Position numbers and translations under genes: made by a program | Part shown: in pieces, positions 1 through 64,000 of the stretch | Numbering within the stretch: the stretch's first letter is position 1 | Layout: each line of letters begins with the position of its first letter | NCBI RefSeq assembly: GCF_018866345.1 | Contig: NZ_CP076443.1 | Location: forward strand, 395,501-459,500 | Direction of reading: 5' to 3' | DNA length: 64,000 nucleotides | From: Gemella sp. zg-570 | GTDB lineage: Bacteria > Bacillota > Bacilli > Staphylococcales > Gemellaceae | The notes under the pieces: model-generated | What the model was told of the DNA's origin: nothing | Seen by the model: only the letters and a program-made list of their open reading frames with translations | The model's database searches: none

Positions 1-59
1 TTTCTGAGGTTTAAGATTTGGATAGTGGTAATAGAATAAAAAATGAGATTGAAAAACAA

Positions 60-245
60 TCTTACTTTATAAGAATTAGGTAACAAAACAAATATAAGTC
101 ATCAAAATATTCATAAGTATGCACAAGGAATAATTTCAAATATACCAAAAGAAAAAATTGAAATTATAGTAAAAGTAATAAAAACAAGCCCGAGTTATCT
201 TTATGGATGCCTTATTTTACAAAAGCAAAGAAACAATAAGCTATA
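60..245 (+). pseudogene. Remnant of a phage XRE-family repressor
   Basis: The plus strand reads as part of a helix-turn-helix repressor: NISHQNIHKYAQGIISNIP, then a KTSPSYLYG stretch, which matches the usual SQ..V.KYE.G...P and TSP.YL.GW pattern of CI-like phage repressors. There is no usable start and an in-frame stop lies just upstream. It is the first recognisable piece of a decayed prophage that continues to about 2750. The assignment rests on about 50 residues only. Confidence 0.5.
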
Positions 246-510
246 AAAAGCCAGTGCCTATACCTGGGAGAGTATCGATATCACTAGAAACTAAAGGAGA
301 TCCCGAAAGTTTTTATCTTGATGGAATATAATATTACACAATATAAAATAACAAGGAACATGACGGATATTTACAGCGAAGATTGCAAAAGATATTATTT
401 TACAAAAAGAGATATTATAAAAGGGACAGGATATGGTTTTATTATGAATCTAGTAGTAAACTGGATTAAAAGAAACAAGAGAAAGACTAGTAAGAAATAT
501 CTTAAATGAT
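241..510 (+). pseudogene. Remnant of a phage major tail protein
   Basis: The segment KPVPIPG-V-ISLE-GDPESFYLDG aligns closely with the tail tube protein at 35875-36339 (KPVPIPGAVKISLEPNGEPESFYADG). The following residues match YYTI and NNM in other frames, so several small frameshifts have accumulated. No intact reading frame remains, although a 63-aa chance frame starts at 318. This fixes the identity of the 5' debris as a diverged relative of the prophage further right. Confidence 0.65.
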
Positions 511-943
511 ATATTAGTAATGAAGTATATTACATTTGAGCTAAGGCTTCCAGTAGATATTCCAGTTTAGATCTCGGAGGTGTTATTGTATTTAGCAAGA
601 AAAACGCAAATGATAATAAACCATCTTGCATAACTAATTTTAATTTAAAGATAAAAGGAGATATGGAAACTTCTGAGGCTGGCACTAACTAAGTACTCTA
701 AACAAAGCAAAATCTAAGAATGATAAAAATATTACAGGACTATTTAATAAAATAGAACTAGGTAAAGTAGTTACAAAGAAATTTATAAATACAAGTGACT
801 ACCTTATGAAATACAAAAGACAACTAGTATCAATTATAGAATTTCCCTCAAAATAAAAAACATATGTGATAACCATTATGAAGATAGTACGGAAAGAATA
901 AGACTCGGCTAAATAAAAATAAAAAATTAGAAAGGAAAAGAGA
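511..943. other. Decayed phage DNA, no intact gene
   Basis: No intact gene is visible. At about 575-595 the sequence ggaggtgttattgta followed by tagcaagaaaa resembles the ribosome binding site and first codons of the tape measure gene at 36964-36985. The rest (620-860) shows only short open stretches in all frames. It sits where the tail chaperone, tape measure and tail-tip genes would lie in the homologous prophage, so most of those genes have been deleted here. Confidence 0.35.
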
Positions 944-2239
944 GTGAAAGGACAAGCTAGAATAATACTAAGAGATATAAAGACAGGAGTAGAGGAAGAA
1001 TATATATGAGATAATTTAGTAACTAAAGCAGTAGAAGATTTATTCTCTACCAATATTAGCGGAATGCTTTATAAGGCAAGAGTAAACTTCTTTAATTCAA
1101 ATTTTCCTTTAGGTAAAAAAGCTATTGTAGAAATATTAATCTTTGAAGATAAATTAGAAGAAAATGTAGATAAGTCACCTTTTTATTTTTATAATTTTAA
1201 GTGTGGTATTAGAGTATGGACTATATGGGGTTAGTCCAATATAATGTGTTTTATTTGAATAGAATATATTATAACAATTATTCTGTTTGAATTTTTTCTG
1301 GCATAATAGTATGTTTATCAGCAACTCCTACTTTTTTAAGTAAGTTATAAGTTAGTCCTATATTTATTAGGTCTTTTTTGATGTTTTTTATTAATATTTC
1401 TCCTGTATCTTTTAGTACTATACTTGTAAATTCTCCTTTTTAAAGTCTATCTCGACATTACTAATGGTCGTTAGTTTTTCTGTTAATGTTTTAATAGCTC
1501 TTTCTATTGTTGATACCACTAGAAATTTATCATTTTTATATACATATCCCATGTAAGATCTTTCGCCTAGACAAAGAATTAAATCTAGTGAAGATATCGT
1601 TCCCTTACCTTGATAATTTGTAAAGTTTCAAATAAATTTATATCCATTATATATTTTTTCTGATTCTACTTGATTAAGACTTCCTCTTTTTGTACTCGCA
1701 CTATCACTTGAATCGTTTTAGGAAAATGCTACTATATTATTATTTGAAGGGGCATAGTACCTGTCTTTCAAAGAAGAAGTATTGGATTTCATGGATATAA
1801 AGTTTAGAGTCTCAGGATTAACATTAAAACGAAATATCTCAAATTATGAGCTTATCAGCATTCAGCATTAAGGGATAATTATATATATTTATTAGAATCA
1901 CAAAACAAAGGATTTATAAGATTAATTTAGAAAATAAGGTAGATGTTAAATATATAGAATATCCAATATAAATAGGTTATATAGATATGATAAATGATTG
2001 AATTTATCATAAATACAAAAGATGGAGTCATCTTTAAAAGGAAAATAAAATATATAGAAAACCGCTCAAAGATATTTATCTATGCTCCATATATTTATTA
2101 TTTTTATGCAGATGATAGATCATCTATAAATAAGAGAATATCAATTATAACTTCTTATCTATCAACAATAAATAATCTAGCTAGTCCAATAATAAAAACA
2201 GTAAAGAAAATTATGAAAATAATATACATAATAAGGTAG
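944..2239 (+). pseudogene. Remnant of a phage tail fibre or receptor-binding gene
   Basis: A GTG start at 944 opens a stretch parallel to the N-terminus of the protein at 41835-43193 (MKG..., NLVT..V...L, then GKKAI-EILIFEDKLEE against MGGILLFKDRIEEE). The end is also recognisable: the frame at 1994-2239 (81 aa) has INNL, KT..K.MKI-Y, matching the C-terminus of the same protein (TINNLSKTLEKTAEKTMKITYY), and 1860-1985 matches the part before it. The middle is scrambled and partly covered by an open stretch on the other strand. The gene is dead. Confidence 0.6.
1240..1740 (-). pseudogene. Unidentified decayed gene fragment
   Basis: On the minus strand two frames, joined by a shift near 1440, read SSLDLILCLGERSYMGYVYK, then STIERAIKTLTEKLTTISNV, then a stretch with DTGEILIKNIKKDL. 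It looks like genuine coding sequence, with sensible hydrophobic/charged periodicity, but it has no start and several stops. I do not recognise a family. It interrupts the tail fibre remnant, so it may be an inverted or inserted piece. Confidence 0.3.
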
Positions 2240-2244
2240 GAAGC

Positions 2245-2440
2245 ATGAAATCACTAGTAATATTTCATCAATTAAATTTTTCATTTTTAGGAGTCTTAAC
2301 AGCAAATATTATAGGAGATTATGATCGCTTCTTAAAAATATTAATTATATTCATAATAATATACTACTAAACAGGACTAATGGCTACATTAGTAGAGAGA
2401 AAAAAGAATCTCAAAAAATGTTTCAAAAATTTTTGATAAA
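2245..2440 (+). pseudogene. Remnant of a phage holin
   Basis: An ATG at 2245 opens a short frame with VLTANIIGDYDRFLKILIIF, a stop, then TGLMATLVERKKN. It aligns with the intact holin at 43195-43599 (VLGAFLGGMDGLIYALLAF and VTGIMCAIDKKE). It follows the tail fibre remnant directly, exactly as in the better preserved prophage. A stop codon after IIYY and a later frameshift kill it. Confidence 0.55.
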
Positions 2441-2752
2441 ATTAAAGCAAATAGTGTAGAAGAAGACTATAAATTACTAAAGTATAAATATAACGATTAT
2501 AGATTTTTATGATTAAATAAAGAAAATAAAAAGGGGATACAGGAAATATTAGACACTATAGAAATATGTAAGTAATATAAAATGTCATATTTACTAGAAT
2601 ATATCTTGTTTTTTAGGCAATGTTAGTGAGAGTTTTAAAGAAAAATAAGAAGTGAAACTATATTATAAAAAAAGCATTATTATATTTAAAAGGAGAAAAT
2701 AATAATAAATTAGCTATACAAATAAAGCAATACATAAAAGAGAATTTTTCAT
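2441..2752 (+). pseudogene. Unidentified remnant, possibly a TPR or Rgg-like regulator C-terminus
   Basis: Broken open stretches read KANSVEEDYKLLKYKYNDY, EILDTIEIC, MSYLLEYILFF and YYKKALLYLKGENNNKLAIQ. The alternation of short helices is reminiscent of the helical repeat half of Rgg/MutR-type regulators, but the match is weak. There are at least three stops. The piece lies immediately before a terminator-like hairpin and the strong promoter at 2884. Confidence 0.2.
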
Positions 2753-2775
2753 AGAGAAAGCTTCTCTTTTTTATT
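2753..2775 (+). terminator. Rho-independent terminator-like hairpin
   Basis: A 6-bp stem (agagaa / ttctct) with a 3-nt loop is followed directly by a T-rich tract. It marks the right edge of the decayed prophage segment before the independent promoter at 2884. Confidence 0.55.
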
Positions 2776-2883
2776 TTATATAACTCAAACAAAAACGTCA
2801 TATTATAAAATGATAATTAATAGCTAGAGAATTGAAAATTATAAAAGAATAAATAGAAAAACACAAAAACATATTAAAAAATA

Positions 2884-2912
2884 TTGACAACGAAATTTTG
2901 AGGATGTATAAT
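2884..2912 (+). promoter_or_regulatory. Consensus sigma-A promoter
   Basis: TTGACA at 2884-2889 and TATAAT at 2907-2912 are both perfect consensus boxes with an optimal 17-bp spacer. A good ribosome binding site (agggagg) and ATG follow at 2926 and 2941. It presumably drives the small decayed gene at 2941 and possibly the operon at 3319-5967. Confidence 0.8.
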
Positions 2913-2940
2913 TCATAAAAAAGATAGGGAGGAAATATTT

Positions 2941-3197
2941 ATGAAAAATAAAGTATTAAAAATAATAACAATAAATTTAATTTTTTCAACATTATTAGTA
3001 ATTGGATATACACAAGGGAGTTTTGGTGTAAATCCAGGATAGATAAATATTACTATCTAAGAATTTCAAATATAGAAAATGTAGATATGTTTAAATTAAA
3101 TACCAATAAAATATTGTTACTTAATCTAATTATATCGGTATTAATATATTTATTAACGATAGATTACAGTGTAGCATTATCATTTATATTAGTGTAA
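2941..3197 (+). pseudogene. Frameshifted small membrane protein
   Basis: After a perfect promoter and strong ribosome binding site, an ATG at 2941 opens a 33-codon frame with a basic start and a hydrophobic segment (INLIFSTLLVIGY), ending at 3040-3042. A one-step frame change at that point continues as DKYYYLRISNIENVD..., then a second hydrophobic segment (ILLLNLIISVLIYLL) and a stop at 3195-3197. I read it as a two-helix membrane protein of about 84 residues inactivated by a frameshift. The 33-aa product could alternatively be a real signal-peptide-like peptide. Confidence 0.4.
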
Positions 3198-3318
3198 ATT
3201 ATATAATTACATTTTTATTTATCTGGAAAATAAAAAAGATGAATATAATAAATTCGTTTAAAAACGTAGTTTTATTATAGATACAAAAAGTATACTATAA
3301 CTAATAGGGGAGACTATT

Positions 3319-3702
3319 ATGACTAAATTAATTGTAACAGAAGAACATGCAACAAAAGAGTTAAGAAAATTTTTCACTTTATTAAAAGTAGAAGGTGTGG
3401 ATTTAAAAATGCCTAATACATACATGGATGAAGTTTGGCACCATATGTTAGAAGATGATAAAGAATATAAAGAATTTTGCTTAGAAACTGCAGGAGCTTA
3501 TATAGAACATGTACCAAATAAAGCTAAATTTCCAGAAGAATTAGCTTGGGTAAAATTATATGAAAATAAATTTGGTAAATTAGATATATCATGGTTTGTA
3601 ACAGGAGAGGGTAACTTCCAAGAAAAAGAATATGAAGAATATATAAAAACGGGAGTATTAAAAATGTCTTGGGATTGCTCAGCAATTATAGAAGATATGT
3701 AG
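3319..3702 (+). CDS. GRDP-like domain protein with C-terminal WDC tail
   Basis: This 127-aa acidic protein has a good ribosome binding site (aggggag) seven bases before the ATG. Residues 36-66 carry MDEVWHHM, then YKEFC and EHVP, which resembles the D.VWH...Y..FC...HHVP signature of bacterial glycine-rich-domain-containing (GRDP) proteins, although the glycine-rich part is absent. The last 13 residues (KMSWDCSAIIEDM) form a distinct tail containing the second of only two cysteines. It lies 9 bases upstream of an unknown gene and in front of an ABC exporter. A precursor with an enzyme-like leader is one possible reading, but this is speculation; a structural or immunity role is equally possible. 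Confidence 0.5.
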   Translation: MTKLIVTEEHATKELRKFFTLLKVEGVDLKMPNTYMDEVWHHMLEDDKEYKEFCLETAGAYIEHVPNKAKFPEELAWVKLYENKFGKLDISWFVTGEGNFQEKEYEEYIKTGVLKMSWDCSAIIEDM

Positions 3703-3711
3703 GGAAATACT

Positions 3712-4341
3712 ATGAATGAAAAATTTTTAAAGTATATAGAAAAAATAGATATGATTTGTCCATATCTAAAATCATCAATAGATAAAAATTTGTTGAATTG
3801 CACAGAGGTTGTTTTAAGTTCAGAGAATACTGATGAAAAATTATCTAAATACATATTCTATAAATCATTGATTTTAACAGAAAAATTTAGAAAAGCAAGA
3901 CATAATTTATCTGAGAGAGATATGATATTCTATACAAAAAATATAATTTTTGATGTGGACGATTTATCATATAGACAGTGGGAAAAGATAATATCTTGGT
4001 CACATTACACGTTAAAAGAGTTATTTTCATCTGAGCAGATTATGTTTGGGAAATTTTGGAAAGGGGAGGAAATTGTCAGCAAGATCACTAATAAAATGCT
4101 ACCAATTCCAGAAATTACGTTTATTTCGATAAGAACAGCTGTAAAAAGCAGGGATCCTAGATTATTGAGTAAAATCAAAGAATTTGCAAAAATAATAAAA
4201 GAAAGTAATTTCAAAAATAAAGTTGAATATCCATCTTATATTTTAAAAAATTATAAATTGTTAGAATTTGAAGACTTATGTGAAAGTGGGTACTACGAAT
4301 CATTAAAAAGAAAATTAACAGATAAGCTACTTAAAAAGTAG
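3712..4341 (+). CDS. Hypothetical 209-aa protein between a GRDP-like protein and an ABC exporter
   Basis: The frame begins 9 bases after the preceding gene, with a ribosome binding site (agggaaa) in the gap. The protein is soluble, rich in Lys, Ile and Glu and predicted mostly helical, with no signal peptide or membrane segment. Candidate landmarks are a YRQWEKI segment and a C-terminal RKLTDKLLKK. I do not recognise a family. Its fixed position between the GRDP-like gene and the exporter suggests that the three products act together. The last codons overlap a 12-bp hairpin. Confidence 0.6.
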   Translation: MNEKFLKYIEKIDMICPYLKSSIDKNLLNCTEVVLSSENTDEKLSKYIFYKSLILTEKFRKARHNLSERDMIFYTKNIIFDVDDLSYRQWEKIISWSHYTLKELFSSEQIMFGKFWKGEEIVSKITNKMLPIPEITFISIRTAVKSRDPRLLSKIKEFAKIIKESNFKNKVEYPSYILKNYKLLEFEDLCESGYYESLKRKLTDKLLKK

Positions 4342-4347
4342 CTTATC
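4321..4347 (+). terminator. Perfect 12-bp hairpin at a gene junction (attenuator-like)
   Basis: The arms 4321-4332 and 4336-4347 are perfectly complementary with a 3-nt loop, and the right arm runs into a short AT tract without a full T-run. The hairpin covers the stop codon of the 209-aa gene, 28 bases before the exporter ATG. It could attenuate transcription or protect the upstream mRNA. Confidence 0.5.
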
Positions 4348-4374
4348 TTAATTGTCATAATATGGAGGATTTAT

Positions 4375-5967
4375 ATGAAACAGTATTTTAAAATATTACG
4401 GTTAGATCAAAGCTTAACTCTAATATTCTCATTGATTAAAACGATATTGCTTCTGACTGCAGTAGGCTATATTCAGAAGATTTTCGATTCTATGATAAAT
4501 AAAGATTTTAGTAGTGGAATTTATAATTTAAAGATACTTGCAGTAATAACTACTGTTTATTTCGTATTTATTTTTATAGGTCAATACTTACTTAGGAAAT
4601 TATTCTTTCTGGGTAATTTTACTTTTATGAAATTTTTATATTCGCAAATTTTGAAGAAAGATTATTCCGATATGAAAGATGAATCATCAGGGCAAGTTCT
4701 ATCTAAAATTACCAATGACAGTAAAAGAATATCTGACTGGTATTCACAAGGGGTTGTACTTATGGTTATGCAGGCACTGGTATTTATAGTGACTGTTACT
4801 TATATGCTTGTGTACAATATTTATGTAACATTTGCTATGTTAGTATTAACTTTTTTGTGTTTCCTTGTTGTTCAAAATGTTAGTAAAAAAATGTCAGATG
4901 TTGTAAAGGAAGATCAAGCCTTAGTTGCCAGATCTAATCAATACATTTTAGAATCACTAAATTCATTATTAGATGTAAAACAATTAAGGAAAGAATCTTA
5001 TTTTATAAAAGGATTTAATTCTCTAATTGAAGAAAGAATAGATAAAAACAAAGCTGTTGCTAAGTATTTTTCTTTATATGTTGGCACATCAACGATAATA
5101 GCCTTTGTCTTGCCCATAATTTCAATTATTATTTCATCTTATTTTATAATTAATGACCAAATGACAGTAGGGTCAGCAGTAGCCTTGTACACATACTCAA
5201 GAATGTTAGACGAACCAGTGCGTTCAATTTCTATCCAAATAGGAATTTATGAAACTAGTAAAAAGATGGAAGAAAACTTTGTTGATTTGGTTTCTTATAA
5301 AACAAAAGAAAAAGAGAAATTAGAAGCTTTTGAAAAATTAAGTCTTGATATTAATTATTTTAAACATAATGAAGGATCTGTTAAGATTTTGGAAAATCTA
5401 AAAATAGAAGTAAACAGAGGCGACTTTGTTCTTCTTAAAGGAGCTAGTGGTGTAGGTAAATCTAGTCTTGTTGATATAATAATGAATAATGTAAAAACAA
5501 GTGATGAAACATTTGCAGGAAAACTAAGATGGAATGATAGTGAACTTGTTTTAAAGGATACTTATTCAAGAATTTTAAAAACAAGCCAATCTCCACTGAT
5601 ATTTGAAAAATCTCTAAGAGAAAATATTCTATTGGGTGATGATAATTTAGAAAGGAGACTTACAGAAGTACTTTATGTGGTTGGACTAACAGAACTAGTA
5701 GAAGAAAAAGGTCTTAATTATGAATTAACTAAAAATGGGGATAACTTATCAGGCGGACAAAAACAAAGATTATCTCTAGCAAGGATCTTAATCAGGAGAC
5801 CAGAGTTTTTAGTATTAGATGAACCTACTAGTGCTTTAAATGATAGTTTATCAAAAGAAATTGCCCAAAATATAAGTGACTACTGCACTAGATATCAAAT
5901 GACAACGTTAGTAGTTTCTCATTCAAGTGATTTTGATGAATTTGCAACTAAAGAGATACACTTATGA
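4375..5967 (+). CDS. ABC exporter half-transporter (permease-ATPase fusion)
   Basis: This 530-aa type I exporter has an N-terminal transmembrane domain (about residues 15-290, roughly six hydrophobic segments) fused to an ATPase domain. Visible ATPase motifs are Walker A GASGVGKSS near 356-364, the signature LSGGQKQR near 458, Walker B FLVLDEPTS near 480, and the switch histidine in VVSHS. There is no N-terminal C39 peptidase domain, so it does not cleave leaders itself. A ribosome binding site (ggagg) precedes the ATG. Being alone, it would act as a homodimer. Its neighbours suggest export of a peptide or small metabolite, but the substrate is unknown. Confidence 0.85.
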   Translation: MKQYFKILRLDQSLTLIFSLIKTILLLTAVGYIQKIFDSMINKDFSSGIYNLKILAVITTVYFVFIFIGQYLLRKLFFLGNFTFMKFLYSQILKKDYSDMKDESSGQVLSKITNDSKRISDWYSQGVVLMVMQALVFIVTVTYMLVYNIYVTFAMLVLTFLCFLVVQNVSKKMSDVVKEDQALVARSNQYILESLNSLLDVKQLRKESYFIKGFNSLIEERIDKNKAVAKYFSLYVGTSTIIAFVLPIISIIISSYFIINDQMTVGSAVALYTYSRMLDEPVRSISIQIGIYETSKKMEENFVDLVSYKTKEKEKLEAFEKLSLDINYFKHNEGSVKILENLKIEVNRGDFVLLKGASGVGKSSLVDIIMNNVKTSDETFAGKLRWNDSELVLKDTYSRILKTSQSPLIFEKSLRENILLGDDNLERRLTEVLYVVGLTELVEEKGLNYELTKNGDNLSGGQKQRLSLARILIRRPEFLVLDEPTSALNDSLSKEIAQNISDYCTRYQMTTLVVSHSSDFDEFATKEIHL

Positions 5968-6059
5968 TATGAGATAATAATTCGGAAATTAAAATAAACT
6001 TATTGTATAGGAAGAAATAATCTTTAAAAAGATTTTAGTTTAAGATTTTATAACAAGTA

Positions 6060-7184
6060 TATTATATCAAGTATTGAGTGCATATTTACTGGCATGCTGT
6101 AGTAATTTGTTATAGTAGAATTGTAATTACGATAATTGGTGCAAGTAAGTTAATTATGTGGGATATTTTTATCGACTTTAGTTGCTGGGATCTTAGACAA
6201 ATTTAATAAGTTATATTTTATAAAATTGTTAATTACTGCACGAATTTATTAATAGTAGGTATAATTTTATTATAAGGTAAATTTGAATTTACAGTAATGA
6301 TAAGTATAGTTATGTTTTTATCTGCTATTATAGGGAACTTACATGTACCAACCTTAGGAATCTATAATTTCTATTTTATATAAAAAAATGAAAAATTATA
6401 TAAAAATAATTCTCTAGCAATAACGTTTAGTCAAATATAAAGTATAGTGGTAATTTTTATATATGTAATATATATTACATTTTTAGATTTTAAACAAACC
6501 CTGCTTGCCTTACTATTTATAAGTATATTATTTTTGACATCTATTGTGAATTTAAAAATGAATGTAGTTACTTATACAAGTTCTAATTCTTCTATACAAA
6601 ATATTAAAGAAGGAATTTCATATATTTTTAAAAAAATTATAGTAAGAAGTATAGTTACCATTGGTCTATTAACAAACTTCTGTTTTTGGAGTATATTTTT
6701 ATTATTACCTAAAATTTCAGTAGATTCATTTTCATTTTTTAAAGGGAGTCACAGTTTCTTAGAATTAGCATTTTCTGTATTTGAAATAATATACTGTAGT
6801 ATATTTTATAAATATTTAGTTGTTGTAACTAATAAGTTTAAAATTTTTAATATTACCTTAATTTTACAAAGTTCAGCTTTATTTATCATAGGTTTAATGT
6901 TATTACTAGAAAATGTATATTTATCTTATCTAATAATAGTAGTATTATGGACAGTATATGTTAGATAAATAGACTGGTGTCTATCTCATATTTTAGTACT
7001 GTTCAAAAGAATATTCCTGAAAAAATTATGGCTATTGTTATTTGTGTAATCTTAAGTATATTTTTTAGTTAATCCTATAGTAGCAGTATTAAGAGGATAT
7101 ATTGTGAATTATGCAGTAATTTCTACAATAGTTATACTATTTTCATGTATAATATTAATCACAGATAGCGATAATAACTTTTAA
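6060..7184 (+). pseudogene. Degraded MFS transporter
   Basis: Fragments in several frames read as one major facilitator: ATLVAGIL-DKFNK (the loop 2-3 motif) near 6180, hydrophobic helices from 6290, an intact 173-aa piece at 6447-6968 with five or six helices, and a final helix pair ending near 7184. Frame changes and stops occur near 6110, 6250, 6380 and 6966. It follows the ABC exporter and may once have been the exporter or immunity pump of the same locus. Confidence 0.6.
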
Positions 7185-7304
7185 GGTTAAAGGAGTAAAA
7201 GGGAAATTCTATCTTAAAATAAAATTATATTATTATATTTTTTATAAAAAATTTCTAAAAATACTACTTAAGCCATAAGACTTTGTCCTTTATCTATTAG
7301 GAGA

Positions 7305-7622
7305 ATAGATAAAAGAATAATAATAAGATTAAGAGAAAAAGGTTTAATTTACAAAAAATATCAGAAAAACTAGATCTATAAATAAACACAGTAAAATCAT
7401 ATTGTAGAAGAAATAAAGAAAATATAGAAAAATAAAAAAATGAATATTTAGAGTGTAGAACAAGGAAAAGGGAGGATAAGAAGATTCTGTTTAGACAAAT
7501 GTAGAAATAAATGGTAATAAAAATCTGAATATAGTAGAAAAAAAGCATATTATCAATTTAAATGTATAAACTGCAAAAATGAATTTGAAGCTTACGGGAA
7601 TAAACATAGAAAATATTTTAAT
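7305..7622 (+). pseudogene. Remnant of an HTH/zinc-finger protein of recombinase modules
   Basis: Starting at a mutated start codon (ATA) 5-6 bases behind a good ribosome binding site (taggaga), broken frames read IRLREKGLIYKKISEKLDL, NTVKSYCRRNKE, then FKCINCKNEFEAYGNKHRKYF. This matches the intact 132-aa protein at 44698-45096 (LRKKGLGYKRIAVILGLS, NTVKSYCRREK, CGETFKSYANKTRKYC). At least three stops are present. It is the distal end of the decayed prophage, separated from the rest (1-2750) by the 2.9-7.2 kb segment. Confidence 0.65.
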
Positions 7623-7765
7623 GCATTACACTTTTTAGTCTATTTATTATTGTATGGATATTGTTCGTTTTTTAAAAATTTAGCAAATTAAAATATTATA
7701 TTTCTTTTATTGAAACTAAAATCAATATTAAAAATTATGAGAATTAAAATCGGTTAAAGTATATT

Positions 7766-7820
7766 ATTATATAAAAATTTCGAGCGGTATTTAATCTATT
7801 GCTCGAAATTTTTATATAAT
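7766..7820. terminator. Bidirectional terminator with perfect 20-bp stem
   Basis: Positions 7766-7785 and 7801-7820 are perfect inverted copies (attatataaaaatttcgagc and its complement) around a 15-nt loop. The A/T runs at both outer ends make it a plausible terminator in both directions. It lies 76 bases beyond the stop codon of the minus-strand peptide operon and is the likely end of that transcript. Confidence 0.75.
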
Positions 7821-7895
7821 TGTAATGTTACTTTGATTTTTATTAGGGTTCTATTATTTTAATAACAATACAATAGATACTATAATAATTATAAT

Positions 7896-8069
7896 TTAAT
7901 AATCCATTGAAACTCTAGGTCTACTTCCTCCACCTTTAGCAAAAACAAATCCGTAATCTTTTTCTAAGTTTTCTGAATTTATTAATTGTAGTTCCAATTC
8001 ATCTAATTCTTCTAGGATTTCTTGAATTTCTATATTGTCAATATCTAAATTAAAAGTATTCTCATTCAT
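7896..8069 (-). CDS. Candidate RiPP precursor peptide ending in GGGSRPRVSMDY
   Basis: This 57-codon gene was found by reading the minus strand. It has a near-perfect ribosome binding site (aaaggaggtgat) just before the ATG at 8069. Residues 1-38 form a strongly acidic, helix-prone leader (EILEELDELELQLI, then NSENLEKD). The C-terminus switches to a small, basic, Gly-rich stretch: FAKGGGSRPRVSMDY, with Arg50 and Arg52. There is no cysteine and no signal peptide. It lies 32 bases after the last ABC permease gene and before the terminator at 7766-7820. It shares the terminal pattern R-x-S-x-x-Y with the other precursor at 15745. Leader/core layout and the arginase gene in the same operon make a modified peptide likely; the product is unknown. 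Confidence 0.65.
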   Translation of the reverse strand: MNENTFNLDIDNIEIQEILEELDELELQLINSENLEKDYGFVFAKGGGSRPRVSMDY

Positions 8070-8101
8070 TAAATATCACCTCCTTTTAGAACCCTGTTTT
8101 A

Positions 8102-8893
8102 CTATGAGCCTGTACTTTGATATCTTTTTAATCCAAAATTCCATATTGTTTTGTATACTAGTAGGACTAGCAGAAGACCAATAAACATTAATAGTAAGCT
8201 TTCTAAATCAAAAATATTTGTATAATTTATTAAATTTATCACTGGAAAATATCCTACAAATGAGAAAGGAATAATCACTAATACTACTTTTATAAAAAAT
8301 GGATAGATATTAATAGGGTAATTTGACAACTCATATAACTGCCATAAAATTGATTTTATCCCATCATTTGTTATTGAAAAGAAACTAAATGATACTAAGG
8401 CGAGATATATTGCTTCTCTTACTAAGACTGCAGATATTGTAAATAAAATAAACTTTATTAAAAATATGAAAGTTATATTAATATCTAAATTGTATAATGC
8501 AAAAACAATAATAATTATCCCTGTTATTAACTCAAATAAAGCTTCTTCATCTAATTGAAAAATAATAAATTGGTAAAGGATATTAAGAGGTCGTAATAAA
8601 AACAAATCTAACTCTCCTGTTTGTATCAAATAAGGAACTTCTAATGTTGTAACAAAGAAAAATTCCCATAAGGCTGCTGTCAAAGTTAAAAAACCATACA
8701 TAAATAATATTTGATATAAAGAAAATCCACCAATTATATCTGTATAATTTAGAGTAATAAGTAATATAAATAAGGTAGTAAAACTATCAAGTAAGTATCC
8801 TAAATTCCCTACTAAAAAATCTAGCTTATAACTTAGTATTCTTTTTGTATCCATTTTTAGAAATTCTAAATATAAATATAAGTGCTTCTTCAT
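8102..8893 (-). CDS. ABC-2 type exporter permease (DUF990-like)
   Basis: A 263-aa membrane protein with about six hydrophobic helices. The N-terminal YLYLEFLKMDTKRILSYKLDF and the internal GELDLFLLRPLN segment are typical of the ABC-2 family 6 (DUF990) permeases that work in pairs with a second permease and one ATPase. It begins one base after the stop of the previous permease gene. The three genes at 8102-10644 form a complete exporter, presumably for the product of this operon, or for self-protection. Confidence 0.8.
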   Translation of the reverse strand: MKKHLYLYLEFLKMDTKRILSYKLDFLVGNLGYLLDSFTTLFILLITLNYTDIIGGFSLYQILFMYGFLTLTAALWEFFFVTTLEVPYLIQTGELDLFLLRPLNILYQFIIFQLDEEALFELITGIIIIVFALYNLDINITFIFLIKFILFTISAVLVREAIYLALVSFSFFSITNDGIKSILWQLYELSNYPINIYPFFIKVVLVIIPFSFVGYFPVINLINYTNIFDLESLLLMFIGLLLVLLVYKTIWNFGLKRYQSTGS

Positions 8894-8894
8894 T

Positions 8895-9683
8895 TTAACC
8901 TCCCATTATATCTAATTTTTTAAACACATAATATGATAATTTTTTATAAATTATCCATAATATAATAATCCAAAAAATTTGCATAATAAACATAAATAAT
9001 ATTTTGCTATAATTATTATCATATACAATCATAGAAACAGGAGTATACATTATGGAATAAAATGGTGTAAATTCTGATATTTTTAATAACAATTTTGGAT
9101 ATAAGTCTATAGGTAATAGTCCTCCACCAAAAACAATAAGTAGGGCATTTACTAACTCAGAAATACCATTTATTTTTATAAATACTGTTGATAAAAGGGC
9201 AATAATATAGCCTAATAAAAATGCAATAAGATAACTTAGTAAATACATTAAAAGAAAAAGTATCAATCTTTCAAAAGAAAAAATTTTAAAAATTATATTG
9301 TAAAAAAACACCACATAGATAACTAAAATAGGTAATACTTGAAATTTTAATTTATAAAAAAAGTTACCAAAAACAATAAAAAATATTATGATTATCAATC
9401 CATCAGGTCTGTTTAAATAATTAATAATATTACCTTTTAAAATTTTTTCAGATACAAAATTTGTAGCTGATTTTATAGGTAATAATATTTGTAAAATAAT
9501 AGCTAGCAAAACATAAGTTATTATTTCATCAACATCTATAGAATTATATTTTTTTACATAAGTCCATACACTATATTGTATTAATATCATAGTTAAAGAC
9601 GCTATTATTTGCATTATTGTATTAAACTTATATTGACGTAAAGTTTTATATTGATATAAAGAATATCCAAAAAATCTATTCAT
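8895..9683 (-). CDS. ABC-2 type exporter permease (partner subunit)
   Basis: A 262-aa polytopic membrane protein with about six helices, beginning MNRFFGYSLYQYKTLRQYKF. The start at 9683 is chosen because aggtgag lies just upstream; an in-frame GTG at 9692 is possible. The start overlaps the end of the ATPase gene, implying translational coupling. GGGLLPIDLYP followed by PFYSIMYTP in the C-terminal half is typical of the first permease of DUF990-type exporters. It forms a heterodimer with the product of 8102-8893. Confidence 0.8.
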   Translation of the reverse strand: MNRFFGYSLYQYKTLRQYKFNTIMQIIASLTMILIQYSVWTYVKKYNSIDVDEIITYVLLAIILQILLPIKSATNFVSEKILKGNIINYLNRPDGLIIIIFFIVFGNFFYKLKFQVLPILVIYVVFFYNIIFKIFSFERLILFLLMYLLSYLIAFLLGYIIALLSTVFIKINGISELVNALLIVFGGGLLPIDLYPKLLLKISEFTPFYSIMYTPVSMIVYDNNYSKILFMFIMQIFWIIILWIIYKKLSYYVFKKLDIMGG

Positions 9684-10644
9684 AGCTCTCACCTAGCTTG
9701 TCTTTGACAAGTAATACCTCTTGAAGATTTAACTTTAATACCTCTGTTTGTGTAACTATACTTTCATTTGGTATTAGTTTTAATAAATCTATTACATTAA
9801 ATTTGCTTTCATCAAAAACAAATTCTTTTGAATCAATATTTGTACGCAGTAAAAATATACCTTCTTTTTTTAAATCATATAGATTTTCTCCGTACATTTT
9901 TATTTTTTTATATTTATTAAAAATATCTTTGAAGCTTTTAACTGCTCCATCATAAGTTATTTGCCCATCACTTATTAAAATCATTCTTTTACAAGTTTTT
10001 TCTATATCTGAAATTTCGTGAGTTGTTAATATTATAGTAGTATTGTATTGTTTATTTATTTTTAAAATGAGTTCAATAATTATTCTCTTTGTTTCTATAT
10101 CTAAACCTATGGTAGGTTCATCTAAAAAAACTAATTTTGGTTTGTGTATTATGCTGGCTATAAATTCTCCACGCATTCTTTGCCCTAAGGAAAGTTGTCT
10201 AACTGGCTGATATAAGTATTCGGTTACATTTAATTCTTTTATCAAATAATTTAGCCATTCTTCATCTTCTAAATCATAAATTTTTGATAGGTATTTAAAG
10301 GAATCTATCAGGGGTAAATCCCACCATAAATGAGATTTTTGCCCAAAGAGTACCCCAATATTTTTAGCATTACTTTGTCTATTGACAAAAGGGTCTTTAC
10401 CTAAAACTTTTATACTTCCTTTTGTAGCAGTGAGTATACCTAATAATAATTTTATAGTTGTAGATTTACCTGCACCATTGTTTCCTATATATCCTACAAT
10501 TTCTCCTTCCGATATTTTGAAAGTTATATTTTTTAAAGCATTTTTAATTTTCTTTTCAGTTTTTAAAAAACTAACTCTGTTTTTAATTATATAGTCTTTA
10601 CTAAGACTATCAACACTTACTATTTCCTTCATAATTTGCCTCAT
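9676..10644 (-). CDS. ABC-2 type exporter ATPase
   Basis: A 322-aa ATPase with Walker A (GNNGAGKST), Q-loop (FGQKSHLWWDL), signature LSLGQRMRGE, Walker B (LVFLDEPTIGLD) and the H-loop (TTHE). The W-W-DLP segment after the Q-loop and the LSLGQR signature are typical of ATPases partnering DUF990/ABC-2 permeases. The ATG overlaps the stop of the decarboxylase frame (atga). A second in-frame ATG at 10632 has a better-placed ribosome binding site and may be the true start. It energises the two permeases downstream. Confidence 0.85.
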   Translation of the reverse strand: MRQIMKEIVSVDSLSKDYIIKNRVSFLKTEKKIKNALKNITFKISEGEIVGYIGNNGAGKSTTIKLLLGILTATKGSIKVLGKDPFVNRQSNAKNIGVLFGQKSHLWWDLPLIDSFKYLSKIYDLEDEEWLNYLIKELNVTEYLYQPVRQLSLGQRMRGEFIASIIHKPKLVFLDEPTIGLDIETKRIIIELILKINKQYNTTIILTTHEISDIEKTCKRMILISDGQITYDGAVKSFKDIFNKYKKIKMYGENLYDLKKEGIFLLRTNIDSKEFVFDESKFNVIDLLKLIPNESIVTQTEVLKLNLQEVLLVKDKLGESYE

Positions 10645-11712
10645 ATTTGTAATATTTTTTTGTCGATAATTAAGTATTCTTTATATTTTTTATAAAGATG
10701 AAAATTTCTAAAATTTGAAATAGTATAACTACCAAATCCAGGAAAAATAATTATATCTCCTTTATTTTTTGTTTCAAGTGAAAAATTTCCAAAACAATCC
10801 CCATAATACATAGTATTACCCATAACTTCATATTTTTCTTTCTTTATTTTAGGATTCAATATTATAGGTTTTTCTATTCCCCAAGGTGATGAAACCCATA
10901 TAGATGAATCAACAAAAAGTATATTTTTATTATTAACAATTTTTTTATTAACTACAGACGTGAGTAAAAATCCACAGTATTTCAATAGAGCATCTCCAGG
11001 TTCAAAAATTAATTTAATTTTTTTAAATACCGGATCACTATTCAAATTAATTAAAATTTTTAAAAACTTACTCCTATTTTTATATAATGTTAATAAATCT
11101 CCACCCATATTTATTTCTTTTATTGTAGGATACTTTTCTATTAAATTTTTAGATATTTTAATTCTATTTAGAAATTCTTCTACATTAAAATTATTAGAGT
11201 GATAATGTATTCGTATGATTTTTTTATTTTTTTCTTAATATATTCAAAATCATGTTTATTGCTTATAGGTATGCCATAATTTTCATACTTAGAGTTATCT
11301 AAACTTATTCTAATTCCAATATTTTCATTATTAATGTAGTTTATTTGTTCTATGTTATCTATATCAATTATATTGTTTTTTGAAATTTCTCTAATATCAT
11401 TTATACTTAAACAAGGAGACGTTATTGATATTTTATCAAAATTTAATTTTCTTACTAAACTATATTCTTCATAACTTGCAACATCACCCCTAAATCAAGT
11501 TTTTTTAAAATTTTTAATATTTCTATGTTATTATTAGCTTTTACAGCGAAATATAAATCTGATCTATAGAATAAAGATAAATCTTTTTTAAAATTTTCTA
11601 TAGTTTTAATTAAAAAATTGTAATCATAACAAACACAAGGAGTTTTTAAATCTTTAATTATATCAAAGAAATTACGATCAAAAGTTGGCAAAATAAATTT
11701 ACTAAGTTGCAT
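10641..11712 (-). pseudogene. Fold type III PLP decarboxylase (ornithine/DAP decarboxylase-like) with two frameshifts
   Basis: Read across three frames this is one protein of about 357 residues. Frame 1 starts at 11712 and has TPCVCYDYNFL and YFAVKANNN, where the lysine is the PLP-binding residue of fold III decarboxylases. After a shift at the CCCC run 11487-11490 it continues GDVASYEEYSLV and RISLDNSKYENYGIP. After a second shift in an A-run at about 11218-11226 it continues IRIHYHSNN, INMGGDLL, FEPGDALL, GDCFGN and FPGFGSYT. These are the family's glycine-rich, EPGR-like and active-site C-terminal motifs. Both shifts are in homopolymers, so they may be real decay, reversible slippage or sequencing error. 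The intact enzyme would decarboxylate ornithine, lysine or a related amino acid, which fits the adjacent arginase. Confidence 0.75.
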
Positions 11713-11725
11713 AAATTTCTTCTTA

Positions 11726-12976
11726 CTACATATTATTTATTAATTCTATAATTTTTTCTAAATTTTTATTACAGTAGCCTACAGCTATTTTTAAAAAGCA
11801 TTTCCTGTTGTTAATGTCATATATAATTTTTTCAATCCTAGTTTTGTGAAATCCAAAACTAGAACCATAATCAATTAAGTAATCTTCTTGTGCTGGGTTA
11901 TCAATAATTATTTTTATTAATTTATCATATTCACTCTCAATATCTATATTTAATTGAATTAAAATAAAAGGTGATTTTGAATGTTTAAAAATAGTGTTTT
12001 TTAAGACAGGGTGGACTATTTTTTTGAATTTTATGTTATTAATACGTTTCGCGACATAACTATTGTTTTCGTGAATTTTTTTTATATATTTTTCCAAATA
12101 AATACTATGGAATAAAAAGTTGTTAGTAAATATTCTTAATGATGATAAATTTAAATTTGTACCATATAGCATTCTATTTTCAACAACTGTATTGGTATAT
12201 TTTTCAAATTCATTTTTAATTTTTTCATCTCGGAAATTACTGATTAAAATAGCCATTCCAGAACTTGTTAATTCTAACCCAAATTGATATAACTTAAGTA
12301 GAGATTGAACAATGATACAAAAGATATTTTCTTTATTCAATATCTTTTTTATTTTATCAATATCTATATTGAAATGGCTAATTAATGTTATATCAATAAT
12401 AATAATTTTTATTTTTTTATTATTAGAATAGTCATTAAATAATTTTATAATATGATAAATATCAAAAATATTCATGTTTAAAGAATAAGTAACTGGTTCA
12501 ATAAATAAAATATCTATATCATTAGAAATTATTTCATTTACTAAGTCTAATTCATTGTTCGCAGACTTATATATTACAGGAAAGGTTAATTTTTTTAAAA
12601 ATTTATCTGTTTCAAAATATCCTATAGTACTTAATATAGTTATTTTAGTTTTATTATATCCCTCTATGTATGTTGTTATTAAAGTTGTTATTGCAGACAT
12701 ACCTGAATTAAATAAAAGTATTTTATCTTTATTATCAATTAATGAATTATATTTTTCCTCAATATTATTATATTTAATATTTCTTTCGTATACAAAAGAA
12801 TCTCCTAAAATTTTATTTTGATAATAAGTGCTTTGTGAGGTGTATTTTGGAGATTTATATTTGAAATACAAATCTAAAAATAGGCTATCTTTAATCAATT
12901 CTTCTTTAAAATCTAAAAAAGAATTAATTTTATTTTTTCTTACATTCGAGTTATGTACTAAATTCTTTAGTTCCAA
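11726..12976 (-). CDS. Cys/Met-metabolism-type PLP-dependent enzyme
   Basis: A 416-aa fold type I PLP enzyme. Family landmarks are YERN near 63 (substrate/phosphate loop), FNSGMSAITTL at 89-99 (like the SGMAAI phosphate-binding turn of cystathionine gamma-synthase relatives), Asp195 in IIIIDITLI as pyridine partner, and VQSLLKLYQFG with Lys228 as the probable Schiff-base lysine. The rest is diverged, so the reaction (gamma/beta elimination or replacement) cannot be named. The gene follows the arginase with a 4-base gap and precedes the decarboxylase by 13 bases, so it belongs to the same transcription unit. Confidence 0.65.
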   Translation of the reverse strand: MELKNLVHNSNVRKNKINSFLDFKEELIKDSLFLDLYFKYKSPKYTSQSTYYQNKILGDSFVYERNIKYNNIEEKYNSLIDNKDKILLFNSGMSAITTLITTYIEGYNKTKITILSTIGYFETDKFLKKLTFPVIYKSANNELDLVNEIISNDIDILFIEPVTYSLNMNIFDIYHIIKLFNDYSNNKKIKIIIIDITLISHFNIDIDKIKKILNKENIFCIIVQSLLKLYQFGLELTSSGMAILISNFRDEKIKNEFEKYTNTVVENRMLYGTNLNLSSLRIFTNNFLFHSIYLEKYIKKIHENNSYVAKRINNIKFKKIVHPVLKNTIFKHSKSPFILIQLNIDIESEYDKLIKIIIDNPAQEDYLIDYGSSFGFHKTRIEKIIYDINNRKCFLKIAVGYCNKNLEKIIELINNM

Positions 12977-12980
12977 TATA

Positions 12981-13835
12981 TCACCTCAATACTTTAATTA
13001 AATCCAATATTATTTTGCATATATTTAAACTATCCATTCTATTTTTATCATTTAATTCTACAATATCTAAAGCAATAATTTTTATATTATATTCCATAAA
13101 TTTATCAATAATATAATTAATTTCTCTATATGTGAACCCTCCTGGGATTGGCGTTCCAGTTGATGTTATAAATTCTGTAGATAGGCAATCTACATCAAAG
13201 GTTAAATAGTATCCTATGTTCTTATCCATAGATTTTAAAATTTTATCTATATTTAATAAAACATCTTTTGTATTAAAACTACGAATCTTATTATGCTTAT
13301 ATATTTTAGAGTACTCATCTATTCCAAATTGATATAAAAATTTAATTTCTTTATTTCCTATAATCCAATTTAAAAAATTACCGTGGTGTAGATATTCTCT
13401 CCAATTTTGATTTGAATTTAATTCTGTTTGAAAATCTTGATGAGCATCAAAATGAATAATTCCAAATTCTTTTTTAGAATTTATAACACCTTTAATTGTA
13501 GAATACGAAATAGAATGATCTCCTCCTAAAATTATGGGTATTTTATTAGATGAAATTAAATACTCAACAATATTAGATGCAAAATCAAACTCTTTACCAT
13601 TACTCTTATAAATTCTTCTATTTATATCCCCAATATCATAAGCTTCTAATGGTAATGATACAAAATTATTATTAAAATAATCATACAAAGAACTACTATA
13701 TTCTCTTAATAATACTGGGGCATTTCTTGAACCAGCATAATTTGAAGAACCTAAATCATAAGGAAATCCAAAAAATACTATCGCCTTATTGTTTATATTA
13801 ATATCTTGTATATTTATCTTTCTGCTATTAAACAT
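12981..13835 (-). CDS. Arginase-family ureohydrolase, candidate peptide arginase
   Basis: A 284-aa ureohydrolase with all metal-binding motifs: LGGDHS at 103-108, FDAHQD at 129-134, HHGN at 150-153, FDVDC at 213-217 and the E260 region (LDIVEL). Such enzymes hydrolyse a guanidino group, releasing urea from arginine, agmatine or peptidyl arginine. Free-arginine arginases are usually about 300 aa, so length does not discriminate. The gene is the first clear one of a minus-strand operon ending in a peptide with two arginines near its C-terminus, and a second arginase sits in the divergent operon. Conversion of peptidyl arginine to ornithine, as known for the landornamide pathway, is therefore the favoured inference. 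Free ornithine production for the adjacent decarboxylase is the alternative. Confidence 0.75.
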   Translation of the reverse strand: MFNSRKINIQDININNKAIVFFGFPYDLGSSNYAGSRNAPVLLREYSSSLYDYFNNNFVSLPLEAYDIGDINRRIYKSNGKEFDFASNIVEYLISSNKIPIILGGDHSISYSTIKGVINSKKEFGIIHFDAHQDFQTELNSNQNWREYLHHGNFLNWIIGNKEIKFLYQFGIDEYSKIYKHNKIRSFNTKDVLLNIDKILKSMDKNIGYYLTFDVDCLSTEFITSTGTPIPGGFTYREINYIIDKFMEYNIKIIALDIVELNDKNRMDSLNICKIILDLIKVLR

Positions 13836-13872
13836 ACTTATATTAGTATTAATAACAGTTTCTTGCTTAAAA

Positions 13873-14058
13873 TTAATATTTTTTTCTAATTGATAAAATA
13901 TTATTTATTTTGTCTTGTATTAACATATTGTTTTTAGAGTAATGTAACATCACTTTGTATAATTTATAACTTATTTCTATTTTCATATTAGAATTAATGA
14001 AGAAAATGTAATATAAATCAGATTTTTTATTTTTAAATATAACAAAATTATTGTTCGT
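13873..14058 (-). CDS. Possible small gene at the head of the minus-strand operon, non-standard start
   Basis: A 61-codon frame runs to a stop at 13873-13875, with a good ribosome binding site (aagaggtg) five bases upstream of its first codon. That codon is ACG rather than ATG, so the gene is either dead by a start mutation or poorly translated. The sequence (FVIFKNKKSDLYYIFFINSN, then an amphipathic helix ending NNILSIRKKY) has the composition of a real small protein. No family is recognised. Confidence 0.3.
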   Translation of the reverse strand, partial: TNNNFVIFKNKKSDLYYIFFINSNMKIEISYKLYKVMLHYSKNNMLIQDKINNILSIRKKY

Positions 14059-14363
14059 ATAATCACCTCTTTTTTATAATTAATATGGTATTAATGAGTA
14101 TATGTATTAAATTATTATTCTTTAAAAATTAAGATTTAGACAAAATAGCTATTCTAATTTAGTTTAATTATATATACATTATTATTTATTAGTATTTTTA
14201 AACAATAAATCCTACTTAATTATAATATATTATATCGGAAAAAATAAGTATAGTCAAAGCCTATTTATATTAGATGAAATAATTTAATTATTTACATATA
14301 ATTTTAATATTATTAAAATACAAAAATATTTATTATTTATACTGTATCTAATTTATTTTATAA
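14059..14363. other. AT-rich intergenic region between divergent operons
   Basis: About 300 bases of very AT-rich DNA without a gene. It should contain the promoter of the minus-strand operon. Only a weak candidate is visible on the minus strand (TTGTCT near 14131, with a poor -10 box). The IS30 copy at 14364 has landed in this intergenic space and may have separated or changed the original divergent control region. Confidence 0.4.
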
Positions 14364-15425
14364 AGTAAATTATATAATTAAGTTAGCCAGTGATACAAAA
14401 AAAAGCATCTCATAGGATATACTTTTAGTAACTACAAAAAAAGGATACCAAGAGATGCAAGAACATTATAACACAAAAGGCAAACACATTACAGAAAAAG
14501 AGCGTTATTTAATTGAAAAATGGAAAAAAGAAGGAAAAAGTAACCGAGAAATCGCTAGATTATTAGGCAAAAATCACCAAACTATTAATAACGAAATTAA
14601 ACGCGGACTGATTGATTTATCTTTTCATGGTGGCACTAAAGAATACTCTGCTCAAAAAGCACAGAATGATTATAATCATTTACGTTTAGCCGTAGGTAGA
14701 ACGGATACGTGGACTGTAGAAAAAGAAAATGTAATCAGAGAAAAAATTATGGATAAATATTCCCCTGAAATGATTAGTCAATTACCAGATATGCCGTCTT
14801 TTACGACAATTTACACATGGATATATAAAGGATGGATAGCAGGTATTTCACGTAAACATCTGATTTACCCTAGAAAAACTAAACCAATAAAATCAAATGA
14901 AAAACGACCACCAAGAAAAACGAATGCCCTCTCTATTGAACAGCGACCACAAGAGATTAACGAACGAAAAGAAATTGGGCATTTTGAAATTGATTTAGTC
15001 ATTTTAAACAAGAAACGTGGACAACAGTTATTGACATTAACAGACAGAAAAACACGCTATGAAATCATTCGTCTTATTCCTGATAAAACGGCCCAAAGTG
15101 TGAATACCGCTTTGACGTCTATTCAACAAGACTATTTAATTCGCTCTTTAACAGCTGATAATGGTTCTGAATTTTTAAGACTAGACGAAGCCATCACTTG
15201 TCCTATTTATTACGCACATCCGTTTTCTTCTTATGAACGAGGTAGTAACGAAAATGCAAATCGATTGATTAGACGATGGTTCCCAAAAGGCACAACAACC
15301 GTTACTCCTAACGAAGTAACGGCTGTTGAACAATGGATAAATCGTTATCCACGTAAATTATTTAATTATGTATGTCCTTATGACTTGCCTGAGGTGGCTA
15401 ACTTACTATTGTAATTTGCGATCTG
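14364..15425 (+). mobile_element. IS30-family insertion sequence, copy 1
   Basis: The element spans 1062 bp, bounded by comparison with copy 2 (27478-28538). Imperfect terminal inverted repeats are visible: aaattatataattaagttagcca at 14367-14389 against tggctaacttactattgtaattt at 15395-15417. A 3-bp repeat (taa) flanks the outermost shared bases, as expected for IS30-type insertion. Its GC content is clearly higher than that of its surroundings. A hairpin (gcatctc/gagatgc) precedes the transposase start and could block read-through transcription. Confidence 0.85.
14455..15414 (+). CDS. IS30-family transposase
   Basis: A 319-aa transposase with an N-terminal helix-turn-helix (ERYLIEKWKKEGKSNREIARLLGKNHQTI read in parts), followed by the IS30-type DDE core: D in GHFEIDLV, D in LTADNGSEF, and E in ERGSNENANRLIRRWFPKGT. 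The C-terminus runs into the right inverted repeat. Compared with copy 2 it differs at only four residues (Glu/Lys16, Asp/His, Pro/Leu and His/Tyr), so both are recent and probably active or recently active. Confidence 0.95.
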   Translation: MQEHYNTKGKHITEKERYLIEKWKKEGKSNREIARLLGKNHQTINNEIKRGLIDLSFHGGTKEYSAQKAQNDYNHLRLAVGRTDTWTVEKENVIREKIMDKYSPEMISQLPDMPSFTTIYTWIYKGWIAGISRKHLIYPRKTKPIKSNEKRPPRKTNALSIEQRPQEINERKEIGHFEIDLVILNKKRGQQLLTLTDRKTRYEIIRLIPDKTAQSVNTALTSIQQDYLIRSLTADNGSEFLRLDEAITCPIYYAHPFSSYERGSNENANRLIRRWFPKGTTTVTPNEVTAVEQWINRYPRKLFNYVCPYDLPEVANLLL

Positions 15426-15681
15426 TAAAAAAGTGAAGAATTCAAATTTTAAATAATTCAAAAGTAGTAATTTATTAGTATGTTATATTAGTTTTATAGA
15501 TTATAGAAAGGGAGAAAAAGAAATTCTATTATCAGTTCTTATAAAAAATAAGAGCCATGGTTGGAAAAAATTAAGAATAAATTTTTTAATAAATTAAAGA
15601 TATAATTTTCAGAAAAATATAGTAAAAATTCCCTAATATCTTATATAATTTCAAAAAAAAATATAAAAAACAGAAAATAAG
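15426..15681. other. AT-rich upstream region of the YcaO operon
   Basis: No gene is visible in these 256 bases. A run gaaagggagaaaa near 15507 resembles a ribosome binding site but is not followed by a useful frame. The region may hold a regulator binding site for the promoter at 15682; no clear dyad is visible. Confidence 0.35.
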
Positions 15682-15710
15682 TTGACGAAAATTTATTTTT
15701 TTGATATTCT
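15682..15710 (+). promoter_or_regulatory. Promoter of the RiPP operon
   Basis: TTGACG at 15682-15687 and TATTCT at 15705-15710 with an optimal 17-bp spacer. The precursor ATG lies 34 bases downstream of the -10 box, with a ribosome binding site (aaaggggg) in between. Transcription would begin near 15717. Confidence 0.7.
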
Positions 15711-15744
15711 TTAATCATAATAATTAAAGAAAGGGGGAAATACC

Positions 15745-15876
15745 ATGAAAAAAGTTAATAAAAATAATGTTATAAACTCTACTAAAGATAAAAAAGAAAA
15801 TCTTATTATAAAAAAGGTTAGCGTTTCAAAACCTGTAGTTGCACAATCAAAATGCAGATATTCTAGTGCGTATTAA
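15745..15876 (+). CDS. RiPP precursor peptide with core ending in SKCRYSSAY
   Basis: A 43-aa peptide, first gene of the operon, with promoter and strong ribosome binding site. The Lys/Asn-rich leader (about residues 1-30) has no signal peptide. The tail VVAQSKCRYSSAY holds the only cysteine (Cys37), one arginine (Arg38), serines 35, 40 and 41, and a terminal Tyr43. Cys and Ser/Thr are the substrates of YcaO cyclodehydratases and LanB-type dehydratases, and Arg of a peptide arginase. All three enzymes are encoded directly downstream. The last six residues follow R-x-S-x-x-Y, as in the peptide at 7896-8069. A hairpin follows 20 bases after the stop. Confidence 0.8.
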   Translation: MKKVNKNNVINSTKDKKENLIIKKVSVSKPVVAQSKCRYSSAY

Positions 15877-15896
15877 AATAGTGTAGGGTTATTAGA

Positions 15897-15926
15897 AAGA
15901 GTGTGAAGAATTATCTTTGCACTCTT
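15897..15926 (+). terminator. Hairpin between precursor and modification genes (partial terminator)
   Basis: The arms aagagtg (15897-15903) and cactctt (15920-15926) pair perfectly, and inner aag/ctt can extend the stem. The hairpin is followed by an AT-rich, imperfect T-tract. Its position suggests attenuation: abundant precursor message, with read-through into the enzyme genes, as is common in bacteriocin operons. Confidence 0.65.
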
Positions 15927-15960
15927 ATTTTAAAATATAAAATGGAGGTAGGAAGTATTT

Positions 15961-17754
15961 ATGCAGGAAATAGAAGAAGTGTATTTAAATAATAAAGGAA
16001 AAATGTTTTGCAAATTATTTCAAGATTATTATGAAATACTAGATGATTCAATTTTTGAATATGAATTTCCTAAAATTAATGAAATTAATTTTCTTACAAT
16101 AAATAATATTAGAATACCAGTTATATCTATTAGAGATTATAGCACAGCTGTTGAATTTGTATCACAGTCTAATAATTTTGATAATTATTCTATTTGTATT
16201 TTAGAAACATACAATATATTATATATGATAAAACTTGAGGATTTAGAATCCGTAGTAATTAGGATAGTGGAAAATATTGACTATTCTATTTTGGAATTAT
16301 TTTCAAATAATTATGGAATAATAGCATATCATTCTTTTTTTAATAAACTTGAAGAAAATAATCAAGAAATAATTAAATTTACAAATTATAAATTGTTAAA
16401 TAATAAGTCTGTTGTATACAGAAAACATACAGGGAATATAGAGTATGTAGATGTAGTAAAATACCCTAATAAGAAAACTGTAGCATTTTCGGATGCAGAT
16501 CTAATTTCAGAAAATTATGAATTAGGAGATACACGATATTTAAGTGTCCATGATTCAAATAATTTAATTAGTTCCATAAGTGAATTATCTCCTGTTTATA
16601 AGGTGGAAAGTTTAGACGAATATAGTGATTTAAATTTTAAAATATATAAATCTTATTCGTCAAGAAAGGATATTGAAAATAAATTTTCTGTTCATGGTGG
16701 AAAGGGGAGTACAGATGTACAATCATTTTTTAGTGCGGTAGGAGAAGGAATAGAGAGATATTCTGCCAGATTATTTTTGTACGATAATAAATATATAATA
16801 ACAGATAGTTATAAAAATTTAAAGAGACTTGGGAGAAGAATTCTTAATCCTATAGAATTAAAATTAGATGAAAATTTTATAAATGAATATTCTCAATGTA
16901 AAAATTTTGAGTGGATTGAAGGATACTGTTTAACGAATAAGGAAAAAATTTTTTTACCAGCAAATAGTGTATTCTTTCCATATGATCGCCCTAAAGAACT
17001 TATGTTACATTCACAATCAACCACTGGAATTTCTTCAGAAGTAACATTTTCTAGAGCTATTTTGCAAGGTTTATTGGAAGTCTTAGAAAGAGATTCCTAT
17101 TCGATAGTACATAAAGCAAGGATGAAAGTTAAGGTAATTGAAATTAATGAATGTGATGATAAATCTATAAAAAGAATATTAAAATTTTTGAATGAAAAAG
17201 ATATAAACATTCATCTAACGTTAATTAGCCAATTTTCTTTTGTTCATGTTGTGCACTGTACATTGGAATCTAAAAAATATCCTATATATACACATGGTTC
17301 AGGGGCTAATTTGAGTATTCTTGTAGCAATAAAAAGAAGTATTTTTGAAGCAATACAGTTACGAGTTTCACAAAAAGAATTAGAGTATTTAATTAAAGAT
17401 AACATAGAGCATGAAGAAATACCTTCAGTTTTATGGGGAATGGGAATTAAAGAATATGTTTCACCCTTTTTAATTAATATAGATAGTGAAAAAATAAAAT
17501 TTACTAGTATAAATGATTTATCTACTGGGAATATAATATTAGATTTACAATTTTTAGTAGATAATTTAAAAAGAGAAAGCTACAATGTTTATTGTGCGAA
17601 TTTAACCCGAGATGATGTCCTTTTATATACAGCAAGAGTAATAGTCCCGGGATTACAAGATATAGATAATTATAATACTAAAGTAACAAAAAGATTAAAA
17701 AATATACTGAGAGAAAAAGGAAAGTTAATTAATACATTAAGAATGTTTAGTTAA
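15961..17754 (+). CDS. YcaO-domain RiPP cyclodehydratase-like enzyme
   Basis: A 597-aa protein. Residues 1-200 are an unassigned N-terminal region (possible leader-recognition or E1-like remnant); residues about 210-597 are a YcaO domain. Visible ATP/Mg motifs are GEGIERYSAR at 261-270, AILQGLLEVLERDSY at 366-380 and IFEAIQLR at 461-468, with a late ARVIVPGLQD at 558-567. YcaO enzymes phosphorylate the backbone amide to make azolines, thioamides or amidines. The C-terminus (INTLRMFS) lacks the PxPxP end common in azoline-forming YcaO proteins, and no separate ThiF/E1-like partner is seen in the operon. The exact chemistry is therefore open. A ribosome binding site (tggaggtagg) lies upstream. 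The arginase gene starts 10 bases downstream. Confidence 0.85.
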   Translation: MQEIEEVYLNNKGKMFCKLFQDYYEILDDSIFEYEFPKINEINFLTINNIRIPVISIRDYSTAVEFVSQSNNFDNYSICILETYNILYMIKLEDLESVVIRIVENIDYSILELFSNNYGIIAYHSFFNKLEENNQEIIKFTNYKLLNNKSVVYRKHTGNIEYVDVVKYPNKKTVAFSDADLISENYELGDTRYLSVHDSNNLISSISELSPVYKVESLDEYSDLNFKIYKSYSSRKDIENKFSVHGGKGSTDVQSFFSAVGEGIERYSARLFLYDNKYIITDSYKNLKRLGRRILNPIELKLDENFINEYSQCKNFEWIEGYCLTNKEKIFLPANSVFFPYDRPKELMLHSQSTTGISSEVTFSRAILQGLLEVLERDSYSIVHKARMKVKVIEINECDDKSIKRILKFLNEKDINIHLTLISQFSFVHVVHCTLESKKYPIYTHGSGANLSILVAIKRSIFEAIQLRVSQKELEYLIKDNIEHEEIPSVLWGMGIKEYVSPFLINIDSEKIKFTSINDLSTGNIILDLQFLVDNLKRESYNVYCANLTRDDVLLYTARVIVPGLQDIDNYNTKVTKRLKNILREKGKLINTLRMFS

Positions 17755-17764
17755 GGATTTAATT

Positions 17765-18868
17765 ATGAAATATTTTATTAATAATTACATTAAAAGAGAA
17801 GAGAATGGAATAAGAATTTCAGAAATTTATTTAGAAATGAATAAAGAAAGCGCAGATTTTTTATATAAGAATAGAGGTAAATATATTGATATTTTATTTG
17901 GCAATGATGATATAGAGATATTAATTAATTATAGTTTTATAAGCTTATTTCCAAATTATTATAATTTGATTCCTAATACAAGTTATTCTTTATTTGGGAT
18001 TGATAGTAGATGTTTACTAGAAGATTTGAATGATGTAGAGAGTAGAGAGAAGAAGGTTGGAGTTTTTGAATTTCCTTATTTTCAAGGGACAATAAAGCAT
18101 AATTACAATAGAGATTCTATTTCTATACTAAAGGATATGTCAAATAAATTTCCAAATCCAAATATAAGTATAAGAGAAAATAAAGATTTAGATGTCGAAT
18201 GTTCATATATCTATGATTACGGGTTCCTTAATATAAATTTTAATAGTAAAATGATAAATGAAATTGAATCTATATCTTATAAAATATACTCTTCAAATAA
18301 TAATATATTCCCTTTGTTTTTGGGAGGGGATCATACTATAACATACCCGATTGTCAAAGGAATAAATAATAGTGGTTATAAGTCATTAAGGTTATTGTAT
18401 TTTGATGCACATTTAGATATATCAGAACTAGAAGAATTACACAATGGAAATGTAATGAAAAAATTAAAAGAAAGCTTTAGTGGAGATATAGAGTTGATAA
18501 ATTTTGGTGCGAGGAGTCCATTATTTATAGAAGAATATAACACTTCAAGAGACTTGACAAAATTTACTGATATAGAAAACTTAATAACTTACTTAAAAAA
18601 GAATAAGAATATACCATTATATATTTCGATTGATTTGGATTATTTAGATCCTGTTTATAATCCGGGGGTTACTTATCCTGTACCAAATGGTTCAACTGTA
18701 AATAACTTATTGGAAATTATTAGGAAAATATTTGATTTAGATGTGAAAGTTTTAGGAATTGATATTGTAGAATATAATTCCAGCAATGATTTGTCTCTTG
18801 TAGGGGCCAACACATCTGCATATTTAATCTACAATTTATTAAAAGATATGGCAAAATTTTATAAATAA
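17765..18868 (+). CDS. Arginase-family enzyme with N-terminal extension, candidate peptide arginase
   Basis: A 367-aa protein. About 110 N-terminal residues of unknown fold precede a ureohydrolase domain with intact metal motifs: LGGDHT near 188-193, FDAHLD near 212-217, the histidine in ELHNGN, SIDLDYLDP near 291-299 and GIDIVEYN. The extension is unusual for free-arginine arginases and could bind the leader peptide. The gene lies between YcaO and LanB-like genes, so peptidyl Arg38 of the precursor is the obvious candidate substrate, giving ornithine. Peptide arginases are known from landornamide biosynthesis; here the partner enzymes differ. Agmatinase-like activity on a small molecule cannot be excluded. 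Confidence 0.75.
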   Translation: MKYFINNYIKREENGIRISEIYLEMNKESADFLYKNRGKYIDILFGNDDIEILINYSFISLFPNYYNLIPNTSYSLFGIDSRCLLEDLNDVESREKKVGVFEFPYFQGTIKHNYNRDSISILKDMSNKFPNPNISIRENKDLDVECSYIYDYGFLNINFNSKMINEIESISYKIYSSNNNIFPLFLGGDHTITYPIVKGINNSGYKSLRLLYFDAHLDISELEELHNGNVMKKLKESFSGDIELINFGARSPLFIEEYNTSRDLTKFTDIENLITYLKKNKNIPLYISIDLDYLDPVYNPGVTYPVPNGSTVNNLLEIIRKIFDLDVKVLGIDIVEYNSSNDLSLVGANTSAYLIYNLLKDMAKFYK

Positions 18869-18881
18869 GTAAGGAGAATAT

Positions 18882-21299
18882 ATGAATTTCAAAAAAATAA
18901 CATTAAGAAAACCAGTATTATCAATGGGGAAATTTGATAATTCTTTCTCAGATATTGATATTATACTAAAATTCATGAATATATATACTCCTGAAGGTAA
19001 GACTAAATACGTAAATAGAATGAGGTATAGAACAAATCCTCTATTTGGTATGGTACTAGAACATAATGTGACTATAAGTGAAAAGAAAGTTGAGTATAGT
19101 TATCCTGAATTGAAAAAAGCCAATATTTTCTATGTTCCTACTGGAAAATATTTCTTTAATAGGGAATTTATGGACTATGGTGATTACTATGAATTAAAAA
19201 AAAATGGTGAATTAATAAGGATAGAAAAAATTTATCTTAAAGATATAGTAGAATTTTGTACAAAAAATAGATTTATAAATAATGAGTTATTATATAAATT
19301 ATTAAACTTTAGATTACTTGGCTATTCTGATAGTGACATTAGGTTATTAGTCGAAAATTTATTGGAAAATAAGTTTTTACTTCCTGAATCAGAAGAAAAA
19401 ATAGTATTATCTGATATATCTGAAGATGGGATACTTGTACGTCCAAGATTAAGTAATGAGATGTATTATTTAGATCTTCCAAGTAATGATATAGTAGAAT
19501 TGGGTAATTTTTTAGGTAGATTGCGTAAAAAGAGAAATCTAAAAGGTTATTATGAATTAGTAGAAGAATTTACAGATGCGTATTCTTTTATAAAAATAAG
19601 TATACTAGATATTTTGAAAAACTACAATTTTTTGAATAAAGTAAATGAATTTATATCTATTAATGAGTATGATGGAAGTGAAGAATGGACTAAATTTATA
19701 TGTGAACACCTAGATGCTTATTTTATGACTAATGATAAAAATTTTTTGGATATTAGAGTAAAAAAACTTAATTTTGAGAAGAACTATGAATATAATTTCG
19801 ATGTTACTGTTAATATAATAGAAGTTAAAGGAAAATTATTATATAACTTGGATACATCTAAACCTTTATATAGAAGTTTTTCTATAAATGAAGAGATACA
19901 AGAAAATAAGTATTCGTTAAATTATAAATCAGAGAATAATATTACTAATTATTTTTTAAAAAATAAACAAAAAAAAGGAATAAATATTAATTATTCAAGA
20001 AATATATCTAGCGATTTAAATTTAAATGATTTATTTTTAACTGTGAATGAAAAAAATAGAGAATTTATATTAACTGATAAAGACGGTAAGCAGGTAGATA
20101 TAAGTATAAATTCACCAATTAATCTAAAATTACTAGATGATGTATGTAGACTTCTATTACTAGTTTCTAATATAGATAATATAGCTTATAATTATATACC
20201 AACTTTAATAAAAGATTATAACTATATACCAAGATTAATGATTAATAGAAAATTTATTATTTATAGGGAACAGTTTGTTATTAAGTATAATAAGTTATTA
20301 TTTTCTGATATATCTAAATTTAGAGACGTACTATTGAAAATATACGAAATGTGTGAATCTCAAGATTTTTCTTATGTAATAAGTGATGTGGAAATATTTG
20401 TAGATTTTAATGATAGCAATGTAATTTTTTTCTTATTTAAAGAATTAAAAAAATATTCAATCCTGCATTTTAAAGAATTTATACAGAAAGACAGTATAAT
20501 ATATGAAAAAAATGAACATTATGCTAATGAAGTGATTATTTCATATGATGTAGGTAGTCATAATAGTAAAGATAATTGTACTAAGTTGTACCCAATAGTA
20601 GAAAATCCATATAAAAGGGATATGTTGAAAGATTGGATATATTTAGAGTTGGTTTTAGATTCTTTTATAAGTGATGTCTTTCTAGCATTAAATAGTATTT
20701 TAGAAAATGACATAAAATTTTTTTATCTATTCTATATTAATGGTAATAATGAAAGAGTATTGAGATTAAGGTGTAAAGGAATAAATAATTTTCATAAAAT
20801 TACTTTTATATTGAGTAGCTTTAAATTAAATAATTTCAAGATATTACCTTATGAAAAAGAAATTTGCAGATACTATAATTTAGGAATTGATAATTTTGAA
20901 AAATTTTCCTGTGAAGATTCAAAAAGAATTTTGAATACTCTAAAAGATTGTGTAGATTTTGATAATATGACCGAATTAGAAAAATTTATGTTGATGTTAG
21001 AGAATACAGTATATCTTTTTGATTATTTTTCAATTGCTTATGAGTCTAGATATACAATGCTAAAAAAATATATAAAAGGAAAGGAAGATAGAGATAAAAA
21101 AAAATTAGTGAAAATAAATATAAATTTAAATAAAAGAAAAATAAAATATTTTACTAATAAAAATTATATCAGAGCTGAACATCTTTCCCTGATACATTTA
21201 AGTAATGTAAGATTAGTGGGGAATGAGTTGGATATTGAAAGAGAAGTGTACAAATATTTAGCAATTTTTTATAAGGAGGAAAAATGGAGAACGAAATAA
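18882..21299 (+). CDS. LanB-like peptide dehydratase with SpaB-type C-terminal domain
   Basis: An 805-aa protein. Near residues 46-57, RMRYRTNPLFGM corresponds to the R..RPTPFGLFAG motif of LanB glutamylation domains. From about residue 580 it matches the SpaB_C elimination domain: KDWIYLELVLDSF, FFYLFYINGN, RVLRLRCKG, ILPYEKEICRYYNLG near 652, and DS..IL. Both halves are present, so it is shorter than, but organised like, full-length LanB (about 1000 aa). Such enzymes use glutamyl-tRNA to activate Ser/Thr and then eliminate glutamate, giving dehydro-residues. The substrate would be Ser35/40/41 of the precursor. Its end overlaps the next gene by 16 bases. Confidence 0.75.
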   Translation: MNFKKITLRKPVLSMGKFDNSFSDIDIILKFMNIYTPEGKTKYVNRMRYRTNPLFGMVLEHNVTISEKKVEYSYPELKKANIFYVPTGKYFFNREFMDYGDYYELKKNGELIRIEKIYLKDIVEFCTKNRFINNELLYKLLNFRLLGYSDSDIRLLVENLLENKFLLPESEEKIVLSDISEDGILVRPRLSNEMYYLDLPSNDIVELGNFLGRLRKKRNLKGYYELVEEFTDAYSFIKISILDILKNYNFLNKVNEFISINEYDGSEEWTKFICEHLDAYFMTNDKNFLDIRVKKLNFEKNYEYNFDVTVNIIEVKGKLLYNLDTSKPLYRSFSINEEIQENKYSLNYKSENNITNYFLKNKQKKGININYSRNISSDLNLNDLFLTVNEKNREFILTDKDGKQVDISINSPINLKLLDDVCRLLLLVSNIDNIAYNYIPTLIKDYNYIPRLMINRKFIIYREQFVIKYNKLLFSDISKFRDVLLKIYEMCESQDFSYVISDVEIFVDFNDSNVIFFLFKELKKYSILHFKEFIQKDSIIYEKNEHYANEVIISYDVGSHNSKDNCTKLYPIVENPYKRDMLKDWIYLELVLDSFISDVFLALNSILENDIKFFYLFYINGNNERVLRLRCKGINNFHKITFILSSFKLNNFKILPYEKEICRYYNLGIDNFEKFSCEDSKRILNTLKDCVDFDNMTELEKFMLMLENTVYLFDYFSIAYESRYTMLKKYIKGKEDRDKKKLVKININLNKRKIKYFTNKNYIRAEHLSLIHLSNVRLVGNELDIEREVYKYLAIFYKEEKWRTK

Positions 21300-21556
21300 T
21301 AAATAGATATTTGAGAAATGGACGATTAACTGTTATCCCCAAAAAAGAGAATGTAAAAATAATTATATTTTCATATTTATTGGGTGAATTACAAAAAGAA
21401 AATGAAATGTTTTCTGAAAAGGAGCTCAATAAATTTTTGAAAAAATATTATGATGACTATGCTATTTTGAGAAGATATATGATTGACTATGGTTTTTTAA
21501 AGAGAGATAATTATGGAGAAAAGTATACAATAAATAAAAAAGTTAAAGGAGAATAG
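21284..21556 (+). CDS. DUF2087-domain small protein
   Basis: A 90-aa protein overlapping the LanB-like gene by 16 bases, with taaggaggaaaa as ribosome binding site. The sequence follows the DUF2087 pattern: GRLTVIPKKE near residue 13, SEKELNKFLKKYYDDYAILRRYMIDYGFL, and a final basic/aromatic YT stretch. This winged-helix-like domain occurs alone or fused to regulators. Embedded in the modification operon it could be an autoregulator, or a peptide-binding accessory protein; the sequence alone does not decide. Confidence 0.65.
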   Translation: MENEIINRYLRNGRLTVIPKKENVKIIIFSYLLGELQKENEMFSEKELNKFLKKYYDDYAILRRYMIDYGFLKRDNYGEKYTINKKVKGE

Positions 21557-21561
21557 TATTG

Positions 21562-22755
21562 ATGATTAAAAATATTACTAATAAATATTTTATCTTAACT
21601 AGTGGTCTTGCTATGGGAATAGCTATGTTTAACCCAATATTATATATTTTTTTATTAAATCAAGGTTTTACCTACTCACAATTAGGGATATATTTAGCAT
21701 TATTTTTCTTATTTTCATTTTTAACAGAGGTACCTTGTGGAGTAATAACGGATGTAATAGGAGTAAAAAAGACATTACTATTAAGTTGTATTTTTAGAGT
21801 GATCGGATTAATTTTTTTATTAACCCAAAATTTTTACTTACTGTTAATTTCAGCATTATTTTCAGCAATTGCAGAATCTTTTCAATCTGGAACTTTACAA
21901 AGTTGGATTGTAAATAGTTTGGATGAAATAGGAAAAAAGGAAGAAATTTCAAAAATTTTTTCAAGAAGTATGATGATAACTTCGTCATTAACGATGATTG
22001 TTGGTTTTGTGAGTTCTAAAATTTTGTTTAAGCATAATCAAAGTGCGTCACTGATAGCTAGTATTATTATTTTTTCTTTAGTATTTTTAATTGTTTTAAG
22101 TGCATTCCCTAGAACATTTTTAAATAGAGGAAAATTAGATATAATAAGTATTATAAAAAATTCATCAGAGCATTTAAAAAGTACAGTTTTAAAATTATCA
22201 ATTTTGAAAAGTTCAACTTTGCTAATTTTATTGCTATTAATGCCTTCCATTTTAGATGCTGGTCCATCAAATCAATGGCAATCTATTTTTTATATACCTA
22301 ACCTAGATTTTTTAAATGGGTATATATGGGTGATAATTTGTATTTCAGGAATGTTAGGTAGCTTTTTATCAGAAAAAATAGGGAAAGTCGAGAGTAATAA
22401 GTTGTTGTTTACTACTTTACTCATAATGAATAGCATATTAGTAATTGTCATTTATTTTATTAATTTACCAATATTAAAATTTTTAATTTTTATAGTTTAT
22501 ATTATTTTCTTTACGGTACTTTCTATACGATCAAGTGTGATTCTACACGAAGAAATAATATTATATAATAAAAGTAGAACGACCTTAGTTTCTATATTTT
22601 ACGCAGTAGAATCTTTAATAATGAGTGCAGCAGTTTTCCTTAATGGAGTATTATCTGATACTTTTGAAGTAACATTTGTTTGGTTAATATTCGCTGTATT
22701 TGTTTTACTGATACTTATGATTATTTTTGGTGTAAAACGATGGAAAAACAATTAA
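21562..22755 (+). CDS. MFS exporter
   Basis: About 397 aa with 11-12 hydrophobic helices. The loop between helices 2 and 3 carries EVPCGVITDVIGVKKTLLLS, the classic MFS motif A region. The start at 21562 is preceded by aaaggagaa; a TTG one codon earlier is equally possible. It lies two to five bases after the DUF2087 gene and overlaps the next gene. The likely role is export of the mature peptide or self-immunity; the ABC-2 exporter of the divergent operon may do the same for the other peptide. Confidence 0.8.
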   Translation: MIKNITNKYFILTSGLAMGIAMFNPILYIFLLNQGFTYSQLGIYLALFFLFSFLTEVPCGVITDVIGVKKTLLLSCIFRVIGLIFLLTQNFYLLLISALFSAIAESFQSGTLQSWIVNSLDEIGKKEEISKIFSRSMMITSSLTMIVGFVSSKILFKHNQSASLIASIIIFSLVFLIVLSAFPRTFLNRGKLDIISIIKNSSEHLKSTVLKLSILKSSTLLILLLLMPSILDAGPSNQWQSIFYIPNLDFLNGYIWVIICISGMLGSFLSEKIGKVESNKLLFTTLLIMNSILVIVIYFINLPILKFLIFIVYIIFFTVLSIRSSVILHEEIILYNKSRTTLVSIFYAVESLIMSAAVFLNGVLSDTFEVTFVWLIFAVFVLLILMIIFGVKRWKNN

Positions 22756-23765
22756 CAGATAAATTGCTGTATGCAATTATTGAACAGAGAGATTCTATTG
22801 AGTATTTAGCCAGTATTTTACCAAGAGAAAACTTGTTAGAGTATGAAAGGGCGCTAGATAAAAATATTATAATGATAAAAGATGCAAGTGAGGAAGATAT
22901 AATGGAATTATTTAGAAAATATCCACCTAATTTGCCCAATATTGAATTCAGTTTAGAAGGTATTGATATAAAATGTGAGAATTTTATTAATGAAAGTATA
23001 AATAATAATATAAAAAAATACAAGTTTGATTATTATATATGGAGAGATAAAAATGGATTAAAACCATTAATAGATACGTTTAAAGAAAATTATCAATATT
23101 ATGTATTTGGTATAAAAGATAGCGATGTCTTTAATGAGATAAATATAACTAATATTTTGAATTTAATAAAATTTGATATATCTTTATATAACTTTGTAAG
23201 TAAAACATTATGTGAGAATTTAATTTATTTAAATGAAAACTATTATAGATGTGTGTATCTACCATTGAGCAGAGAAAATATATTAATTTTTCCTAATAAT
23301 TATAATAATATTTTTAATAATATATATATATTACATGAAATATCTCATGTTATTTTAAATTATTTTAAAATAAGATATAACTTAATTTTATCAATAGAGG
23401 AAGAAGAAAAGTTTGCTCATTTAATAGAAAGCTCCATTTGCAATGATATTTTAATAAAAAATTTAAAATACTATAGAAAATTTATTACTAACTTGTTGAT
23501 TGAAAATATCGTGAAAACAGAATTTCAAAGGATATTATATAAAGATTTTGAAAACTATAAAGATTATAATAGTAAAAAATTATTGTTAAATAAATTATCA
23601 AAACAATATGGGTTACCAGAAAATTATAATATTTTAGATATTTTTATTGAAGAGATTCCTTTTTATTCCGGTGCATATATTTTAGGTCAAATAGGAGCAG
23701 TAAGTAATTTGAACATGTATTCTTTAAAAGAGTGTTTAATATATATAGAAAATATATATAGCTGA
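22740..23765 (+). CDS. Putative zinc metallopeptidase (HEXXH), candidate leader peptidase
   Basis: The chosen ATG at 22740 overlaps the MFS gene by 16 bases and gives 341 aa; the frame is open upstream to 22680. In the middle, YILHEISHVIL holds an HEXXH zinc motif (HEISH), followed by EEEEKFAHLIESSI, resembling the downstream glutamate arrangement of ImmA/IrrE-like and other gluzincin-type proteases. No signal peptide or membrane segment is seen. As the last gene of the RiPP operon, it is a good candidate for removing the leader. The family is not otherwise recognised. Confidence 0.6.
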   Translation: MEKQLTDKLLYAIIEQRDSIEYLASILPRENLLEYERALDKNIIMIKDASEEDIMELFRKYPPNLPNIEFSLEGIDIKCENFINESINNNIKKYKFDYYIWRDKNGLKPLIDTFKENYQYYVFGIKDSDVFNEINITNILNLIKFDISLYNFVSKTLCENLIYLNENYYRCVYLPLSRENILIFPNNYNNIFNNIYILHEISHVILNYFKIRYNLILSIEEEEKFAHLIESSICNDILIKNLKYYRKFITNLLIENIVKTEFQRILYKDFENYKDYNSKKLLLNKLSKQYGLPENYNILDIFIEEIPFYSGAYILGQIGAVSNLNMYSLKECLIYIENIYS

Positions 23766-23794
23766 AAGGTTCTATTTAATTCTCAATTCTATGA

Positions 23795-23836
23795 AAAATT
23801 GAACTGCACCTCCTAAAGTTTTGTCTAACTTTTGGG
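23795..23836. mobile_element. Terminal remnant of an IS element
   Basis: The stretch gaactgcacctcctaaag followed by ttttgtctaacttttgg resembles the ends of IS3-family elements of Gram-positive cocci. Only the end is left; no transposase of that element adjoins it. It marks the right border of the RiPP operon. Confidence 0.4.
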
Positions 23837-23866
23837 ATTCATAACATTATAGCTATACCAAGAAAC

Positions 23867-24476
23867 ATAAGAAAAAAAGTAAAAACAATATGTATTTATA
23901 TATATCCACCCTATATGAAACTAATAAAAGAAATATTTCCTAAAGCAGAAATAATAATAGATAGGTTTCATATAGTACAGAATATAAATAGAGAATTCAA
24001 TAAATACAGAATACAACTAATGAATAAATTCAAAAATAAAGAAAGGCATATATATATATAATTAAAAATATATTGGAGGTTACTATTAAAAGAATATAGT
24101 GAAATAAACTATCAGAAAACTCACTATTCAAGAACATTTGGAAGAACAGTATCTAACAAAGAAGTATTAGATTACATACTATCAATAGATCAAATATTGG
24201 CTAACAACTATAAAATAATGCAAGAAATAAGGTATGCATTAAAGACAAGAAATATAGAATTATTTAAAGAAACTATAAATAATAATGAAGATACTTACTC
24301 TTAAGGTATGATCAAAGCTATTAAAACTATTAAAAAATATGAAGATTATATGATAAATAGCTTGAGATATAACTATTCTAATGGTGTTCTAGAAGGGATT
24401 AATAATAAAATAAAACTTATTAAAAGAGTATCTTATGGGTACATCATTTTATAATTTTAGGTTAAGAATTTTAATT
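23867..24476 (+). pseudogene. ISL3-family transposase fragment
   Basis: An open stretch interrupted by two in-frame stops reads YMKLIKEIFPKAEIIIDRFH (catalytic Asp region), IVQNINREFNKYR, YWRLLLKEY and finally NGVLEGINNKIKLIKRVSYGY (catalytic Glu region). These are diagnostic of ISL3-family transposases. The N-terminal zinc-finger half is missing. Downstream, at about 24571-24595, a degenerate ISL3-like terminal repeat ends in gacttagagcc. Confidence 0.8.
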
Positions 24477-24523
24477 GTATTTAGATTATTGGCGAATTAT
24501 GATAAGAAAAATGACATTAAAAA

Positions 24524-24559
24524 TAATCTTATGCAGCAGAATTCTGCTGCATAAGATTA
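24524..24559. terminator. Perfect 36-bp palindrome
   Basis: Positions 24524-24541 and 24542-24559 are exact reverse complements with no spacer, centred on the EcoRI-like gaattc core. It follows the ISL3 transposase remnant and has no T-run on the plus side. It may be the terminator inside the IS end or a protein-binding palindrome. Confidence 0.55.
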
Positions 24560-24662
24560 CCATTAATTTCCATCCCCAGGATTTGACTTAGAGCCAAAAT
24601 TCTCCATGCCTCGTATTTATTATACAGCCAAAATTTCTCTTGGTCTTTGTTTTTATTTATAG

Positions 24663-25271
24663 TTATGGAGTTTTTTGAAATTTACTTATGCAAATATCAT
24701 TATTAATATTATTTTTATATACTTTATTTTTTCTAGTTTTTTTATCAGTTATAACTAGGTGATGGGGATCTATTAAAAATATAATATATTTGTTTTTGTT
24801 AAAATCCTTGTATAAAAATATTCTATAAGGTGTTGACATTTTCAATTTATCTAAAATATTATATTTTAAAAACATATCCTCAAATTTTAAAAAATCATCT
24901 TCGCTAATAAATTTAAGCATAATTTCTTTTGTTTTTTTATAAATATCAGGTTTTATATCTTTTAAATCAACACTAAGTAGTATAGCTTTATTTTCATTAT
25001 TTAATTGAACTAGATTATCAAATAAGTTTGACACTTTTTCTTTGTAATCACTAATTTGATGTCTATTTAAAAAATTAGTAAACTCACTATTTTTTATATT
25101 AAATGATTTAAGGGTGTTTTCCTCGTAAATTTGATAGTCTGATTCTTCAGTAACTTGTAAAAATTTTGATGACTTAATACTATTGCTACTTTTTAATGAT
25201 GAATTTGATTTTATGTTGTTTTTTTTATTTTCCATAATATTAAATGCTTTGGAAAATTTTTCTGTATTCAT
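24663..25271 (-). CDS. Putative toxin partner of a Panacea-type toxin-antitoxin pair
   Basis: A 202-aa protein whose start overlaps the end of the upstream Panacea gene by 32 bases, the arrangement expected of a toxin-antitoxin operon. The N-terminal 40 residues are a Ser/Lys/Asn-rich linker. The C-terminal half is a compact domain with MSTPYRIFLYKDF, KYIIFLIDPHHLVIT and a final Lys/Asn-rich strand. I do not recognise a toxin family; Panacea antitoxins are known to pair with many unrelated toxins. Ribosome binding is weak, in line with translational coupling. Confidence 0.5.
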   Translation of the reverse strand: MNTEKFSKAFNIMENKKNNIKSNSSLKSSNSIKSSKFLQVTEESDYQIYEENTLKSFNIKNSEFTNFLNRHQISDYKEKVSNLFDNLVQLNNENKAILLSVDLKDIKPDIYKKTKEIMLKFISEDDFLKFEDMFLKYNILDKLKMSTPYRIFLYKDFNKNKYIIFLIDPHHLVITDKKTRKNKVYKNNINNDICISKFQKTP

Positions 25272-25734
25272 TTTCTATATCTTCTTTTTTCATAATCTTA
25301 GAATTTTTATTTTTAAAAGAATTTTTCCATACATAATCTTCATGGCTTCTATCAACAAGAGCAAAATCTGATTTGTTTATAATCATTTCAGAAACATCAT
25401 TAATAAACTTATTAATTTCTATATTAATTTTGGCCTCTAGATCAAATTTAAACTCTTTAGCATTATATTCTCTAGCTTTATTTTTTTTATAAACTTCTTT
25501 TATGACCGGACCATAATTCCATGCTTCAAAATTTGCATCAAACAAATATTTTGGATAAGAGTCTGAATATGAAGATTCAGTGACTCCTTCTTTTTCTTTT
25601 GCTTGATAATTTCCAGAATAAAAAGCAAATAAGAAATATAAACTCTTTTGTAATTTTAATGGAGAAAGTTCCCCGTATTTGTAGAATAAATGGTTTATTA
25701 AATCATCAATATTATTAAAATAAAATTTACGCAT
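25240..25734 (-). CDS. Panacea (SocA-like, DUF4065) antitoxin-type protein
   Basis: A 164-aa protein with the Panacea-domain pattern: LSPLKLQKSLYFLFAFYSGNY near residues 22-42, a YLFDANFEAWNYGPVIKEVY segment (the FEAW-YGPV core), and a C-terminal FALVDRSHEDYVWKNSF that matches the usual end of the domain. A clear ribosome binding site (aaaaaaggagaa) precedes the ATG. The domain serves as the antitoxin in many two-gene systems. The overlapping downstream gene is the presumed toxin. Confidence 0.75.
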   Translation of the reverse strand: MRKFYFNNIDDLINHLFYKYGELSPLKLQKSLYFLFAFYSGNYQAKEKEGVTESSYSDSYPKYLFDANFEAWNYGPVIKEVYKKNKAREYNAKEFKFDLEAKINIEINKFINDVSEMIINKSDFALVDRSHEDYVWKNSFKNKNSKIMKKEDIENEYRKIFQSI

Positions 25735-25934
25735 AATTGTATTCTCCTTTTTTTATATTTCAAGTAATATTATATCAAATTAATAAAAAATATGTAAGGT
25801 ATATTTAATAAATATAATATATGACATTAATATAGTATTTTAACATATTAGTAAAATGATTTATTTAAATTGTAATATTTTTAAATAAGTAAATACTTTG
25901 TATTTCTCTTATTATAATTGCAATCAAATGTATA

Positions 25935-26610
25935 TTAGTTATTCTTATTATTCCAAGAATGTCCAAATAGTTCATTTCCGTTAGGAGATAAACTAGTAAT
26001 AGTTGTATCTTTTATTATTTTTCTTGCTTTCTCAGGAAGAGTATTTTGTTTATCTATTGCTATAAATATTTGTTTGTCAAATGAATTATATAATTCTAAT
26101 ATTTTTGAAATACCTTCATCCTCAGTTTGTTTTAATATTATCGAATCATGTATTATACATGGTAATTGAGTTTTATTCAATAAACTTAAATCATATTCAA
26201 TAATAGCTCTAAATTGAGAACCAGTCCCTGTATCATTTGGAATATAAAAGTTATATTTTTTAATACTTTCTATATTCAGTATAGGTGCTGTTTTTTTATT
26301 ATCACATACAAAATCATTGTATTCATTCATTTGATTATTTATAGTATTTTCTATTTTTTCAGATATAGATTTTATTATACAATTTAATTCATTTTCAACA
26401 TTTTCTTTATCAATTTTTAGTTTGTATAATTCCTCATACATTTTAAGCTGATAATTTAGGGTTGTTAATTCACTTTCTATTCTACCAAATTCATTAAGTA
26501 ATATTTCAGATATATTAGCTTTTATAGGAATTTTGTTCAATTCATTTTCTAGGTATTCTATTTTTTTATTTTGCTCCTCAATAAGTATTTCTAATTCTTT
26601 TTGGCGAAAT
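25935..26610 (-). pseudogene. 5'-truncated DUF2326-domain protein
   Basis: The open frame from about 26610 begins with a coiled coil (EILIEEQNKKIEYLENEL), continues helically, and ends with the DUF2326 core: IPNDTGTGSQFRAIIEYDLSLL, LPCIIHDSIIL, then a QIFIAIDKQ strand. In intact members this C-terminal part follows a large ATP-binding coiled-coil region (SMC-like). Here everything upstream is cut off by the IS3 remnant at 26697-26974. An in-frame ATG at 26540 could still allow a 201-aa product. Confidence 0.6.
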
Positions 26611-26696
26611 ATATTTATAATATGTACTCCTATTTACATTTAACACTTTACAAAGAAGCTTGATATTGTGTTGGTTTTTAAGGGGATTGATAGCTT

Positions 26697-26974
26697 CTAA
26701 TCTTTGTTTAAGTGTGGAGTGAATATGGCAATCGCTTTTTTTAGAATTATTATTTCTTCCTCTAATTGAGCATTACGTTTCTGTAATTCTTTAATTTGTT
26801 GAGCAGTAAATATTTCACCGTCATCTATTTGAATCTCTGAGTATTTTTTACCCATTTATTTATTGTACTAATAGAAACTCCATAATTATTGCTAAGTTCT
26901 GTTTGTTATTTTCCATTTTGGTATAGGCTGACTATAGATTTTTTAAAATCTTCTGTGTAGACATTTTTAGCCAT
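26697..26974 (-). pseudogene. IS3-family OrfA fragment
   Basis: The minus strand reads MAKNVYTEDFKKSIVSLYQNGK, a stop, TELSNNYGVSISTINKWVKKY, a frame change, then EIFTAQQIKELQKRNAQLEEE...ILKKAIAIF, which is the helix-turn-helix plus leucine-zipper layout of IS3 OrfA. OrfB with the DDE core is absent. One nonsense and one frameshift are visible. Its insertion truncated the DUF2326 gene. Confidence 0.8.
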
Positions 26975-27110
26975 TTTTACCACTTCCTTTCTTGTCTATT
27001 TTATTATAATATATTATTTATTTTTGTGTCTACTTTAATAGTATAGATCCAATCCCAAATAATAAAAAATAATGCAGTAATTAAAAAAGAAACAAATAGG
27101 TACTTAACTA

Positions 27111-27236
27111 ATGATTAAAATTAAAAAAAATAAAATATTTTCTTTAATATGTAAAATAATTTATAAACGAACATATCCACTCGTTTCATGTATAGTGTAT
27201 AACTCTGTTGGTGAAAAAATAGGGTGGATGCAGTAA
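27111..27236 (+). CDS. Possible 41-aa basic peptide
   Basis: An ATG frame of 41 codons encodes a Lys/Ile-rich start followed by KRTYPLVSCIVYNSVGEKIG and WMQ at the end. No convincing ribosome binding site is visible, and AT-rich DNA gives such frames by chance. It could be the 3' end of a gene cut by the neighbouring IS remnants. A terminator follows 22 bases later, which is the main reason for listing it. Confidence 0.2.
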   Translation: MIKIKKNKIFSLICKIIYKRTYPLVSCIVYNSVGEKIGWMQ

Positions 27237-27257
27237 ATATGCTGATAAAATAAGGAT

Positions 27258-27300
27258 TTCCAAGTGTTATTCGAAATTGAATAACGCTTGGGTATTTTTT
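27258..27300 (+). terminator. Rho-independent terminator
   Basis: A 12-bp stem (caagtgttattc / gaataacgcttg, with one G-T type mismatch) and 6-nt loop is followed by gggtatttttt. It terminates plus-strand transcription before the IS30 copy. Confidence 0.7.
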
Positions 27301-27477
27301 GTTTTGAGAGAATTTTAAAGTTTAGGAGGAGGTGTCGAGTTAACAGTAATGTTTAATCGGGGTGGAGTTGATAGGGATGTTTGAAAATATTAGTTAAATT
27401 ATAGGAAAAGAAAAAATATTATATAACAATTTAATATTATGACGAGGTTAGTTGTTATATTTTTATTGATAACAATA
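27301..27477. other. Intergenic region left of IS30 copy 2
   Basis: Contains ggaggaggtg and later ggtggagttgatag, which look like ribosome binding sites without a following gene. Nothing else is recognisable. It ends with ataacaata, repeated at the far side of the IS. Confidence 0.3.
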
Positions 27478-28538
27478 CAGATCGCAAATTACAATAGTAA
27501 GTTAGCCACCTCAGGCAAGTCATAAGGACATACATAATTAAATAATTTACGTGGATAACGATTTATCCATTGTTCAACAGCCGTTACTTCGTTAGGAGTA
27601 ACGGTTGTTGTGCCTTTTGGGAACCATCGTCTAATCAATCGATTTGCATTTTCGTTACTACCTCGTTCATAAGAAGAAAACGGATGTGCGTAATAAATAG
27701 GACAAGTGATGGCTTCGTCTAGTCTTAAAAATTCAGAACCATTATCAGCTGTTAAAGAGCGAATTAAATAGTCTTGTTGAATAGACGTCAAAGCGGTATT
27801 CACACTTTGGGCCGTTTTATCAGGAATAAGACGAATGATTTCATAGCGTGTTTTTCTGTCTGTTAATGTCAATAACTGTTGTCCACGTTTCTTGTTTAAA
27901 ATGACTAAATCAATTTCAAAATGCCCAATTTCTTTTCGTTCGTTAATCTCTTGTGGACGCTGTTCAATAGAAAGGGCATTCGTTTTTCTTGGTGGTCGTT
28001 TTTCATTTGATTTTATTGGTTTAGTTTTTCTAGGGTAAATCAGATATTTACGTGAAATACCTGCTATCCATCCTTTATATATCCATGTGTAAATTGTCGT
28101 AAAAGACGGCATATCCAGTAATTGACTAATCATTTCAGGGGAATATTTATGCATAATTTTTTCTCTGATTACATTTTCTTTTTCTACAGTCCACGTATCC
28201 GTTCTACCTACGGCTAAACGTAAATGATTATAATCATTCTGTGCTTTTTGAGCAGAGTATTCTTTAGTGCCACCATGAAAAGATAAATCAATCAGTCCGC
28301 GTTTAATTTCGTTATTAATAGTTTGGTGATTTTTGCCTAATAATCTAGCGATTTCTCGGTTGCTTTTTCCTTCTTTTTTCCATTTTTCAATTAAATAACG
28401 CTTTTTTTCTGTAATGTGTTTGCCTTTTGTGTTATAATGTTCTTGCATCTCTTGGTATCCTTTTTTTGTAGTTACTAAAAGTATATCCTATGAGATGCTT
28501 TTTTTGTATCTCTGGCTAACTTAATTATATAATTTACT
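27478..28538 (-). mobile_element. IS30-family insertion sequence, copy 2
   Basis: A 1061-bp element nearly identical to copy 1 but in reverse orientation. The nine bases ataacaata occur directly on both sides (27469-27477 and 28539-28547), so this copy has an intact target duplication of up to 9 bp (3 bp would be usual for IS30). It sits left of the recombinase remnants of the prophage. Confidence 0.85.
27489..28448 (-). CDS. IS30-family transposase
   Basis: A 319-aa transposase, the same as that of copy 1 except for four substitutions: Lys for Glu at residue 16, His for Asp in M-KYSPEM, Leu for Pro in the following QLL, and Tyr for His in RKYLIYPRK. The DDE residues (FEIDLV, TADNGSEF, SNENANR) are intact. 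The Pro-to-Leu and Asp-to-His changes lie between the HTH and the catalytic core. Confidence 0.95.
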   Translation of the reverse strand: MQEHYNTKGKHITEKKRYLIEKWKKEGKSNREIARLLGKNHQTINNEIKRGLIDLSFHGGTKEYSAQKAQNDYNHLRLAVGRTDTWTVEKENVIREKIMHKYSPEMISQLLDMPSFTTIYTWIYKGWIAGISRKYLIYPRKTKPIKSNEKRPPRKTNALSIEQRPQEINERKEIGHFEIDLVILNKKRGQQLLTLTDRKTRYEIIRLIPDKTAQSVNTALTSIQQDYLIRSLTADNGSEFLRLDEAITCPIYYAHPFSSYERGSNENANRLIRRWFPKGTTTVTPNEVTAVEQWINRYPRKLFNYVCPYDLPEVANLLL

Positions 28539-28598
28539 ATAACAATATAGGTATGTGGTAACTATAGACTTATTTTTTACATAATGTTATGAATACCG

Positions 28599-28631
28599 AA
28601 AACGGACAAAAAACGGACAAAAACGGACGAA
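28599..28631 (+). repeat. Three tandem copies of a cggacaaaa unit
   Basis: The unit acggacaaaa is repeated three times at intervals of 10-11 bp (the third with g for a), just upstream of the promoter at 28648. The helical spacing suggests a protein-binding array, for example an operator or a small-terminase (pac) site, given the terminase-like start at 28706. Confidence 0.55.
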
Positions 28632-28647
28632 AAAAAGAAAAAACAAA

Positions 28648-28676
28648 TTGCTAAATCAATGAAAATATGGTAAAAT
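28648..28676 (+). promoter_or_regulatory. Sigma-A-type promoter
   Basis: TTGCTA at 28648-28653 and TAAAAT at 28671-28676 with a 17-bp spacer. It lies just before the terminase-small fragment at 28706, which has its own ribosome binding site (aggaggcgg). Confidence 0.55.
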
Positions 28677-28705
28677 TCCATTTACAACTATAGGAGGCGG
28701 ATTTA

Positions 28706-28783
28706 ATGCGTGGCGGAAGTAGAGTAGGTGCGAGAAGAAAATCAATTTCAGAAAGTGAAAAGAAGAGGGAAAAATTGACTTGA
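28706..28783 (+). pseudogene. N-terminal fragment of a phage small terminase
   Basis: A 25-codon frame, [20 protein letters not shown], matches the conserved start (RGGSRVGAGRKP...) of small terminase subunits of HK97-like phages. Ribosome binding site and promoter are present. The frame then stops, and the sequence passes directly into the middle of a serine recombinase, so a deletion has joined unrelated genes. Confidence 0.65.
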
Positions 28784-29920
28784 TTATTACAAAATCCATT
28801 AGCCGTTTTGCTAGAAATACACTAGATTGCTTGCATTATACTCGGCAATTAAAAGAGTATAAAATTCCAGTTTATTTTGAAAAAGAAAATATTAACACTA
28901 TGGGCTCTAAGGTAGAAGTTCTACTCACTATTATGGCCTTTCTTGCACAGCAAGAATCAGAATCCATTAGTAAAAACGTCAAGATGGGTATTCAGAATCC
29001 ATTAGTAAAAACGTCAAGATGGGTATTCAGTACAGATATCAAAAAGGGGAAGTGCGGGGTCAATCACAATCGTTTTTTAGGGTATAACAAAGACAAGAAT
29101 GGGCAATTGGTAGTAGATCCAAACGAATCACATATCATTAAACGGATTTTCAAAGAGTATTTAGAGGGAAAAAGTTTACAGAAGATTGCGAATAGTTTGA
29201 TGGCGGATAATATAATGACTGCAGCTAATCTTAGTTTATGTCGTGCAGGGAGTATTCGAAAAATACTGACTAATGAAAAGTATATGGGAGATGCCTTACT
29301 TCAGAAAACTTATACAGTGGATGTATTGAGTAAAAAGAGAGTGGTGAATAGCGGTATAGTATCACAGTATTATGTAGAGAATAGCCATGAAGGCATTATT
29401 TAAAAAGAAGTATTTCATAAAGTTCAAGTGGAGTTGCGACAAAGAGCAGAACAATATCAAGGAAAAAACAAAAGAAAATCAACGTATAGTAGTAAGTATG
29501 CTTATCCAATGTGATTATTTGTAAAGAATATGAGAGTGCATTCAGAAGAATTCAATGGTCTTCTAAAGGAAAAAAGTCAGTAAATTGGCGTTGTAAAACG
29601 AGAATTGATAAAGGCGTATCCTGTTGTTGTGTAGAATTAATTAATGAGACAGAGCTCCAAAATATGATTATCCGTGGAATAAATAAGTTGATGGGGAATC
29701 GTCACGAAGTTTTAGAAGTGCTAAATCAAAAAATTGAAACGAGCTTAAACAAGGATGGATTATCGTTGAGAGATATCCAGTTACAAATTGAACATTTACA
29801 AAATGAATTGGAAATACGTGTGCAAGAAAGAAAAGACTATGTGCATATTTTAGAGCAATTGGATCAACTAAAACTGCAACGCACTAAATTAGAACATTGG
29901 GATAATATAAAAAAGAAAAA
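28780..29920 (+). pseudogene. Serine recombinase, truncated at both ends
   Basis: Lacks the catalytic-serine N-terminus. The frame from 28780 to 29403 covers the resolvase core ([39 protein letters not shown]), a recombinase domain, and [26 protein letters not shown] short direct duplication ([13 protein letters not shown] preceded by a copy of the same bases near 28980-29010) is present. After stops near 29404 and 29510, frame 29511 continues with the Cys-rich zinc ribbon and coiled coil (INETELQNMIIRGINKL...). It ends at about 29920, where a second recombinase begins in frame. Confidence 0.7.
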
Positions 29921-30620
29921 ACAAAGTAGGTTCGCAAGAAATACAGTAGGTTCACTATCAACTGTAAGAAAACTAAAAGATTTTGTAGTGGAGATATACT
30001 TTGAAAAAGAAAACATCTGGACATTTGATTTAAAGGGTGAATTACTTATTACAATAATGAGTTCCTTAGCACAAGAAGAAAGTAGATCAATATCAGAAAA
30101 TATAACATGGTCTAAACGAAAACAAGCTGCTGAGGGTAGAGTGACATTCGCATATAATAATGTACTAGGTTTTAAGCCAGAAGAGGAGGGTGGATTAGAA
30201 TTTGATAAAGAGCAAGCCCAAATAGTAAGATACATATTTGGACAGTTCTTATCAGGGAAAAATCCTAATCAAATAGCAAAACATCTAACTGAAAATAAAA
30301 TACTGACACCAAGAGGGCAAGAAAAATGGAGTTATAGCAGTGTAAGAAGTATTTTAACAAATTAAAAATATAAAGGTGATGCCTTACTTCAAAAACACTA
30401 TGTAGCAGACTTCTTAAACAAGACTCAGAAAAGGAACAACGGATAGCTACCTCAGTATTATGTAGAAAATAGCCATGAAGCAATAATTGATAAAGAAGTA
30501 TTTGATGCGGTTCAAGTGCAGTTAAGTGAAAATAAAAAATGCTATACAGAGAAAAAATACTTTGGAAAAATTAGGTGTGGATGTTGCGGTAGTTCATATG
30601 TGAGACATTTATGGCACTAG
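29921..30620 (+). pseudogene. Second serine recombinase fragment fused to the first
   Basis: At about residue 137 of the frame starting at 29511 the sequence changes to SRFARNTVGSLSTVRKLKDFVVEIYFEKENIWT, LAQEESRSISENITWSKRK and the following recombinase domain, closely resembling the intact enzyme at 46219-47778. Stops occur near 30363 and 30446, and the frame ends after CGCCGSSYVRHLWH at 30620. Recombination at the shared [14 protein letters not shown] region is the likely origin of this head-to-middle fusion. Confidence 0.7.
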
Positions 30621-30709
30621 ATAGAGCTATAAGATGTGGTAATCAGAATGTAGAAAGTGGGTATGATGATAGAGGATTGTTGTTTTTATAAAAAAAAAAT
30701 ACAAATGTA

Positions 30710-30738
30710 TTGCAAAAAGCAACACAAAATTATATAAT
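30710..30738 (+). promoter_or_regulatory. Promoter of the RelBE-type operon
   Basis: TTGCAA at 30710-30715 and a perfect TATAAT at 30733-30738, 17 bp apart, lie 24 bases before the antitoxin start. RelB-type antitoxins usually autorepress such a promoter. Confidence 0.7.
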
Positions 30739-30761
30739 GTTAGCTAAGGATGGTGATAAAT

Positions 30762-31064
30762 ATGGTAATGACCAAAACAGCTAGCGTTAATGTTAGGATA
30801 CAAGAAAATATAAAGAAACAAGCAGAACAGATTTTAGAAACAATTGGTATACCTAGAGCAACAGCAATAGACATGTTTTATAGGCAAATTATTATGAATA
30901 AAGGTATACCATTTTCAGTAACTATACCTAATGAAGTAATAACTGTAGATACCTTAAGTGAAGAAGAGTTAGATAATATACTTACTAATGGATTATCTCA
31001 GGCGAAAGAGGGTAAATCAAAGAGTATGAATTTAGTATTTTCTAAATTAGAAAGCGAGATTTAA
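30762..31064 (+). CDS. RelB/DinJ-family antitoxin
   Basis: About 100 aa. The N-terminal TASVNVRIQENIKKQAEQIL followed by GIPRATAIDMFYRQIIMNKGIPF is the ribbon-helix-helix of RelB/DinJ antitoxins. The start at 30762 is favoured because aagga lies 11 bases upstream; an in-frame ATG at 30750 exists. The stop overlaps the toxin start (taatg). It neutralises the toxin and represses its own promoter. Confidence 0.9.
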   Translation: MVMTKTASVNVRIQENIKKQAEQILETIGIPRATAIDMFYRQIIMNKGIPFSVTIPNEVITVDTLSEEELDNILTNGLSQAKEGKSKSMNLVFSKLESEI

Positions 31065-31387
31065 TGGAAAAATACCAAATAGAAATTACATCTCAAGCTG
31101 TAGAACATTTAGAAAATATAATAACATATATTAAAAATGATTTAAACTCTCCATTAGCAGCAAGAAAAACATTAAAAAAATTAAAAGAAGGTATTGAAAA
31201 ATTAGATATATTTCCAGAAAGAAATCCTAAACTTAGTGAAGAAAAATACGCTAAGGAAGGTATTAGAAAAATACTTATTGAAAACTTCTATGTATATTAC
31301 TGGATAGATTTAGAAAATAAATCCGTACAAATTATCGCAATTATTTATGCCAAAAGGGATCAATTATCTGCTCTTTTGAAAATATAA
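31064..31387 (+). CDS. RelE/ParE-family toxin
   Basis: 107 aa, one-base overlap with the antitoxin. The sequence has the ParE/RelE pattern: ITSQAVEHLENIITYIKND, AARKTLKKLKEGI, then FPERNPKL, RKILIENFYVYYWI and a final strand with IIAIIYAKRD. It would be either an mRNA interferase or a gyrase poison; the ParE-like N-terminus does not settle which. It is carried as cargo between recombinase remnants and the portal gene. Confidence 0.85.
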   Translation: MEKYQIEITSQAVEHLENIITYIKNDLNSPLAARKTLKKLKEGIEKLDIFPERNPKLSEEKYAKEGIRKILIENFYVYYWIDLENKSVQIIAIIYAKRDQLSALLKI

Positions 31388-31449
31388 GAAATGAAACATC
31401 TACACTTAAGTAGGTGTTTTTATTATACAAAAAATTAGGAGACAAAATT

Positions 31450-32712
31450 ATGATATTAAGTAGACTATTTAAATCAAGAGATAAGCCAATAAATAAATTG
31501 AGTGGAAATAACCACTCTTTTTTTATTGGGCAAACAGCAAGTGGCAAAAGAGTAAATGAAAAAACTGCAATGCAGATGACAGCTGTATATTCATGTGTGA
31601 GAATATTATCAGAAACCCTCGCTAGTTTACCACTACATATATACGAAATAACAGATTTAGGAAGTAAAAAAGCAACCAACCACTATTTATATAACTTACT
31701 CCATAACGAACCTAACAATGAGATGACAAGTTTTATATTTAGAGAAACATTAATGACACATTTATTATTATGGGGGAATGCATATGCTCAAATTATTCGT
31801 AATGGGAAAGGTGATGTTTTAGGACTTTACCCACTAATGCCAGATAAAATGAAAGTTGATAGAGATGAAAATAATACAATTTTTTATGAATATACAACAA
31901 ATGATGGAAAAGTAAAATTAACCACACAAGACGTATTACACATACCAGGATTAGGATTTGATGGCTTAGTAGGTTACTCACCAATAGCTATGGCTAAAAA
32001 TGCAATTGGTATGGCTATTGCAGCTGAAGAATACGGGGCGAAATTTTTTTCTAATGGAGCGACACCAAGTGGAATATTAGAACATCCTGGTACAGTAAAA
32101 AATGCAGAGATTTTAAGGAAAAGTTGGACTAGAGGATTTTCAGGTAAGAATAACCATAAAGTTGCGATACTTGAAGAAGGTATGAAATATACTCCTATTT
32201 CAATAGCACCAAATGAAGCACAGTTTTTAGAAACAAGAAAATTTCAAATAAATGAGATAGCTAGAATTTTCAGAGTTCCTCCACACATGGTAGGTGATCT
32301 TGAAAAGTCTAGTTTTTCTAATATTGAACAACAATCTCTTGAGTTTGTTAAATATACGCTAGATCCTTGGGTGAAACGTTTTGAACAAGCTATGACTAGG
32401 AGATTACTTAAAAGTGATGAAAAGAAAAAATATTATATAAAATTCAATGTTGATGGACTACTTAGAGGAGATTATCAAAGTAGGATGAATGGATATGCAA
32501 CAGCACGTCAGAATGGTTGGATGAGTGCTAATGATATAAGGAGTTTAGAAAACTTAGATTTGATATCAGATGAGGAAGGAGGAAACTTATATCTAGTCAA
32601 TGGTAACATGTTACCACTTAAAAAGGCTGGTTCTTATGCAGAGAGATTAACAGATTATAAGGAGGAAAACACAGATGAAAAAATTTTGGAATTGGAAGAC
32701 AGTACAAAATAA
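31450..32712 (+). CDS. Phage portal protein
   Basis: A 420-aa HK97-type portal. The ATG at 31450 has a good ribosome binding site (aggaga); the frame is open to 31414. Landmarks: AMQMTAVYSCVRILSETLASLP, NPNE-like HNEPNNEMTSF, RNGKGDVLGLYPLMPD, and FRVPPHMVGDLEKSSFSNIEQQ. It forms the dodecameric ring for DNA entry and tail joining. Normally a large terminase gene lies upstream; here it is absent. The end overlaps the protease gene by 38 bases. Confidence 0.92.
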   Translation: MILSRLFKSRDKPINKLSGNNHSFFIGQTASGKRVNEKTAMQMTAVYSCVRILSETLASLPLHIYEITDLGSKKATNHYLYNLLHNEPNNEMTSFIFRETLMTHLLLWGNAYAQIIRNGKGDVLGLYPLMPDKMKVDRDENNTIFYEYTTNDGKVKLTTQDVLHIPGLGFDGLVGYSPIAMAKNAIGMAIAAEEYGAKFFSNGATPSGILEHPGTVKNAEILRKSWTRGFSGKNNHKVAILEEGMKYTPISIAPNEAQFLETRKFQINEIARIFRVPPHMVGDLEKSSFSNIEQQSLEFVKYTLDPWVKRFEQAMTRRLLKSDEKKKYYIKFNVDGLLRGDYQSRMNGYATARQNGWMSANDIRSLENLDLISDEEGGNLYLVNGNMLPLKKAGSYAERLTDYKEENTDEKILELEDSTK

Positions 32713-33397
32713 TAATGATAAACCACCAGAGAACATATTATTTTTAAATGGAACAATAGCTGAAGAATCGTGGTTTGATGATGAGGTTACTCCACAGATT
32801 TTTAAAGAAGAACTAATTAAACATAGTGGAGATATTACTGTATGGATAAATTCACCTGGTGGAGACTGTATTGCAGCCGCACAAATTTATAATCTCTTAA
32901 TGGAACACAAAGGAAATGTTAAGGTGAAAATTGATGGGATAGCAGCTAGTGCTGCGAGTGTAGTTGCTATGGCAGGAACAGAAGTTATTATGAGTCCTGT
33001 TTCAATGCTTATGATTCATAACCCTATGACAATTGCATATGGTAGTACAAGCGAAATGCAAAGAGCTATAGATATGTTAAGTGAGGTTAAAGAATCAATA
33101 ATTAATGCTTATGAAATAAAAACGGGATTATCACGAAACAAAATATCAAAACTTATGGATAATGAAACATGGATGGATGCAAGAAAAGCAGTTGAACTTG
33201 GTTTTGCTGATTCTATCTTAAAACGAGATGAGATTCAGGATATTGAGATTCCAAATGTTAGTATGCTTTATCAAGAAGCAACAGTTCAAAATTCAATGAT
33301 GAATAAAATCAAAGAAACTTTTAAAAACGTAAACGAAGAAAAAATAGAAGCTGATTCGTTAATAAATAGATTAGATTTAATAAAAAACTGGAGGTAA
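32675..33397 (+). CDS. ClpP-like phage prohead protease
   Basis: A 240-aa S14-type protease with INSPGGDCIAAAQIYNLL, the catalytic serine in GIAASAASVVAMAG, the catalytic histidine in LMIHNPMT, and a C-terminal ETWMDARKAVELGFAD. It processes capsid subunits during head maturation. It overlaps the portal gene, and the capsid gene starts 5 bases downstream. Confidence 0.92.
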   Translation: MKKFWNWKTVQNNNDKPPENILFLNGTIAEESWFDDEVTPQIFKEELIKHSGDITVWINSPGGDCIAAAQIYNLLMEHKGNVKVKIDGIAASAASVVAMAGTEVIMSPVSMLMIHNPMTIAYGSTSEMQRAIDMLSEVKESIINAYEIKTGLSRNKISKLMDNETWMDARKAVELGFADSILKRDEIQDIEIPNVSMLYQEATVQNSMMNKIKETFKNVNEEKIEADSLINRLDLIKNWR

Positions 33398-33402
33398 GAA
33401 TT

Positions 33403-34569
33403 ATGAATAAAAAAATACAAGAATTAATTGAAAAACGTGCTAAAGCATGGGAAGGTGCAAAAGCCTTTGTTGAGAGTAAAAAAGATAGTGATGGACTATT
33501 ATCAAAAGAAGATGTTGAAACTTACAACAAGATGGAAGAAAAAGTTAAAAACTTTACTTTTGAAATAGAGAGACTTCAAGAGATGGAAAATATGGAAAGA
33601 GAATTATCAAAACCAGTAAATGATCCGTTAATCTCAAAACCAATGGTGTCTGACAAAGAAGATAAAATCAAAAAAAATCTTCAACACAAAAAAGCAATGA
33701 TAAAAGCACTACGATCTAATTTTAGACAAATTGAAAATATCCTACAAGAAAAAGTAGATACTGATGGAGGATATTTAGTTCCAGATGAGTATGATAGTAG
33801 ATTAGTTGATACGTTAGAAGAAGAAAATATTATTAGAAAATTATCTCAGACTTTAAAAACAAATGGTAAGCATAAAATCAATATAGCTGCGACAAGCCCT
33901 GCGGCTGCGTGGGTTGAAGAAGGTGGAGGGTTGAAATTTGGAGAAGCAACATTTAAACAAATGTTATTAGATGCTCACAAATTGCATGTTGCTATAAAAG
34001 TAACAGAAGAACTACTTTATGATAGTGCATTTAATTTAGAAAACTATATAACAGAACAATTCGGCAAAGCACTAGCTAATGCTGAAGAAGATGCATTTTT
34101 AAATGGAGATGGAAATAATAAACCGACAGGAATATTTCATGAAACAAATGGTGGAACCTATTTAGATAAAGTATCTACGATTAAAGCAGATGATGTAATA
34201 AACTTAGTTCATGCTTTAAAGCGTCCATACCGAAAAAATGCAGTTTTTATTACAAATGATAAAATAATAGCTAATATCAGAAAACTAAAAGATAACAATG
34301 GTGCATATATTTGGCAACCATCATACCAATTAGGAGAACCTGATAAATTAGCAGGATACCCAGTGTATACTTCAGCTTTTGCACCAGAAAATAAAATTGC
34401 TTTTGGTGATTTTAGCTATTATAACATAGGTGATAGAGGTGCTCGTTCATTTAAGGAACTCCAAGAATTATTCGCGGGTAATGGTATGATTGGATTTGTA
34501 GCTAAAGAAAGAGTTGATGGGAAACTACTAGTTAAAGAAGCAGTACAAATATTAAAAACAGATGGATAA
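33403..34569 (+). CDS. HK97-type major capsid protein
   Basis: A 388-aa capsid protein with an N-terminal coiled-coil delta domain (residues 1-110), a cleavage region around 115-125, and the HK97 fold with VDTDGGYLVPDEYDSRLVD, AAWVEEGG, and a C-terminal KERVDGKLLVKEAVQILK. The ribosome binding site is ggaggtaag. Well preserved and about the usual size. Confidence 0.93.
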   Translation: MNKKIQELIEKRAKAWEGAKAFVESKKDSDGLLSKEDVETYNKMEEKVKNFTFEIERLQEMENMERELSKPVNDPLISKPMVSDKEDKIKKNLQHKKAMIKALRSNFRQIENILQEKVDTDGGYLVPDEYDSRLVDTLEEENIIRKLSQTLKTNGKHKINIAATSPAAAWVEEGGGLKFGEATFKQMLLDAHKLHVAIKVTEELLYDSAFNLENYITEQFGKALANAEEDAFLNGDGNNKPTGIFHETNGGTYLDKVSTIKADDVINLVHALKRPYRKNAVFITNDKIIANIRKLKDNNGAYIWQPSYQLGEPDKLAGYPVYTSAFAPENKIAFGDFSYYNIGDRGARSFKELQELFAGNGMIGFVAKERVDGKLLVKEAVQILKTDG

Positions 34570-34586
34570 AAAAGGAGTGATAAGCA

Positions 34587-34862
34587 GTGAGTCTTAAACT
34601 AGAAGAAGTAAAACAATATTTAAGAGTAGATTCAAGTGATGATGACTTACTGCTTGAATCTTTAATAAAAACTTCAAAAAATTTATGCGTGCATATTCTA
34701 AGAGTAGAAGAAGATTCTACTCTTTTATTATGTGAAGAAGTTAAAACAGCAATGATGTATACAGTTGCTTATCTTTTTGAACACAGAGAAGAAGCTAACC
34801 ATAAAGAATTAACACTAACTCTTAGAAGTCTTTTATTTGGGATAAGAAAGGTGGAATTTTAA
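34587..34862 (+). CDS. Phage head-tail connector (gp6-like)
   Basis: 91 aa. LEEVKQYLRVDSSDDDLLLESLIKTSK is the typical start of the gp6-like (DnaPack) connector family, and helical repeats follow. It starts 17 bases after the capsid gene and overlaps the next start by one base. It sits below the portal in the neck. Confidence 0.85.
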   Translation: MSLKLEEVKQYLRVDSSDDDLLLESLIKTSKNLCVHILRVEEDSTLLLCEEVKTAMMYTVAYLFEHREEANHKELTLTLRSLLFGIRKVEF

Positions 34863-35188
34863 TGTACATTCATTTATTAAATACAAGAATAACAATACAA
34901 AAATGTATAGTTAATTTTGATGAATTACACCAACAAACAGAACATTGGAGTGATTTTTATAGTTGTTATTCCAATATAAAATTATTAAATTCAGAAGAAT
35001 ATGAAAAACAAGGTGTTATAAAAAATAAATCTTATTATTTAGTAACAATTAGAAAGTGTAATAAATTAAAAAATATGAATACACTAGAATACAGAGTAAA
35101 AATAAATAATGAAATATATAATTTGAAAGATTTAGACGAGTTTAATAATAAATATATTAAATTTAAAATGGTAAATATAAATGACTAA
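34862..35188 (+). CDS. Phage head closure protein
   Basis: 108 aa, small beta-rich protein beginning MYIHLLNTRITIQKC, with W/Y-rich strands (TEHWSDFYSCYSNIK). The position between gp6-like and gp10-like genes, and the size, fit the head-tail adaptor/head closure family. The fit is mainly by synteny; the motifs are weak. It overlaps the next gene by 8 bases. Confidence 0.7.
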   Translation: MYIHLLNTRITIQKCIVNFDELHQQTEHWSDFYSCYSNIKLLNSEEYEKQGVIKNKSYYLVTIRKCNKLKNMNTLEYRVKINNEIYNLKDLDEFNNKYIKFKMVNIND

Positions 35189-35555
35189 AAAAGTAAATAT
35201 TGATTCATTAGCAAAAGAAATTAATAAAAGTTTAAAAGACTATGCCGACTTAGCAGGAAACGAACTAAAATCTTGTATAGTGGAGTTAGGAAATGAAGTA
35301 AGAGATGAAATTAAAGATAATGCTCCTGTGAAAACCAAAAAATATCGAGCAAGTTGGAAAAGTACCAAGAAAAGAGAAAGTGCTAATTCTATTGAGGTTG
35401 TAGTTCATTCAAGAAACAAATATCAACTAACACACTTACTAGAATTTGGACACGCTAAAAAAAATGGTGGACGAACTAAAGCAATACCTCATATAGAGCC
35501 AGCCACTAGAAATTTAGAAGAGAGAATTACACAAAAACTAGAGGAGAAAATGTGA
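35181..35555 (+). CDS. HK97 gp10-like tail component
   Basis: 124 aa. The C-terminal KYQLTHLLEFGHAKKNGGRTKAIPHIEPA is diagnostic of gp10-like neck/tail proteins (the LLEFG...HI.PA motif). Overlaps its neighbours by 4-8 bases, typical of the phage late operon. Confidence 0.9.
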   Translation: MTKKVNIDSLAKEINKSLKDYADLAGNELKSCIVELGNEVRDEIKDNAPVKTKKYRASWKSTKKRESANSIEVVVHSRNKYQLTHLLEFGHAKKNGGRTKAIPHIEPATRNLEERITQKLEEKM

Positions 35556-35872
35556 TGGATACAAACGAAGTATGTAAAATGTTAGAAAAATTAAAAATAC
35601 CCTTTGTCTATAGTCATTTTAAAGAAGGTAGTAATCCAAAATTACCATACCTACTATATTACTATTCTGGGGACAACTTATTTAATGCCGATGGGTTAAT
35701 TTATTACAAATTTAAAAAACTTATAGTGGAATTATATACTTCAAAAAAAGATTTTGAACTTGAAAACAGGCTAGAAAAAATATTTTTAAATGAAGGAATA
35801 ATATATCAAAAAGAGGAAATATGGATATCTAGTGAACAAATGTATGAAACAATTTATAAGATGGAGGTTTAA
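35552..35872 (+). CDS. Phage tail terminator-like protein
   Basis: 106 aa. LPYLLYYYSGDNLFNADGLIYYK and KKLIVELYTSKKDFELENRLEKIF form the conserved core of the tail completion/terminator family in Gram-positive siphophages. Synteny (before the tail tube gene) supports this. Confidence 0.75.
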   Translation: MMDTNEVCKMLEKLKIPFVYSHFKEGSNPKLPYLLYYYSGDNLFNADGLIYYKFKKLIVELYTSKKDFELENRLEKIFLNEGIIYQKEEIWISSEQMYETIYKMEV

Positions 35873-35874
35873 GT

Positions 35875-36339
35875 ATGGAAAATAAAGTAAAATTTAATTT
35901 GTCTCATGTTCACTATGCAAAATTAACTGAAGGTGATACAACAACTTATGAAAAACCAGTACCAATTCCAGGTGCTGTAAAAATTAGTTTAGAACCTAAT
36001 GGAGAACCAGAAAGTTTCTATGCAGATGGAGGATCATATTACACAATCAATAACAATATGGGATATGACGGTGATCTTGAGATTGCAATGATTCCAGAAA
36101 GTTTCAGAAAGGATATTCTTCAAGAAAAAGAAGATAAGAATAAAGTTCTAGTTGAAGATTCAGGATCAGAAACAAAGAACTTTGCACTACTTTTTGAATT
36201 TGATGGAGATCAGAAAAAAATACGTCATGTACTTTATAATTGTTCAGCAGGTCGCCCAAAAATTGAAGGTCAAACAAATGAGGAATCAAGAGAAGTACAA
36301 ACAGAAACACTTTCAATAAAAGCAAGACCTATCAAATAA
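35875..36339 (+). CDS. Major tail (tube) protein, prematurely stopped
   Basis: 154 aa, phi13-type major tail protein: KPVPIPGAVKISLEPNGEPESFYADG near residues 23-48 and a conserved YNNMGYDGDLEIA-like segment. A TAA at 36337-36339 ends the frame, but the same frame continues for 32 codons (GLVKSKTGKETTEETYKNWY, then a short end) to a TAA at 36436-36438 that overlaps the next ATG. That continuation matches the normal C-terminus of the family, so the stop is probably a nonsense mutation that removes about 33 residues. Confidence 0.88.
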   Translation: MENKVKFNLSHVHYAKLTEGDTTTYEKPVPIPGAVKISLEPNGEPESFYADGGSYYTINNNMGYDGDLEIAMIPESFRKDILQEKEDKNKVLVEDSGSETKNFALLFEFDGDQKKIRHVLYNCSAGRPKIEGQTNEESREVQTETLSIKARPIK

Positions 36340-36438
36340 GGACTTGTGAAGAGTAAAACTGGTAAAGAGACAACAGAAGAAACATATAAGAATTGGTATC
36401 AAACAGTGTATATGCCAACACATGAAGGAGAAATGTAA
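36340..36438 (+). pseudogene. Detached C-terminal end of the major tail protein
   Basis: Thirty-two sense codons in frame with the tail tube gene after its TAA, reading GLVKSKTGKETTEETYKNWY and ending THEGEM. It has no start of its own. Either the full protein is made by stop read-through or this part is lost. Confidence 0.7.
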
Positions 36439-36803
36439 TGGGAGTTATTAAAGATATAAATGTAGATGGAAAAGTTGTAACATTTAAAGCGTCAGCAGCG
36501 ATACCTAGACTTTACAGAATGAAGTTTAGTCGTGATATTTATAAAGATTTGCTTATATTAGATAAGATTAATAAGAATAAAGGAAATATCGATATTGAGA
36601 GTTTAGAAATATTTGAAAATATCGCATATATTATGGCTTACCATGCAGATGATAAAATCTCAAATGATGTAGGTGAATGGTTAGAACAGTTTGATACTTT
36701 ATCTGTATATAAACTTCTACCAGACTTAATAAAATTATGGGGTATAAATGTTAAAAATATGAGTACATCTAAAAAAAAGCAAAAGAAACTGAGCGGACGT
36801 TAA
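36438..36803 (+). CDS. Tail assembly chaperone (gpG-like)
   Basis: 121 aa beginning MGVIKDINVDGKVVTFKASA, with a helical core and basic end (STSKKKQKKLSGR). It is the first part of the G/GT pair that assists tape measure folding. Near its end lies a -1 frameshift site (36773-36779) and hairpin, which let a fraction of ribosomes make the longer GT product ending at 36964. Confidence 0.85.
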   Translation: MGVIKDINVDGKVVTFKASAAIPRLYRMKFSRDIYKDLLILDKINKNKGNIDIESLEIFENIAYIMAYHADDKISNDVGEWLEQFDTLSVYKLLPDLIKLWGINVKNMSTSKKKQKKLSGR

Positions 36804-36812
36804 ATACCGCTC
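36773..36812 (+). promoter_or_regulatory. Programmed -1 ribosomal frameshift signal
   Basis: The slippery heptamer A AAA AAG occupies 36773-36779 in the correct phase of the gpG frame (codons AAA AAA AAG). Eleven bases later a 6-bp stem (gagcgg 36791-36796 / ccgctc 36807-36812, 10-nt loop) can stall the ribosome. A shift here joins gpG to the downstream frame, as in many tailed phages. Confidence 0.85.
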
Positions 36813-36964
36813 TTTTTTTACTGCGTTCAGTTGAATTAGGACTTTCAATGAATGATTTATCTGAGTTAACAATAGGGTTAGTAAATGATATGTACATTGA
36901 AAAAAATAATGATAGTTATAACTATAAAGTAATAGCGACACAAGAAGATATGGATAATTTTTAG
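36776..36964 (+). CDS. gpT-like extension of the tail chaperone (made by frameshift)
   Basis: In the -1 frame after the slippery site, about 60 codons follow: AKETERTLNTALFLLRSVEL, GLSMNDLSELTIGLVNDMY, and a final EDMDNF ending with TAG at 36962-36964. There is no start codon or ribosome binding site at its head, so it is expressed only as the gpGT fusion. The L..S.ND..E.T.G.V.DM pattern is characteristic of gpT domains. Confidence 0.85.
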   Translation, partial: KAKETERTLNTALFLLRSVELGLSMNDLSELTIGLVNDMYIEKNNDSYNYKVIATQEDMDNF

Positions 36965-36975
36965 GAGGTGATTGT

Positions 36976-39408
36976 ATGGCAAGTAGAATAGCAGGTATTA
37001 CTGTAGAAATCGGAGGAGATACTCTTAAATTAAAACAAGCATTAAGTGAAGTTGAAGGTAAGATTAAGCAAACTCAAAGAGAACTTAAAGATGTTGAAAG
37101 ACTATTGAAACTTGATCCACATAATACCGAATTACTTACTCAAAAACAAGAACTCTTAAATACAGCCATAGAAGAAAATAAGAAAAAACTAGAAACATTA
37201 AGGCTCGCTGAGGAACAAGCTAAAACTGCACTCGCAAATGGAGATATTTCAGAAAAGCAATTTGACGCATTAAAAAGAGAAATTATTGCGACTGAACAAG
37301 AACTAGATAAATTCACAGAAAAATTAAAACACACTAATAGTTCGATGCAAGCTACACTTAAAGAAGTTGGAGGTAAATTCAAAGAGACTGGAGAGAAGAT
37401 ATCTTCAGTAGGCACAAATCTATCAAAAAATGTGACAGCACCAATTGTAGCAGTTGGAGCTGCAGCAACATTAGCCTTTCGTGAAATTGATGAAGGATAT
37501 GATACGATTATCAAAAAAACTGGAGCAACTGGAGAAAGTTTTGAGGGGTTAAAAAATGTTGCGGATAATATTTTTAAAAGTTTACCTGTTAGTATGAGTG
37601 ATGTAGGTGTTGCGGTGGGAGAGGTTAACACTAGGTTTAAAGTCACTGGTGATGAGCTTCAAGAACTATCTACTTTATTTCTTAAGTTCGCAGAGATAAA
37701 TGAAACAGACCTAAATACCGCTATAGGAATGACAAATAAAATAATGCTTCAGTGGGGTATTGACGCTAAGGAAACTGCCAATGTGTTAGGATTAATAACA
37801 CAAAAAGCACAAGATACAGGAATAAGTGTTGATACTCTTATGAACGGAGTTCAGCAACATGGAGCAATCCTAAAAGAAATGGGGTTAAATCTAGGTCAGA
37901 GTATTAACTTACTTGCACAATTTGAAGCAAATGGTGTAAATGCAGATCAAGCGTTAAGAGGTTTTAGAAAGGCAGTCGCAGCCTACACTAAAGATGGACT
38001 TTCTATGGATGAAGCCCTTAAGAAAACAATTGAATCGATAAAAAATGCAGGGAGTGAAACTGAAGCACTAACGATTGCGACTAAGATTTTCGGAACTAAA
38101 GGTGCTGCAGAGATGACTAGGGCTATAAGAGAAGGTAGATTTTCTATAGATGATTTATCAAAAAGTATGTCTGAGTACGAGGATGTTGTAGACAAAACAT
38201 TTGAAGGAACAGAGGATGGTATAGATAAATTTAAAGTAGCTAGTAATAACGCTAAGCTAGCATTAGGTAGTTTAGGAGAAACAATTTCTGATGTTTTAGG
38301 TCCAATTTTACAAGGGATCGCTACAGTTTTTGGAGGTATAGCAACTTGGTTGAATAGTTTAAGTCCAACAGCTAAACAGATAGTCGTAATAATTGGGCTT
38401 ATAGTAGCTACGATAGGTCCACTTTTAGTAATAATCGGTACAGTCATTGGTTCTATAGGAAATTTAATAACGGGTGTTGCAACAATTTCTGGTGCTTTTA
38501 GTGCGATGAGTGGTGTAATGGCTGGTTTATCTGGTGCGATAGTACAAATGCTCGCTATAATAGCTGCGGTTGTAACATTGATATCTATAGGTAGTTATTT
38601 AAAAGATCATTGGAGTGAAATAAAAGAATTTTTTTTAAGAACATGGCAAGGGATAAAAGAATACTTTATAAATATTTGGGAAGAAGTAAAACAAACACTA
38701 ATAATAGTTTGGGAAGTTATAAAAGTATATTTTACTACTACATTTACGAATCTAAAAACAACATTCACAACAATATGGGAAGGAATTAAACTATTTTTTG
38801 AAACAATATGGATAGGTCTAAAAACAACAGTAATTACAATAATAGAAATAATAAAAACAGTAATAACAACTTACTGGAATACTATTTTTACTATCACAGG
38901 AACTATTTGGAGTTCAATAAAAGAAATAATTTCAACAATTTGGAGTGGAATTAGTAGTCTAATTAATAGTGTAATAACGACAATTAGTAATTTAATATCT
39001 TCTACATGGAATAAAATACAAAATACAATAAGCACTATACTTAACAATATATCAAGTACGATGTCAACAATTTGGAATAGTATTTATTCAATAATTACTA
39101 ATATAGTAAGCAATATATATAACTACGTATCACAAATATTTAATAACATGTTATCTGCCATTAGTAACATAATAGGGAACATTAGCTCTACAATTCAAAA
39201 CGGTTTTAAAGCAGCAGTAGATTACATCTTCGGATTAATAAAATCATCATACACTTGGGGTAGTGATTTAATTTCAGGGTTAGTACAAGGTATAAAAAAT
39301 AAAATTAGTGCAGTAGTAGACGCAGTAAAAGGAGTAGCTGATACCATTTGGAGTTATCTACACTTTAGTGTGCCAGAAGTAGGGCCACTTACAGATTATG
39401 AAAGCTGA
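36976..39408 (+). CDS. Tape measure protein, main part
   Basis: 810 aa. N-terminal RIAGITVEIGGDTLKLKQALSE and a long coiled coil (20-130), then the conserved TMP domain, a hydrophobic zone around residues 455-535, and W-rich repeats (IW..IK..F) between 555 and 730. It sets tail length and guides DNA entry. The frame ends at a TGA (39406-39408) directly after PLTDYES where a Trp codon is expected. The sequence continues in frame at 39409, so the full protein would have about 910 residues. Confidence 0.92.
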   Translation: MASRIAGITVEIGGDTLKLKQALSEVEGKIKQTQRELKDVERLLKLDPHNTELLTQKQELLNTAIEENKKKLETLRLAEEQAKTALANGDISEKQFDALKREIIATEQELDKFTEKLKHTNSSMQATLKEVGGKFKETGEKISSVGTNLSKNVTAPIVAVGAAATLAFREIDEGYDTIIKKTGATGESFEGLKNVADNIFKSLPVSMSDVGVAVGEVNTRFKVTGDELQELSTLFLKFAEINETDLNTAIGMTNKIMLQWGIDAKETANVLGLITQKAQDTGISVDTLMNGVQQHGAILKEMGLNLGQSINLLAQFEANGVNADQALRGFRKAVAAYTKDGLSMDEALKKTIESIKNAGSETEALTIATKIFGTKGAAEMTRAIREGRFSIDDLSKSMSEYEDVVDKTFEGTEDGIDKFKVASNNAKLALGSLGETISDVLGPILQGIATVFGGIATWLNSLSPTAKQIVVIIGLIVATIGPLLVIIGTVIGSIGNLITGVATISGAFSAMSGVMAGLSGAIVQMLAIIAAVVTLISIGSYLKDHWSEIKEFFLRTWQGIKEYFINIWEEVKQTLIIVWEVIKVYFTTTFTNLKTTFTTIWEGIKLFFETIWIGLKTTVITIIEIIKTVITTYWNTIFTITGTIWSSIKEIISTIWSGISSLINSVITTISNLISSTWNKIQNTISTILNNISSTMSTIWNSIYSIITNIVSNIYNYVSQIFNNMLSAISNIIGNISSTIQNGFKAAVDYIFGLIKSSYTWGSDLISGLVQGIKNKISAVVDAVKGVADTIWSYLHFSVPEVGPLTDYES

Positions 39409-39708
39409 ATGCCAGATTTTATAAAAGGTTTATCAAAAACACTAGATAACAGTAGAGGAATATTAAAATCATCAGTAAAAAGACTCTCACAAGATCTAGT
39501 ATTAAATCCAAGTTCAGAAAAATATAAAATACAAAAACTAATTAACGTAACACAAAGTAACTCAGATATATCAAAACTACTATCAAAAATAAACCTTAAC
39601 AATAACGCACAAGATATAACAATACCTGTATATTTAGGAGGTAACTTATTAGATGAGATTATAGTAAATACACAACGTAGACAAATTATAAAATCAGGAG
39701 GAAGATAA
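39409..39708 (+). pseudogene. Detached C-terminus of the tape measure protein
   Basis: In frame with the tape measure gene after its TGA; reads MPDFIKGLSKTLDNSRGILK, the usual region after the PL.DY..WMPDF motif, and ends NTQRRQIIKSGGR. An ATG lies at its head but without a ribosome binding site. A single G-to-A change (TGG to TGA) explains the break. Confidence 0.75.
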
Positions 39709-39709
39709 A

Positions 39710-40063
39710 ATGAATAAAACAACATACTTAAAAATAAATAACATAAAAATACCAACTCCTGATGAATTAGAATTTGAATTTAATGATATAGAATCATCAA
39801 GTGGAGGAATAACACAAGCAGGTATAAAACAACGAGATGTTTTAAGAGAAGGAGTAGTGAACATAACAGTAAAATTGACATTAACCTCTAAATGGCTTTT
39901 AAAAATATCGGAATTATTAAAAAATAGAGAACTAGAAGTAAAATATTTTAATCCATATACACTTACAGAAAAAACAATATCTTCTTACGTGACAAACTAC
40001 AAAATAAACTTATTAAATAAATATGGAATTTGGGATGTTAGTTTTAACTTGGAGGAGTACTAA
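39710..40063 (+). CDS. Small phage tail protein (DUF6711-like)
   Basis: 117 aa. YLKINNIKIPTPDELEFEFNDIESSSGGITQAG, read in two halves, then a beta-rich C-terminus (KYGIWDVSFNLEEY). The family sits between tape measure and tail-associated lysin in many Gram-positive phages and probably belongs to the tail tip. Ribosome binding site: ggaggaagat, a few bases upstream. Confidence 0.7.
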   Translation: MNKTTYLKINNIKIPTPDELEFEFNDIESSSGGITQAGIKQRDVLREGVVNITVKLTLTSKWLLKISELLKNRELEVKYFNPYTLTEKTISSYVTNYKINLLNKYGIWDVSFNLEEY

Positions 40064-40870
40064 ATGTATGAAACAAGTACATACTTTGATAATAAATTAA
40101 AAGAAAAAAGCAGAAAATATAAGTGGATAGGAGAAGTAATAACAAAAAAGGCAGAAACAATAGAATTTTCAGATTTAGATATATTAAAAGATAGTGGCTA
40201 CATAACAAACTCTTGTTCTGGAAATAACGAATTAGAGTTAGGCGCTGTTTATGCAGCAGAAATGGGAATAACACTACTACTAAACAAATTTAAAAATATA
40301 TCTTTTGAAGAAGCCAAAATAAAACTAAAGTTCAAAATAGAAAATGAAGAAATACCTATGGGAATATTTAAAATATATGAAGCTAACAAAACTAAAAAAT
40401 TTGTAGAATTAAAAGGTTATGACCATATGGTTAAATTTGAGAAAAATATTAACTTTAGCCAAACACATGGATCAATATATCAACTAATAAAATTATCATG
40501 TGATAAATGTAAAGTCAATCTAGGAATGAGTAAAGAAGAAATAGAAAGACTTCCTAATGGAAAAGAAATAGTAGGAATATACGCAGATAACGATATAGAA
40601 ACATATAGAGACCTTCTTCATTACATAGGATTAGTAACTGCCACATTTTTAACAATAGATCGATATGGGAAATTAATATTAAAAAAATTTACCACAACAA
40701 AAGTCTACAGTATATCAGAAAAAAATAGATATGATTTAAGTATATCTGACTTTCTTACAAAATATTCAGCAATTCAAACCACAAATCTCAAAACCAAAAT
40801 ATCAGAATACTACTCAAATGAAATAGATGAATACCTAACAATGAATCTAGGAGTTAATCCATTAATGTAG
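40064..40870 (+). CDS. Tail-tip/baseplate protein, N-terminal part
   Basis: 268 aa, one codon boundary from the previous gene. SDLDILKDSGYITNSCSGNNELELGAVYAAEMGI and the later KGYDHMVKFEKN and DIETYRDLLHYIGLVTATFLTIDRYGKL are typical of siphophage tail proteins in the distal tail/endopeptidase position. A TAG at 40868-40870 interrupts the frame, which otherwise continues to 41845. Confidence 0.75.
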   Translation: MYETSTYFDNKLKEKSRKYKWIGEVITKKAETIEFSDLDILKDSGYITNSCSGNNELELGAVYAAEMGITLLLNKFKNISFEEAKIKLKFKIENEEIPMGIFKIYEANKTKKFVELKGYDHMVKFEKNINFSQTHGSIYQLIKLSCDKCKVNLGMSKEEIERLPNGKEIVGIYADNDIETYRDLLHYIGLVTATFLTIDRYGKLILKKFTTTKVYSISEKNRYDLSISDFLTKYSAIQTTNLKTKISEYYSNEIDEYLTMNLGVNPLM

Positions 40871-41845
40871 TTAGGATTAAAAGAAAAAAGAGAAAGAATG
40901 TGTAAAGAAATACTAAAAGAAATTAGTAAAATAACTTATACACCGTTAGATAGCCTAATTGTAAGTAATCCTAAATTAGATGTAGGAGATGTAGTTGAAT
41001 TTATAGTAGAAAATAAAACATACCAAACAATAATAACTACAATTGAGTATAAAATTCATGGAAAACTAAGAATAAAAAGTGATGGGCAAAACTACTTACT
41101 ATCAAAAGGAAAAACAAAACAAGATAAAAATATTCAAGGAATATTACAGACAATAGACTCAGACAAATTAAGAGTTAATTCATATACAAATTCAAGTGAA
41201 ATAACACTAGAAAAAGAACCTAAAACAATAATAGATATAGAATTTACATCCAACAAAGAAACAGACGCTTACTTTATCGCAACAATAATTTTAAATGTAA
41301 AAAAAGAAACAGAAGAATTAGAAGAAACTGTATTAATAAAAGAAGATGATAAACAAAAAGAACTAAAACTAATTAGAACTTTACAAATAAACCCTAAAAT
41401 AAAAATAAACTATTACTTAAACGATGAAATAATAGAAAACCATAGACCTGAAGAAACATTAATGTCAGAAAAAAATACAATAACATTATTTTATCCAATA
41501 ATAAAACTAAAAGAAAAAGTACTAAACAGATTTAACTTAGAAATACAAATAGATAAAGGTAGTGTTAGTATTCCATTAGAAGGAATATCTTCAGCTATAA
41601 TAGGAAGTTCTCTTGGTGGGGATGTAGAATGGAACGGAAAAATAAAAATAAACGAAAAAATAACTAAAATAGAAAATAAAAAACAACTACCAATTCCTAT
41701 TTTAGAAGATAACATAGAAAGTGAGTTAATAGAGAATACACCTTATGAAATTCAAGAAACTATTAACATAAATAAACTAGTAAAAAATAACCATACACTA
41801 GAACTAGTAGACAATGTAGAAGTGGAGGAAAATAATGAAAGGTAA
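40871..41845 (+). CDS. Tail-tip/baseplate protein, C-terminal part after a TAG
   Basis: The same frame as 40064-40870 continues; an in-frame ATG at 40898 could start a 315-aa product but has only a weak upstream site. The content is beta-rich, with SNPKLDVGDVVEFIVENKTYQTIITTIEYKIHGKLRIKSDG read in parts, then long Lys/Glu-rich strands. Together the two parts would make a protein of about 594 aa. The TAG is a single-codon lesion. Confidence 0.65.
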   Translation, partial: LGLKEKRERMCKEILKEISKITYTPLDSLIVSNPKLDVGDVVEFIVENKTYQTIITTIEYKIHGKLRIKSDGQNYLLSKGKTKQDKNIQGILQTIDSDKLRVNSYTNSSEITLEKEPKTIIDIEFTSNKETDAYFIATIILNVKKETEELEETVLIKEDDKQKELKLIRTLQINPKIKINYYLNDEIIENHRPEETLMSEKNTITLFYPIIKLKEKVLNRFNLEIQIDKGSVSIPLEGISSAIIGSSLGGDVEWNGKIKINEKITKIENKKQLPIPILEDNIESELIENTPYEIQETININKLVKNNHTLELVDNVEVEENNER

Positions 41846-43193
41846 AACTACAATAGAACTAATAAACATAAAAAATAACAAAAAAGAAATATTAGAAGAA
41901 GAAAATCTAGTAACAGATGTATTAGAAAAAATCTTAACATTAAATCCTAGTGCTTTAACTAATGAAACAAGCAAAGACATATATTATCCAATAGTAGAAA
42001 AACTTATGGGAGGAATACTATTATTTAAAGATAGAATAGAAGAAGAAAAAAATACAACATTTATTACTACAACAAATACTTGTATTGGATATGCAGGTCA
42101 AAACGCAGAAATCCAAACAGATACAATAAATGGTAGCTTTAATAAAGAAGAATCACAAAAAACAACTTCAGGCTATAAATATGTTTGGGATTTTGGAACA
42201 TCAAAAGCAAATGGTAAAATATCGAGTGTTTGTTTAACTAATGCCAAAGCGGGAGGTGGTTATTTTGGAACAAAGAGTGATGGTAAAACAAACCGTATAA
42301 AACTAGGTGAATATAAATATCTTATTAAGGATACAGATACTGAGATGAAGAAAAAATATGTCAATGCAGTAGAAGCTAACTTCGAAGAAAATTATATAGT
42401 ATCAATAGTTCCTGAAAGTGATCATCTTAGAATAATAAAATCAAGAGAACCACTGCTTAATTTTAGATTAAATGATTCATTATCATTTTTAGCTGAGAAG
42501 AATATAACAGAAACAAAGATAAAGTATAAGAAATCTTACGGAACATATGGAGTGTGTATTTATGTGGACGAAGAGAATTATTATTTATTGAAAACTAGTA
42601 CTAGCGGAGGTAATACCAATGTAACTAAGTTAAAAATAAATAAAGTTAATAATTCTATAGAAGAAACTGAATTCACATTAGAAAATGTGAAAATAGAAAA
42701 TATAGGCGCATACTCATTAGACTATGATTATTATAGAACTATTAAATCTGTATTGAGAGGAGGATATGTGTATGCAGTTAGTACAGATGAAAAATATGTT
42801 GTGAAGTTTGCGATAAATAACCCAGTAGACTTAACAAAAATAGACGTACCTTTTCAAATAAGAGTAGATTACGTAACAAACAAAAACACAGGTTGTAGTA
42901 TGTACTTATTAGGAGATATGATATGTGGAACTAACTTTACAATAGATAAAAACGATAAAGTAAAACAAATAGCAGCTAACGATTTATCCAAAATAGCATC
43001 AACACCAATAACTTACGGCCCATTTTTAATGGGCTTTTTTGCGAACGGAGAAAACTACGGGGATAAATACTTAAGAAAAATATTATACCTAATAACACCT
43101 TACGCAGCAACAATAAATAACTTATCAAAAACATTAGAAAAAACAGCAGAAAAAACAATGAAAATAACTTATTACTTAACAGGAGGAAAATAA
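41835..43193 (+). CDS. Tail fibre or receptor-binding protein
   Basis: 452 aa, overlapping the previous gene by 11 bases. N-terminal MKGKTTIELINIKNNKKEILEE resembles phage proteins placed between tail tip and holin. The middle is a beta-rich repeat region (SVCLTNAKAGGGYFG, then KYVVKFAINNP) suggestive of a propeller, and the end is helical (TINNLSKTLEKTAEKTMKITYY). A decayed homologue lies at 944-2239. Host receptor binding is inferred from position only. Confidence 0.65.
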   Translation: MKGKTTIELINIKNNKKEILEEENLVTDVLEKILTLNPSALTNETSKDIYYPIVEKLMGGILLFKDRIEEEKNTTFITTTNTCIGYAGQNAEIQTDTINGSFNKEESQKTTSGYKYVWDFGTSKANGKISSVCLTNAKAGGGYFGTKSDGKTNRIKLGEYKYLIKDTDTEMKKKYVNAVEANFEENYIVSIVPESDHLRIIKSREPLLNFRLNDSLSFLAEKNITETKIKYKKSYGTYGVCIYVDEENYYLLKTSTSGGNTNVTKLKINKVNNSIEETEFTLENVKIENIGAYSLDYDYYRTIKSVLRGGYVYAVSTDEKYVVKFAINNPVDLTKIDVPFQIRVDYVTNKNTGCSMYLLGDMICGTNFTIDKNDKVKQIAANDLSKIASTPITYGPFLMGFFANGENYGDKYLRKILYLITPYAATINNLSKTLEKTAEKTMKITYYLTGGK

Positions 43194-43194
43194 A

Positions 43195-43599
43195 ATGAAT
43201 ACAACAATACTAAACTTTAAACTAATAATCTCAAGTATAGGTGGTGTTTTAGGAGCATTTTTAGGAGGTATGGACGGACTTATTTATGCACTTTTAGCAT
43301 TTTCAGTAATAGACTATGTGACTGGAATAATGTGTGCAATTGATAAAAAAGAATTATCTAGTTCAGTAGGCTTTAAGGGAATAGCTAGAAAAATTATTAT
43401 ATTTTCACTAGTTGGGGTAGCTAACATACTAGATGTTTATAGTTTAGGTCATGTAGGAGTATTAAGAGCAGTGGTAATATTTTTCTACCTATCTAACGAA
43501 GGAATTTCAATACTAGAGAATGCCTCTAAATTGGGACTACCTATACCAGAAAAACTAAAATCAATATTAAGTCAACTAAAAGAAAGAGAGGAAAAATAA
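43195..43599 (+). CDS. Phage holin (phi-LC3/toxin-secretion holin type)
   Basis: 134 aa with about three membrane segments (LIISSIGGVLGAFLGGMDG, YALLAFSVIDYVTGIMCA, and IIIFSLVGVANILDVY). ID.VTG........S...F.GI..K is the signature of class II phage holins (TIGR01593-like). It opens the membrane for the endolysin encoded next. Confidence 0.9.
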   Translation: MNTTILNFKLIISSIGGVLGAFLGGMDGLIYALLAFSVIDYVTGIMCAIDKKELSSSVGFKGIARKIIIFSLVGVANILDVYSLGHVGVLRAVVIFFYLSNEGISILENASKLGLPIPEKLKSILSQLKEREEK

Positions 43600-43600
43600 A

Positions 43601-44162
43601 ATGAGTAATAGCCCTTTAGTAAATTATATAAATTTAAGTCCTAATCACAGTGGACTTAGAAACCATAAAATAGACACAATCACAATACATCATATGGCAG
43701 GAAATTTATCAGTAGAAACATGTAGTAATATATTTGCATCACCTAGCAGACAAGCTAGTAGTAATTACGGAGTAGATTCTAATGGTAGAGTTGGGATGTA
43801 TGTTGAGGAAGTGTTCATCAAGCGCAGCTAATGATAATAGAGCAATAACAATAGAAGTAGCAAACGATGAATATGGAAGGATATGGCATGTAAGTGACAT
43901 AGCATTAGAAAAAACAATAGAACTTTGTGTAGATATATGTTCTAGAAACGGAATTAATAAATTAGAATATACAGGAGATACAACAGGAAACTTAACAAAA
44001 CATGAATGGTTTGCGCCAACAAATTGTCCAGGACCTTATTTGGGAAGTAAATTCAATTATATAGCTAATGAAGTAAACAAAAGATTAAATGGAGTAGTTA
44101 TAAATAATAATGTAGAAAAACTGTATAGAGTTCGTAAAAATTGGAGTGATGTAAATAGTTAA
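43601..44162 (+). pseudogene. Endolysin: N-acetylmuramoyl-L-alanine amidase, frameshifted
   Basis: Frame 1 (43601-43831) has NHSGLRNHKIDTITIHHMAGN, the zinc-binding HH of Amidase_2, and NYGVDSNGRVGMYVEE. A shift near 43812 then passes to frame 43782-44162 with SSSAANDNRAITIEVANDEYG and FAPTNCPGPYL, the second half of the catalytic domain. A TAA near 44160 cuts the protein before its wall-binding part. In its present state no active enzyme would be expected. Confidence 0.8.
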
Positions 44163-44537
44163 AAAGGAGCATTTAAAAAACTAGAAAATGCGAAAAAATG
44201 TGCAGACAATAATCCAGAATACAAAGTATTTGATGAATTAGGAAATAAAGTATATCCTATAACGCATTTAAGTATAGAAAAAATAGCAAGAGAAGTAATA
44301 AATGGATTATGGGGAAATGGAGAAGATAGAAAAAACAAATTGACATCTGCAGGTTATAACTACTATGAAGTTCAAACAAAAGTTAACGAACTTGTTTCAG
44401 GGATAAAAACTATAGATGAAGTCGCAAGAGAAGTAATAAATGGATTGTGGGGAAACGGAGAAGATAGAAAAAATAGACTAACATCTGCAGGATAGGATTA
44501 CAATAAAGTACAACAAAGAGTAAACGAAATAATATAA
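44163..44537 (+). pseudogene. Endolysin cell-wall-binding part (two CW_7-like repeats)
   Basis: In frame after the stop: GAFKKLENAKKCADNNPEYKVF, a SPOR-like linker, then two repeats of IAREVINGLWGNGEDRKN..LTSAG (44280-44390 and 44420-44537), the Cpl-7-type muramidase wall-binding motif. The second repeat has a TAG at 44493-44495, where Tyr stands in the first repeat. Confidence 0.75.
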
Positions 44538-44547
44538 ATAATTCAAG

Positions 44548-44587
44548 CCTATCATAGCTAATTAGTTAGCAATGATAGGTTTTTTTA
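44548..44587 (+). terminator. Strong terminator of the phage late operon
   Basis: The 14-bp arms cctatcatagctaa and ttagcaatgatagg pair with one mismatch around a 4-nt loop and are followed by seven T. It separates lysis genes from the recombinase module. Confidence 0.85.
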
Positions 44588-44629
44588 TTTTAAGGTTAAT
44601 TTTTTAATTGATTTCTTTGACTGTTATTT

Positions 44630-44675
44630 AAGGATATGAAATTTATAATTGTTAAATCATTATAAATTTGTCCTT
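44630..44675. repeat. Large dyad upstream of the recombinase module
   Basis: A perfect 11-bp inverted repeat (aaatttataat 44639-44649 / attataaattt 44659-44669) is nested in outer arms aagga/tcctt (44630-44634 and 44671-44675). It lies 22 bases before the HTH-zinc-finger gene and could be its operator or a recombinase site. Confidence 0.55.
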
Positions 44676-44697
44676 AGTATAAAAGGAGAATCAGAAA

Positions 44698-45096
44698 ATG
44701 AATAAACACGAAAAAGAAGAGATAAAAAAATTAAGAAAAAAAGGATTAGGATATAAGAGGATAGCAGTTATTTTAGGATTATCACATAATACTGTTAAAT
44801 CATATTGTAGAAGAGAGAAATTAAAAAAAGAAACAATAAAAAAGCATGATGGATGTCTACTATGTAATGAGAAGTTAATACAAAAAGTAGGAAAGAAGCA
44901 AAAAAAATTTTGTAGTGATATTTGTAGAATGAAGTGGTGGAATACACACCTAAATCAAGTAAAAAGAAAATCATACAGTATGCACGAATGTTTAATGTGT
45001 GGTGAAACATTTAAATCATATGCCAATAAAACAAGAAAATATTGTAGTCATAGATGTTATATTAATTTTAGATTTGGAGATAATAATAATGAATGA
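44698..45096 (+). CDS. HTH and double zinc-finger protein of the recombinase module
   Basis: 132 aa. An N-terminal sigma-70-region-4-like HTH (IKKLRKKGLGYKRIAVILGL, then SHNTVKSYCRR) is followed by two Cys-rich units: CLLCNEKL...KKFCSDICRMKWWNTH and CLMCGETFKSYANKTRKYCSHRCY. Proteins with the FCSD.CRM.WW motif regularly precede pairs of large serine recombinases in mobile elements of Firmicutes. It is probably a DNA-binding accessory or regulator. A decayed copy is at 7305-7622. Confidence 0.75.
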   Translation: MNKHEKEEIKKLRKKGLGYKRIAVILGLSHNTVKSYCRREKLKKETIKKHDGCLLCNEKLIQKVGKKQKKFCSDICRMKWWNTHLNQVKRKSYSMHECLMCGETFKSYANKTRKYCSHRCYINFRFGDNNNE

Positions 45097-45265
45097 TAAC
45101 GAATTTAATAAAGAATTATTATATCAAATAACTATAATTTATTTAAAAAAATTACTTAAAGAAAGAACTATAACAAAAGAAGATTACAATATATTTAAAA
45201 ATAAAATGATAGAAGAATATAATCCTATTTTAAGTAAATATACAGAAGAAATACTTGATAAATAA
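45089..45265 (+). CDS. SHOCT-like small protein
   Basis: 58 aa starting MNDNEFNKELLYQ at 45089, overlapping the preceding gene by 8 bases. The pattern LLKERTITKEDYNIFKNKMIEEYNPI matches the short SHOCT-type helical hairpin that commonly lies upstream of serine recombinases. The longer frame back to 44999 lies inside the preceding gene and is rejected. Role unknown. Confidence 0.7.
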   Translation: MNDNEFNKELLYQITIIYLKKLLKERTITKEDYNIFKNKMIEEYNPILSKYTEEILDK

Positions 45266-45310
45266 AGCGTTTTGAGTGATATATAGTAATACAAAAAGGA
45301 GGGATACATA

Positions 45311-46226
45311 TTGAAAAGAGTAATAAAAATAGAAAGTGTGAATGCATTAAAAAAAAGATAAATTAAGAGTAGCAGCCTACGCTAGAGTATCACATACATA
45401 TCTAAAAAATTCTCTATCCAATCAAGTAAGTTACTATAATACCATTATTCAAAACAATCCTGAATGGGAATTAAAAGGAATTTATATAGATGAAGCTATT
45501 AGTGGTAGAAATACAAACAAGAGAGGAGAATATCAACGTTTAATTAAAGACTGTGAAAAAAGAGAAATTGACATAATCTTAACAAAATCCATATCAAGAT
45601 TTGGCAGAAATACTATAGAATTACTAAAGACAATTAGAGAACTAAAACTATTAAAAGTAAGTGTAAGATTTGAAAAAGAAAATATTGATACACTAACAAC
45701 AGATGGAGAATTATTACTTACATTATTATCAACACTAGCAGAAGAAGAATCAAAATCTATATCAGATAACATCAAATGGAAAGTAAAAAAAAGCTTTGAA
45801 CAAGGAATACCATATATAAAACAAGATATGTATGGTTATAGATTTAAAAATACAAAATATGAAGTTGAAAGAAAAGAAGCAAAAATTATAAAACAAATAT
45901 ACGACTGGTATATAGAGGGACTCTCACCAACTATGATATCAAGAAAGCTTAACGATATAGGAGAGACAACAAGAAAAGGAAATAAATTTAGTAGAGCTAT
46001 AATACATAATATTTTATCACAAGAAACTTACACTGTAAAACTTATACTACAAAAAACATACCATGATATAGAAAAAGGATGTTCAGTAATAAATAAAGGT
46101 AAAAGAACAATGTATATAGTAGAAAATGCGCAGGAAGCAATAATTACGCAGGAAATTTTTGACAGAGTACAAAAAGAAAAATCTAATAGAAGTCTACATA
46201 ATATTAAGGAGAAGAAAAGTGAATAA
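45311..46226 (+). pseudogene. Large serine recombinase, first of a pair, frameshifted near its start
   Basis: A TTG at 45311 behind aggaggg starts KRVIKIESVNALKKK. In the A8 run at 45350-45357 the frame breaks. The next frame continues LRVAAYARVSHTYLKNS (catalytic Ser in ARVS), then IDEAISGRNTNKR, KSISRFGRNTIELL, VRFEKENIDT and AEEESKSISDNIKW, and ends at 46224-46226. It is about 300 aa, without the zinc ribbon, i.e. the short member usual for such pairs. A slip of one A restores it. An ATG at 45828 would give only the C-terminal 132 residues. Confidence 0.75.
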
Positions 46227-47778
46227 AAAGATTATAACAATAGAACCAAAAAGAACAGTTAAATCATCAGAACTTCCTAGTATGAAAAAAAGAAGAGTGG
46301 CAGGATATGCCAGAGTATCAACAGATCATGAAGATCAGAGTAGTTCTTATGAAGCACAGATGAATTACTATGAAAGTTATATAAATAGTAGAAGTGATTG
46401 GGATTTTGTAAAAATGTATTCAGATGAAGGAATAAGTGGAACAAATACAAAAAAACGATTAGGATTTCAAGAAATGGTAGAAGATGCATTAAAGGGAAAA
46501 ATTGATTTAATTATAACTAAATCAGTAAGTAGGTTTGCGAGAAATACAGTAGATTCATTAACTACAGTAAGAAATTTAAAAGAAGCAGGAGTGGAAATAT
46601 ACTTTGAAAAAGAAAACATATGGACATTAGATTCAAAAGGAGAATTATTAATTACCATTATGAGCTCACTAGCCCAAGAAGAAAGTAGAAGTATATCAGA
46701 AAATATAACATGGAGTAAAAGAAAAATAGCAGCAGAAGGACAAGTTCATTTTAATTATAGACATGTATTAGGATTTAAAGAAAGTAAATATGGAGGTTTT
46801 GAAATATATGAAGAAGAAGCAAGGATTGTAAAATATATATTTGGTCTATTCTTAAAAGGAGAAAACCCTAGTAGTATAGCTAAAATTTTAACTAAAGAAG
46901 GCATACCAACACCTGCTGGAAAGAAAATATGGTGTTATACAACCATAAAAGGGATGTTACAAAATGAAAAATATAAAGGAGATGCGTTACTTCAAAAAAC
47001 ATTTACAGTAGACTATCTTACAAAAAAGAAAAAGAAAAATGAAGGAGAACTTCCACAATACTATGTAGAAAATAATCATGAGGCTATTATAGACAAAAAA
47101 ACATTTGACATAGTACAACTAGAGCTAAAAAGAAATAATAATAGAACTCGAACTAGCTATTTTGGAAAAATAATTTGTGGATGTTGTGGAGGTAGTTATG
47201 GCAGACATGTTTGGCATTCTAATAGTAAGTATAAAAGATATATTTTCAGGTGTAATCAAAAATATAAAAAAGAACATAAATGTACTACTCCATCAGTTAG
47301 TAAAGAAGAGATAGAGAATTGGAGTGTCCAAGCAATTAATAAAGTAATTAAAGAAAAAAATAAAATAATTAAAAACTTTTCATTACTAATAGATATGATT
47401 GAAAATACAGGAGATATAGAATCAGAAATAAATAATTTAGAAAAAGAAATGGAAAATATAAAAATTGAAGTAGAGAACTTGATAAAGCAAAATTCTAGTG
47501 TATTACAAAATCAAGAGTCTTATAAAATAAAGTACGACAGTTTAGTTGAGAAGTATGAAAATCTACAAAATGAACTTTTAGAAAAGAGAGGAATTATAAA
47601 ACTAAAGATTAAGCAGTCTGCAGATTTAAAATTGTTTATAGATTTTTTAAAAAAACAAGAACAACTCCTTATTAATTTTGACGATAAGCTTTTTAATACT
47701 TTGGTAGAAAAACTTATTATACATAAAGATAAAAAAGTAGCATTAGAATTTAAAAACAACCAGGTCATAAAAATATGA
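46219..47778 (+). CDS. Large serine recombinase (integrase/excisionase)
   Basis: 519 aa from a GTG at 46219 with aaggag eight bases upstream; it overlaps the first recombinase by 8 bases. Domains: resolvase (GYARVSTDHEDQSSS with catalytic Ser, YSDEGISGTNTKKR, KSVSRFARNTVDSL), recombinase domain ([31 protein letters not shown]), zinc ribbon (CGCCGGSYGRHVWH, FRCNQKY), and a long coiled coil (415-480). It appears intact and could mediate movement of the element. Its sequence is the likely donor for the fused fragment at 29921. Confidence 0.92.
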   Translation: MNKKIITIEPKRTVKSSELPSMKKRRVAGYARVSTDHEDQSSSYEAQMNYYESYINSRSDWDFVKMYSDEGISGTNTKKRLGFQEMVEDALKGKIDLIITKSVSRFARNTVDSLTTVRNLKEAGVEIYFEKENIWTLDSKGELLITIMSSLAQEESRSISENITWSKRKIAAEGQVHFNYRHVLGFKESKYGGFEIYEEEARIVKYIFGLFLKGENPSSIAKILTKEGIPTPAGKKIWCYTTIKGMLQNEKYKGDALLQKTFTVDYLTKKKKKNEGELPQYYVENNHEAIIDKKTFDIVQLELKRNNNRTRTSYFGKIICGCCGGSYGRHVWHSNSKYKRYIFRCNQKYKKEHKCTTPSVSKEEIENWSVQAINKVIKEKNKIIKNFSLLIDMIENTGDIESEINNLEKEMENIKIEVENLIKQNSSVLQNQESYKIKYDSLVEKYENLQNELLEKRGIIKLKIKQSADLKLFIDFLKKQEQLLINFDDKLFNTLVEKLIIHKDKKVALEFKNNQVIKI

Positions 47779-47790
47779 TCTGGTTACTTT
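47758..47790 (+). terminator. Terminator overlapping the recombinase end
   Basis: Arms 47758-47769 and 47774-47785 form a 12-bp stem with one G-T pair and a 4-nt loop, followed by acttt. The stop codon of the recombinase lies within the right arm. Confidence 0.65.
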
Positions 47791-47851
47791 AATATGTGGA
47801 ATAAAACAATAGTTTTTGATATAATATAAAAGTTAATAAGGAGGATTAAAA

Positions 47852-47885
47852 TTTGCACCCCCTAAGACGGCTTTGCACCCCCTAA
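47852..47885 (+). repeat. Direct repeat tttgcaccccctaa, two copies
   Basis: The 14-mer tttgcaccccctaa occurs at 47852-47865 and 47872-47885 with a 6-base gap (gacggc). The C-run is very unusual in this AT-rich DNA. The repeat lies right after the last recombinase and just behind a ribosome-binding-like aaggagg (47839-47845). It could be the right attachment site of the prophage or the edge of the interrupted host gene. Confidence 0.5.
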
Positions 47886-47908
47886 TGACAAAAGAAGGAG
47901 AAAATTGT

Positions 47909-48763
47909 ATGATAAAAGTTGTAGTAACAGATATGGACGGAACCTTTTTAAATGATGAAAAAGAAATAAGTCCAAATTCAAAAAAAGTAATAGAAAAGTT
48001 ACAAGAACACGGAATTAAATTTTTAATAGCTACAGGAAGAGCAGATATAGCAGTTAGAAATTATTATCATGATATGGGTTTGAATGATGTTACTATTGCT
48101 TGTAATGGTAGTTTTATCAGAAATCAAGCAACTGGTGAAGTTATATATGAAAATCCCTTTACCGATAAAGAAATATCCATAATTCATAAAAAATATTTAG
48201 AACTTACAGACGGAAGTGTTGAACTACACATATACAGCCCAAACTATATATATTGTGATAGAATATCTTTTAATGTAGCTAGGATAAAAAGGGTTGAAGA
48301 AGAAACAAACGCCAAATATAAAACGCCAGTATGTATAGAAGAAGATATTTTATCTGCCATAGCAAGAAATAAGGACAAATGTTATAAGGTGATGATGTCA
48401 TCAAAAAATCATAACTTGCTAGAAAAAATTTATGAAGAAGTAAAAAAAGAATTTGACTTAGAGGGAACGTTTTCAGCCACACACTTTTTTGATATGGTGC
48501 CAAAAGGTACTAGCAAGGCAGAGGGAATTAAACGTGTAGCTAAGTATTATAATATTTCTGTTGAAGATTCTGTTGTTTTTGGTGATAATCTTAATGACAT
48601 AGAAATGTTAAAGGTTGCAGGAACTGCTATATGCCCATCTAATGCAAGAGATGAAATAAAAAAAATGTGCCACTTAGTAATCGGCAATAATAATGATTTT
48701 TCAGTTTTAAAATATCTTGAAGAATATGTAAATAAATTAGGAGAAACTACAAATGAGAAATAG
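47909..48763 (+). CDS. Cof-type HAD-family phosphatase
   Basis: 284 aa from an ATG at 47909 with aaggag nine bases upstream; the frame is open further back to 47873, through the C-run. DMDGTFL near residues 8-14 is HAD motif I, ATGRADIAVRNYY motif II region with the cap following, and VVFGDNLNDIEML motif IV. Cof-type HADs dephosphorylate sugar phosphates, FMN or pyridoxal phosphate in the cytosol. The end overlaps the secDF start by 11 bases. Confidence 0.88.
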   Translation: MIKVVVTDMDGTFLNDEKEISPNSKKVIEKLQEHGIKFLIATGRADIAVRNYYHDMGLNDVTIACNGSFIRNQATGEVIYENPFTDKEISIIHKKYLELTDGSVELHIYSPNYIYCDRISFNVARIKRVEEETNAKYKTPVCIEEDILSAIARNKDKCYKVMMSSKNHNLLEKIYEEVKKEFDLEGTFSATHFFDMVPKGTSKAEGIKRVAKYYNISVEDSVVFGDNLNDIEMLKVAGTAICPSNARDEIKKMCHLVIGNNNDFSVLKYLEEYVNKLGETTNEK

Positions 48764-51044
48764 AAAAAATCAGCGAAAAGCAAGTAGAATTTTTACCTTT
48801 TTCGCTCTAGTTGTAATTATTTTAACCAGTGTCTTTTTAACTTATAAACCTAATATTAATAAGGTGAATTTAGGTCTGGACTTACAAGGAGGATTTGAAG
48901 TTCTTTATCAAGTAGAGCCACTTAAATCAGGAGATGTAATTGATGAGAATGCTGTAAAAGCTACTTCGGATACAATTAGCCGTCGTATAAATATTTTAGG
49001 GGTAAGTGAGCCTGTAATAACAGTAGAATCTGGCAATAGAATTCGTGTCGAACTAGCTGGAGTAAAAGACCAAGAAACAGCAAGAAAAGTTTTATCAACA
49101 CAAGCTAGTCTAACTATTCGTGATGTTGAAAATAATATATTATTAGACGGTTCAGACCTGCAAGAAAACGGTGCTTCTCAAGCTTTCGACCAGCAGTCAA
49201 AACCAATGGTAACTCTAAAATTAAAAGATGCTGATAAATTTGGGAATGTAACATCAGAAATTAGCAAAAGAGGTTTAGGTAAAAATCTTATGGTAATCTG
49301 GATGGATTTTGAAGAGGGGGATAGCTATGCAGCCGAAGCTCAAAAAGCTTCTCCAAAATTTGTTTCAGCACCGCAAGTTACACAAACAATTAATTCAAAA
49401 GATGTTCAAATAACTGGTAATTTTACTGTTGAGTCTGCAAAAGAACTAGCAGCTCTACTTAATTCTGGTGCTTTACCTGTAAAATTAACTGAAATATATT
49501 CTAACTCTGTTGGAGCTCAATTTGGTGTTGACGCATTAAATCAAACGGTACTTGCTGGGATAGTATCTCTAGGTTTAATTTTCTTATTTATGCTAGTAGT
49601 TTATCGGCTGCCTGGTTTTGTAGCCAGTGTAATGTTAGTAGCCTATGTTTATATAGTAATAATATTCTTCAATTTAATTTCAGGTGTTCTAACCTTACCT
49701 GGTATAGCAGCTATTATCTTGGGTGTTGGTATGGCAGTTGATGCTAATATCATAATGTACGAAAGAATTAAAGAAGAAATTTCAGCAGGTTACAGTCTGA
49801 AAAAGGCTTATACAGACGGAGCAAAACAATCTTTATGGACAATATTCGATTCACAGATTACAACAGTCATAGCAGCCATAGTATTATTTATTTTTGGTAC
49901 AAGTAGTGTAAAAGGTTTTGCAACTATGTTGTTACTGACAATATTAGTGAGTTTTATTACTGCAGTATTCGGAACAAGATTATTACTTAGTTTGTTAGTG
50001 AATTCAAATATATTTAACAATAAAACTTGGTGGTTTGGAGTTTCTAAAGATAATATAGTTGAAAGTAAAATACCTTTAAATTCATTAGACTTGCCAACAA
50101 AATTTGATGGTTTGAATTTTACTAAGCATATGAAAAAGTTTTTTGCTTTAAGTATAGCAATAATGGTTGCAGGTATTATTTCTTTATCTGTCTTTAAATT
50201 AAATTTAGGTATTGATTTTTCTAGTGGTACTAGGATAGATGTTTTAGCAAATACCGAATTAACAACAGAAGAAATTAAAAGTGATTTAGATAATATAAAA
50301 ATTACAGAAGAAAAAATAGTTTTATCACCTGATAAAAAACAAGCGACAATTCATTCCAAAGAAAGTTTTGAACAAGGAAAAGTCATAGAAATAAAAGAAT
50401 ATTTTACTAAAAAATATCAAAAAGATGCAAACTTAAGTGTAGTATCGCCAGTTATTGGTAAGGAACTTGCTAAAAATGCCATGTTTGCTCTTATCTATGC
50501 CTCTATCGGAATAATAATTTACGTAGCACTTCGCTTTGAATGGAGAATGGGTTTTACGAGTATCTTAGCCCTGCTTCATGACGTAGCAGTTATTATATTT
50601 ATTGCAAGTATCCTGCGTTTAGAAATTGATATTACTTTTATAGCAGCTGTATTAACAATAGTGGGATATTCTATAAATGATACAATAGTTACTTTTGATA
50701 GGATAAGAGAACATATGCGTTATGAAAAAGTTATAAAATCAAAGGAACAAATTTATAGAGTGGTAGATGTTTCTTTGCGTCAAACTTTGGTTCGTTCAAT
50801 AAACACAGTTCTTACGGTAATTATAACAGTTGTTGTAATGTTACTGATAGGAAGTAAAGCTATCTTTACATTTAATATTGCCCTATTGATCGGTTTAGTC
50901 TTTGGTCTATACTCATCACTATTTGTGGCTTCTCAATTATGGGCTTTATTAAAGGTAATAGAACTTAAGAAAAAAGGAAAAATAGAAGTTAAACAAAAAG
51001 CAACAGCCAAGGAAAGAGCTGAAAATCATAAAGTTTTAGTTTAA
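48753..51044 (+). CDS. secDF: SecDF fusion, protein translocase accessory
   Basis: 763 aa. SecD-like part: NLGLDLQGGFEVLYQV at about 27-42, the periplasmic P1 domain, then membrane helices with GVGMAVDANIIMYERIKEE. SecF-like part: LNLGIDFSSGTRIDV near 478, SLLAL-HDVAVI and ILTIVGYSINDTIVTFDRIRE. About 12 transmembrane segments are present. It uses the proton motive force to complete Sec-dependent export. The single-chain form is normal in Bacillus, Staphylococcus and Gemella-like relatives. A terminator follows at 51061. Confidence 0.97.
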   Translation: MRNRKNQRKASRIFTFFALVVIILTSVFLTYKPNINKVNLGLDLQGGFEVLYQVEPLKSGDVIDENAVKATSDTISRRINILGVSEPVITVESGNRIRVELAGVKDQETARKVLSTQASLTIRDVENNILLDGSDLQENGASQAFDQQSKPMVTLKLKDADKFGNVTSEISKRGLGKNLMVIWMDFEEGDSYAAEAQKASPKFVSAPQVTQTINSKDVQITGNFTVESAKELAALLNSGALPVKLTEIYSNSVGAQFGVDALNQTVLAGIVSLGLIFLFMLVVYRLPGFVASVMLVAYVYIVIIFFNLISGVLTLPGIAAIILGVGMAVDANIIMYERIKEEISAGYSLKKAYTDGAKQSLWTIFDSQITTVIAAIVLFIFGTSSVKGFATMLLLTILVSFITAVFGTRLLLSLLVNSNIFNNKTWWFGVSKDNIVESKIPLNSLDLPTKFDGLNFTKHMKKFFALSIAIMVAGIISLSVFKLNLGIDFSSGTRIDVLANTELTTEEIKSDLDNIKITEEKIVLSPDKKQATIHSKESFEQGKVIEIKEYFTKKYQKDANLSVVSPVIGKELAKNAMFALIYASIGIIIYVALRFEWRMGFTSILALLHDVAVIIFIASILRLEIDITFIAAVLTIVGYSINDTIVTFDRIREHMRYEKVIKSKEQIYRVVDVSLRQTLVRSINTVLTVIITVVVMLLIGSKAIFTFNIALLIGLVFGLYSSLFVASQLWALLKVIELKKKGKIEVKQKATAKERAENHKVLV

Positions 51045-51060
51045 GAAAAGATTAAGTTAT

Positions 51061-51100
51061 ATATTTAGTGTGGATAAAAATCTGCACTAAATATTTTTTT
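51061..51100 (+). terminator. Terminator of the secDF transcript
   Basis: A perfect 10-bp stem (atatttagtg / cactaaatat) with a 14-nt loop runs into seven T. Located 17 bases after the secDF stop. Confidence 0.8.
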
Positions 51101-51139
51101 GTAAATTTTTATCACTATGTATTTGAAGAAATATTTTAA

Positions 51140-51440
51140 TATATATAAAATATTTTTTGCTTGCCTATAAAAATAAGTATTTTAAATTATTTTTTGAGAG
51201 TTTACTCATTAATATTAAGAAAAATATTTTTTACTATTTTTTGTTGGGAGGCTAGCAAAATATAAATATTTTTTATTATTTTTCATTGGAAGAGTAACGT
51301 AATACAAATATTTTTTATATCTTAATTTGAACCAGAAAAAAATATTTTTATTATTTTTATCGGCATGCAAGATGAATAAAAATATTTTTACAATCTAATT
51401 TGGAAAATATTACATTTTATTTTGGTGAAAAATCATTTTA
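51140..51440. repeat. AT-rich degenerate repeats of aaatatttttta
   Basis: A gene-free stretch with six or more copies of (a)aaatattttttN, near 51148, 51222, 51267, 51308, 51341 and 51380, spaced about 35-70 bases apart and often followed by ttattttt and a G/C-containing island (ttgg, atcgg). No open frame is present. It may be a worn tandem repeat. It lies between the converging secDF and metQ transcripts. Confidence 0.45.
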
Positions 51441-51499
51441 ATTCTTATGAGGATATAGCATTTTATTTTTAACCTAAGATTAATTTAAATAACAAACAA

Positions 51500-51519
51500 C
51501 CCAACTTGAAAAAGTTGGG
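51500..51519 (-). terminator. Terminator of the met ABC operon
   Basis: A perfect 8-bp stem (cccaactt / aagttggg) with 4-nt loop. On the minus strand it is followed by a T-rich tract. It lies 45 bases after the stop codon of the metQ-like gene. Confidence 0.8.
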
Positions 51520-51564
51520 TTTGTCTATATTATTGTTTATTGATTATTTATATTTAACTAGATA

Positions 51565-52386
51565 TTAGAATGATGCGTGATAAATACCTTTGTATTTTTC
51601 TTCTAATAATTTTTTAACTTTTGCACTAGTAAGAACTTTTTTAAGGGCTTTAACTCCGTCTGAATCCTTGTTGTCTTCACGAGAAACTAAAGAAAGAGCG
51701 TAGTATTCTTGGTCTTTTACATCTTCTTTAATAATTCCATTATCAACAGGATTTAAACTTAATTTAGATATTTTATCAGGATAGTTAAAAGCTAAATCTT
51801 TTTCGTTGTAGGCTTCGTTAAGGTTAAGTAAGGCTACTTTTGTAAAAGTAATATTTTTTGGATTAGCTGTGATGTCAGCTTCTGTTACTGTGTAGCTGTT
51901 AGGGTCTTTAAGGCTTATAACTTTTTCTTTAGCAAGAAGTCTTAAAGCACGAGCTAGGTTAGTTGCATCAGAAGGAACAGCCACATCAGCTCCGTCTTTT
52001 AATTCAGATATATTTTTTATATTTTTACCGTAGAAGGCTCCTGTAAAGTCATATATTTTTTGAATTTGAACTAATTTGGCATTATTCCCCTTATTGTAAG
52101 CGTCCATAAATGGTTTGTGTTGGAAGAAGTTAGCATCTACTTCTTTATTATTTAAGGCGTCATTTGGTTGTTTATAGTCAGAAAAATTAATTATTTCTAG
52201 TGTGTAACCATCTTTTGCTAAGTCTTCTTTTGATGCTTCTAGTATGTCAGTAACAACCTTAATATTCGCAGCACCTACTTTTATTGTTTTTTTCTCATTA
52301 GAAGTTGTTGATGTTTTTGATGAACAACCCGTAAAAATTAAAACTAAAGCTAATATGCTTGTTATTATAGTGAATGTTTTTTTCAT
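51565..52386 (-). CDS. metQ: Methionine ABC transporter substrate-binding lipoprotein
   Basis: 273 aa. The signal peptide ends in the lipobox LIFTGC (Cys21). NlpA/MetQ-family landmarks are NFSDYKQPNDALNNKEVDANFFQHKPFMDAYNK (read in parts), a DGADVAVPSDATNLARALRLL segment, and a C-terminal EEKYKGIYHASF. It binds D/L-methionine (possibly with sulfoxide or dipeptides) outside the cell and delivers it to the MetNI complex. It is the last gene of the operon, with a terminator downstream. Confidence 0.92.
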   Translation of the reverse strand: MKKTFTIITSILALVLIFTGCSSKTSTTSNEKKTIKVGAANIKVVTDILEASKEDLAKDGYTLEIINFSDYKQPNDALNNKEVDANFFQHKPFMDAYNKGNNAKLVQIQKIYDFTGAFYGKNIKNISELKDGADVAVPSDATNLARALRLLAKEKVISLKDPNSYTVTEADITANPKNITFTKVALLNLNEAYNEKDLAFNYPDKISKLSLNPVDNGIIKEDVKDQEYYALSLVSREDNKDSDGVKALKKVLTSAKVKKLLEEKYKGIYHASF

Positions 52387-52411
52387 TGTAATCTCCTATT
52401 TGAAAATAATT

Positions 52412-53074
52412 TTATTTTTTAGAAACCTTGTTAGCTATAAAATAACCAATATTTTGAATAATATAAACATAAACAATAAAAACAATAACTAAGAGATACA
52501 TTAAGGGGTAGTTGTAATCTTGATAGCCGTAGCGATAGGCAAATTCACCAAGACCTCCTGCACCAATAACGCCCATAACGGTTGAGTATGATAAAATACT
52601 TATTGCTACTGAAGTGAATGATAGGATTAAATCTATTTTTATAGAGGGTATTAAGAAATAACGTATCATTTGTAACTTTGTAGCTCCCATGCTAATAGCC
52701 CTATCTATAATTCTATTTGGAATATTTAGTAAGGCTTGTTCAACAAATCTACTATAAATACTAATTGATACCAGTGTAAGAGGCAGGGTAGCTGCTAAAT
52801 TTCCAAAAGCTGTTCCGAATAAAAATCTACTTATAGGTATTAGGATAAAAATAAATATTAAAAAGGGAACACTTCTTAACATATTTAATATAATACTCAA
52901 AGTTTGGTAGGCAAATTGATTATGTAGTAAATATTTTTTATTTAATGAAAATAATAAAATACCTAGTGGTATGGCTAGTAATAAACAGACAGACATGGAA
53001 ACAAAGAGCATAAAATTCGTTTCCCAGAAAGCTTTTACAATATTATCATAATTTTCTTTTATTAAATTAATCAT
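52412..53074 (-). CDS. metI: Methionine ABC transporter permease
   Basis: 220 aa with five hydrophobic helices. MLRSVPFLIFIFILIPISRFLFG and the EAA-like loop RAISMGATKLQMIRYFLIPSIK are characteristic of MetI, as is MGVIGAGGLGEFAYRYGYQDY. The start overlaps the metN end by 8 bases. Confidence 0.93.
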   Translation of the reverse strand: MINLIKENYDNIVKAFWETNFMLFVSMSVCLLLAIPLGILLFSLNKKYLLHNQFAYQTLSIILNMLRSVPFLIFIFILIPISRFLFGTAFGNLAATLPLTLVSISIYSRFVEQALLNIPNRIIDRAISMGATKLQMIRYFLIPSIKIDLILSFTSVAISILSYSTVMGVIGAGGLGEFAYRYGYQDYNYPLMYLLVIVFIVYVYIIQNIGYFIANKVSKK

Positions 53075-53801
53075 CTAGCAAAAACTCCTTTATATGCTTA
53101 AAGTAGTCTTTTTCATAATCCATATTATTATTCTTATTAGGTACTATAATTTCTTTTATGGTAGAATTTCCTAACAATATGACTTTATCGCAAAAATTTT
53201 TTAGTATTGATAGGTTATGAGAAATTAAAACAATAGAAATATCAGTAGTTTTTTTCAGTTTTATAAGCAAATCAAAAATTTCTTTTTCGCTACTACTATC
53301 AAGGGCAGAACTTATTTCATCACACAAAATAACTTTTGGATTTTGTAAAAGTGCCATTGCGATAGCCACTTTTTGTTTTTGCCCCCCACTAAGATTTCTG
53401 CAAGTAATATTTTTTAAATTTTCGATATTCATAAATTTTAAAATTTTATTGATTTCAGCTTCATTTACTTTTTCTTTATTTAGTTTATATATTAATGATA
53501 GGTGATAAAAAACAGTTTTTCCGTCTAAAAGATTATTATCTTGAAAGATGTAGACGACATTTTTTCTCATTTCTCTTAATTCTTTTTCGTTCATTTGGTC
53601 TAAATTTTTATTATTATAAATAATTTTTCCCTTGTCATAAGAAACCAAACCGTTTATCATTTTTAAAATTGTACTTTTTCCGCTTCCGTTACTTCCGATT
53701 AATCCTAAAACATCATTTTTTTTTATATCAAAAGAAATATTTTTTATTTGAAAATTAGAATTAGGATAATTTTTAGAAATATTTTTTATTTGAATTACCA
53801 T
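53067..53801 (-). CDS. metN: Methionine ABC transporter ATPase, short form without NIL domain
   Basis: 244 aa. Walker A GSNGSGKST, Q-loop FQDNNLLDGKTVFYHL, signature LSGGQKQK, Walker B VILCDEISSALD, and H-loop LISHN are present. Typical MetN has about 340 residues with a C-terminal NIL regulatory domain that senses internal methionine. Here the protein ends about 25 residues after the ATPase core, so that trans-inhibition is missing. No SAM riboswitch or T-box could be recognised in the 140 bases upstream. Confidence 0.88.
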   Translation of the reverse strand: MVIQIKNISKNYPNSNFQIKNISFDIKKNDVLGLIGSNGSGKSTILKMINGLVSYDKGKIIYNNKNLDQMNEKELREMRKNVVYIFQDNNLLDGKTVFYHLSLIYKLNKEKVNEAEINKILKFMNIENLKNITCRNLSGGQKQKVAIAMALLQNPKVILCDEISSALDSSSEKEIFDLLIKLKKTTDISIVLISHNLSILKNFCDKVILLGNSTIKEIIVPNKNNNMDYEKDYFKHIKEFLLDD

Positions 53802-54030
53802 ATTTATCCTCCGACAATACTATAACATTTTTTTTTATAATTTTCAATATATAAATTTTATTGTTATTAAAAGTGTTTTAAAATATGTATCAGCTAAAAA
53901 TAATTATCTGTATTAGTTTTTTTAAATAAAAATTTTTTCATTGAAATTTTACAATTTCTTGTTTTTAAAGTATAATATTTTTCTAAAATTCAAAATAAAA
54001 TTTTTATTTGTTTTATTAGGAGAAGATTTT

Positions 54031-55071
54031 ATGTTTAAAAAATTTGGAAGATTACCTAAGAGGAATTTGAAAAAAAGAATAGAGGGGTCACTTTATTATA
54101 AAAATAATAAATTTACAAATTTAGAAGAAAAACCAGCTTTAACAGAAGGTGTTAGTATTGTTGATGTACTAAAATCATTTTTTAGTAAAGATGTTAATAC
54201 AATTCCTACAAAAATACCTATAACAGAAACTAATTTATTTACCTTAAACGATGAAAAAGATTATTTTATATGGTTTGGACATTCATCATACTTACTTAAT
54301 CTTGGAAAAATTAAATTTTTAGTTGACCCCGTCTTTAGTGTAAATGCCTCTCCACTTCCGAATAATGTTAAAGAATTTGCTGGGACAGAATATTATAAGT
54401 CGGATAAGATGCCTCATATCGATTATTTAATAATTACTCATGACCACTACGACCATTTAGATTATAAAACTATTCTTGAATTAAAAAATAAGGTAGGTAA
54501 GGTTATTCTTCCTTTGGGTGTTTCAGAGCATTTTCTTTATTGGGGTTATAAAAAAGAAAATATTATTGAACTTGAGTGGTATGAAAGTTTTGAACTGAGT
54601 GAAAATTTTACAATAACATCTGAACCGACACATCATTCATCAGGCAGATTTTTAAAAGCTAATCAAAGTCTTTGGACATCCTACGTTTTAAAATATCAAA
54701 CTAAAAATATATTTTTAGGTGGAGATGGTGCTTACGGCAAACATTTTAAAGAAATTGGCAAGAAGTATGTAAGATTTGATTTGGCTTTTATGGAAAATGG
54801 TCAGTATAATAAGTTGTGGAAATATTCTCATATGTTTCCCAAAGAAACTTTACAAGCGGCAAAAGATATTAATGCACAAGTAGTAGTGCCAATACATAAT
54901 TCAAAATTTAAATTGTCAGTTCATGAATGGAATGAACCCTTAAAAGAAATTACAAGATTAAATAAAGAAGAATTTAAACTTAATTTAGTAACTATGAAAA
55001 TAGGAGATGTAGTCTATATAGATAATTTAAACTTTAATTATGAAAGATGTTTGACAAAAATTAAAAATTAG
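54031..55071 (+). CDS. Metallo-beta-lactamase-fold hydrolase (UlaG/NAPE-PLD-like)
   Basis: 346 aa from an ATG at 54031 with taggaga upstream (the frame is open to 53941). IWFGHSSYLLNLGKIKFLVDPVF near residue 75 and TEHDHYDHLD-like ITHDHYDHLD supply the zinc-binding HxHxDH motif. Later ligands are in PTHHSSGRF, FLGGDGAYGKHF and VPIHNSKF. This layout fits the subgroup around N-acyl-phosphatidylethanolamine phospholipase D and UlaG-like lactonases. The substrate is unknown. The next promoter begins directly after its stop. Confidence 0.85.
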   Translation: MFKKFGRLPKRNLKKRIEGSLYYKNNKFTNLEEKPALTEGVSIVDVLKSFFSKDVNTIPTKIPITETNLFTLNDEKDYFIWFGHSSYLLNLGKIKFLVDPVFSVNASPLPNNVKEFAGTEYYKSDKMPHIDYLIITHDHYDHLDYKTILELKNKVGKVILPLGVSEHFLYWGYKKENIIELEWYESFELSENFTITSEPTHHSSGRFLKANQSLWTSYVLKYQTKNIFLGGDGAYGKHFKEIGKKYVRFDLAFMENGQYNKLWKYSHMFPKETLQAAKDINAQVVVPIHNSKFKLSVHEWNEPLKEITRLNKEEFKLNLVTMKIGDVVYIDNLNFNYERCLTKIKN

Positions 55072-55072
55072 C

Positions 55073-55101
55073 TTGACAGATATTTTTTAATTTGCTATAC
55101 T
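55073..55101 (+). promoter_or_regulatory. Promoter of the Trp-leader and ABC importer operon
   Basis: Perfect TTGACA (55073-55078) and TATACT (55096-55101), 17 bp apart. Transcription would begin near 55108, before the leader peptide. Confidence 0.85.
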
Positions 55102-55136
55102 TTAGGCATAAATAAATTAAAGGAGCGTAAAGAATT

Positions 55137-55187
55137 ATGAATCTGTATAGAGTTACAAAATTAAATACTCGTTGGCAAAGCCACTAG
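55137..55187 (+). CDS. Leader peptide MNLYRVTKLNTRWQSH
   Basis: A 16-codon peptide with a strong ribosome binding site (aaaggagcg). It contains a single Trp at position 13, just before the end. It is followed by mutually exclusive-looking hairpins and two terminators, then by an ABC importer of the tryptophan-type TrpXYZ family. This is the layout of translation-coupled attenuation: the state of the ribosome on the Trp (or Arg/Trp) codons would decide whether the terminator forms. Confidence 0.7.
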   Translation: MNLYRVTKLNTRWQSH

Positions 55188-55221
55188 ATACAGGTTGTTT
55201 CTTGCGTTTTTTACAGCATAG

Positions 55222-55360
55222 ATACAGCCTTACAAGTGTTTGTAAAATTGTATCTATGTGGAAGATAAATAAAAATATAGCAAACCACGTAGATTATTTA
55301 AAATATATCTGCGTGGTTTTTTTGACCACCAATAGATACAATTAGGTGGTCTTTTTATAT
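55222..55360 (+). promoter_or_regulatory. Attenuator region with competing hairpins and two terminators
   Basis: First hairpin: atagatacag... paired with ...tgtatctat, including inner ttacaa/tttgtaa (about 55222-55257). Second: aaccacgtagat / atctgcgtggtt followed by seven T (about 55283-55323), a strong terminator. Third: gaccacc / ggtggtc followed by five T (55324-55358), with a loop repeating tagatacaatt from the first hairpin. This shared segment suggests alternative pairing. Confidence 0.75.
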
Positions 55361-55389
55361 AAAATTTTATCAATTAAGGAGAAAACAAA

Positions 55390-56385
55390 ATGAATAAAAA
55401 AGGAAAAATATTTTTAGCAGCTTTAGCAATAATTTTATTAGTGGCTTTATATTTTAATAAGTCAGAAGATAAAACAAAATTAGATGATAAGAAAGTAAAA
55501 ATAGGAGTATTACAATTACTAAGTCATCCAGCCCTAGATAGTATCTATAAAGGTTTTGAAGATGAATTAAAAAAACAAGGTTATAAAATCGGAGAGAATT
55601 TAGAAATAGATTTACAAAATGCTCAGGGAGACCAAAGCAATTTAGTAGCAATGAGTAAAAAATTAGTTGCTGATAAAAATAATATTTTGGTGGGTATAAC
55701 TACTCCTGCAACCTTATCTTTGTCTAATGAAACAAAAAATATTCCGATTATTATGGGGGGTATAACTTATCCTGTGGAAGCTGGTTTGATAAAAAGTGAG
55801 AACAAGCCTGGCAACAATATAACGGGAGTAAGTGATAGAACTCCAATAAAAGAACAATTAGAAATAATGAAAAAAGTTTTACCTAATATGAAAAAAGTAG
55901 GAATAATTTATACAGCAAGTGAAGATAATTCTACAAAACAGGCCAAAGAAGCTGAAAAACTAGCTAAAGAGATGAATTTAGAAGTTAATTTAAAATCTGT
56001 TGCTAATACAAATGATATTCAACAAGTTACAGAAAGTGTGGCTAGTAGTGTTGATGCAATTTTTGTTCCTATTGACAATACCATAGCTAGTGCCATGGCT
56101 ACTGTTGTAAAAGTAACGGATAGCTATAAAATTCCAGTGTTTCCATCTGCCGATACTATGGTAAAAGATGGAGGACTTTTAGGAATAGGAGTTGACCAAT
56201 ACAAGATAGGTGTTGAAACTGCAAAAGTAGTAATTGAAGTATTAAAGGGAGCTAAAACAGAAGATAAGGCAATCGTACTTGCTAATGATGGAATTATTTA
56301 TTTGAATAACAAAAAAGCAAAAGAATTAGGAATTACTATTCCAGATGAAATAAAAAATAAGGCAGAAATAGTAGTAGGAGAATAA
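55390..56385 (+). CDS. ABC importer substrate-binding protein (TrpX-type)
   Basis: 331 aa. The N-terminus is a short basic stretch and one hydrophobic helix (FLAALAIILLVALYF) without a lipobox cysteine, so it is membrane-anchored rather than a lipoprotein. The mature part matches the ABC_sub_bind family: KIGVLQLLSHPALDSIYKGFEDEL, AQGD, VGITTPATLSL and YPVEAGLI, with EQLEIMKKVLPNMKKVGIIY. Proteins of this family take up tryptophan or tyrosine in related bacteria. The Trp-containing leader supports tryptophan. Confidence 0.82.
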   Translation: MNKKGKIFLAALAIILLVALYFNKSEDKTKLDDKKVKIGVLQLLSHPALDSIYKGFEDELKKQGYKIGENLEIDLQNAQGDQSNLVAMSKKLVADKNNILVGITTPATLSLSNETKNIPIIMGGITYPVEAGLIKSENKPGNNITGVSDRTPIKEQLEIMKKVLPNMKKVGIIYTASEDNSTKQAKEAEKLAKEMNLEVNLKSVANTNDIQQVTESVASSVDAIFVPIDNTIASAMATVVKVTDSYKIPVFPSADTMVKDGGLLGIGVDQYKIGVETAKVVIEVLKGAKTEDKAIVLANDGIIYLNNKKAKELGITIPDEIKNKAEIVVGE

Positions 56386-56392
56386 TATTTAT

Positions 56393-57274
56393 ATGGAAAT
56401 ATTAATATCGGCAATTTCTCAGGGTTTATTATGGGGAATATTGTCAGTAGGTTTGTTTATAAGTTTTAGAATTTTAAATATAGCAGATATGACCACAGAA
56501 GGTAGTTTTCCTTTGGGAGCTTGTGTTGCTGTTGTTGCTATAAGTCATGGTATAAATCCCTATATAGCAATTTTAATTTCAATTATTTTTGGTATGCTTG
56601 CAGGTTTTGTAACAGGTTTTTTAATAACAGTTTGTAAAATTCCTAGTCTGCTTGCAGGTATCTTAACTATGACGGCTTTACTTTCTGTTAATTTAAGAAT
56701 TATGGGAAGACCTAATCTTAATATATTATCTAACAATACAATTTTTACTTTTTTAGAAAAATTTAACTTACCAAAAAGTTACAATATTATAATAATAGGA
56801 CTTATTTTTTCTAGTATAGTAATTTTAATAATGGCATTATTTTTCAAAACAGAATTAGGGCAGTCTTTAATTGCGACCGGAGATAATATTAACATGGCAT
56901 CATCACTTGGAATTTCTGTCAAAGCTATGACTATTTTAGGCTTGATGTTATCTAATGGAATTATAGCTTTTGCTGGAGGAATTTTGGCACAGAATAATGG
57001 TTATGCTGATGTTAATAGTGGTATAGGTGTTATAGTAATAGCCCTAGCTGCAATTATAATTGGAGAAGTTATTTTTGGAGATGTAACTTTTATAGAAAGA
57101 TTAATTTATACAGTCTGTGGAGCAATTATTTACAGGTTACTTTTGGTTCTAGTTTTAAAACTAGAAATATTAGAAGCTAATGATTTTAAATTAATTACAG
57201 CTTTAATAATAGCCATATTTTTAACCTTGCCCCAGTTTAAAAATAATATTTTTAAGACTAGAAAGGGAAATTAG
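56393..57274 (+). CDS. ABC importer permease (TrpY-type)
   Basis: 293 aa with eight to nine hydrophobic segments. It begins MEILISAISQGLLWGILSVGLFISFRILNIADMTTEGSF, read in parts; the LGV.I.FRI....D.T.EGSF.LG pattern is characteristic of the permease partnering ABC_sub_bind proteins. Starts 7 bases after the binding protein gene. Confidence 0.88.
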   Translation: MEILISAISQGLLWGILSVGLFISFRILNIADMTTEGSFPLGACVAVVAISHGINPYIAILISIIFGMLAGFVTGFLITVCKIPSLLAGILTMTALLSVNLRIMGRPNLNILSNNTIFTFLEKFNLPKSYNIIIIGLIFSSIVILIMALFFKTELGQSLIATGDNINMASSLGISVKAMTILGLMLSNGIIAFAGGILAQNNGYADVNSGIGVIVIALAAIIIGEVIFGDVTFIERLIYTVCGAIIYRLLLVLVLKLEILEANDFKLITALIIAIFLTLPQFKNNIFKTRKGN

Positions 57275-57277
57275 CAT

Positions 57278-58039
57278 ATGAATTTTATAGAAATTAATAA
57301 TGTAAATAAAACTTTTTTTAAAAATACTAATAGGGAGCATCACGCCTTAAAAAATATTAATTTAAAAATTAATAGGGGAGATTTTATTACCATAGTCGGT
57401 GGGAATGGAGCAGGCAAGTCAACTTTATTAAATGCTTTATCAGGAAATTTTTTGGTCGATAGTGGAAAAATTTTTATAAATAATATTGATGTTAGTCTTA
57501 TGAGTGAGCATAAAAGGTCTAAGTATATAAGCAGAGTTTTTCAAAATCCTCTTTATGGTACTGCACCTAGAATGACAGTTTGTGAAAATATGGCTTTGGC
57601 ATATAGACGAGGAGAAAAAAGAGGTTTAAAATTAGGAGTTACTGAAGAAAATAAAAAATATTTTACAGAACAGTTATCTTCTTTAAATTTAGGTTTAGAA
57701 AATAGATTGCATACAGAAATAGGTTTATTATCTGGCGGGCAAAGACAGGCTATTTCTTTACTCATGGCAACAATTAAAAACCCGGACTTGCTACTTCTTG
57801 ATGAACATACGGCAGCACTTGACCTAAAAACTCAAAAAATTATAATGGATATTACGGATAAAAAAATTAAGGATAAAAATATAACGGCACTGATGATTAC
57901 CCATAATATACAAGATGCACTCAAGTATGGAAATAGATTAATTGTTCTTAATCAAGGAGAAATTATCAAAGATTTTAATAAGGAAGAAAAAGAAGTTTTA
58001 ACAAGAAATGATATTTATAATATTTTAGATGAATTATAA
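57278..58039 (+). CDS. ABC importer ATPase (TrpZ-type)
   Basis: 253 aa. Walker A GGNGAGKST, Q-loop VFQNPLYGTAPRMTVCENMALAYRRG, signature LSGGQRQAISLLMA, Walker B DLLLLDEHTAALD and H-loop MITHN. The PLYGTAPRMT Q-loop and DEHTAALD are hallmarks of this importer subfamily. It ends the operon, with a terminator at 58050. Confidence 0.9.
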   Translation: MNFIEINNVNKTFFKNTNREHHALKNINLKINRGDFITIVGGNGAGKSTLLNALSGNFLVDSGKIFINNIDVSLMSEHKRSKYISRVFQNPLYGTAPRMTVCENMALAYRRGEKRGLKLGVTEENKKYFTEQLSSLNLGLENRLHTEIGLLSGGQRQAISLLMATIKNPDLLLLDEHTAALDLKTQKIIMDITDKKIKDKNITALMITHNIQDALKYGNRLIVLNQGEIIKDFNKEEKEVLTRNDIYNILDEL

Positions 58040-58049
58040 GATTAATTTT

Positions 58050-58085
58050 AGAATGAACTATATTATATGGTTCATTCTTTTTTTA
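58050..58085 (+). terminator. Terminator after the ABC importer operon
   Basis: A 9-bp perfect stem (agaatgaac / gttcattct) with an 11-nt loop and seven following T. Confidence 0.85.
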
Positions 58086-58127
58086 TTGTGGTATAATTAT
58101 GTAATATAAAATTATTGGAGTGTAATA

Positions 58128-58604
58128 ATGAAAATTTCAATTTTATGTGTTGGCAAGATAAAAGAAAAATTTTATCGTGATGCAATTAAAGAATATGAAA
58201 AACGTTTATCCTCTTATGCAAAGTTACAAATTCTTGAAATTAATGACGAGAAGGTAAAGGTTGAAAATGATGCGGATATAGAGATAGCCAAGGAAAAAGA
58301 AGGAAAAAATATTTTATCGAAAATTAAGGACACTCAATTTGTTATAAGTTTAGAAATTTTGGGTAAATCTTTATCTAGTGAAAATTTAGCTAGCAAAATA
58401 GAAAATTTAGCAATAACAGGTAATAGTGATTTGGTATTTGTAATAGGTGGCAGTTACGGACTTAGTGAGAGTGTAAGAAAACGTAGTAATTATAGCTTAT
58501 CTTTCAGTGAGATGACCTTTACTCATCAACTTATGCGAGTAATACTTTTAGAGCAGATATACAGGGCCTTTAAAATTATAAAAAAAGAACCCTATCACAA
58601 ATAA
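58128..58604 (+). CDS. rlmH: 23S rRNA (pseudouridine-1915 N3) methyltransferase RlmH
   Basis: 158 aa, full length. The family's SPOUT features are visible: KISILCVGKIKEKFYRDAIKEYEKRLSSYAKLQI, a FVIGGSYGLSESVRKRSNYSLSFS knot region, and the C-terminal MTFTHQLMRVILLEQIYRAFKIIKKEPYHK (each read in pieces). It methylates pseudouridine in helix 69 of 23S rRNA in the assembled 70S ribosome. Confidence 0.97.
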   Translation: MKISILCVGKIKEKFYRDAIKEYEKRLSSYAKLQILEINDEKVKVENDADIEIAKEKEGKNILSKIKDTQFVISLEILGKSLSSENLASKIENLAITGNSDLVFVIGGSYGLSESVRKRSNYSLSFSEMTFTHQLMRVILLEQIYRAFKIIKKEPYHK

Positions 58605-58699
58605 AAAACATAGATTTTAAATTTTAGAAAATAAAAAATTAGAGTATTTAGGAAATTTTACCTTATAGTGATTTATAAATAAAAAGGATAGTGTTTTAA

Positions 58700-59998
58700 A
58701 TGGTTGATAAAATTTTATTGCGAAAGCAGTTTATAGAAAAAAGAAATAATCTGTCTGAAGAATATCGCAAGAGAGCTGACAAAGAAATTTTTAAGAGATT
58801 AGAAAATTTTAAAAGATTTAAACTGGCAAAAAAAATATTTATTTATGTCGGTTTTGGTTCGGAAATAAATACAGTATTACTAATAGAAAAATATATAAAA
58901 GAAAAAAGAATTTTTGTTCCTAAAATAGTAAAAGGAAAAATGGAATTAGTAGAAATATTTTCTGTTTCTTATTTGAGCAAAGGGTATTTTGGAGTTTTAG
59001 AACCTAGGTCTGAAAAATATTATTACGGGTCAATAGATTTGGTAATAACTCCGTCAGTAGTTTTTAATAAAAACGGATATAGGTTAGGTTATGGCAAGGG
59101 CTATTATGATAAATATTTTTCGAGTAGAGATTTCAAATTCAGCCTGGGTTTAGCTTACGAAAATATGCTGGCAGAAAATATCCCCTTGGAAGAACATGAC
59201 AAAAAAGTAGATATGGTAATTACAGAAAATAGACTTATAAATACCCATGAAAATTTTGTCGTAACTACTAATATAAAAACTGATGATAAAATAATTTCAA
59301 GGGCGAAAGAAATTGCTAATTATTTTGAAGTTGATTATGCAGAAAGAAAAAAATTGACACTTAGGCAATTTTTATCTAAATATAATAATGCTATGCTTGT
59401 CTATAAGGATAAAATTCTCTATGTTAATCAGAAGGAAGAAAAATTATTTTTCCATATAGATACAGCCATGTTAAGAATTAAAAATAAGTCAGAACCCCTG
59501 TTAGACATAATAGGAGAAAAAAATCAAGAAATTTTAGATATTACTATGGGTCTAGCTAGGGATAGTATCGTTCTTAGCTATTTCGGTCATAGGGTTACGT
59601 CCTTAGAAGCTAGTAAAATAATTCATTTTATAGTTTCTTGTGGTTTGAATAATTTTTCTTCAGGAAATTTAGAAATAGATAAGGCACTTAGAAAAATAAA
59701 AACTCTCAATATTGATAGCTTAGAATTTTTAAAAAAATGTGAGGATAATTCCTATGATATAGTCTATGCCGACCCAATGTTTTCTAATAATATCAAGGAT
59801 TCTGATAATATAGCAGTTTTTGATAAGCTGGCTTGTTTTGACGGGATAAGAGCTGAAGTGTTAGCAGAAATGAAAAGAGTTGCGAGGAAGAAAGTTATTA
59901 TAAAAGCCCACAATTTAGATGCTGTTTTTGAAAGTTTTGGTTTAAAAAAAATCATTCGTTCAGGTTCTAAATTTAGTTTTGGCTATATTGATGTTTAA
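58700..59998 (+). CDS. Fusion of 5-formyl-THF cyclo-ligase and an RsmJ-like methyltransferase
   Basis: 432 aa. Residues 1-190 are 5-formyltetrahydrofolate cyclo-ligase: LLRKQFIEKRNNLSEEYRKRAD, FVPKIVKGKMELVEI, and RLGYGKGYYDKYF, the folate/ATP loop. Residues about 195-432 are a class I SAM-dependent methyltransferase of the YpiP/RsmJ-like type: ILDITMGLARDSIVLSYFGHRVTSLEAS (SAM loop) and YDIVYADPMFS (the DPMF catalytic-type motif). The two activities, folate salvage and probably rRNA or other methylation, are normally on separate proteins. No stop or shift separates them. Confidence 0.82.
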   Translation: MVDKILLRKQFIEKRNNLSEEYRKRADKEIFKRLENFKRFKLAKKIFIYVGFGSEINTVLLIEKYIKEKRIFVPKIVKGKMELVEIFSVSYLSKGYFGVLEPRSEKYYYGSIDLVITPSVVFNKNGYRLGYGKGYYDKYFSSRDFKFSLGLAYENMLAENIPLEEHDKKVDMVITENRLINTHENFVVTTNIKTDDKIISRAKEIANYFEVDYAERKKLTLRQFLSKYNNAMLVYKDKILYVNQKEEKLFFHIDTAMLRIKNKSEPLLDIIGEKNQEILDITMGLARDSIVLSYFGHRVTSLEASKIIHFIVSCGLNNFSSGNLEIDKALRKIKTLNIDSLEFLKKCEDNSYDIVYADPMFSNNIKDSDNIAVFDKLACFDGIRAEVLAEMKRVARKKVIIKAHNLDAVFESFGLKKIIRSGSKFSFGYIDV

Positions 59999-60019
59999 AA
60001 CTTTGAAACAGGAGATAGA

Positions 60020-60424
60020 ATGATAATGAAGTTAATAAAATTTTTACATAGTAAAGAAATTTCTCTATTTTTAAGTTTGTTAATATGTGCTATTATTTTT
60101 TATTTTTCAAATCAAAGTGGTAGCCAGTCCGAAAAAATTTCTAATACACTTTTTATAAGAAAACTAGGACATCTTAGCGAATTTTTTGCTTTAGGTTATT
60201 TTTTCAGTTCTTTTTTAGCGACTACAAAATATTTTTTTACAAATAAAAAAAAATACATAGTTTACAGTCTATTGTTTGTAGTCTTATATGCTATTAGTGA
60301 TGAAGTTCATCAATTATTTATTCCAAATAGAAGTGGTAATATTACTGATGTTTTTATTGATAGCATAGGAGGAATGCTTGGTATTTTTACTTTTACTATT
60401 TTAAAAAATTTTTTTAAGATTTAA
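60020..60424 (+). CDS. VanZ-like membrane protein
   Basis: 134 aa with four hydrophobic segments. FYFSNQSGSQS, RKLGHLSEFFALGYF and YAISDEVHQLFIPNRSGNITDVFIDSIGG form the VanZ-domain pattern. It lies 21 bases after the fusion gene, with aggag upstream. Family function is unclear outside teicoplanin resistance operons. Confidence 0.9.
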   Translation: MIMKLIKFLHSKEISLFLSLLICAIIFYFSNQSGSQSEKISNTLFIRKLGHLSEFFALGYFFSSFLATTKYFFTNKKKYIVYSLLFVVLYAISDEVHQLFIPNRSGNITDVFIDSIGGMLGIFTFTILKNFFKI

Positions 60425-60509
60425 AATATTTTTAAAGTTTACTGTTTTTATTTGTACTTTTCTGAAAAAAATTGTAAAATGTATTATGACTAAAAAAAGG
60501 AGAAAAATA

Positions 60510-61178
60510 TTGAAGGCTATAATAATAGAAGATGATAAGTTACTCGCCGCAAGAATAGCTAGCTTTATTTCTGAAAAATTTGAATCAGAAATTTGTTATG
60601 ACGGAGAAGAAGGATTAGAAAAAGTAAAAAAAAATAAATATAATTTAATAATTATAGATAGTATCTTACCTAAGGTTAATGCAATAAAACTTTTAAAAAA
60701 ATTAAAAGAGTGGAATTTGAATATACCAACAGCAGTATTAACATTTTCTGCTAGTGTTGAAGATAAATTAGAAATTATAGATTACGCTTTAGCGGAATAT
60801 TTTTTCAAGAGTGGAAGCAAAGAAGAATTTTTAATAATAATAGATAATCTTATGCAAAGATTTAAAAATCAAAAAGATACTAATACCATAAGTTACGGTA
60901 ATATAAGAGTTGATATACTTAATGAAACAGCTTACTACAATGATGAAATATTAGAAAATATAAAAGGAAAATACTTAGACTTGCTATATTTTTTCATTTT
61001 AAATAATAATATTATTCTAAAAAAAGAAGAAATTTTTGATAGGGTTTGGGGAGTAAATTCAGAAACTACCATGAATGCCATAGAAGTTTATATTTCTGGC
61101 TTGCGTAAGGAATTAAAAAAAGTAGGCTGTGAAAACTATATAAAAACAATTCGTGGAATAGGTTATTCTTTAGCATAG
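60510..61178 (+). CDS. OmpR-family response regulator (orphan)
   Basis: 222 aa from a TTG at 60510 with aaaaggag seven bases upstream; an ATG at 60486 in frame would place the ribosome binding site inside the gene. Receiver domain: IIEDDK acidic pair, NLIIIDSILP with the phospho-acceptor Asp, and a Ser/Thr and Lys switch (LTFSAS, FFKSG). C-terminal winged helix: KEEIFDRVWGV, EVYISGLRKEL, TIRGIGYSLA. No histidine kinase gene is adjacent, so its partner is elsewhere. Confidence 0.9.
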   Translation: MKAIIIEDDKLLAARIASFISEKFESEICYDGEEGLEKVKKNKYNLIIIDSILPKVNAIKLLKKLKEWNLNIPTAVLTFSASVEDKLEIIDYALAEYFFKSGSKEEFLIIIDNLMQRFKNQKDTNTISYGNIRVDILNETAYYNDEILENIKGKYLDLLYFFILNNNIILKKEEIFDRVWGVNSETTMNAIEVYISGLRKELKKVGCENYIKTIRGIGYSLA

Positions 61179-61187
61179 GAGATTATA

Positions 61188-61352
61188 ATGGAATTTGTTT
61201 ATCCAATAGATTATGAATTATATTCAGCAGAAGAGTTGGCTACAATTATTAAATTTTTAGATATTGTAGAAGAATGCTACACTTCAGGTGTGGAGCTTGA
61301 ACGCTATAAAAAAACTTATAAAGAATTTAAAAATATTGTTAGGGCAAAGTAA
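61188..61352 (+). CDS. Short UPF0223-like (YktA-like) protein
   Basis: 54 aa, ten bases after the response regulator, with taggagat upstream. FVYPIDYELYSAEELATIIKFLDIVE, a GVELERY segment and FKNIVRAK follow the UPF0223 pattern (Y.Y.L...WS.EE......F...VE.AYE.GV). Members usually have 80-90 residues; this one stops after the first 54, so the C-terminal helix is lost. Confidence 0.6.
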   Translation: MEFVYPIDYELYSAEELATIIKFLDIVEECYTSGVELERYKKTYKEFKNIVRAK

Positions 61353-61461
61353 GAAGAAAATAATGGCTTGAAAAATATAATTATATAATGAAATTAAGAA
61401 TTTTTATGATTATTTAACAAATTAAAATAAAGAAGTTACAAAAATTATTTTACTAAAAATA

Positions 61462-61490
61462 TTGAATATAAAATTTATTTATGTTATAAT
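61462..61490 (+). promoter_or_regulatory. Promoter upstream of menA
   Basis: TTGAAT (61462-61467) and a perfect TATAAT (61485-61490) with 17-bp spacing. The menA ATG is 128 bases downstream, leaving a long untranslated leader in which I see no clear riboswitch. Confidence 0.65.
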
Positions 61491-61617
61491 TTATAGTATA
61501 GGAACTGATCGTGTATTGCTACAGTTTTATAATGATATAGACTTTAATTTATAATTGTCTGTTGGCAACTTTTTATTCTTTATAATTTATTTTTTAATGT
61601 TGAAAGGAGATATATAT

Positions 61618-62511
61618 ATGGAAAAATTAAGAGAATATTTTTTAGCTACGAGACCCTACAGTTTCCCAGCAACTTTCGCACCTATTTTTATAGGAAGTAG
61701 TTTTTCATTATTTTATATAGAAAAGTTTAATTTTATTAATTTTACACTTTTTTTGTTGATTTGCTTATTAATACAAGCTGGAACTAATTTATTTAATGAG
61801 TACTATGATTACAAAAGTGGGCTTGATAAAATTGATTCCCAAGGTATAGCTGGTTCAATTGTAAAAAACAAATTAAGTGCTAAAGAAGTATTTATGGAGG
61901 CTGTTTTATTATATTGTATAGCATTTATTTTAGGTGTTATTTTATCATTTTATACAAGTATGTATCTATTATTAGTTGGTTCTATATGTATGTTAGTTGG
62001 ATATATATACACTGGAGGTAAATATCCAATAGCTTATTCTCCTTTTGGAGAGATAGTTTCTGGGTTTTTTATGGGAACAATGATTATTGTTATTTCCTAT
62101 TATTTACAAACTAGTTTCATTAATTTAGATGTGCTGATAATATCTATACCTATGTTTATTTTAATAGGCAACATGTTGATGGCTAATAGTATTAGGGATT
62201 TAGATAATGATAAAGTATCAGGCAGAAAAACTTTTGCTATTATTGTTGGTAAAAACAGAGCTATAAAAGTAATGGCTTTTTCCTACTTATTAGTGTACAT
62301 ACTAAGTCTATTATTCGTTTTGATAAAATATGCTTCTTTTTATAATTTGCTTATATTTTTAACGATACCCTTAGCAATAAATATAATAGCTGGTTTGAAA
62401 AATAATATAACAAAAGAAAAGATGGCTCCCTATATGATATTAAGTGCACAACTAACTATTGCTTATGGCTTACTAACAAGTCTGGCCTATATTTTAAATT
62501 ATATAATTTAA
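61618..62511 (+). CDS. menA: UbiA-family prenyltransferase, probable DHNA polyprenyltransferase
   Basis: 297 aa from an ATG at 61618 with aaaggagat upstream. Nine or so hydrophobic helices. NLFNEYYDYKSGLD carries the first Asp-rich, Mg-prenyl-PP-binding motif, and SIRDLDNDKVSGRKTFAIIVG the second. RPYSFPATFAPIFIGSS at the start is MenA-like. The enzyme attaches the polyprenyl tail to dihydroxynaphthoate in menaquinone synthesis. No other men gene is in the window, so MenA is inferred from the motif and helix pattern. Confidence 0.82.
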   Translation: MEKLREYFLATRPYSFPATFAPIFIGSSFSLFYIEKFNFINFTLFLLICLLIQAGTNLFNEYYDYKSGLDKIDSQGIAGSIVKNKLSAKEVFMEAVLLYCIAFILGVILSFYTSMYLLLVGSICMLVGYIYTGGKYPIAYSPFGEIVSGFFMGTMIIVISYYLQTSFINLDVLIISIPMFILIGNMLMANSIRDLDNDKVSGRKTFAIIVGKNRAIKVMAFSYLLVYILSLLFVLIKYASFYNLLIFLTIPLAINIIAGLKNNITKEKMAPYMILSAQLTIAYGLLTSLAYILNYII

Positions 62512-62829
62512 TTTATTATTATTTTTTAAAACGATGGGATCTAAACAGTTATTCAAGCTAAGCATATCTGGAATTTGAATACTATATTTGAATACTATAC
62601 TGAGTAATTAATTAAAAAATTATTTTTTATTAATCTCCGCATCAAAATAGAAAACTATATTTTGTATCTAGTGGTAAAGTAATTTGCTAAATAGTGCTTA
62701 GTAAAACAAAAAATTTGTCATATAATAATTTGCAATTAAGTATTTAGCTAGGGTATAATAGACTAAGACTAATTGTAGCAATCAATTATTAATAATTAAG
62801 GTATTATATTTATGTAAGGGGTTATATTA
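62512..62829. other. Intergenic region without recognisable gene
   Basis: About 320 AT-rich bases between menA and the decayed glycosyltransferase. A short direct repeat (tttgaatactat, 62575 and 62587 area) is the only feature noticed. Confidence 0.35.
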
Positions 62830-63824
62830 ATGGGTAGGAACCTAAATTTTACAAAAGATATTTTTTTGATACTGTACTTGTAAATGATGAAATATTAGTA
62901 AAAAATTAAATTGTCAAATCATAAATATAAAATATCAATTATATTAAATTCTTGTCGTAAACAAGATAATTTAATAAATACAGATAGATAATTTATTAAA
63001 TTAAAGTTATAATGAGTTTGAGATTATTATTGTTGATTATGTAAATAATCTTGAAATTGAGAGTGTATATGAAAAATTTAAAAATTTAGAAAATATTAAT
63101 TATATAAAAAAACAGCTGAGTTCAAAATCAAGTTCTAAAAATATAGGTATAAATTGTGCAAAGCTAGACACCTTATTTTTTGCAAGAAGAAATTAATAAA
63201 ATAAAAGATAATTATTTATTAGCTATTGCAGAAGAAATTAGTAAAAATGACAGTGATATAATTTTAATAAAGGGTTCTAATAATGAGTTTAAAAATACTT
63301 AAACTAATGGAATAAAGTTTTTTTCAAAAGAAATTTTGGATAAAAAGTATTTAATAGATTACACTTTAGCAAGTTATGCTATTAAAAAACAATTTTTAAG
63401 TATTTATAATTTAGAATTTAATACAGAAATTTTTGAAAAAGATAATATATATTTTAAGATTAAAATTTTTAATGATGCTAAAGAAATTTCTTTAGTCAAG
63501 ACTACTAATTTTTATAAAAAATAAATAAATTTTAGGATAATAAAATTATTATTGAAAATAATAGTATGTGTATGTTGAAAACTATTGATAAGTATAGAAG
63601 ATTTTGCTTTGAAAAAAGAAAATTCTAGTGAATTACGATATTTATGTACCTACTTGTATTTGGATATTTTAAGTCAAGATAATAATATAGAAATAAATAA
63701 GATTGTAGAAAATATTGTTATCGATAGATATAATTATTTTAAATTTAATAGTTTTTTTAAGAGAGTTATATTAAAAATATCTCCAAAATTATTTATAAAG
63801 AAGTTTTTAGTTAAGGAGAGATAG
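62830..63824 (+). pseudogene. Decayed family 2 glycosyltransferase
   Basis: Frames joined by several shifts read KYKISIILNS, DNLINT, then FEIIIVDYVNNLEIE, KNLENINYIKKQ, KNIGINCAK, and SDIILIKGSNNEF, which follows the GT2 pattern (SIIIP.YN......L.SLL.Q....EIIIVDDGS, N.G...A.G). Two later open pieces (63336-63524 and 63585-63824, 62 and 79 aa) represent the C-terminal part, including YLCTYLYLDILSQ and a basic end. No functional product is expected. Confidence 0.5.
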
Positions 63825-63826
63825 TA

Positions 63827-64000
63827 GTGAGAAGAATATTACACAATATTTTTTCCTATACTTTTATTTGTCTGTTTTCACTTGCTCTTATTTGGATAAG
63901 TGTAGCACCCTTTGTTTATGAAAGAATATTAAATCCTCTAGCCTTGTTATTGGGAATACCACTAACTTTTATGGGAATTATTTATGTAGCAAGAAAGATA
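63827..64000 (+). CDS. Membrane protein, partial at the window edge
   Basis: A GTG at 63827 behind aaggagag opens a frame of 58 codons that runs off the window. It encodes RRILHNIFSYTFICLFSLALIWI and a second hydrophobic helix (ILNPLALLLGIPLTFMGIIYV). The family cannot be named from this part. Confidence 0.55.
   Translation, partial: MRRILHNIFSYTFICLFSLALIWISVAPFVYERILNPLALLLGIPLTFMGIIYVARKI

Follow-up and report, generated by a model that had tools for sequence, protein, structure and literature searches.

We describe an uncharacterised family of bacterial gene clusters whose product appears to be a small modified peptide, in which arginine is probably converted to ornithine and then given an aminopropyl arm; the last two steps of this route we infer by analogy with characterised enzymes. 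One member lies on the minus strand of the window, as we call the 64,000-nt stretch of Gemella sp. zg-570 DNA that was analysed. It is a seven-gene operon in which an arginase is followed by a Cys/Met-type pyridoxal phosphate (PLP) enzyme, a fold-III decarboxylase, three ABC-2 genes and a 57-aa peptide (Table 1). The genes, their coordinates and their order had been called in the original prediction, and all were borne out by ORF and Pfam checks. An IS30-like element flanks the operon (14455-15414), and PADLOC gave no defence-system match.

Table 1. Features of the operon and its immediate surroundings, in window coordinates
Feature	Position	Strand	Evidence and remarks
Precursor peptide, 57 aa, core GFVFAKGGGSRPRVSMDY	7896..8069	-	Conserved in three Gemellaceae; GGSR also in M. 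sciuri and three other Bacilli genomes; strong Shine-Dalgarno
ABC-2 membrane subunit, PF06182	8102..8893	-	E 4.7e-38; dN/dS 0.08-0.13
ABC-2 membrane subunit, PF01061-like	8895..9692	-	E 5.7e-5, below Pfam cut-off; dN/dS 0.10-0.23
ABC transporter ATPase	9676..10644	-	E 6.2e-26
Fold-III PLP decarboxylase, LysA/NspC/MccE-N related, frameshifted	10641..11712	-	Orn/DAP decarboxylase domains; Gemella MAG orthologue intact
Cys/Met (cystathionine gamma-synthase) family PLP enzyme, distinct subfamily YxR...SGM..I...YFET...K...SFGF	11726..12976	-	PF01053, E 6.5e-7
Arginase (PF00491 ureohydrolase) catalytic domain; GGDH, DxHxD, DxD intact	12981..13835	-	E 1e-47
Degenerate remnant of arginase N-terminal (RRE-like) domain	13836..14058	-	ACG start codon 14058-14056; 4-nt insertion ~13879
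Promoter-like site TTGACT-17-TATAAT, upstream of ancestral arginase start	14229..14257	-	Consensus match only; count of such sites in region near chance
Perfect 16-bp inverted repeat, terminator-like, after peptide gene	7770..7816	-	Loop too long for terminator scan
Upstream arm AGGGTTCTA of inverted repeat enclosing peptide gene	8087..8095	-	p ~0.02
Downstream arm TAGAACCCT of inverted repeat enclosing peptide gene	7845..7853	-	Pairs with arm 8087..8095

Conservation of the peptide gene and its motif

Within the Gemellaceae, the cluster was found in three of 15 genomes: the window strain, Gemella cuniculi DSM 15828 and an uncultured Gemella MAG. Gene order is identical in all three, each of which has the terminal peptide; the G. 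cuniculi and MAG peptides are 61-63% identical to that of the window, with 11 of 13 positions invariant among the three across the stretch GFVFxxGGGSRPR. Every gene tested is under purifying selection (dN/dS between these orthologues of 0.27-0.34 for the peptide and 0.08-0.23 for the other operon genes tested). Conservation of the cluster and its peptide in Gemellaceae is more than chance.

A search with the PLP enzyme led to a cluster on a Mammaliicoccus sciuri plasmid, where the order is decarboxylase, arginase, second decarboxylase, PLP enzyme, ABC ATPase, ABC-2 protein and GNAT, and where the precursor is a 27-aa ORF, MTENIRNATPSISLDLDLMGGSRPRLK, directly upstream of the operon. Whole-genome profile searches over Bacilli, which replaced a Gemella-profile contig scan that used two exact patterns and found only Gemella, gave three further arginase-type clusters in another Bacilli family. 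Their precursors are ..IALDLSVLGGSRIDKDRL (G213), ..VNLDLTILGGSRPRVN (G622) and two tandem copies of ..IKLDLTILGGSRPRGDLQQF (G610). These clusters and that of M. sciuri share the PLP subfamily of the window and have precursor genes of 27-45 aa containing GGSR, and the four precursors align as LDL..(L/M)GGSR. Incidence is sporadic, at 3/15 in the family, 4/398 in the class (E 1e-12) and 1/398 in the phylum; the phylum-wide search made no addition outside Bacilli, a near-identity search of plasmids gave no match, and no cluster was found in viral contigs. Because trees of the PLP enzyme and the decarboxylase do not resolve the deep branches, we make no claim of a single origin for the arginase-type clusters. 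Precursors of 27-57 aa, at least one of them unannotated in its record (the M. sciuri plasmid), explain why the family was overlooked.

GGSR occurs in seven of 2606 small ORFs drawn from 15 loci, and six of the seven are the ORF beside an arginase/PLP enzyme/decarboxylase set; the remaining one, at about 28706 in the window, is unrelated. (The G. cuniculi precursor was not counted, as its ORF, extended by an upstream start, exceeds 70 aa.) Precursor matches lay at the clusters and nowhere else in the genomes that gave them. Arginase is present in all seven clusters with GGSR and absent from all four without it, a distribution with a Fisher probability of 1/330 for a motif that was named after the first two lineages had been seen. 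Collapsing the clusters by hand to four versus four lineages, with four independent arginase-positive lineages sampled, gives 1/70 (hand calculation).

A small peptide gene lies beside all seven arginase/PLP enzyme/decarboxylase clusters found; the trio without such a gene, named in the original prediction as a sign of ordinary polyamine metabolism, was not seen among them. The comparative genomics suggested there as a check also placed a small gene beside the PLP enzyme/decarboxylase pair lacking arginase, in four of four readable flanks. The arrangement is the one expected of a RiPP cluster, with a short precursor gene that adjoins the maturases and is conserved across species, and the idea of a dedicated RiPP-like peptide-modification operon with an overlooked small gene is supported by both peptide conservation and co-occurrence. 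Judged from these sequences, the small gene most likely encodes the arginase substrate.

On plasmids of Enterococcus faecalis and Lactococcus lactis, the pair stands with ThiF enzymes rather than arginase, and the precursors are ..SVERT and ..MRVRT. Arginase is also absent from G569, which combines the pair with a pyridine nucleotide-disulphide oxidoreductase-like protein and an MFS transporter (precursor ..GGSINLVDKVY), and from G633, which has an MFS transporter and a flavoprotein nearby (precursor ..PFMLIPDKVC). These two GGSR-less precursors end DKV(Y/C), and the core offers Lys where neither arginase nor ThiF is present. In two other relatives (G124 and G060), which retain the pair or what remains of it, an intron or IS element masks the precursor. 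A review (PMC12250964) mentions that ThiF-type RiPP genes of Enterococcus and Streptococcus have decarboxylases and PLP-dependent enzymes nearby, so the ThiF branch has already been seen in genome mining; the combination of arginase, PLP enzyme, decarboxylase and peptide was not described in the literature searched.

The three putative modifying enzymes

All six Mn ligands are present in the window arginase, which scores below the NCBIfam equivalog cut-offs for agmatinase (116.7 versus 174.3) and RocF (95.8 versus 227.6). It matches PF00491 only, the PF12640 domain of the OspR family being absent; one relative matched PF12640 at E 0.11, below the cut-off. The arginases of M. sciuri (N-terminal domain intact), G622 and G610 carry an N-terminal extension of 80-100 aa, and it is the pattern of this domain that leads us to call it RRE-like. 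Pfam and NCBIfam gave no RRE match for the N-terminus, only a sub-threshold winged-helix match in Pfam, and an RRE profile comparison with ThiF N-termini gave no match. AlphaFold models of the PLP enzyme (pLDDT 42.6) and the arginase (51.8) were not used because of their low confidence with alignments of 3 rows. The co-occurrence of arginase with GGSR makes the peptide its most likely target, and we think it highly probable that the enzyme would act at the peptide level. KgrD is a PF00491 arginase that acts on a RiPP (PMC12703449).

The window PLP enzyme scores 28.7 against PF01053 (cut-off 27), some relatives falling below the cut-off, and keeps the PLP Lys, YxR and the active-site Tyr. Across the subfamily, YxR, SGM..I, Y(F)ET, the PLP Lys and SFGF are invariant. 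Similarity of the enzyme to known gamma-replacement enzymes is weak (E 1e-7), and its C-terminal carboxylate-binding motif departs from that of the family. LolC belongs to the same Cys/Met family. "PLP lyase", the term first applied to the window enzyme, is probably the wrong reaction type; the reaction of the enzyme is not fixed by sequence. One further candidate (G405) is an ordinary cystathionine gamma-synthase and was used as an outgroup.

A gamma-family PLP enzyme and a PLP decarboxylase are paired in every intact cluster. Matches of the decarboxylase include MccE of E. coli microcin C7 plasmids (E ~1e-7), with lysA, NspC and N-citrylornithine decarboxylase matching as well or better; it scores far below the lysA and nspC equivalog cut-offs. 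Each of the four arginase-type clusters outside Gemellaceae has two decarboxylases, and a simple one-decarboxylase scheme leaves the second of these unaccounted for. The d1 decarboxylases have Leu at the ODC Cys360 position, where d2 and other relatives mostly have Cys, so that d1 may act as a partner subunit or catalyse a different reaction.

Proposed chemistry and its alternatives

In the scheme that we propose, the 57-aa precursor would have an acidic amphipathic leader, and its C-terminal core would follow a GG(G) motif. The arginase would turn the Arg of GGSR into ornithine by hydrolysis, and may do the same to the second Arg of SRPR, exposing a primary amine. From a gamma-activated C4 amino acid (SAM or O-acylhomoserine), the PLP enzyme would make a vinylglycine-PLP intermediate and add a 3-amino-3-carboxypropyl arm to the ornithine amine. 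The fold-III decarboxylase would then remove the carboxylate to leave N-(3-aminopropyl)ornithine, a polyamine-like side chain, and the ABC-2 transporter is the predicted exporter of the product.

The order of these steps turns on the decarboxylase. PLP decarboxylases need a free alpha-amino acid group and do not react when the alpha-amine is in an amide bond. As ornithine inside a peptide has an amide-bound alpha-amine, a fold-III PLP decarboxylase cannot decarboxylate that residue, and the sequence of arginine, ornithine and decarboxylation implied by the original prediction finds no support if the arginase acts on a peptide residue. More likely, the PLP enzyme acts before the decarboxylase and provides the amino-acid side arm that the latter works on. 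A RiPP operon with arginase, gamma-replacement, decarboxylation and ABC-2 export strikes us as an evenly balanced proposition, and aminopropylation of the peptide, for which both later steps are modelled on known enzymes, could go either way. Acetyltransferases (GNAT, AAC(3)) or an APH-like kinase lie near the clusters of six relatives and would fit self-protection against an amine-bearing toxin; we lean towards a bioactive product. The full reading, a RiPP class that rebuilds Arg into spermidine-like N-(3-aminopropyl)ornithine, with variants in which Lys or a nucleotide phosphate serves as acceptor, is put forward tentatively, as somewhat short of an even chance.

The peptide could instead be the substrate of the arginase while the PLP enzyme and decarboxylase do other chemistry, for instance making a free diamine or amino acid that is then coupled to the peptide or, in the case of the PLP enzyme, carrying out an elimination on Ser. 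Such chemistry, which we consider unlikely, would suit the conserved Ser of GGSR, which adjoins the Arg, the diversity of gamma-family PLP enzymes and the usual preference of fold-III decarboxylases for free amino acids. However, the arginase-type clusters contain no ATP-grasp, NRPS or ThiF coupling enzyme, and the PLP enzyme/decarboxylase pair also accompanies GGSR-less precursors and ThiF-type clusters, which favours an amine or phosphate over Ser as acceptor. Ordinary polyamine or arginine metabolism (Arg to ornithine to putrescine) with an exporter and an incidental small ORF is very improbable. Although arginase and ODC-like folds are the classical polyamine enzymes, and agmatinase is the best NCBIfam match of the arginase, the enzymes fall far below the agmatinase, arginase, lysA and nspC equivalog cut-offs, the peptide is under purifying selection in Gemellaceae, GGSR recurs in Bacilli beyond that family, and the clusters are sporadic, unlike primary metabolism. 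Peptide conservation and the low family scores are our grounds for rejecting it.

A separate question is the state of the window copy. The enzyme genes reported there are present, but the decarboxylase and the arginase N-terminus are broken, which had been missed. Compared with two orthologues, the decarboxylase has single-base deletions at about 11486 and 11232, leaving pieces of 85 aa and 155 aa and an out-of-frame middle. The arginase ORF is a truncated remnant: the sequence upstream of it is homologous to the N-terminal extension of orthologues, the ancestral start is now ACG, and the insertion breaks the frame (Table 1). A stop codon in the arginase N-terminus is the sole lesion in the Gemella MAG, and four genes have lesions in G. 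cuniculi, those for the PLP enzyme, decarboxylase and ATPase among them. In the three Gemellaceae, the arginase N-terminal domain was therefore damaged in different ways; as all three lost it while the catalytic domain is still under purifying selection, it may be dispensable there. On this sequence evidence the pathway in the window strain is probably no longer complete. We find it rather likely that the window cluster is a decaying relic whose surviving exporter, perhaps with the PLP enzyme, serves immunity or nothing, given the two decarboxylase frameshifts, the lost start and frameshift of the arginase N-terminus, the broken G. cuniculi genes and the IS30-like element alongside. Against decay, open reading frames with low dN/dS persist for the peptide, the PLP enzyme, the catalytic domain of the arginase and all three ABC genes, and the decarboxylase deletions, located in or beside homopolymer runs, could be errors of assembly. 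A relic in the window is compatible with the RiPP explanation for the family.

Relation to known systems

If aminopropylation of the peptide is true, a polyamine-like side chain would be placed in a ribosomal peptide by PLP gamma-replacement and decarboxylation, cofactor chemistry for which the precedents to date are small molecules and a single nucleotide-peptide antibiotic. The family can be tested by co-expression, since intact clusters occur on a plasmid and in other Bacilli genomes, and the arginase/GGSR rule provides an internal control within one enzyme family.

As in the OspR/FlmR systems (PF12640) and in enteropeptin, whose KgrD is likewise a PF00491 protein (PMC12703449), an arginase stands here beside a short precursor with a core Arg. 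Unlike in those systems, there is no thiomorpholine or radical-SAM step, and the arginase, which is not of PF12640, is followed by a gamma-family PLP enzyme and a decarboxylase. For Mur24 of muraymycin, gamma-substitution onto an amine with PLP as cofactor has been shown (PMC10491745), and for LolC of loline it has been proposed (PMC10367076, PMC4274035); both enzymes serve small-molecule pathways, LolC being fungal and acting on free proline and Mur24 being ACC-synthase-like. NspC and the N-citrylornithine decarboxylase FslC are sequence relatives that decarboxylate amino acids carried on larger scaffolds, but the window decarboxylase lies far below equivalog scores, and neither enzyme is linked to peptides. 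The MccD/MccE precedent comes from microcin C, in which the fold-III decarboxylase MccE trims an aminocarboxypropyl arm to aminopropyl (PMC10491745). Like microcin C, the present clusters place a short precursor next to a decarboxylase related to the MccE N-domain; relatives have GNAT nearby, and two relatives have ThiF. In contrast to microcin C, a gamma-family PLP enzyme replaces the SAM-dependent MccD, the arginase-type clusters do without ThiF, and the proposed acceptor is ornithine rather than phosphate.

Inverted repeats around precursor genes

In three lineages (the window, the Bacilli genome G622 and Mammaliicoccus sciuri), the whole precursor gene is flanked by inverted repeats, with arms of 9 bp, 26 nt and 11 bp, respectively. 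These repeats could pair in the transcript as a stem that encloses the ORF, or they could mark the boundary of a cassette.

Surroundings of the main operon

A second RiPP-like cluster adjoins the main operon, from which it is separated by an IS30-like transposase ORF. Its arginase lies next to YcaO, an unusual pairing. Also close to the two clusters (3712-5967) is a DUF6875 protein gene; after it comes an ABC transporter gene whose product joins the membrane and ATPase domains in one fused protein. Judged from ORFs only, positions 6010-6970 (+) hold remnants resembling a disrupted membrane transporter gene.

Features in the window and in related loci
Feature	Location	Strand or note
IS30-like transposase, 319 aa	window 14455-15414	assigned from own sequence
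ORF of equal length, 319 aa	window 27489-28448	opposite to 14455-15414
Inverted-repeat arms, precursor	window 8087-8095 and 7845-7853	
Repeats enclosing precursor	L031 (G622) ~2468-2566	
Repeats enclosing precursor	L012 (M. sciuri) ~5329-5412	
43-aa peptide, C-terminal SKCRYSSAY	within window 15745-23765	+
YcaO (PF02624)	same	+
Further arginase (PF00491), N-terminal extension	same	+
Lant_dehydr_C protein	same	+
DUF2087	same	+
MFS	same	+
Flavoprotein (PF02441, LanD-like fold)	L033 11092-11703	adjoins G633 cluster

Variants among relatives

In G610, which carries an arginase-type relative, two precursor genes with identical cores stand in tandem (L032 13519-13825). The precursor of the arginase-free G633 cluster ends in Cys (DKVC), and a PF02441 flavoprotein gene adjoins that cluster; these features suggest a further variant with C-terminal oxidative decarboxylation.

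Follow-up and report, generated by a model that had tools for sequence, protein, structure and literature searches.

In Gemella sp. zg-570, an operon encodes a short precursor peptide together with a YcaO protein, an arginase-family (PF00491) protein and a divergent LanB dehydratase, and it is reasonably probable that this operon represents one member of a small RiPP family that is horizontally scattered. The short core is probably the substrate of all three enzymes. Such a hybrid family with a PF00491 peptide arginase is apparently undescribed: the first-pass annotation was already aware of no description of such a product class and, in the papers searched, which covered few subscription journals, no matching system was found for a YcaO with an arginase or agmatinase. 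If true, these arginases would form a second, independent group of peptide-acting PF00491 enzymes, and a core some ten residues long could unite ornithine, a YcaO modification and residues of the dehydroalanine type.

Organization of the operon

The window, the whole stretch of 64,000 nucleotides that was analysed, is part of a single 1.56-Mb contig. The genes for precursor, YcaO, arginase, LanB, DUF2087, MFS and HEXXH proteins, with a hairpin behind the first, form one intact operon on the forward strand (15745-23765) that comprises, with its putative promoter, the following features:

15682-15710, + strand: sigma-70-like promoter with extended -10 (TTGACG-17-tgaTATTCT), 9/12 matches, which is near chance density in AT-rich DNA
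15745-15876, + strand: precursor peptide gene, 43 aa, core around QSKCRYSSAY
15897-15931, + strand: hairpin and T-rich tail between precursor and YcaO (13-bp stem at 15897-15926, z=-2.8), likely an attenuator or partial terminator
15961-17754, + strand: YcaO, 597 aa, with a degenerate E1-like segment (residues 1-225) and no PxPxP tail, as judged from Pfam, profile and tree comparisons
17765-18868, + strand: PF00491 arginase-family protein, 367 aa, with an N-terminal extension of about 100 aa; six metal ligands and E336 kept
18882-21299, + strand: LanB dehydratase, divergent, full-length, 805 aa
21284-21556, + strand: DUF2087 protein of 90 aa that probably regulates expression of the precursor
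21559-22755, + strand: MFS transporter, probable exporter or immunity protein
22740-23765, + strand: HEISH metallopeptidase, similar to M3/oligoendopeptidase F profiles, probable leader peptidase

All ORFs are intact at the positions of the first-pass annotation and, from YcaO onward, they are separated by gaps of 2-13 bp or share a 16-bp overlap. Pfam recognised YcaO (PF02624, E=2.9e-52), Arginase (PF00491, 3.4e-36), Lant_dehydr_C (8e-8), DUF2087 (7e-21) and MFS_1 (7e-16). With the intact ORFs, these matches and the homologous clusters described below, the initial reading of the locus as a RiPP operon with this gene content is borne out. By the criteria of RiPP gene clusters, a short precursor co-encoded with tailoring enzymes and conserved in relatives, the operon is one of them. 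Elsewhere in the window, at 3319-5967, a DUF6875 protein and a small protein are encoded beside an ABC exporter and may constitute another peptide or metabolite cluster.

Related clusters

Related clusters were found in five other genomes or plasmids, of which two contain the whole gene set and three are partial. The two complete ones were found among 395 Lactobacillales genomes: one (L045) has precursor, YcaO, arginase, LanB, DUF2087, MFS and HEIGH protein in the exact Gemella order, and the other (L046) has precursor, YcaO, arginase, MFS, DUF2087, LanB and HEIGH protein, its LanB being read as two overlapping ORFs. Searching plasmids by tblastn gave YcaO-arginase-MFS in Levilactobacillus brevis pBRV479 (YcaO domain 40% identity) and YcaO-MFS-DUF2087-split LanB-HEIGH protein, without arginase, in Enterococcus faecium pGR17. 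Finally, a profile scan of genome contigs identified precursor-YcaO-arginase-MFS-HEIGH, without LanB, in Ligilactobacillus faecavium.

The six cluster YcaOs form one clade (support 100/100) against 30 other rows, in which Gemella pairs with L045, L046 with E. faecium, and L. brevis with L. faecavium. The family is rare. No seventh member was obtained by a class-wide profile search of 399 Bacilli genomes, searches of two families likewise gave none, and scans of genome contigs and viruses with single proteins, as well as a viral scan with the YcaO alignment, gave no matches. In the same way, tblastn with LanB on plasmids returned nothing even though the E. faecium LanB was among them, and LanB is therefore too divergent to be a good probe.

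The precursor peptide

Homologous precursors of 26-43 aa, with Lys-rich leaders and a core of the type Q[S/A]KxxY[S/T], are present in five clusters, that of Gemella included:

Gemella, ending in ...IIKKVSVSKPVVAQSKCRYSSAY
L045: MEKKKKAIKKIEVKKPVAAQSKCRYSGPAPTF
L046: MKLVEVKEIKGNKPVASQSKASYTRT
E. faecium: MKLVKIKEIKVKKPVASQSKSSYTGN
L. faecavium: MTKGKTTIKVVKDEKRVPIIKQAKRSYTMSDNY

Gln, Lys, Tyr and the Ser/Thr that follows Tyr are invariant in 5/5 precursors. The Gemella, L045 and L046 peptides each have a single Arg, always within the core; that of L. faecavium has two, one of them in the core, and that of E. faecium has none. The Gemella core contains one Cys and several Ser, and Cys is absent from the E. 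faecium and L046 cores. Pairwise scores among the Gemella, L045, L046 and E. faecium precursors exceed those of all 2000 shuffles. The L. faecavium peptide is weaker, with its score attained by 1-12 of 2000 shuffles in the comparisons with L045, L046 and E. faecium and by 204 of 2000 in that with Gemella, and it has the same position and motif as the other members.

When the window was searched for precursor homology, the Gemella peptide scored 84 against 37 for the next-best ORF. L045, L046, E. faecium and L. faecavium each have a homologous precursor ahead of YcaO, and the remaining ORFs of the window score far lower; on these comparisons, the 43-aa peptide is judged to be a real gene. L045, L046 and E. 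faecium likewise have a hairpin 3' of their precursor gene, which indicates that the layout of precursor, hairpin and operon is conserved. The leader/core-like peptide with promoter and hairpin reported in the first-pass annotation thus stands, with homologous precursors and a 13-bp hairpin behind it and a promoter site that, at 9/12, is near chance density.

Mobility and decay

Two IS30-type elements of 1030 nt (14398-15427 and 27476-28505), 99% identical and inverted, flank 12 kb that include the whole operon. This composite-transposon-like unit is in line with the scattered distribution and the plasmid location of relatives. The flanking copies might also suggest that the genes were assembled by chance between IS30 elements and have no common product. 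However, gene set and order are the same in L045 and nearly so in L046, and the precursors are homologous, so that this explanation is refuted and retains practically no probability.

Of note, a relic of the LanB C-terminus (61 aa, 62% identical) with a broken DUF2087 gene behind it was found in a congener (genome G010, L002 1287-1683), from which it appears that the operon was formerly present in another species of the genus and then decayed. In L. brevis pBRV479 (L010 10193-18085), two IS30 copies interrupt the cluster, one beside YcaO and one within the HEXXH gene, and no intact precursor was found in this cluster, where IS30 adjoins YcaO. The L. brevis cluster is probably dead, because no precursor remains.

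Other mobile DNA was also seen in the window. Transposase fragments, of ISL3 type by eye, lie directly behind the operon (23915-24591), serine recombinases are located near 29 kb and at 46-47.8 kb, and genes read as prophage structural genes (portal, ClpP-like protease, capsid, tail tape measure, holin) extend over 31414-43599.

The arginase-family protein

The metal ligands H190, D214, H216, D218, D290 and D292 as well as E336 are invariant in 5/5 cluster arginases, and the arginase gene lies beside YcaO in these five clusters. A core Arg is found in the four precursors (4/4) encoded beside an arginase, and the precursor of the arginase-free E. faecium cluster has no Arg; the enzyme is absent from the entire pGR17 plasmid. 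In the YcaO tree, E. faecium is embedded among clusters that possess an arginase, so that the simplest history is a joint loss of enzyme and substrate Arg. This association counts five precursors and one loss, for which Fisher's exact test, counted naively, gives about 0.2; as a single contrast among five it is good support, short of conclusive. As four clusters retain both core Arg and arginase and one has lost both, the PF00491 protein is likely to be a peptide arginase that converts the core Arg to ornithine, in agreement with the action on the peptide put forward in the first-pass annotation. KgrD of the enteropeptin pathway is the sole precedent of a PF00491 enzyme acting on a peptide (PMC12703449). 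As would be expected of an enzyme with KgrD-like function, the Gemella protein has, judging from its residues, an intact binuclear metal site, and it is linked to a core Arg.

Alternatively, the substrate of the enzyme could be a small guanidine, be it free arginine, agmatine or some other compound, which it would hydrolyse for instance to supply ornithine or to protect the producer, and only YcaO and LanB would modify the peptide. Its sequence scores resemble those of agmatinases generally, its best solved relatives are agmatinases, arginases and similar small-guanidine enzymes, and a second PF00491 arginase gene is located nearby (12981-13835). On the contrary, its position beside YcaO in five clusters, its disappearance from E. 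faecium along with the precursor's single Arg and the KgrD precedent speak for a peptide substrate. The cluster arginases moreover share an N-terminal extension of 100 aa, unlike ordinary ureohydrolases, which the second arginase of the window lacks, and the protein reaches no NCBIfam equivalog cut-off. An action restricted to small guanidines is thus considered unlikely.

For the likely peptide arginase, a leader-binding RiPP recognition element (RRE) was suspected in the extension and was not confirmed by sequence or fold comparisons. Nothing was found by Pfam or phmmer, hhalign gave P values of 0.01-0.3 with shuffles equally high, and none was detected by Foldseek/VIA, such a fold search not being proof of absence. 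An RRE-like pattern was seen by eye in the L. brevis extension. Single-sequence AF2 of the L. faecavium extension returned a bbb-aaa-b order with a pLDDT of 54, and AF2 of the full arginase with a two-row alignment was poor (pLDDT 47).

The second arginase belongs to a separate cluster on the reverse strand (8102-13835), in which it lacks the extension and is accompanied by three ABC-2 exporter genes, a Cys/Met-type PLP enzyme and a broken Orn/DAP/Arg decarboxylase with only its C-terminal part (10641-11108) open. This cluster is possibly a small-molecule pathway.

The YcaO protein

The ATP-site motifs SAxGExxERY and ExxER are invariant in the cluster YcaOs. The C-terminal PxPxP, the canonical motif of azoline formers (PMC12338566), is absent in 6/6 of them. 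They end instead in [LM]F[ST]; PHPFP or NPIPxF terminates the majority of the LAP-type YcaOs used for comparison. Before the YcaO domain, the Lactobacillus proteins have CxxC pairs and an NGxRH..P..T..PlGPV stretch, the latter similar to the terminal part of the E1-like domain in fused TOMM cyclodehydratases. The likeness was recovered by hhalign (P=2.6e-4) and, in one Lactobacillus member, by TIGR03882 (E=0.08), and the alignment to LynD, TruD and MusD starts about 75 aa before the YcaO domain. These matches support a degenerate E1-like segment at this place, which would be decayed in Gemella and short in E. faecium. No RRE was found on this segment or on YcaO by HMM, hhalign or fold search.

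The first-pass annotation had proposed an azole. This is not supported, because no SagB-type dehydrogenase occurs in the operon of any cluster and all six YcaOs lack the azoline-former motif. No more than an azoline (-18 Da) would be expected, and an amidine or a thioamide is possible. For the azoline itself the chances appear to be roughly even. That YcaO makes an amidine or thioamide, so that the product is not a LAP-type heterocycle, is possible and somewhat doubtful. The [LM]F[ST] ends and the closest solved relative of the YcaO profile are compatible with it: MJ1094, a methanogen YcaO of McrA thioamidation, comes first (3.8e-48), ahead of MusD, LynD and TruD (1e-29 to 1e-31). In parallel, the NCBIfam models SagD and methan_mark_1 give nearly equal scores, both below the cut-off. 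However, no TfuA or sulfur-supply gene is present in the operon, the N-terminal segment of the Lactobacillus proteins resembles a vestige of the E1-like protein that partners azoline formers, and a Ser/Thr follows the core Tyr in 5/5 cores. In any case, this PxPxP-free clade is a test case for the choice between azoline and amidine or thioamide.

A bolder scheme, which we consider quite improbable, is that the ornithine amine produced by the arginase serves as the YcaO nucleophile to give a backbone cyclic amidine, the arginase-free E. faecium enzyme using a Ser/Thr oxygen. If true, it would be a RiPP heterocycle built from arginine by two enzymes.

The LanB dehydratase

Besides its Lant_dehydr_C match, LanB possesses equivalents of the NisB elimination residues R784, R786, R826 and H961. 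NisB K79, R83 and R87 align with K42, R46 and R50, with a Lys at the R83 position in E. faecium. The N-terminal domain is very divergent: Lant_dehydr_N matches with E=0.13 in Gemella and 1.4e-5 in E. faecium, and a family-only profile found no PDB match at E<=0.01. LanB and DUF2087 genes are co-present in 4/4 clusters and co-absent in 2/2. The core reads QSK in members with LanB and QAK in the LanB-free L. faecavium, and this one contrast points to the QSK serine as the candidate LanB substrate.

An enzyme with the NisB catalytic residues and a core with one Cys and several Ser could also be those of a class I lanthipeptide, with YcaO and arginase as accessory enzymes. Nevertheless, no LANC_like match was obtained in the Gemella genome or operon, which makes a lanthionine ring unlikely; moreover, the E. 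faecium and L046 cores lack Cys and LanB is missing in 2/6 clusters. This alternative is accordingly given very little probability. Assignment to the lanthipeptide or thiopeptide class was rejected, as neither LanC nor a cycloaddition enzyme was found. In Streptococcus salivarius, plasmid pSaLI10 (L012) carries two YcaO genes, a lantibiotic dehydratase, a thiopeptide-type SpaB_C protein, a SagB dehydrogenase and an ABC exporter, which on this gene content is a separate YcaO/LanB hybrid cluster on oral plasmids.

Accessory proteins and proposed pathway

In bottromycin biosynthesis, the DUF2087 protein BtmL raises transcription of the precursor gene (PMC7113386) and, by analogy, the DUF2087 protein of the operon is probably a regulator. 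The MFS gene is present in 6/6 clusters. The HEXXH protein starts at ATG 22740 and not at TTG 22680. The Gemella HEISH protein has no Pfam match, and the family resembles M3 peptidases (TIGR02289, E=4e-11 for L. faecavium; oligoendopeptidase F, E=1.2e-6 for the family profile). It is probably an M3-like cytosolic leader peptidase that would act before MFS export.

The reactions, their order and the product are predicted from this gene content with a fair degree of confidence. Since a hairpin follows the precursor gene, the precursor would be made in excess over the enzymes, with DUF2087 tuning its expression. In the cytosol, the PF00491 arginase would hydrolyse the core Arg to ornithine and urea. 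With ATP, YcaO would activate the backbone amide next to a core Cys, Ser or Thr, most likely to yield an azoline that is not oxidised, and LanB with glutamyl-tRNA would dehydrate a core Ser, perhaps that of QSK. The M3-like peptidase would then cut off the leader and the MFS protein export the product.

The first-pass annotation had the core modified by YcaO, LanB and arginase alike. Of this proposal the shared substrate remains probable, and azole and lanthionine are unsupported. The three modifications are not obligatorily coupled, because E. faecium has no arginase and the two Lactobacillus clusters have no LanB. Nature thus offers clusters with all three enzymes, without the arginase and without LanB, in which the core changes accordingly, and from this series the residue that each enzyme would modify can be predicted.

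Comparison with known systems

In the enteropeptins of Enterococcus cecorum, a PF00491 arginase, KgrD, turns a precursor Arg into ornithine, the role predicted here, and a Cys stands next to this Arg as in the KCR of the Gemella and L045 cores. However, KgrD requires the thiomorpholine, and its pathway relies on a radical SAM thiomorpholine synthase and a methyltransferase where YcaO and LanB are found here; by Pfam, no radical SAM protein is present among the Gemella operon proteins. OspR-type peptide arginases (landornamide) likewise convert peptide Arg to Orn, but they belong to PF12640, have an EEH motif and often act with large leaders. The Gemella enzyme matches PF00491 and not PF12640 in Pfam, and is associated with a GGDH motif and tiny leaders.

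With linear azol(in)e peptides and TOMMs (LynD, TruD, SagCD), the operon shares a YcaO that bears remnants of a fused E1-like partner. It differs by the missing PxPxP, the truncated E1 segment, the lack of a recognisable YcaO RRE and of a SagB dehydrogenase. The DUF2087 protein has its counterpart in the bottromycin YcaO cluster, where BtmL carries an additional N-terminal ArsR-like domain; the proteins of the present clusters are stand-alone DUF2087 domains of 85-91 aa. Finally, goadsporin, thiopeptides and dehydrazoles combine on one core a YcaO and a lanthipeptide-type Ser/Thr dehydratase, but those described have no arginase and larger cores. Thiopeptides furthermore need a cycloaddition enzyme, and dehydrazole pathways employ a DUF4135 domain of LanM type along with a dehydrogenase. 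Among the systems met in the literature searched, enteropeptins and dehydrazoles are the nearest to the Gemella operon.
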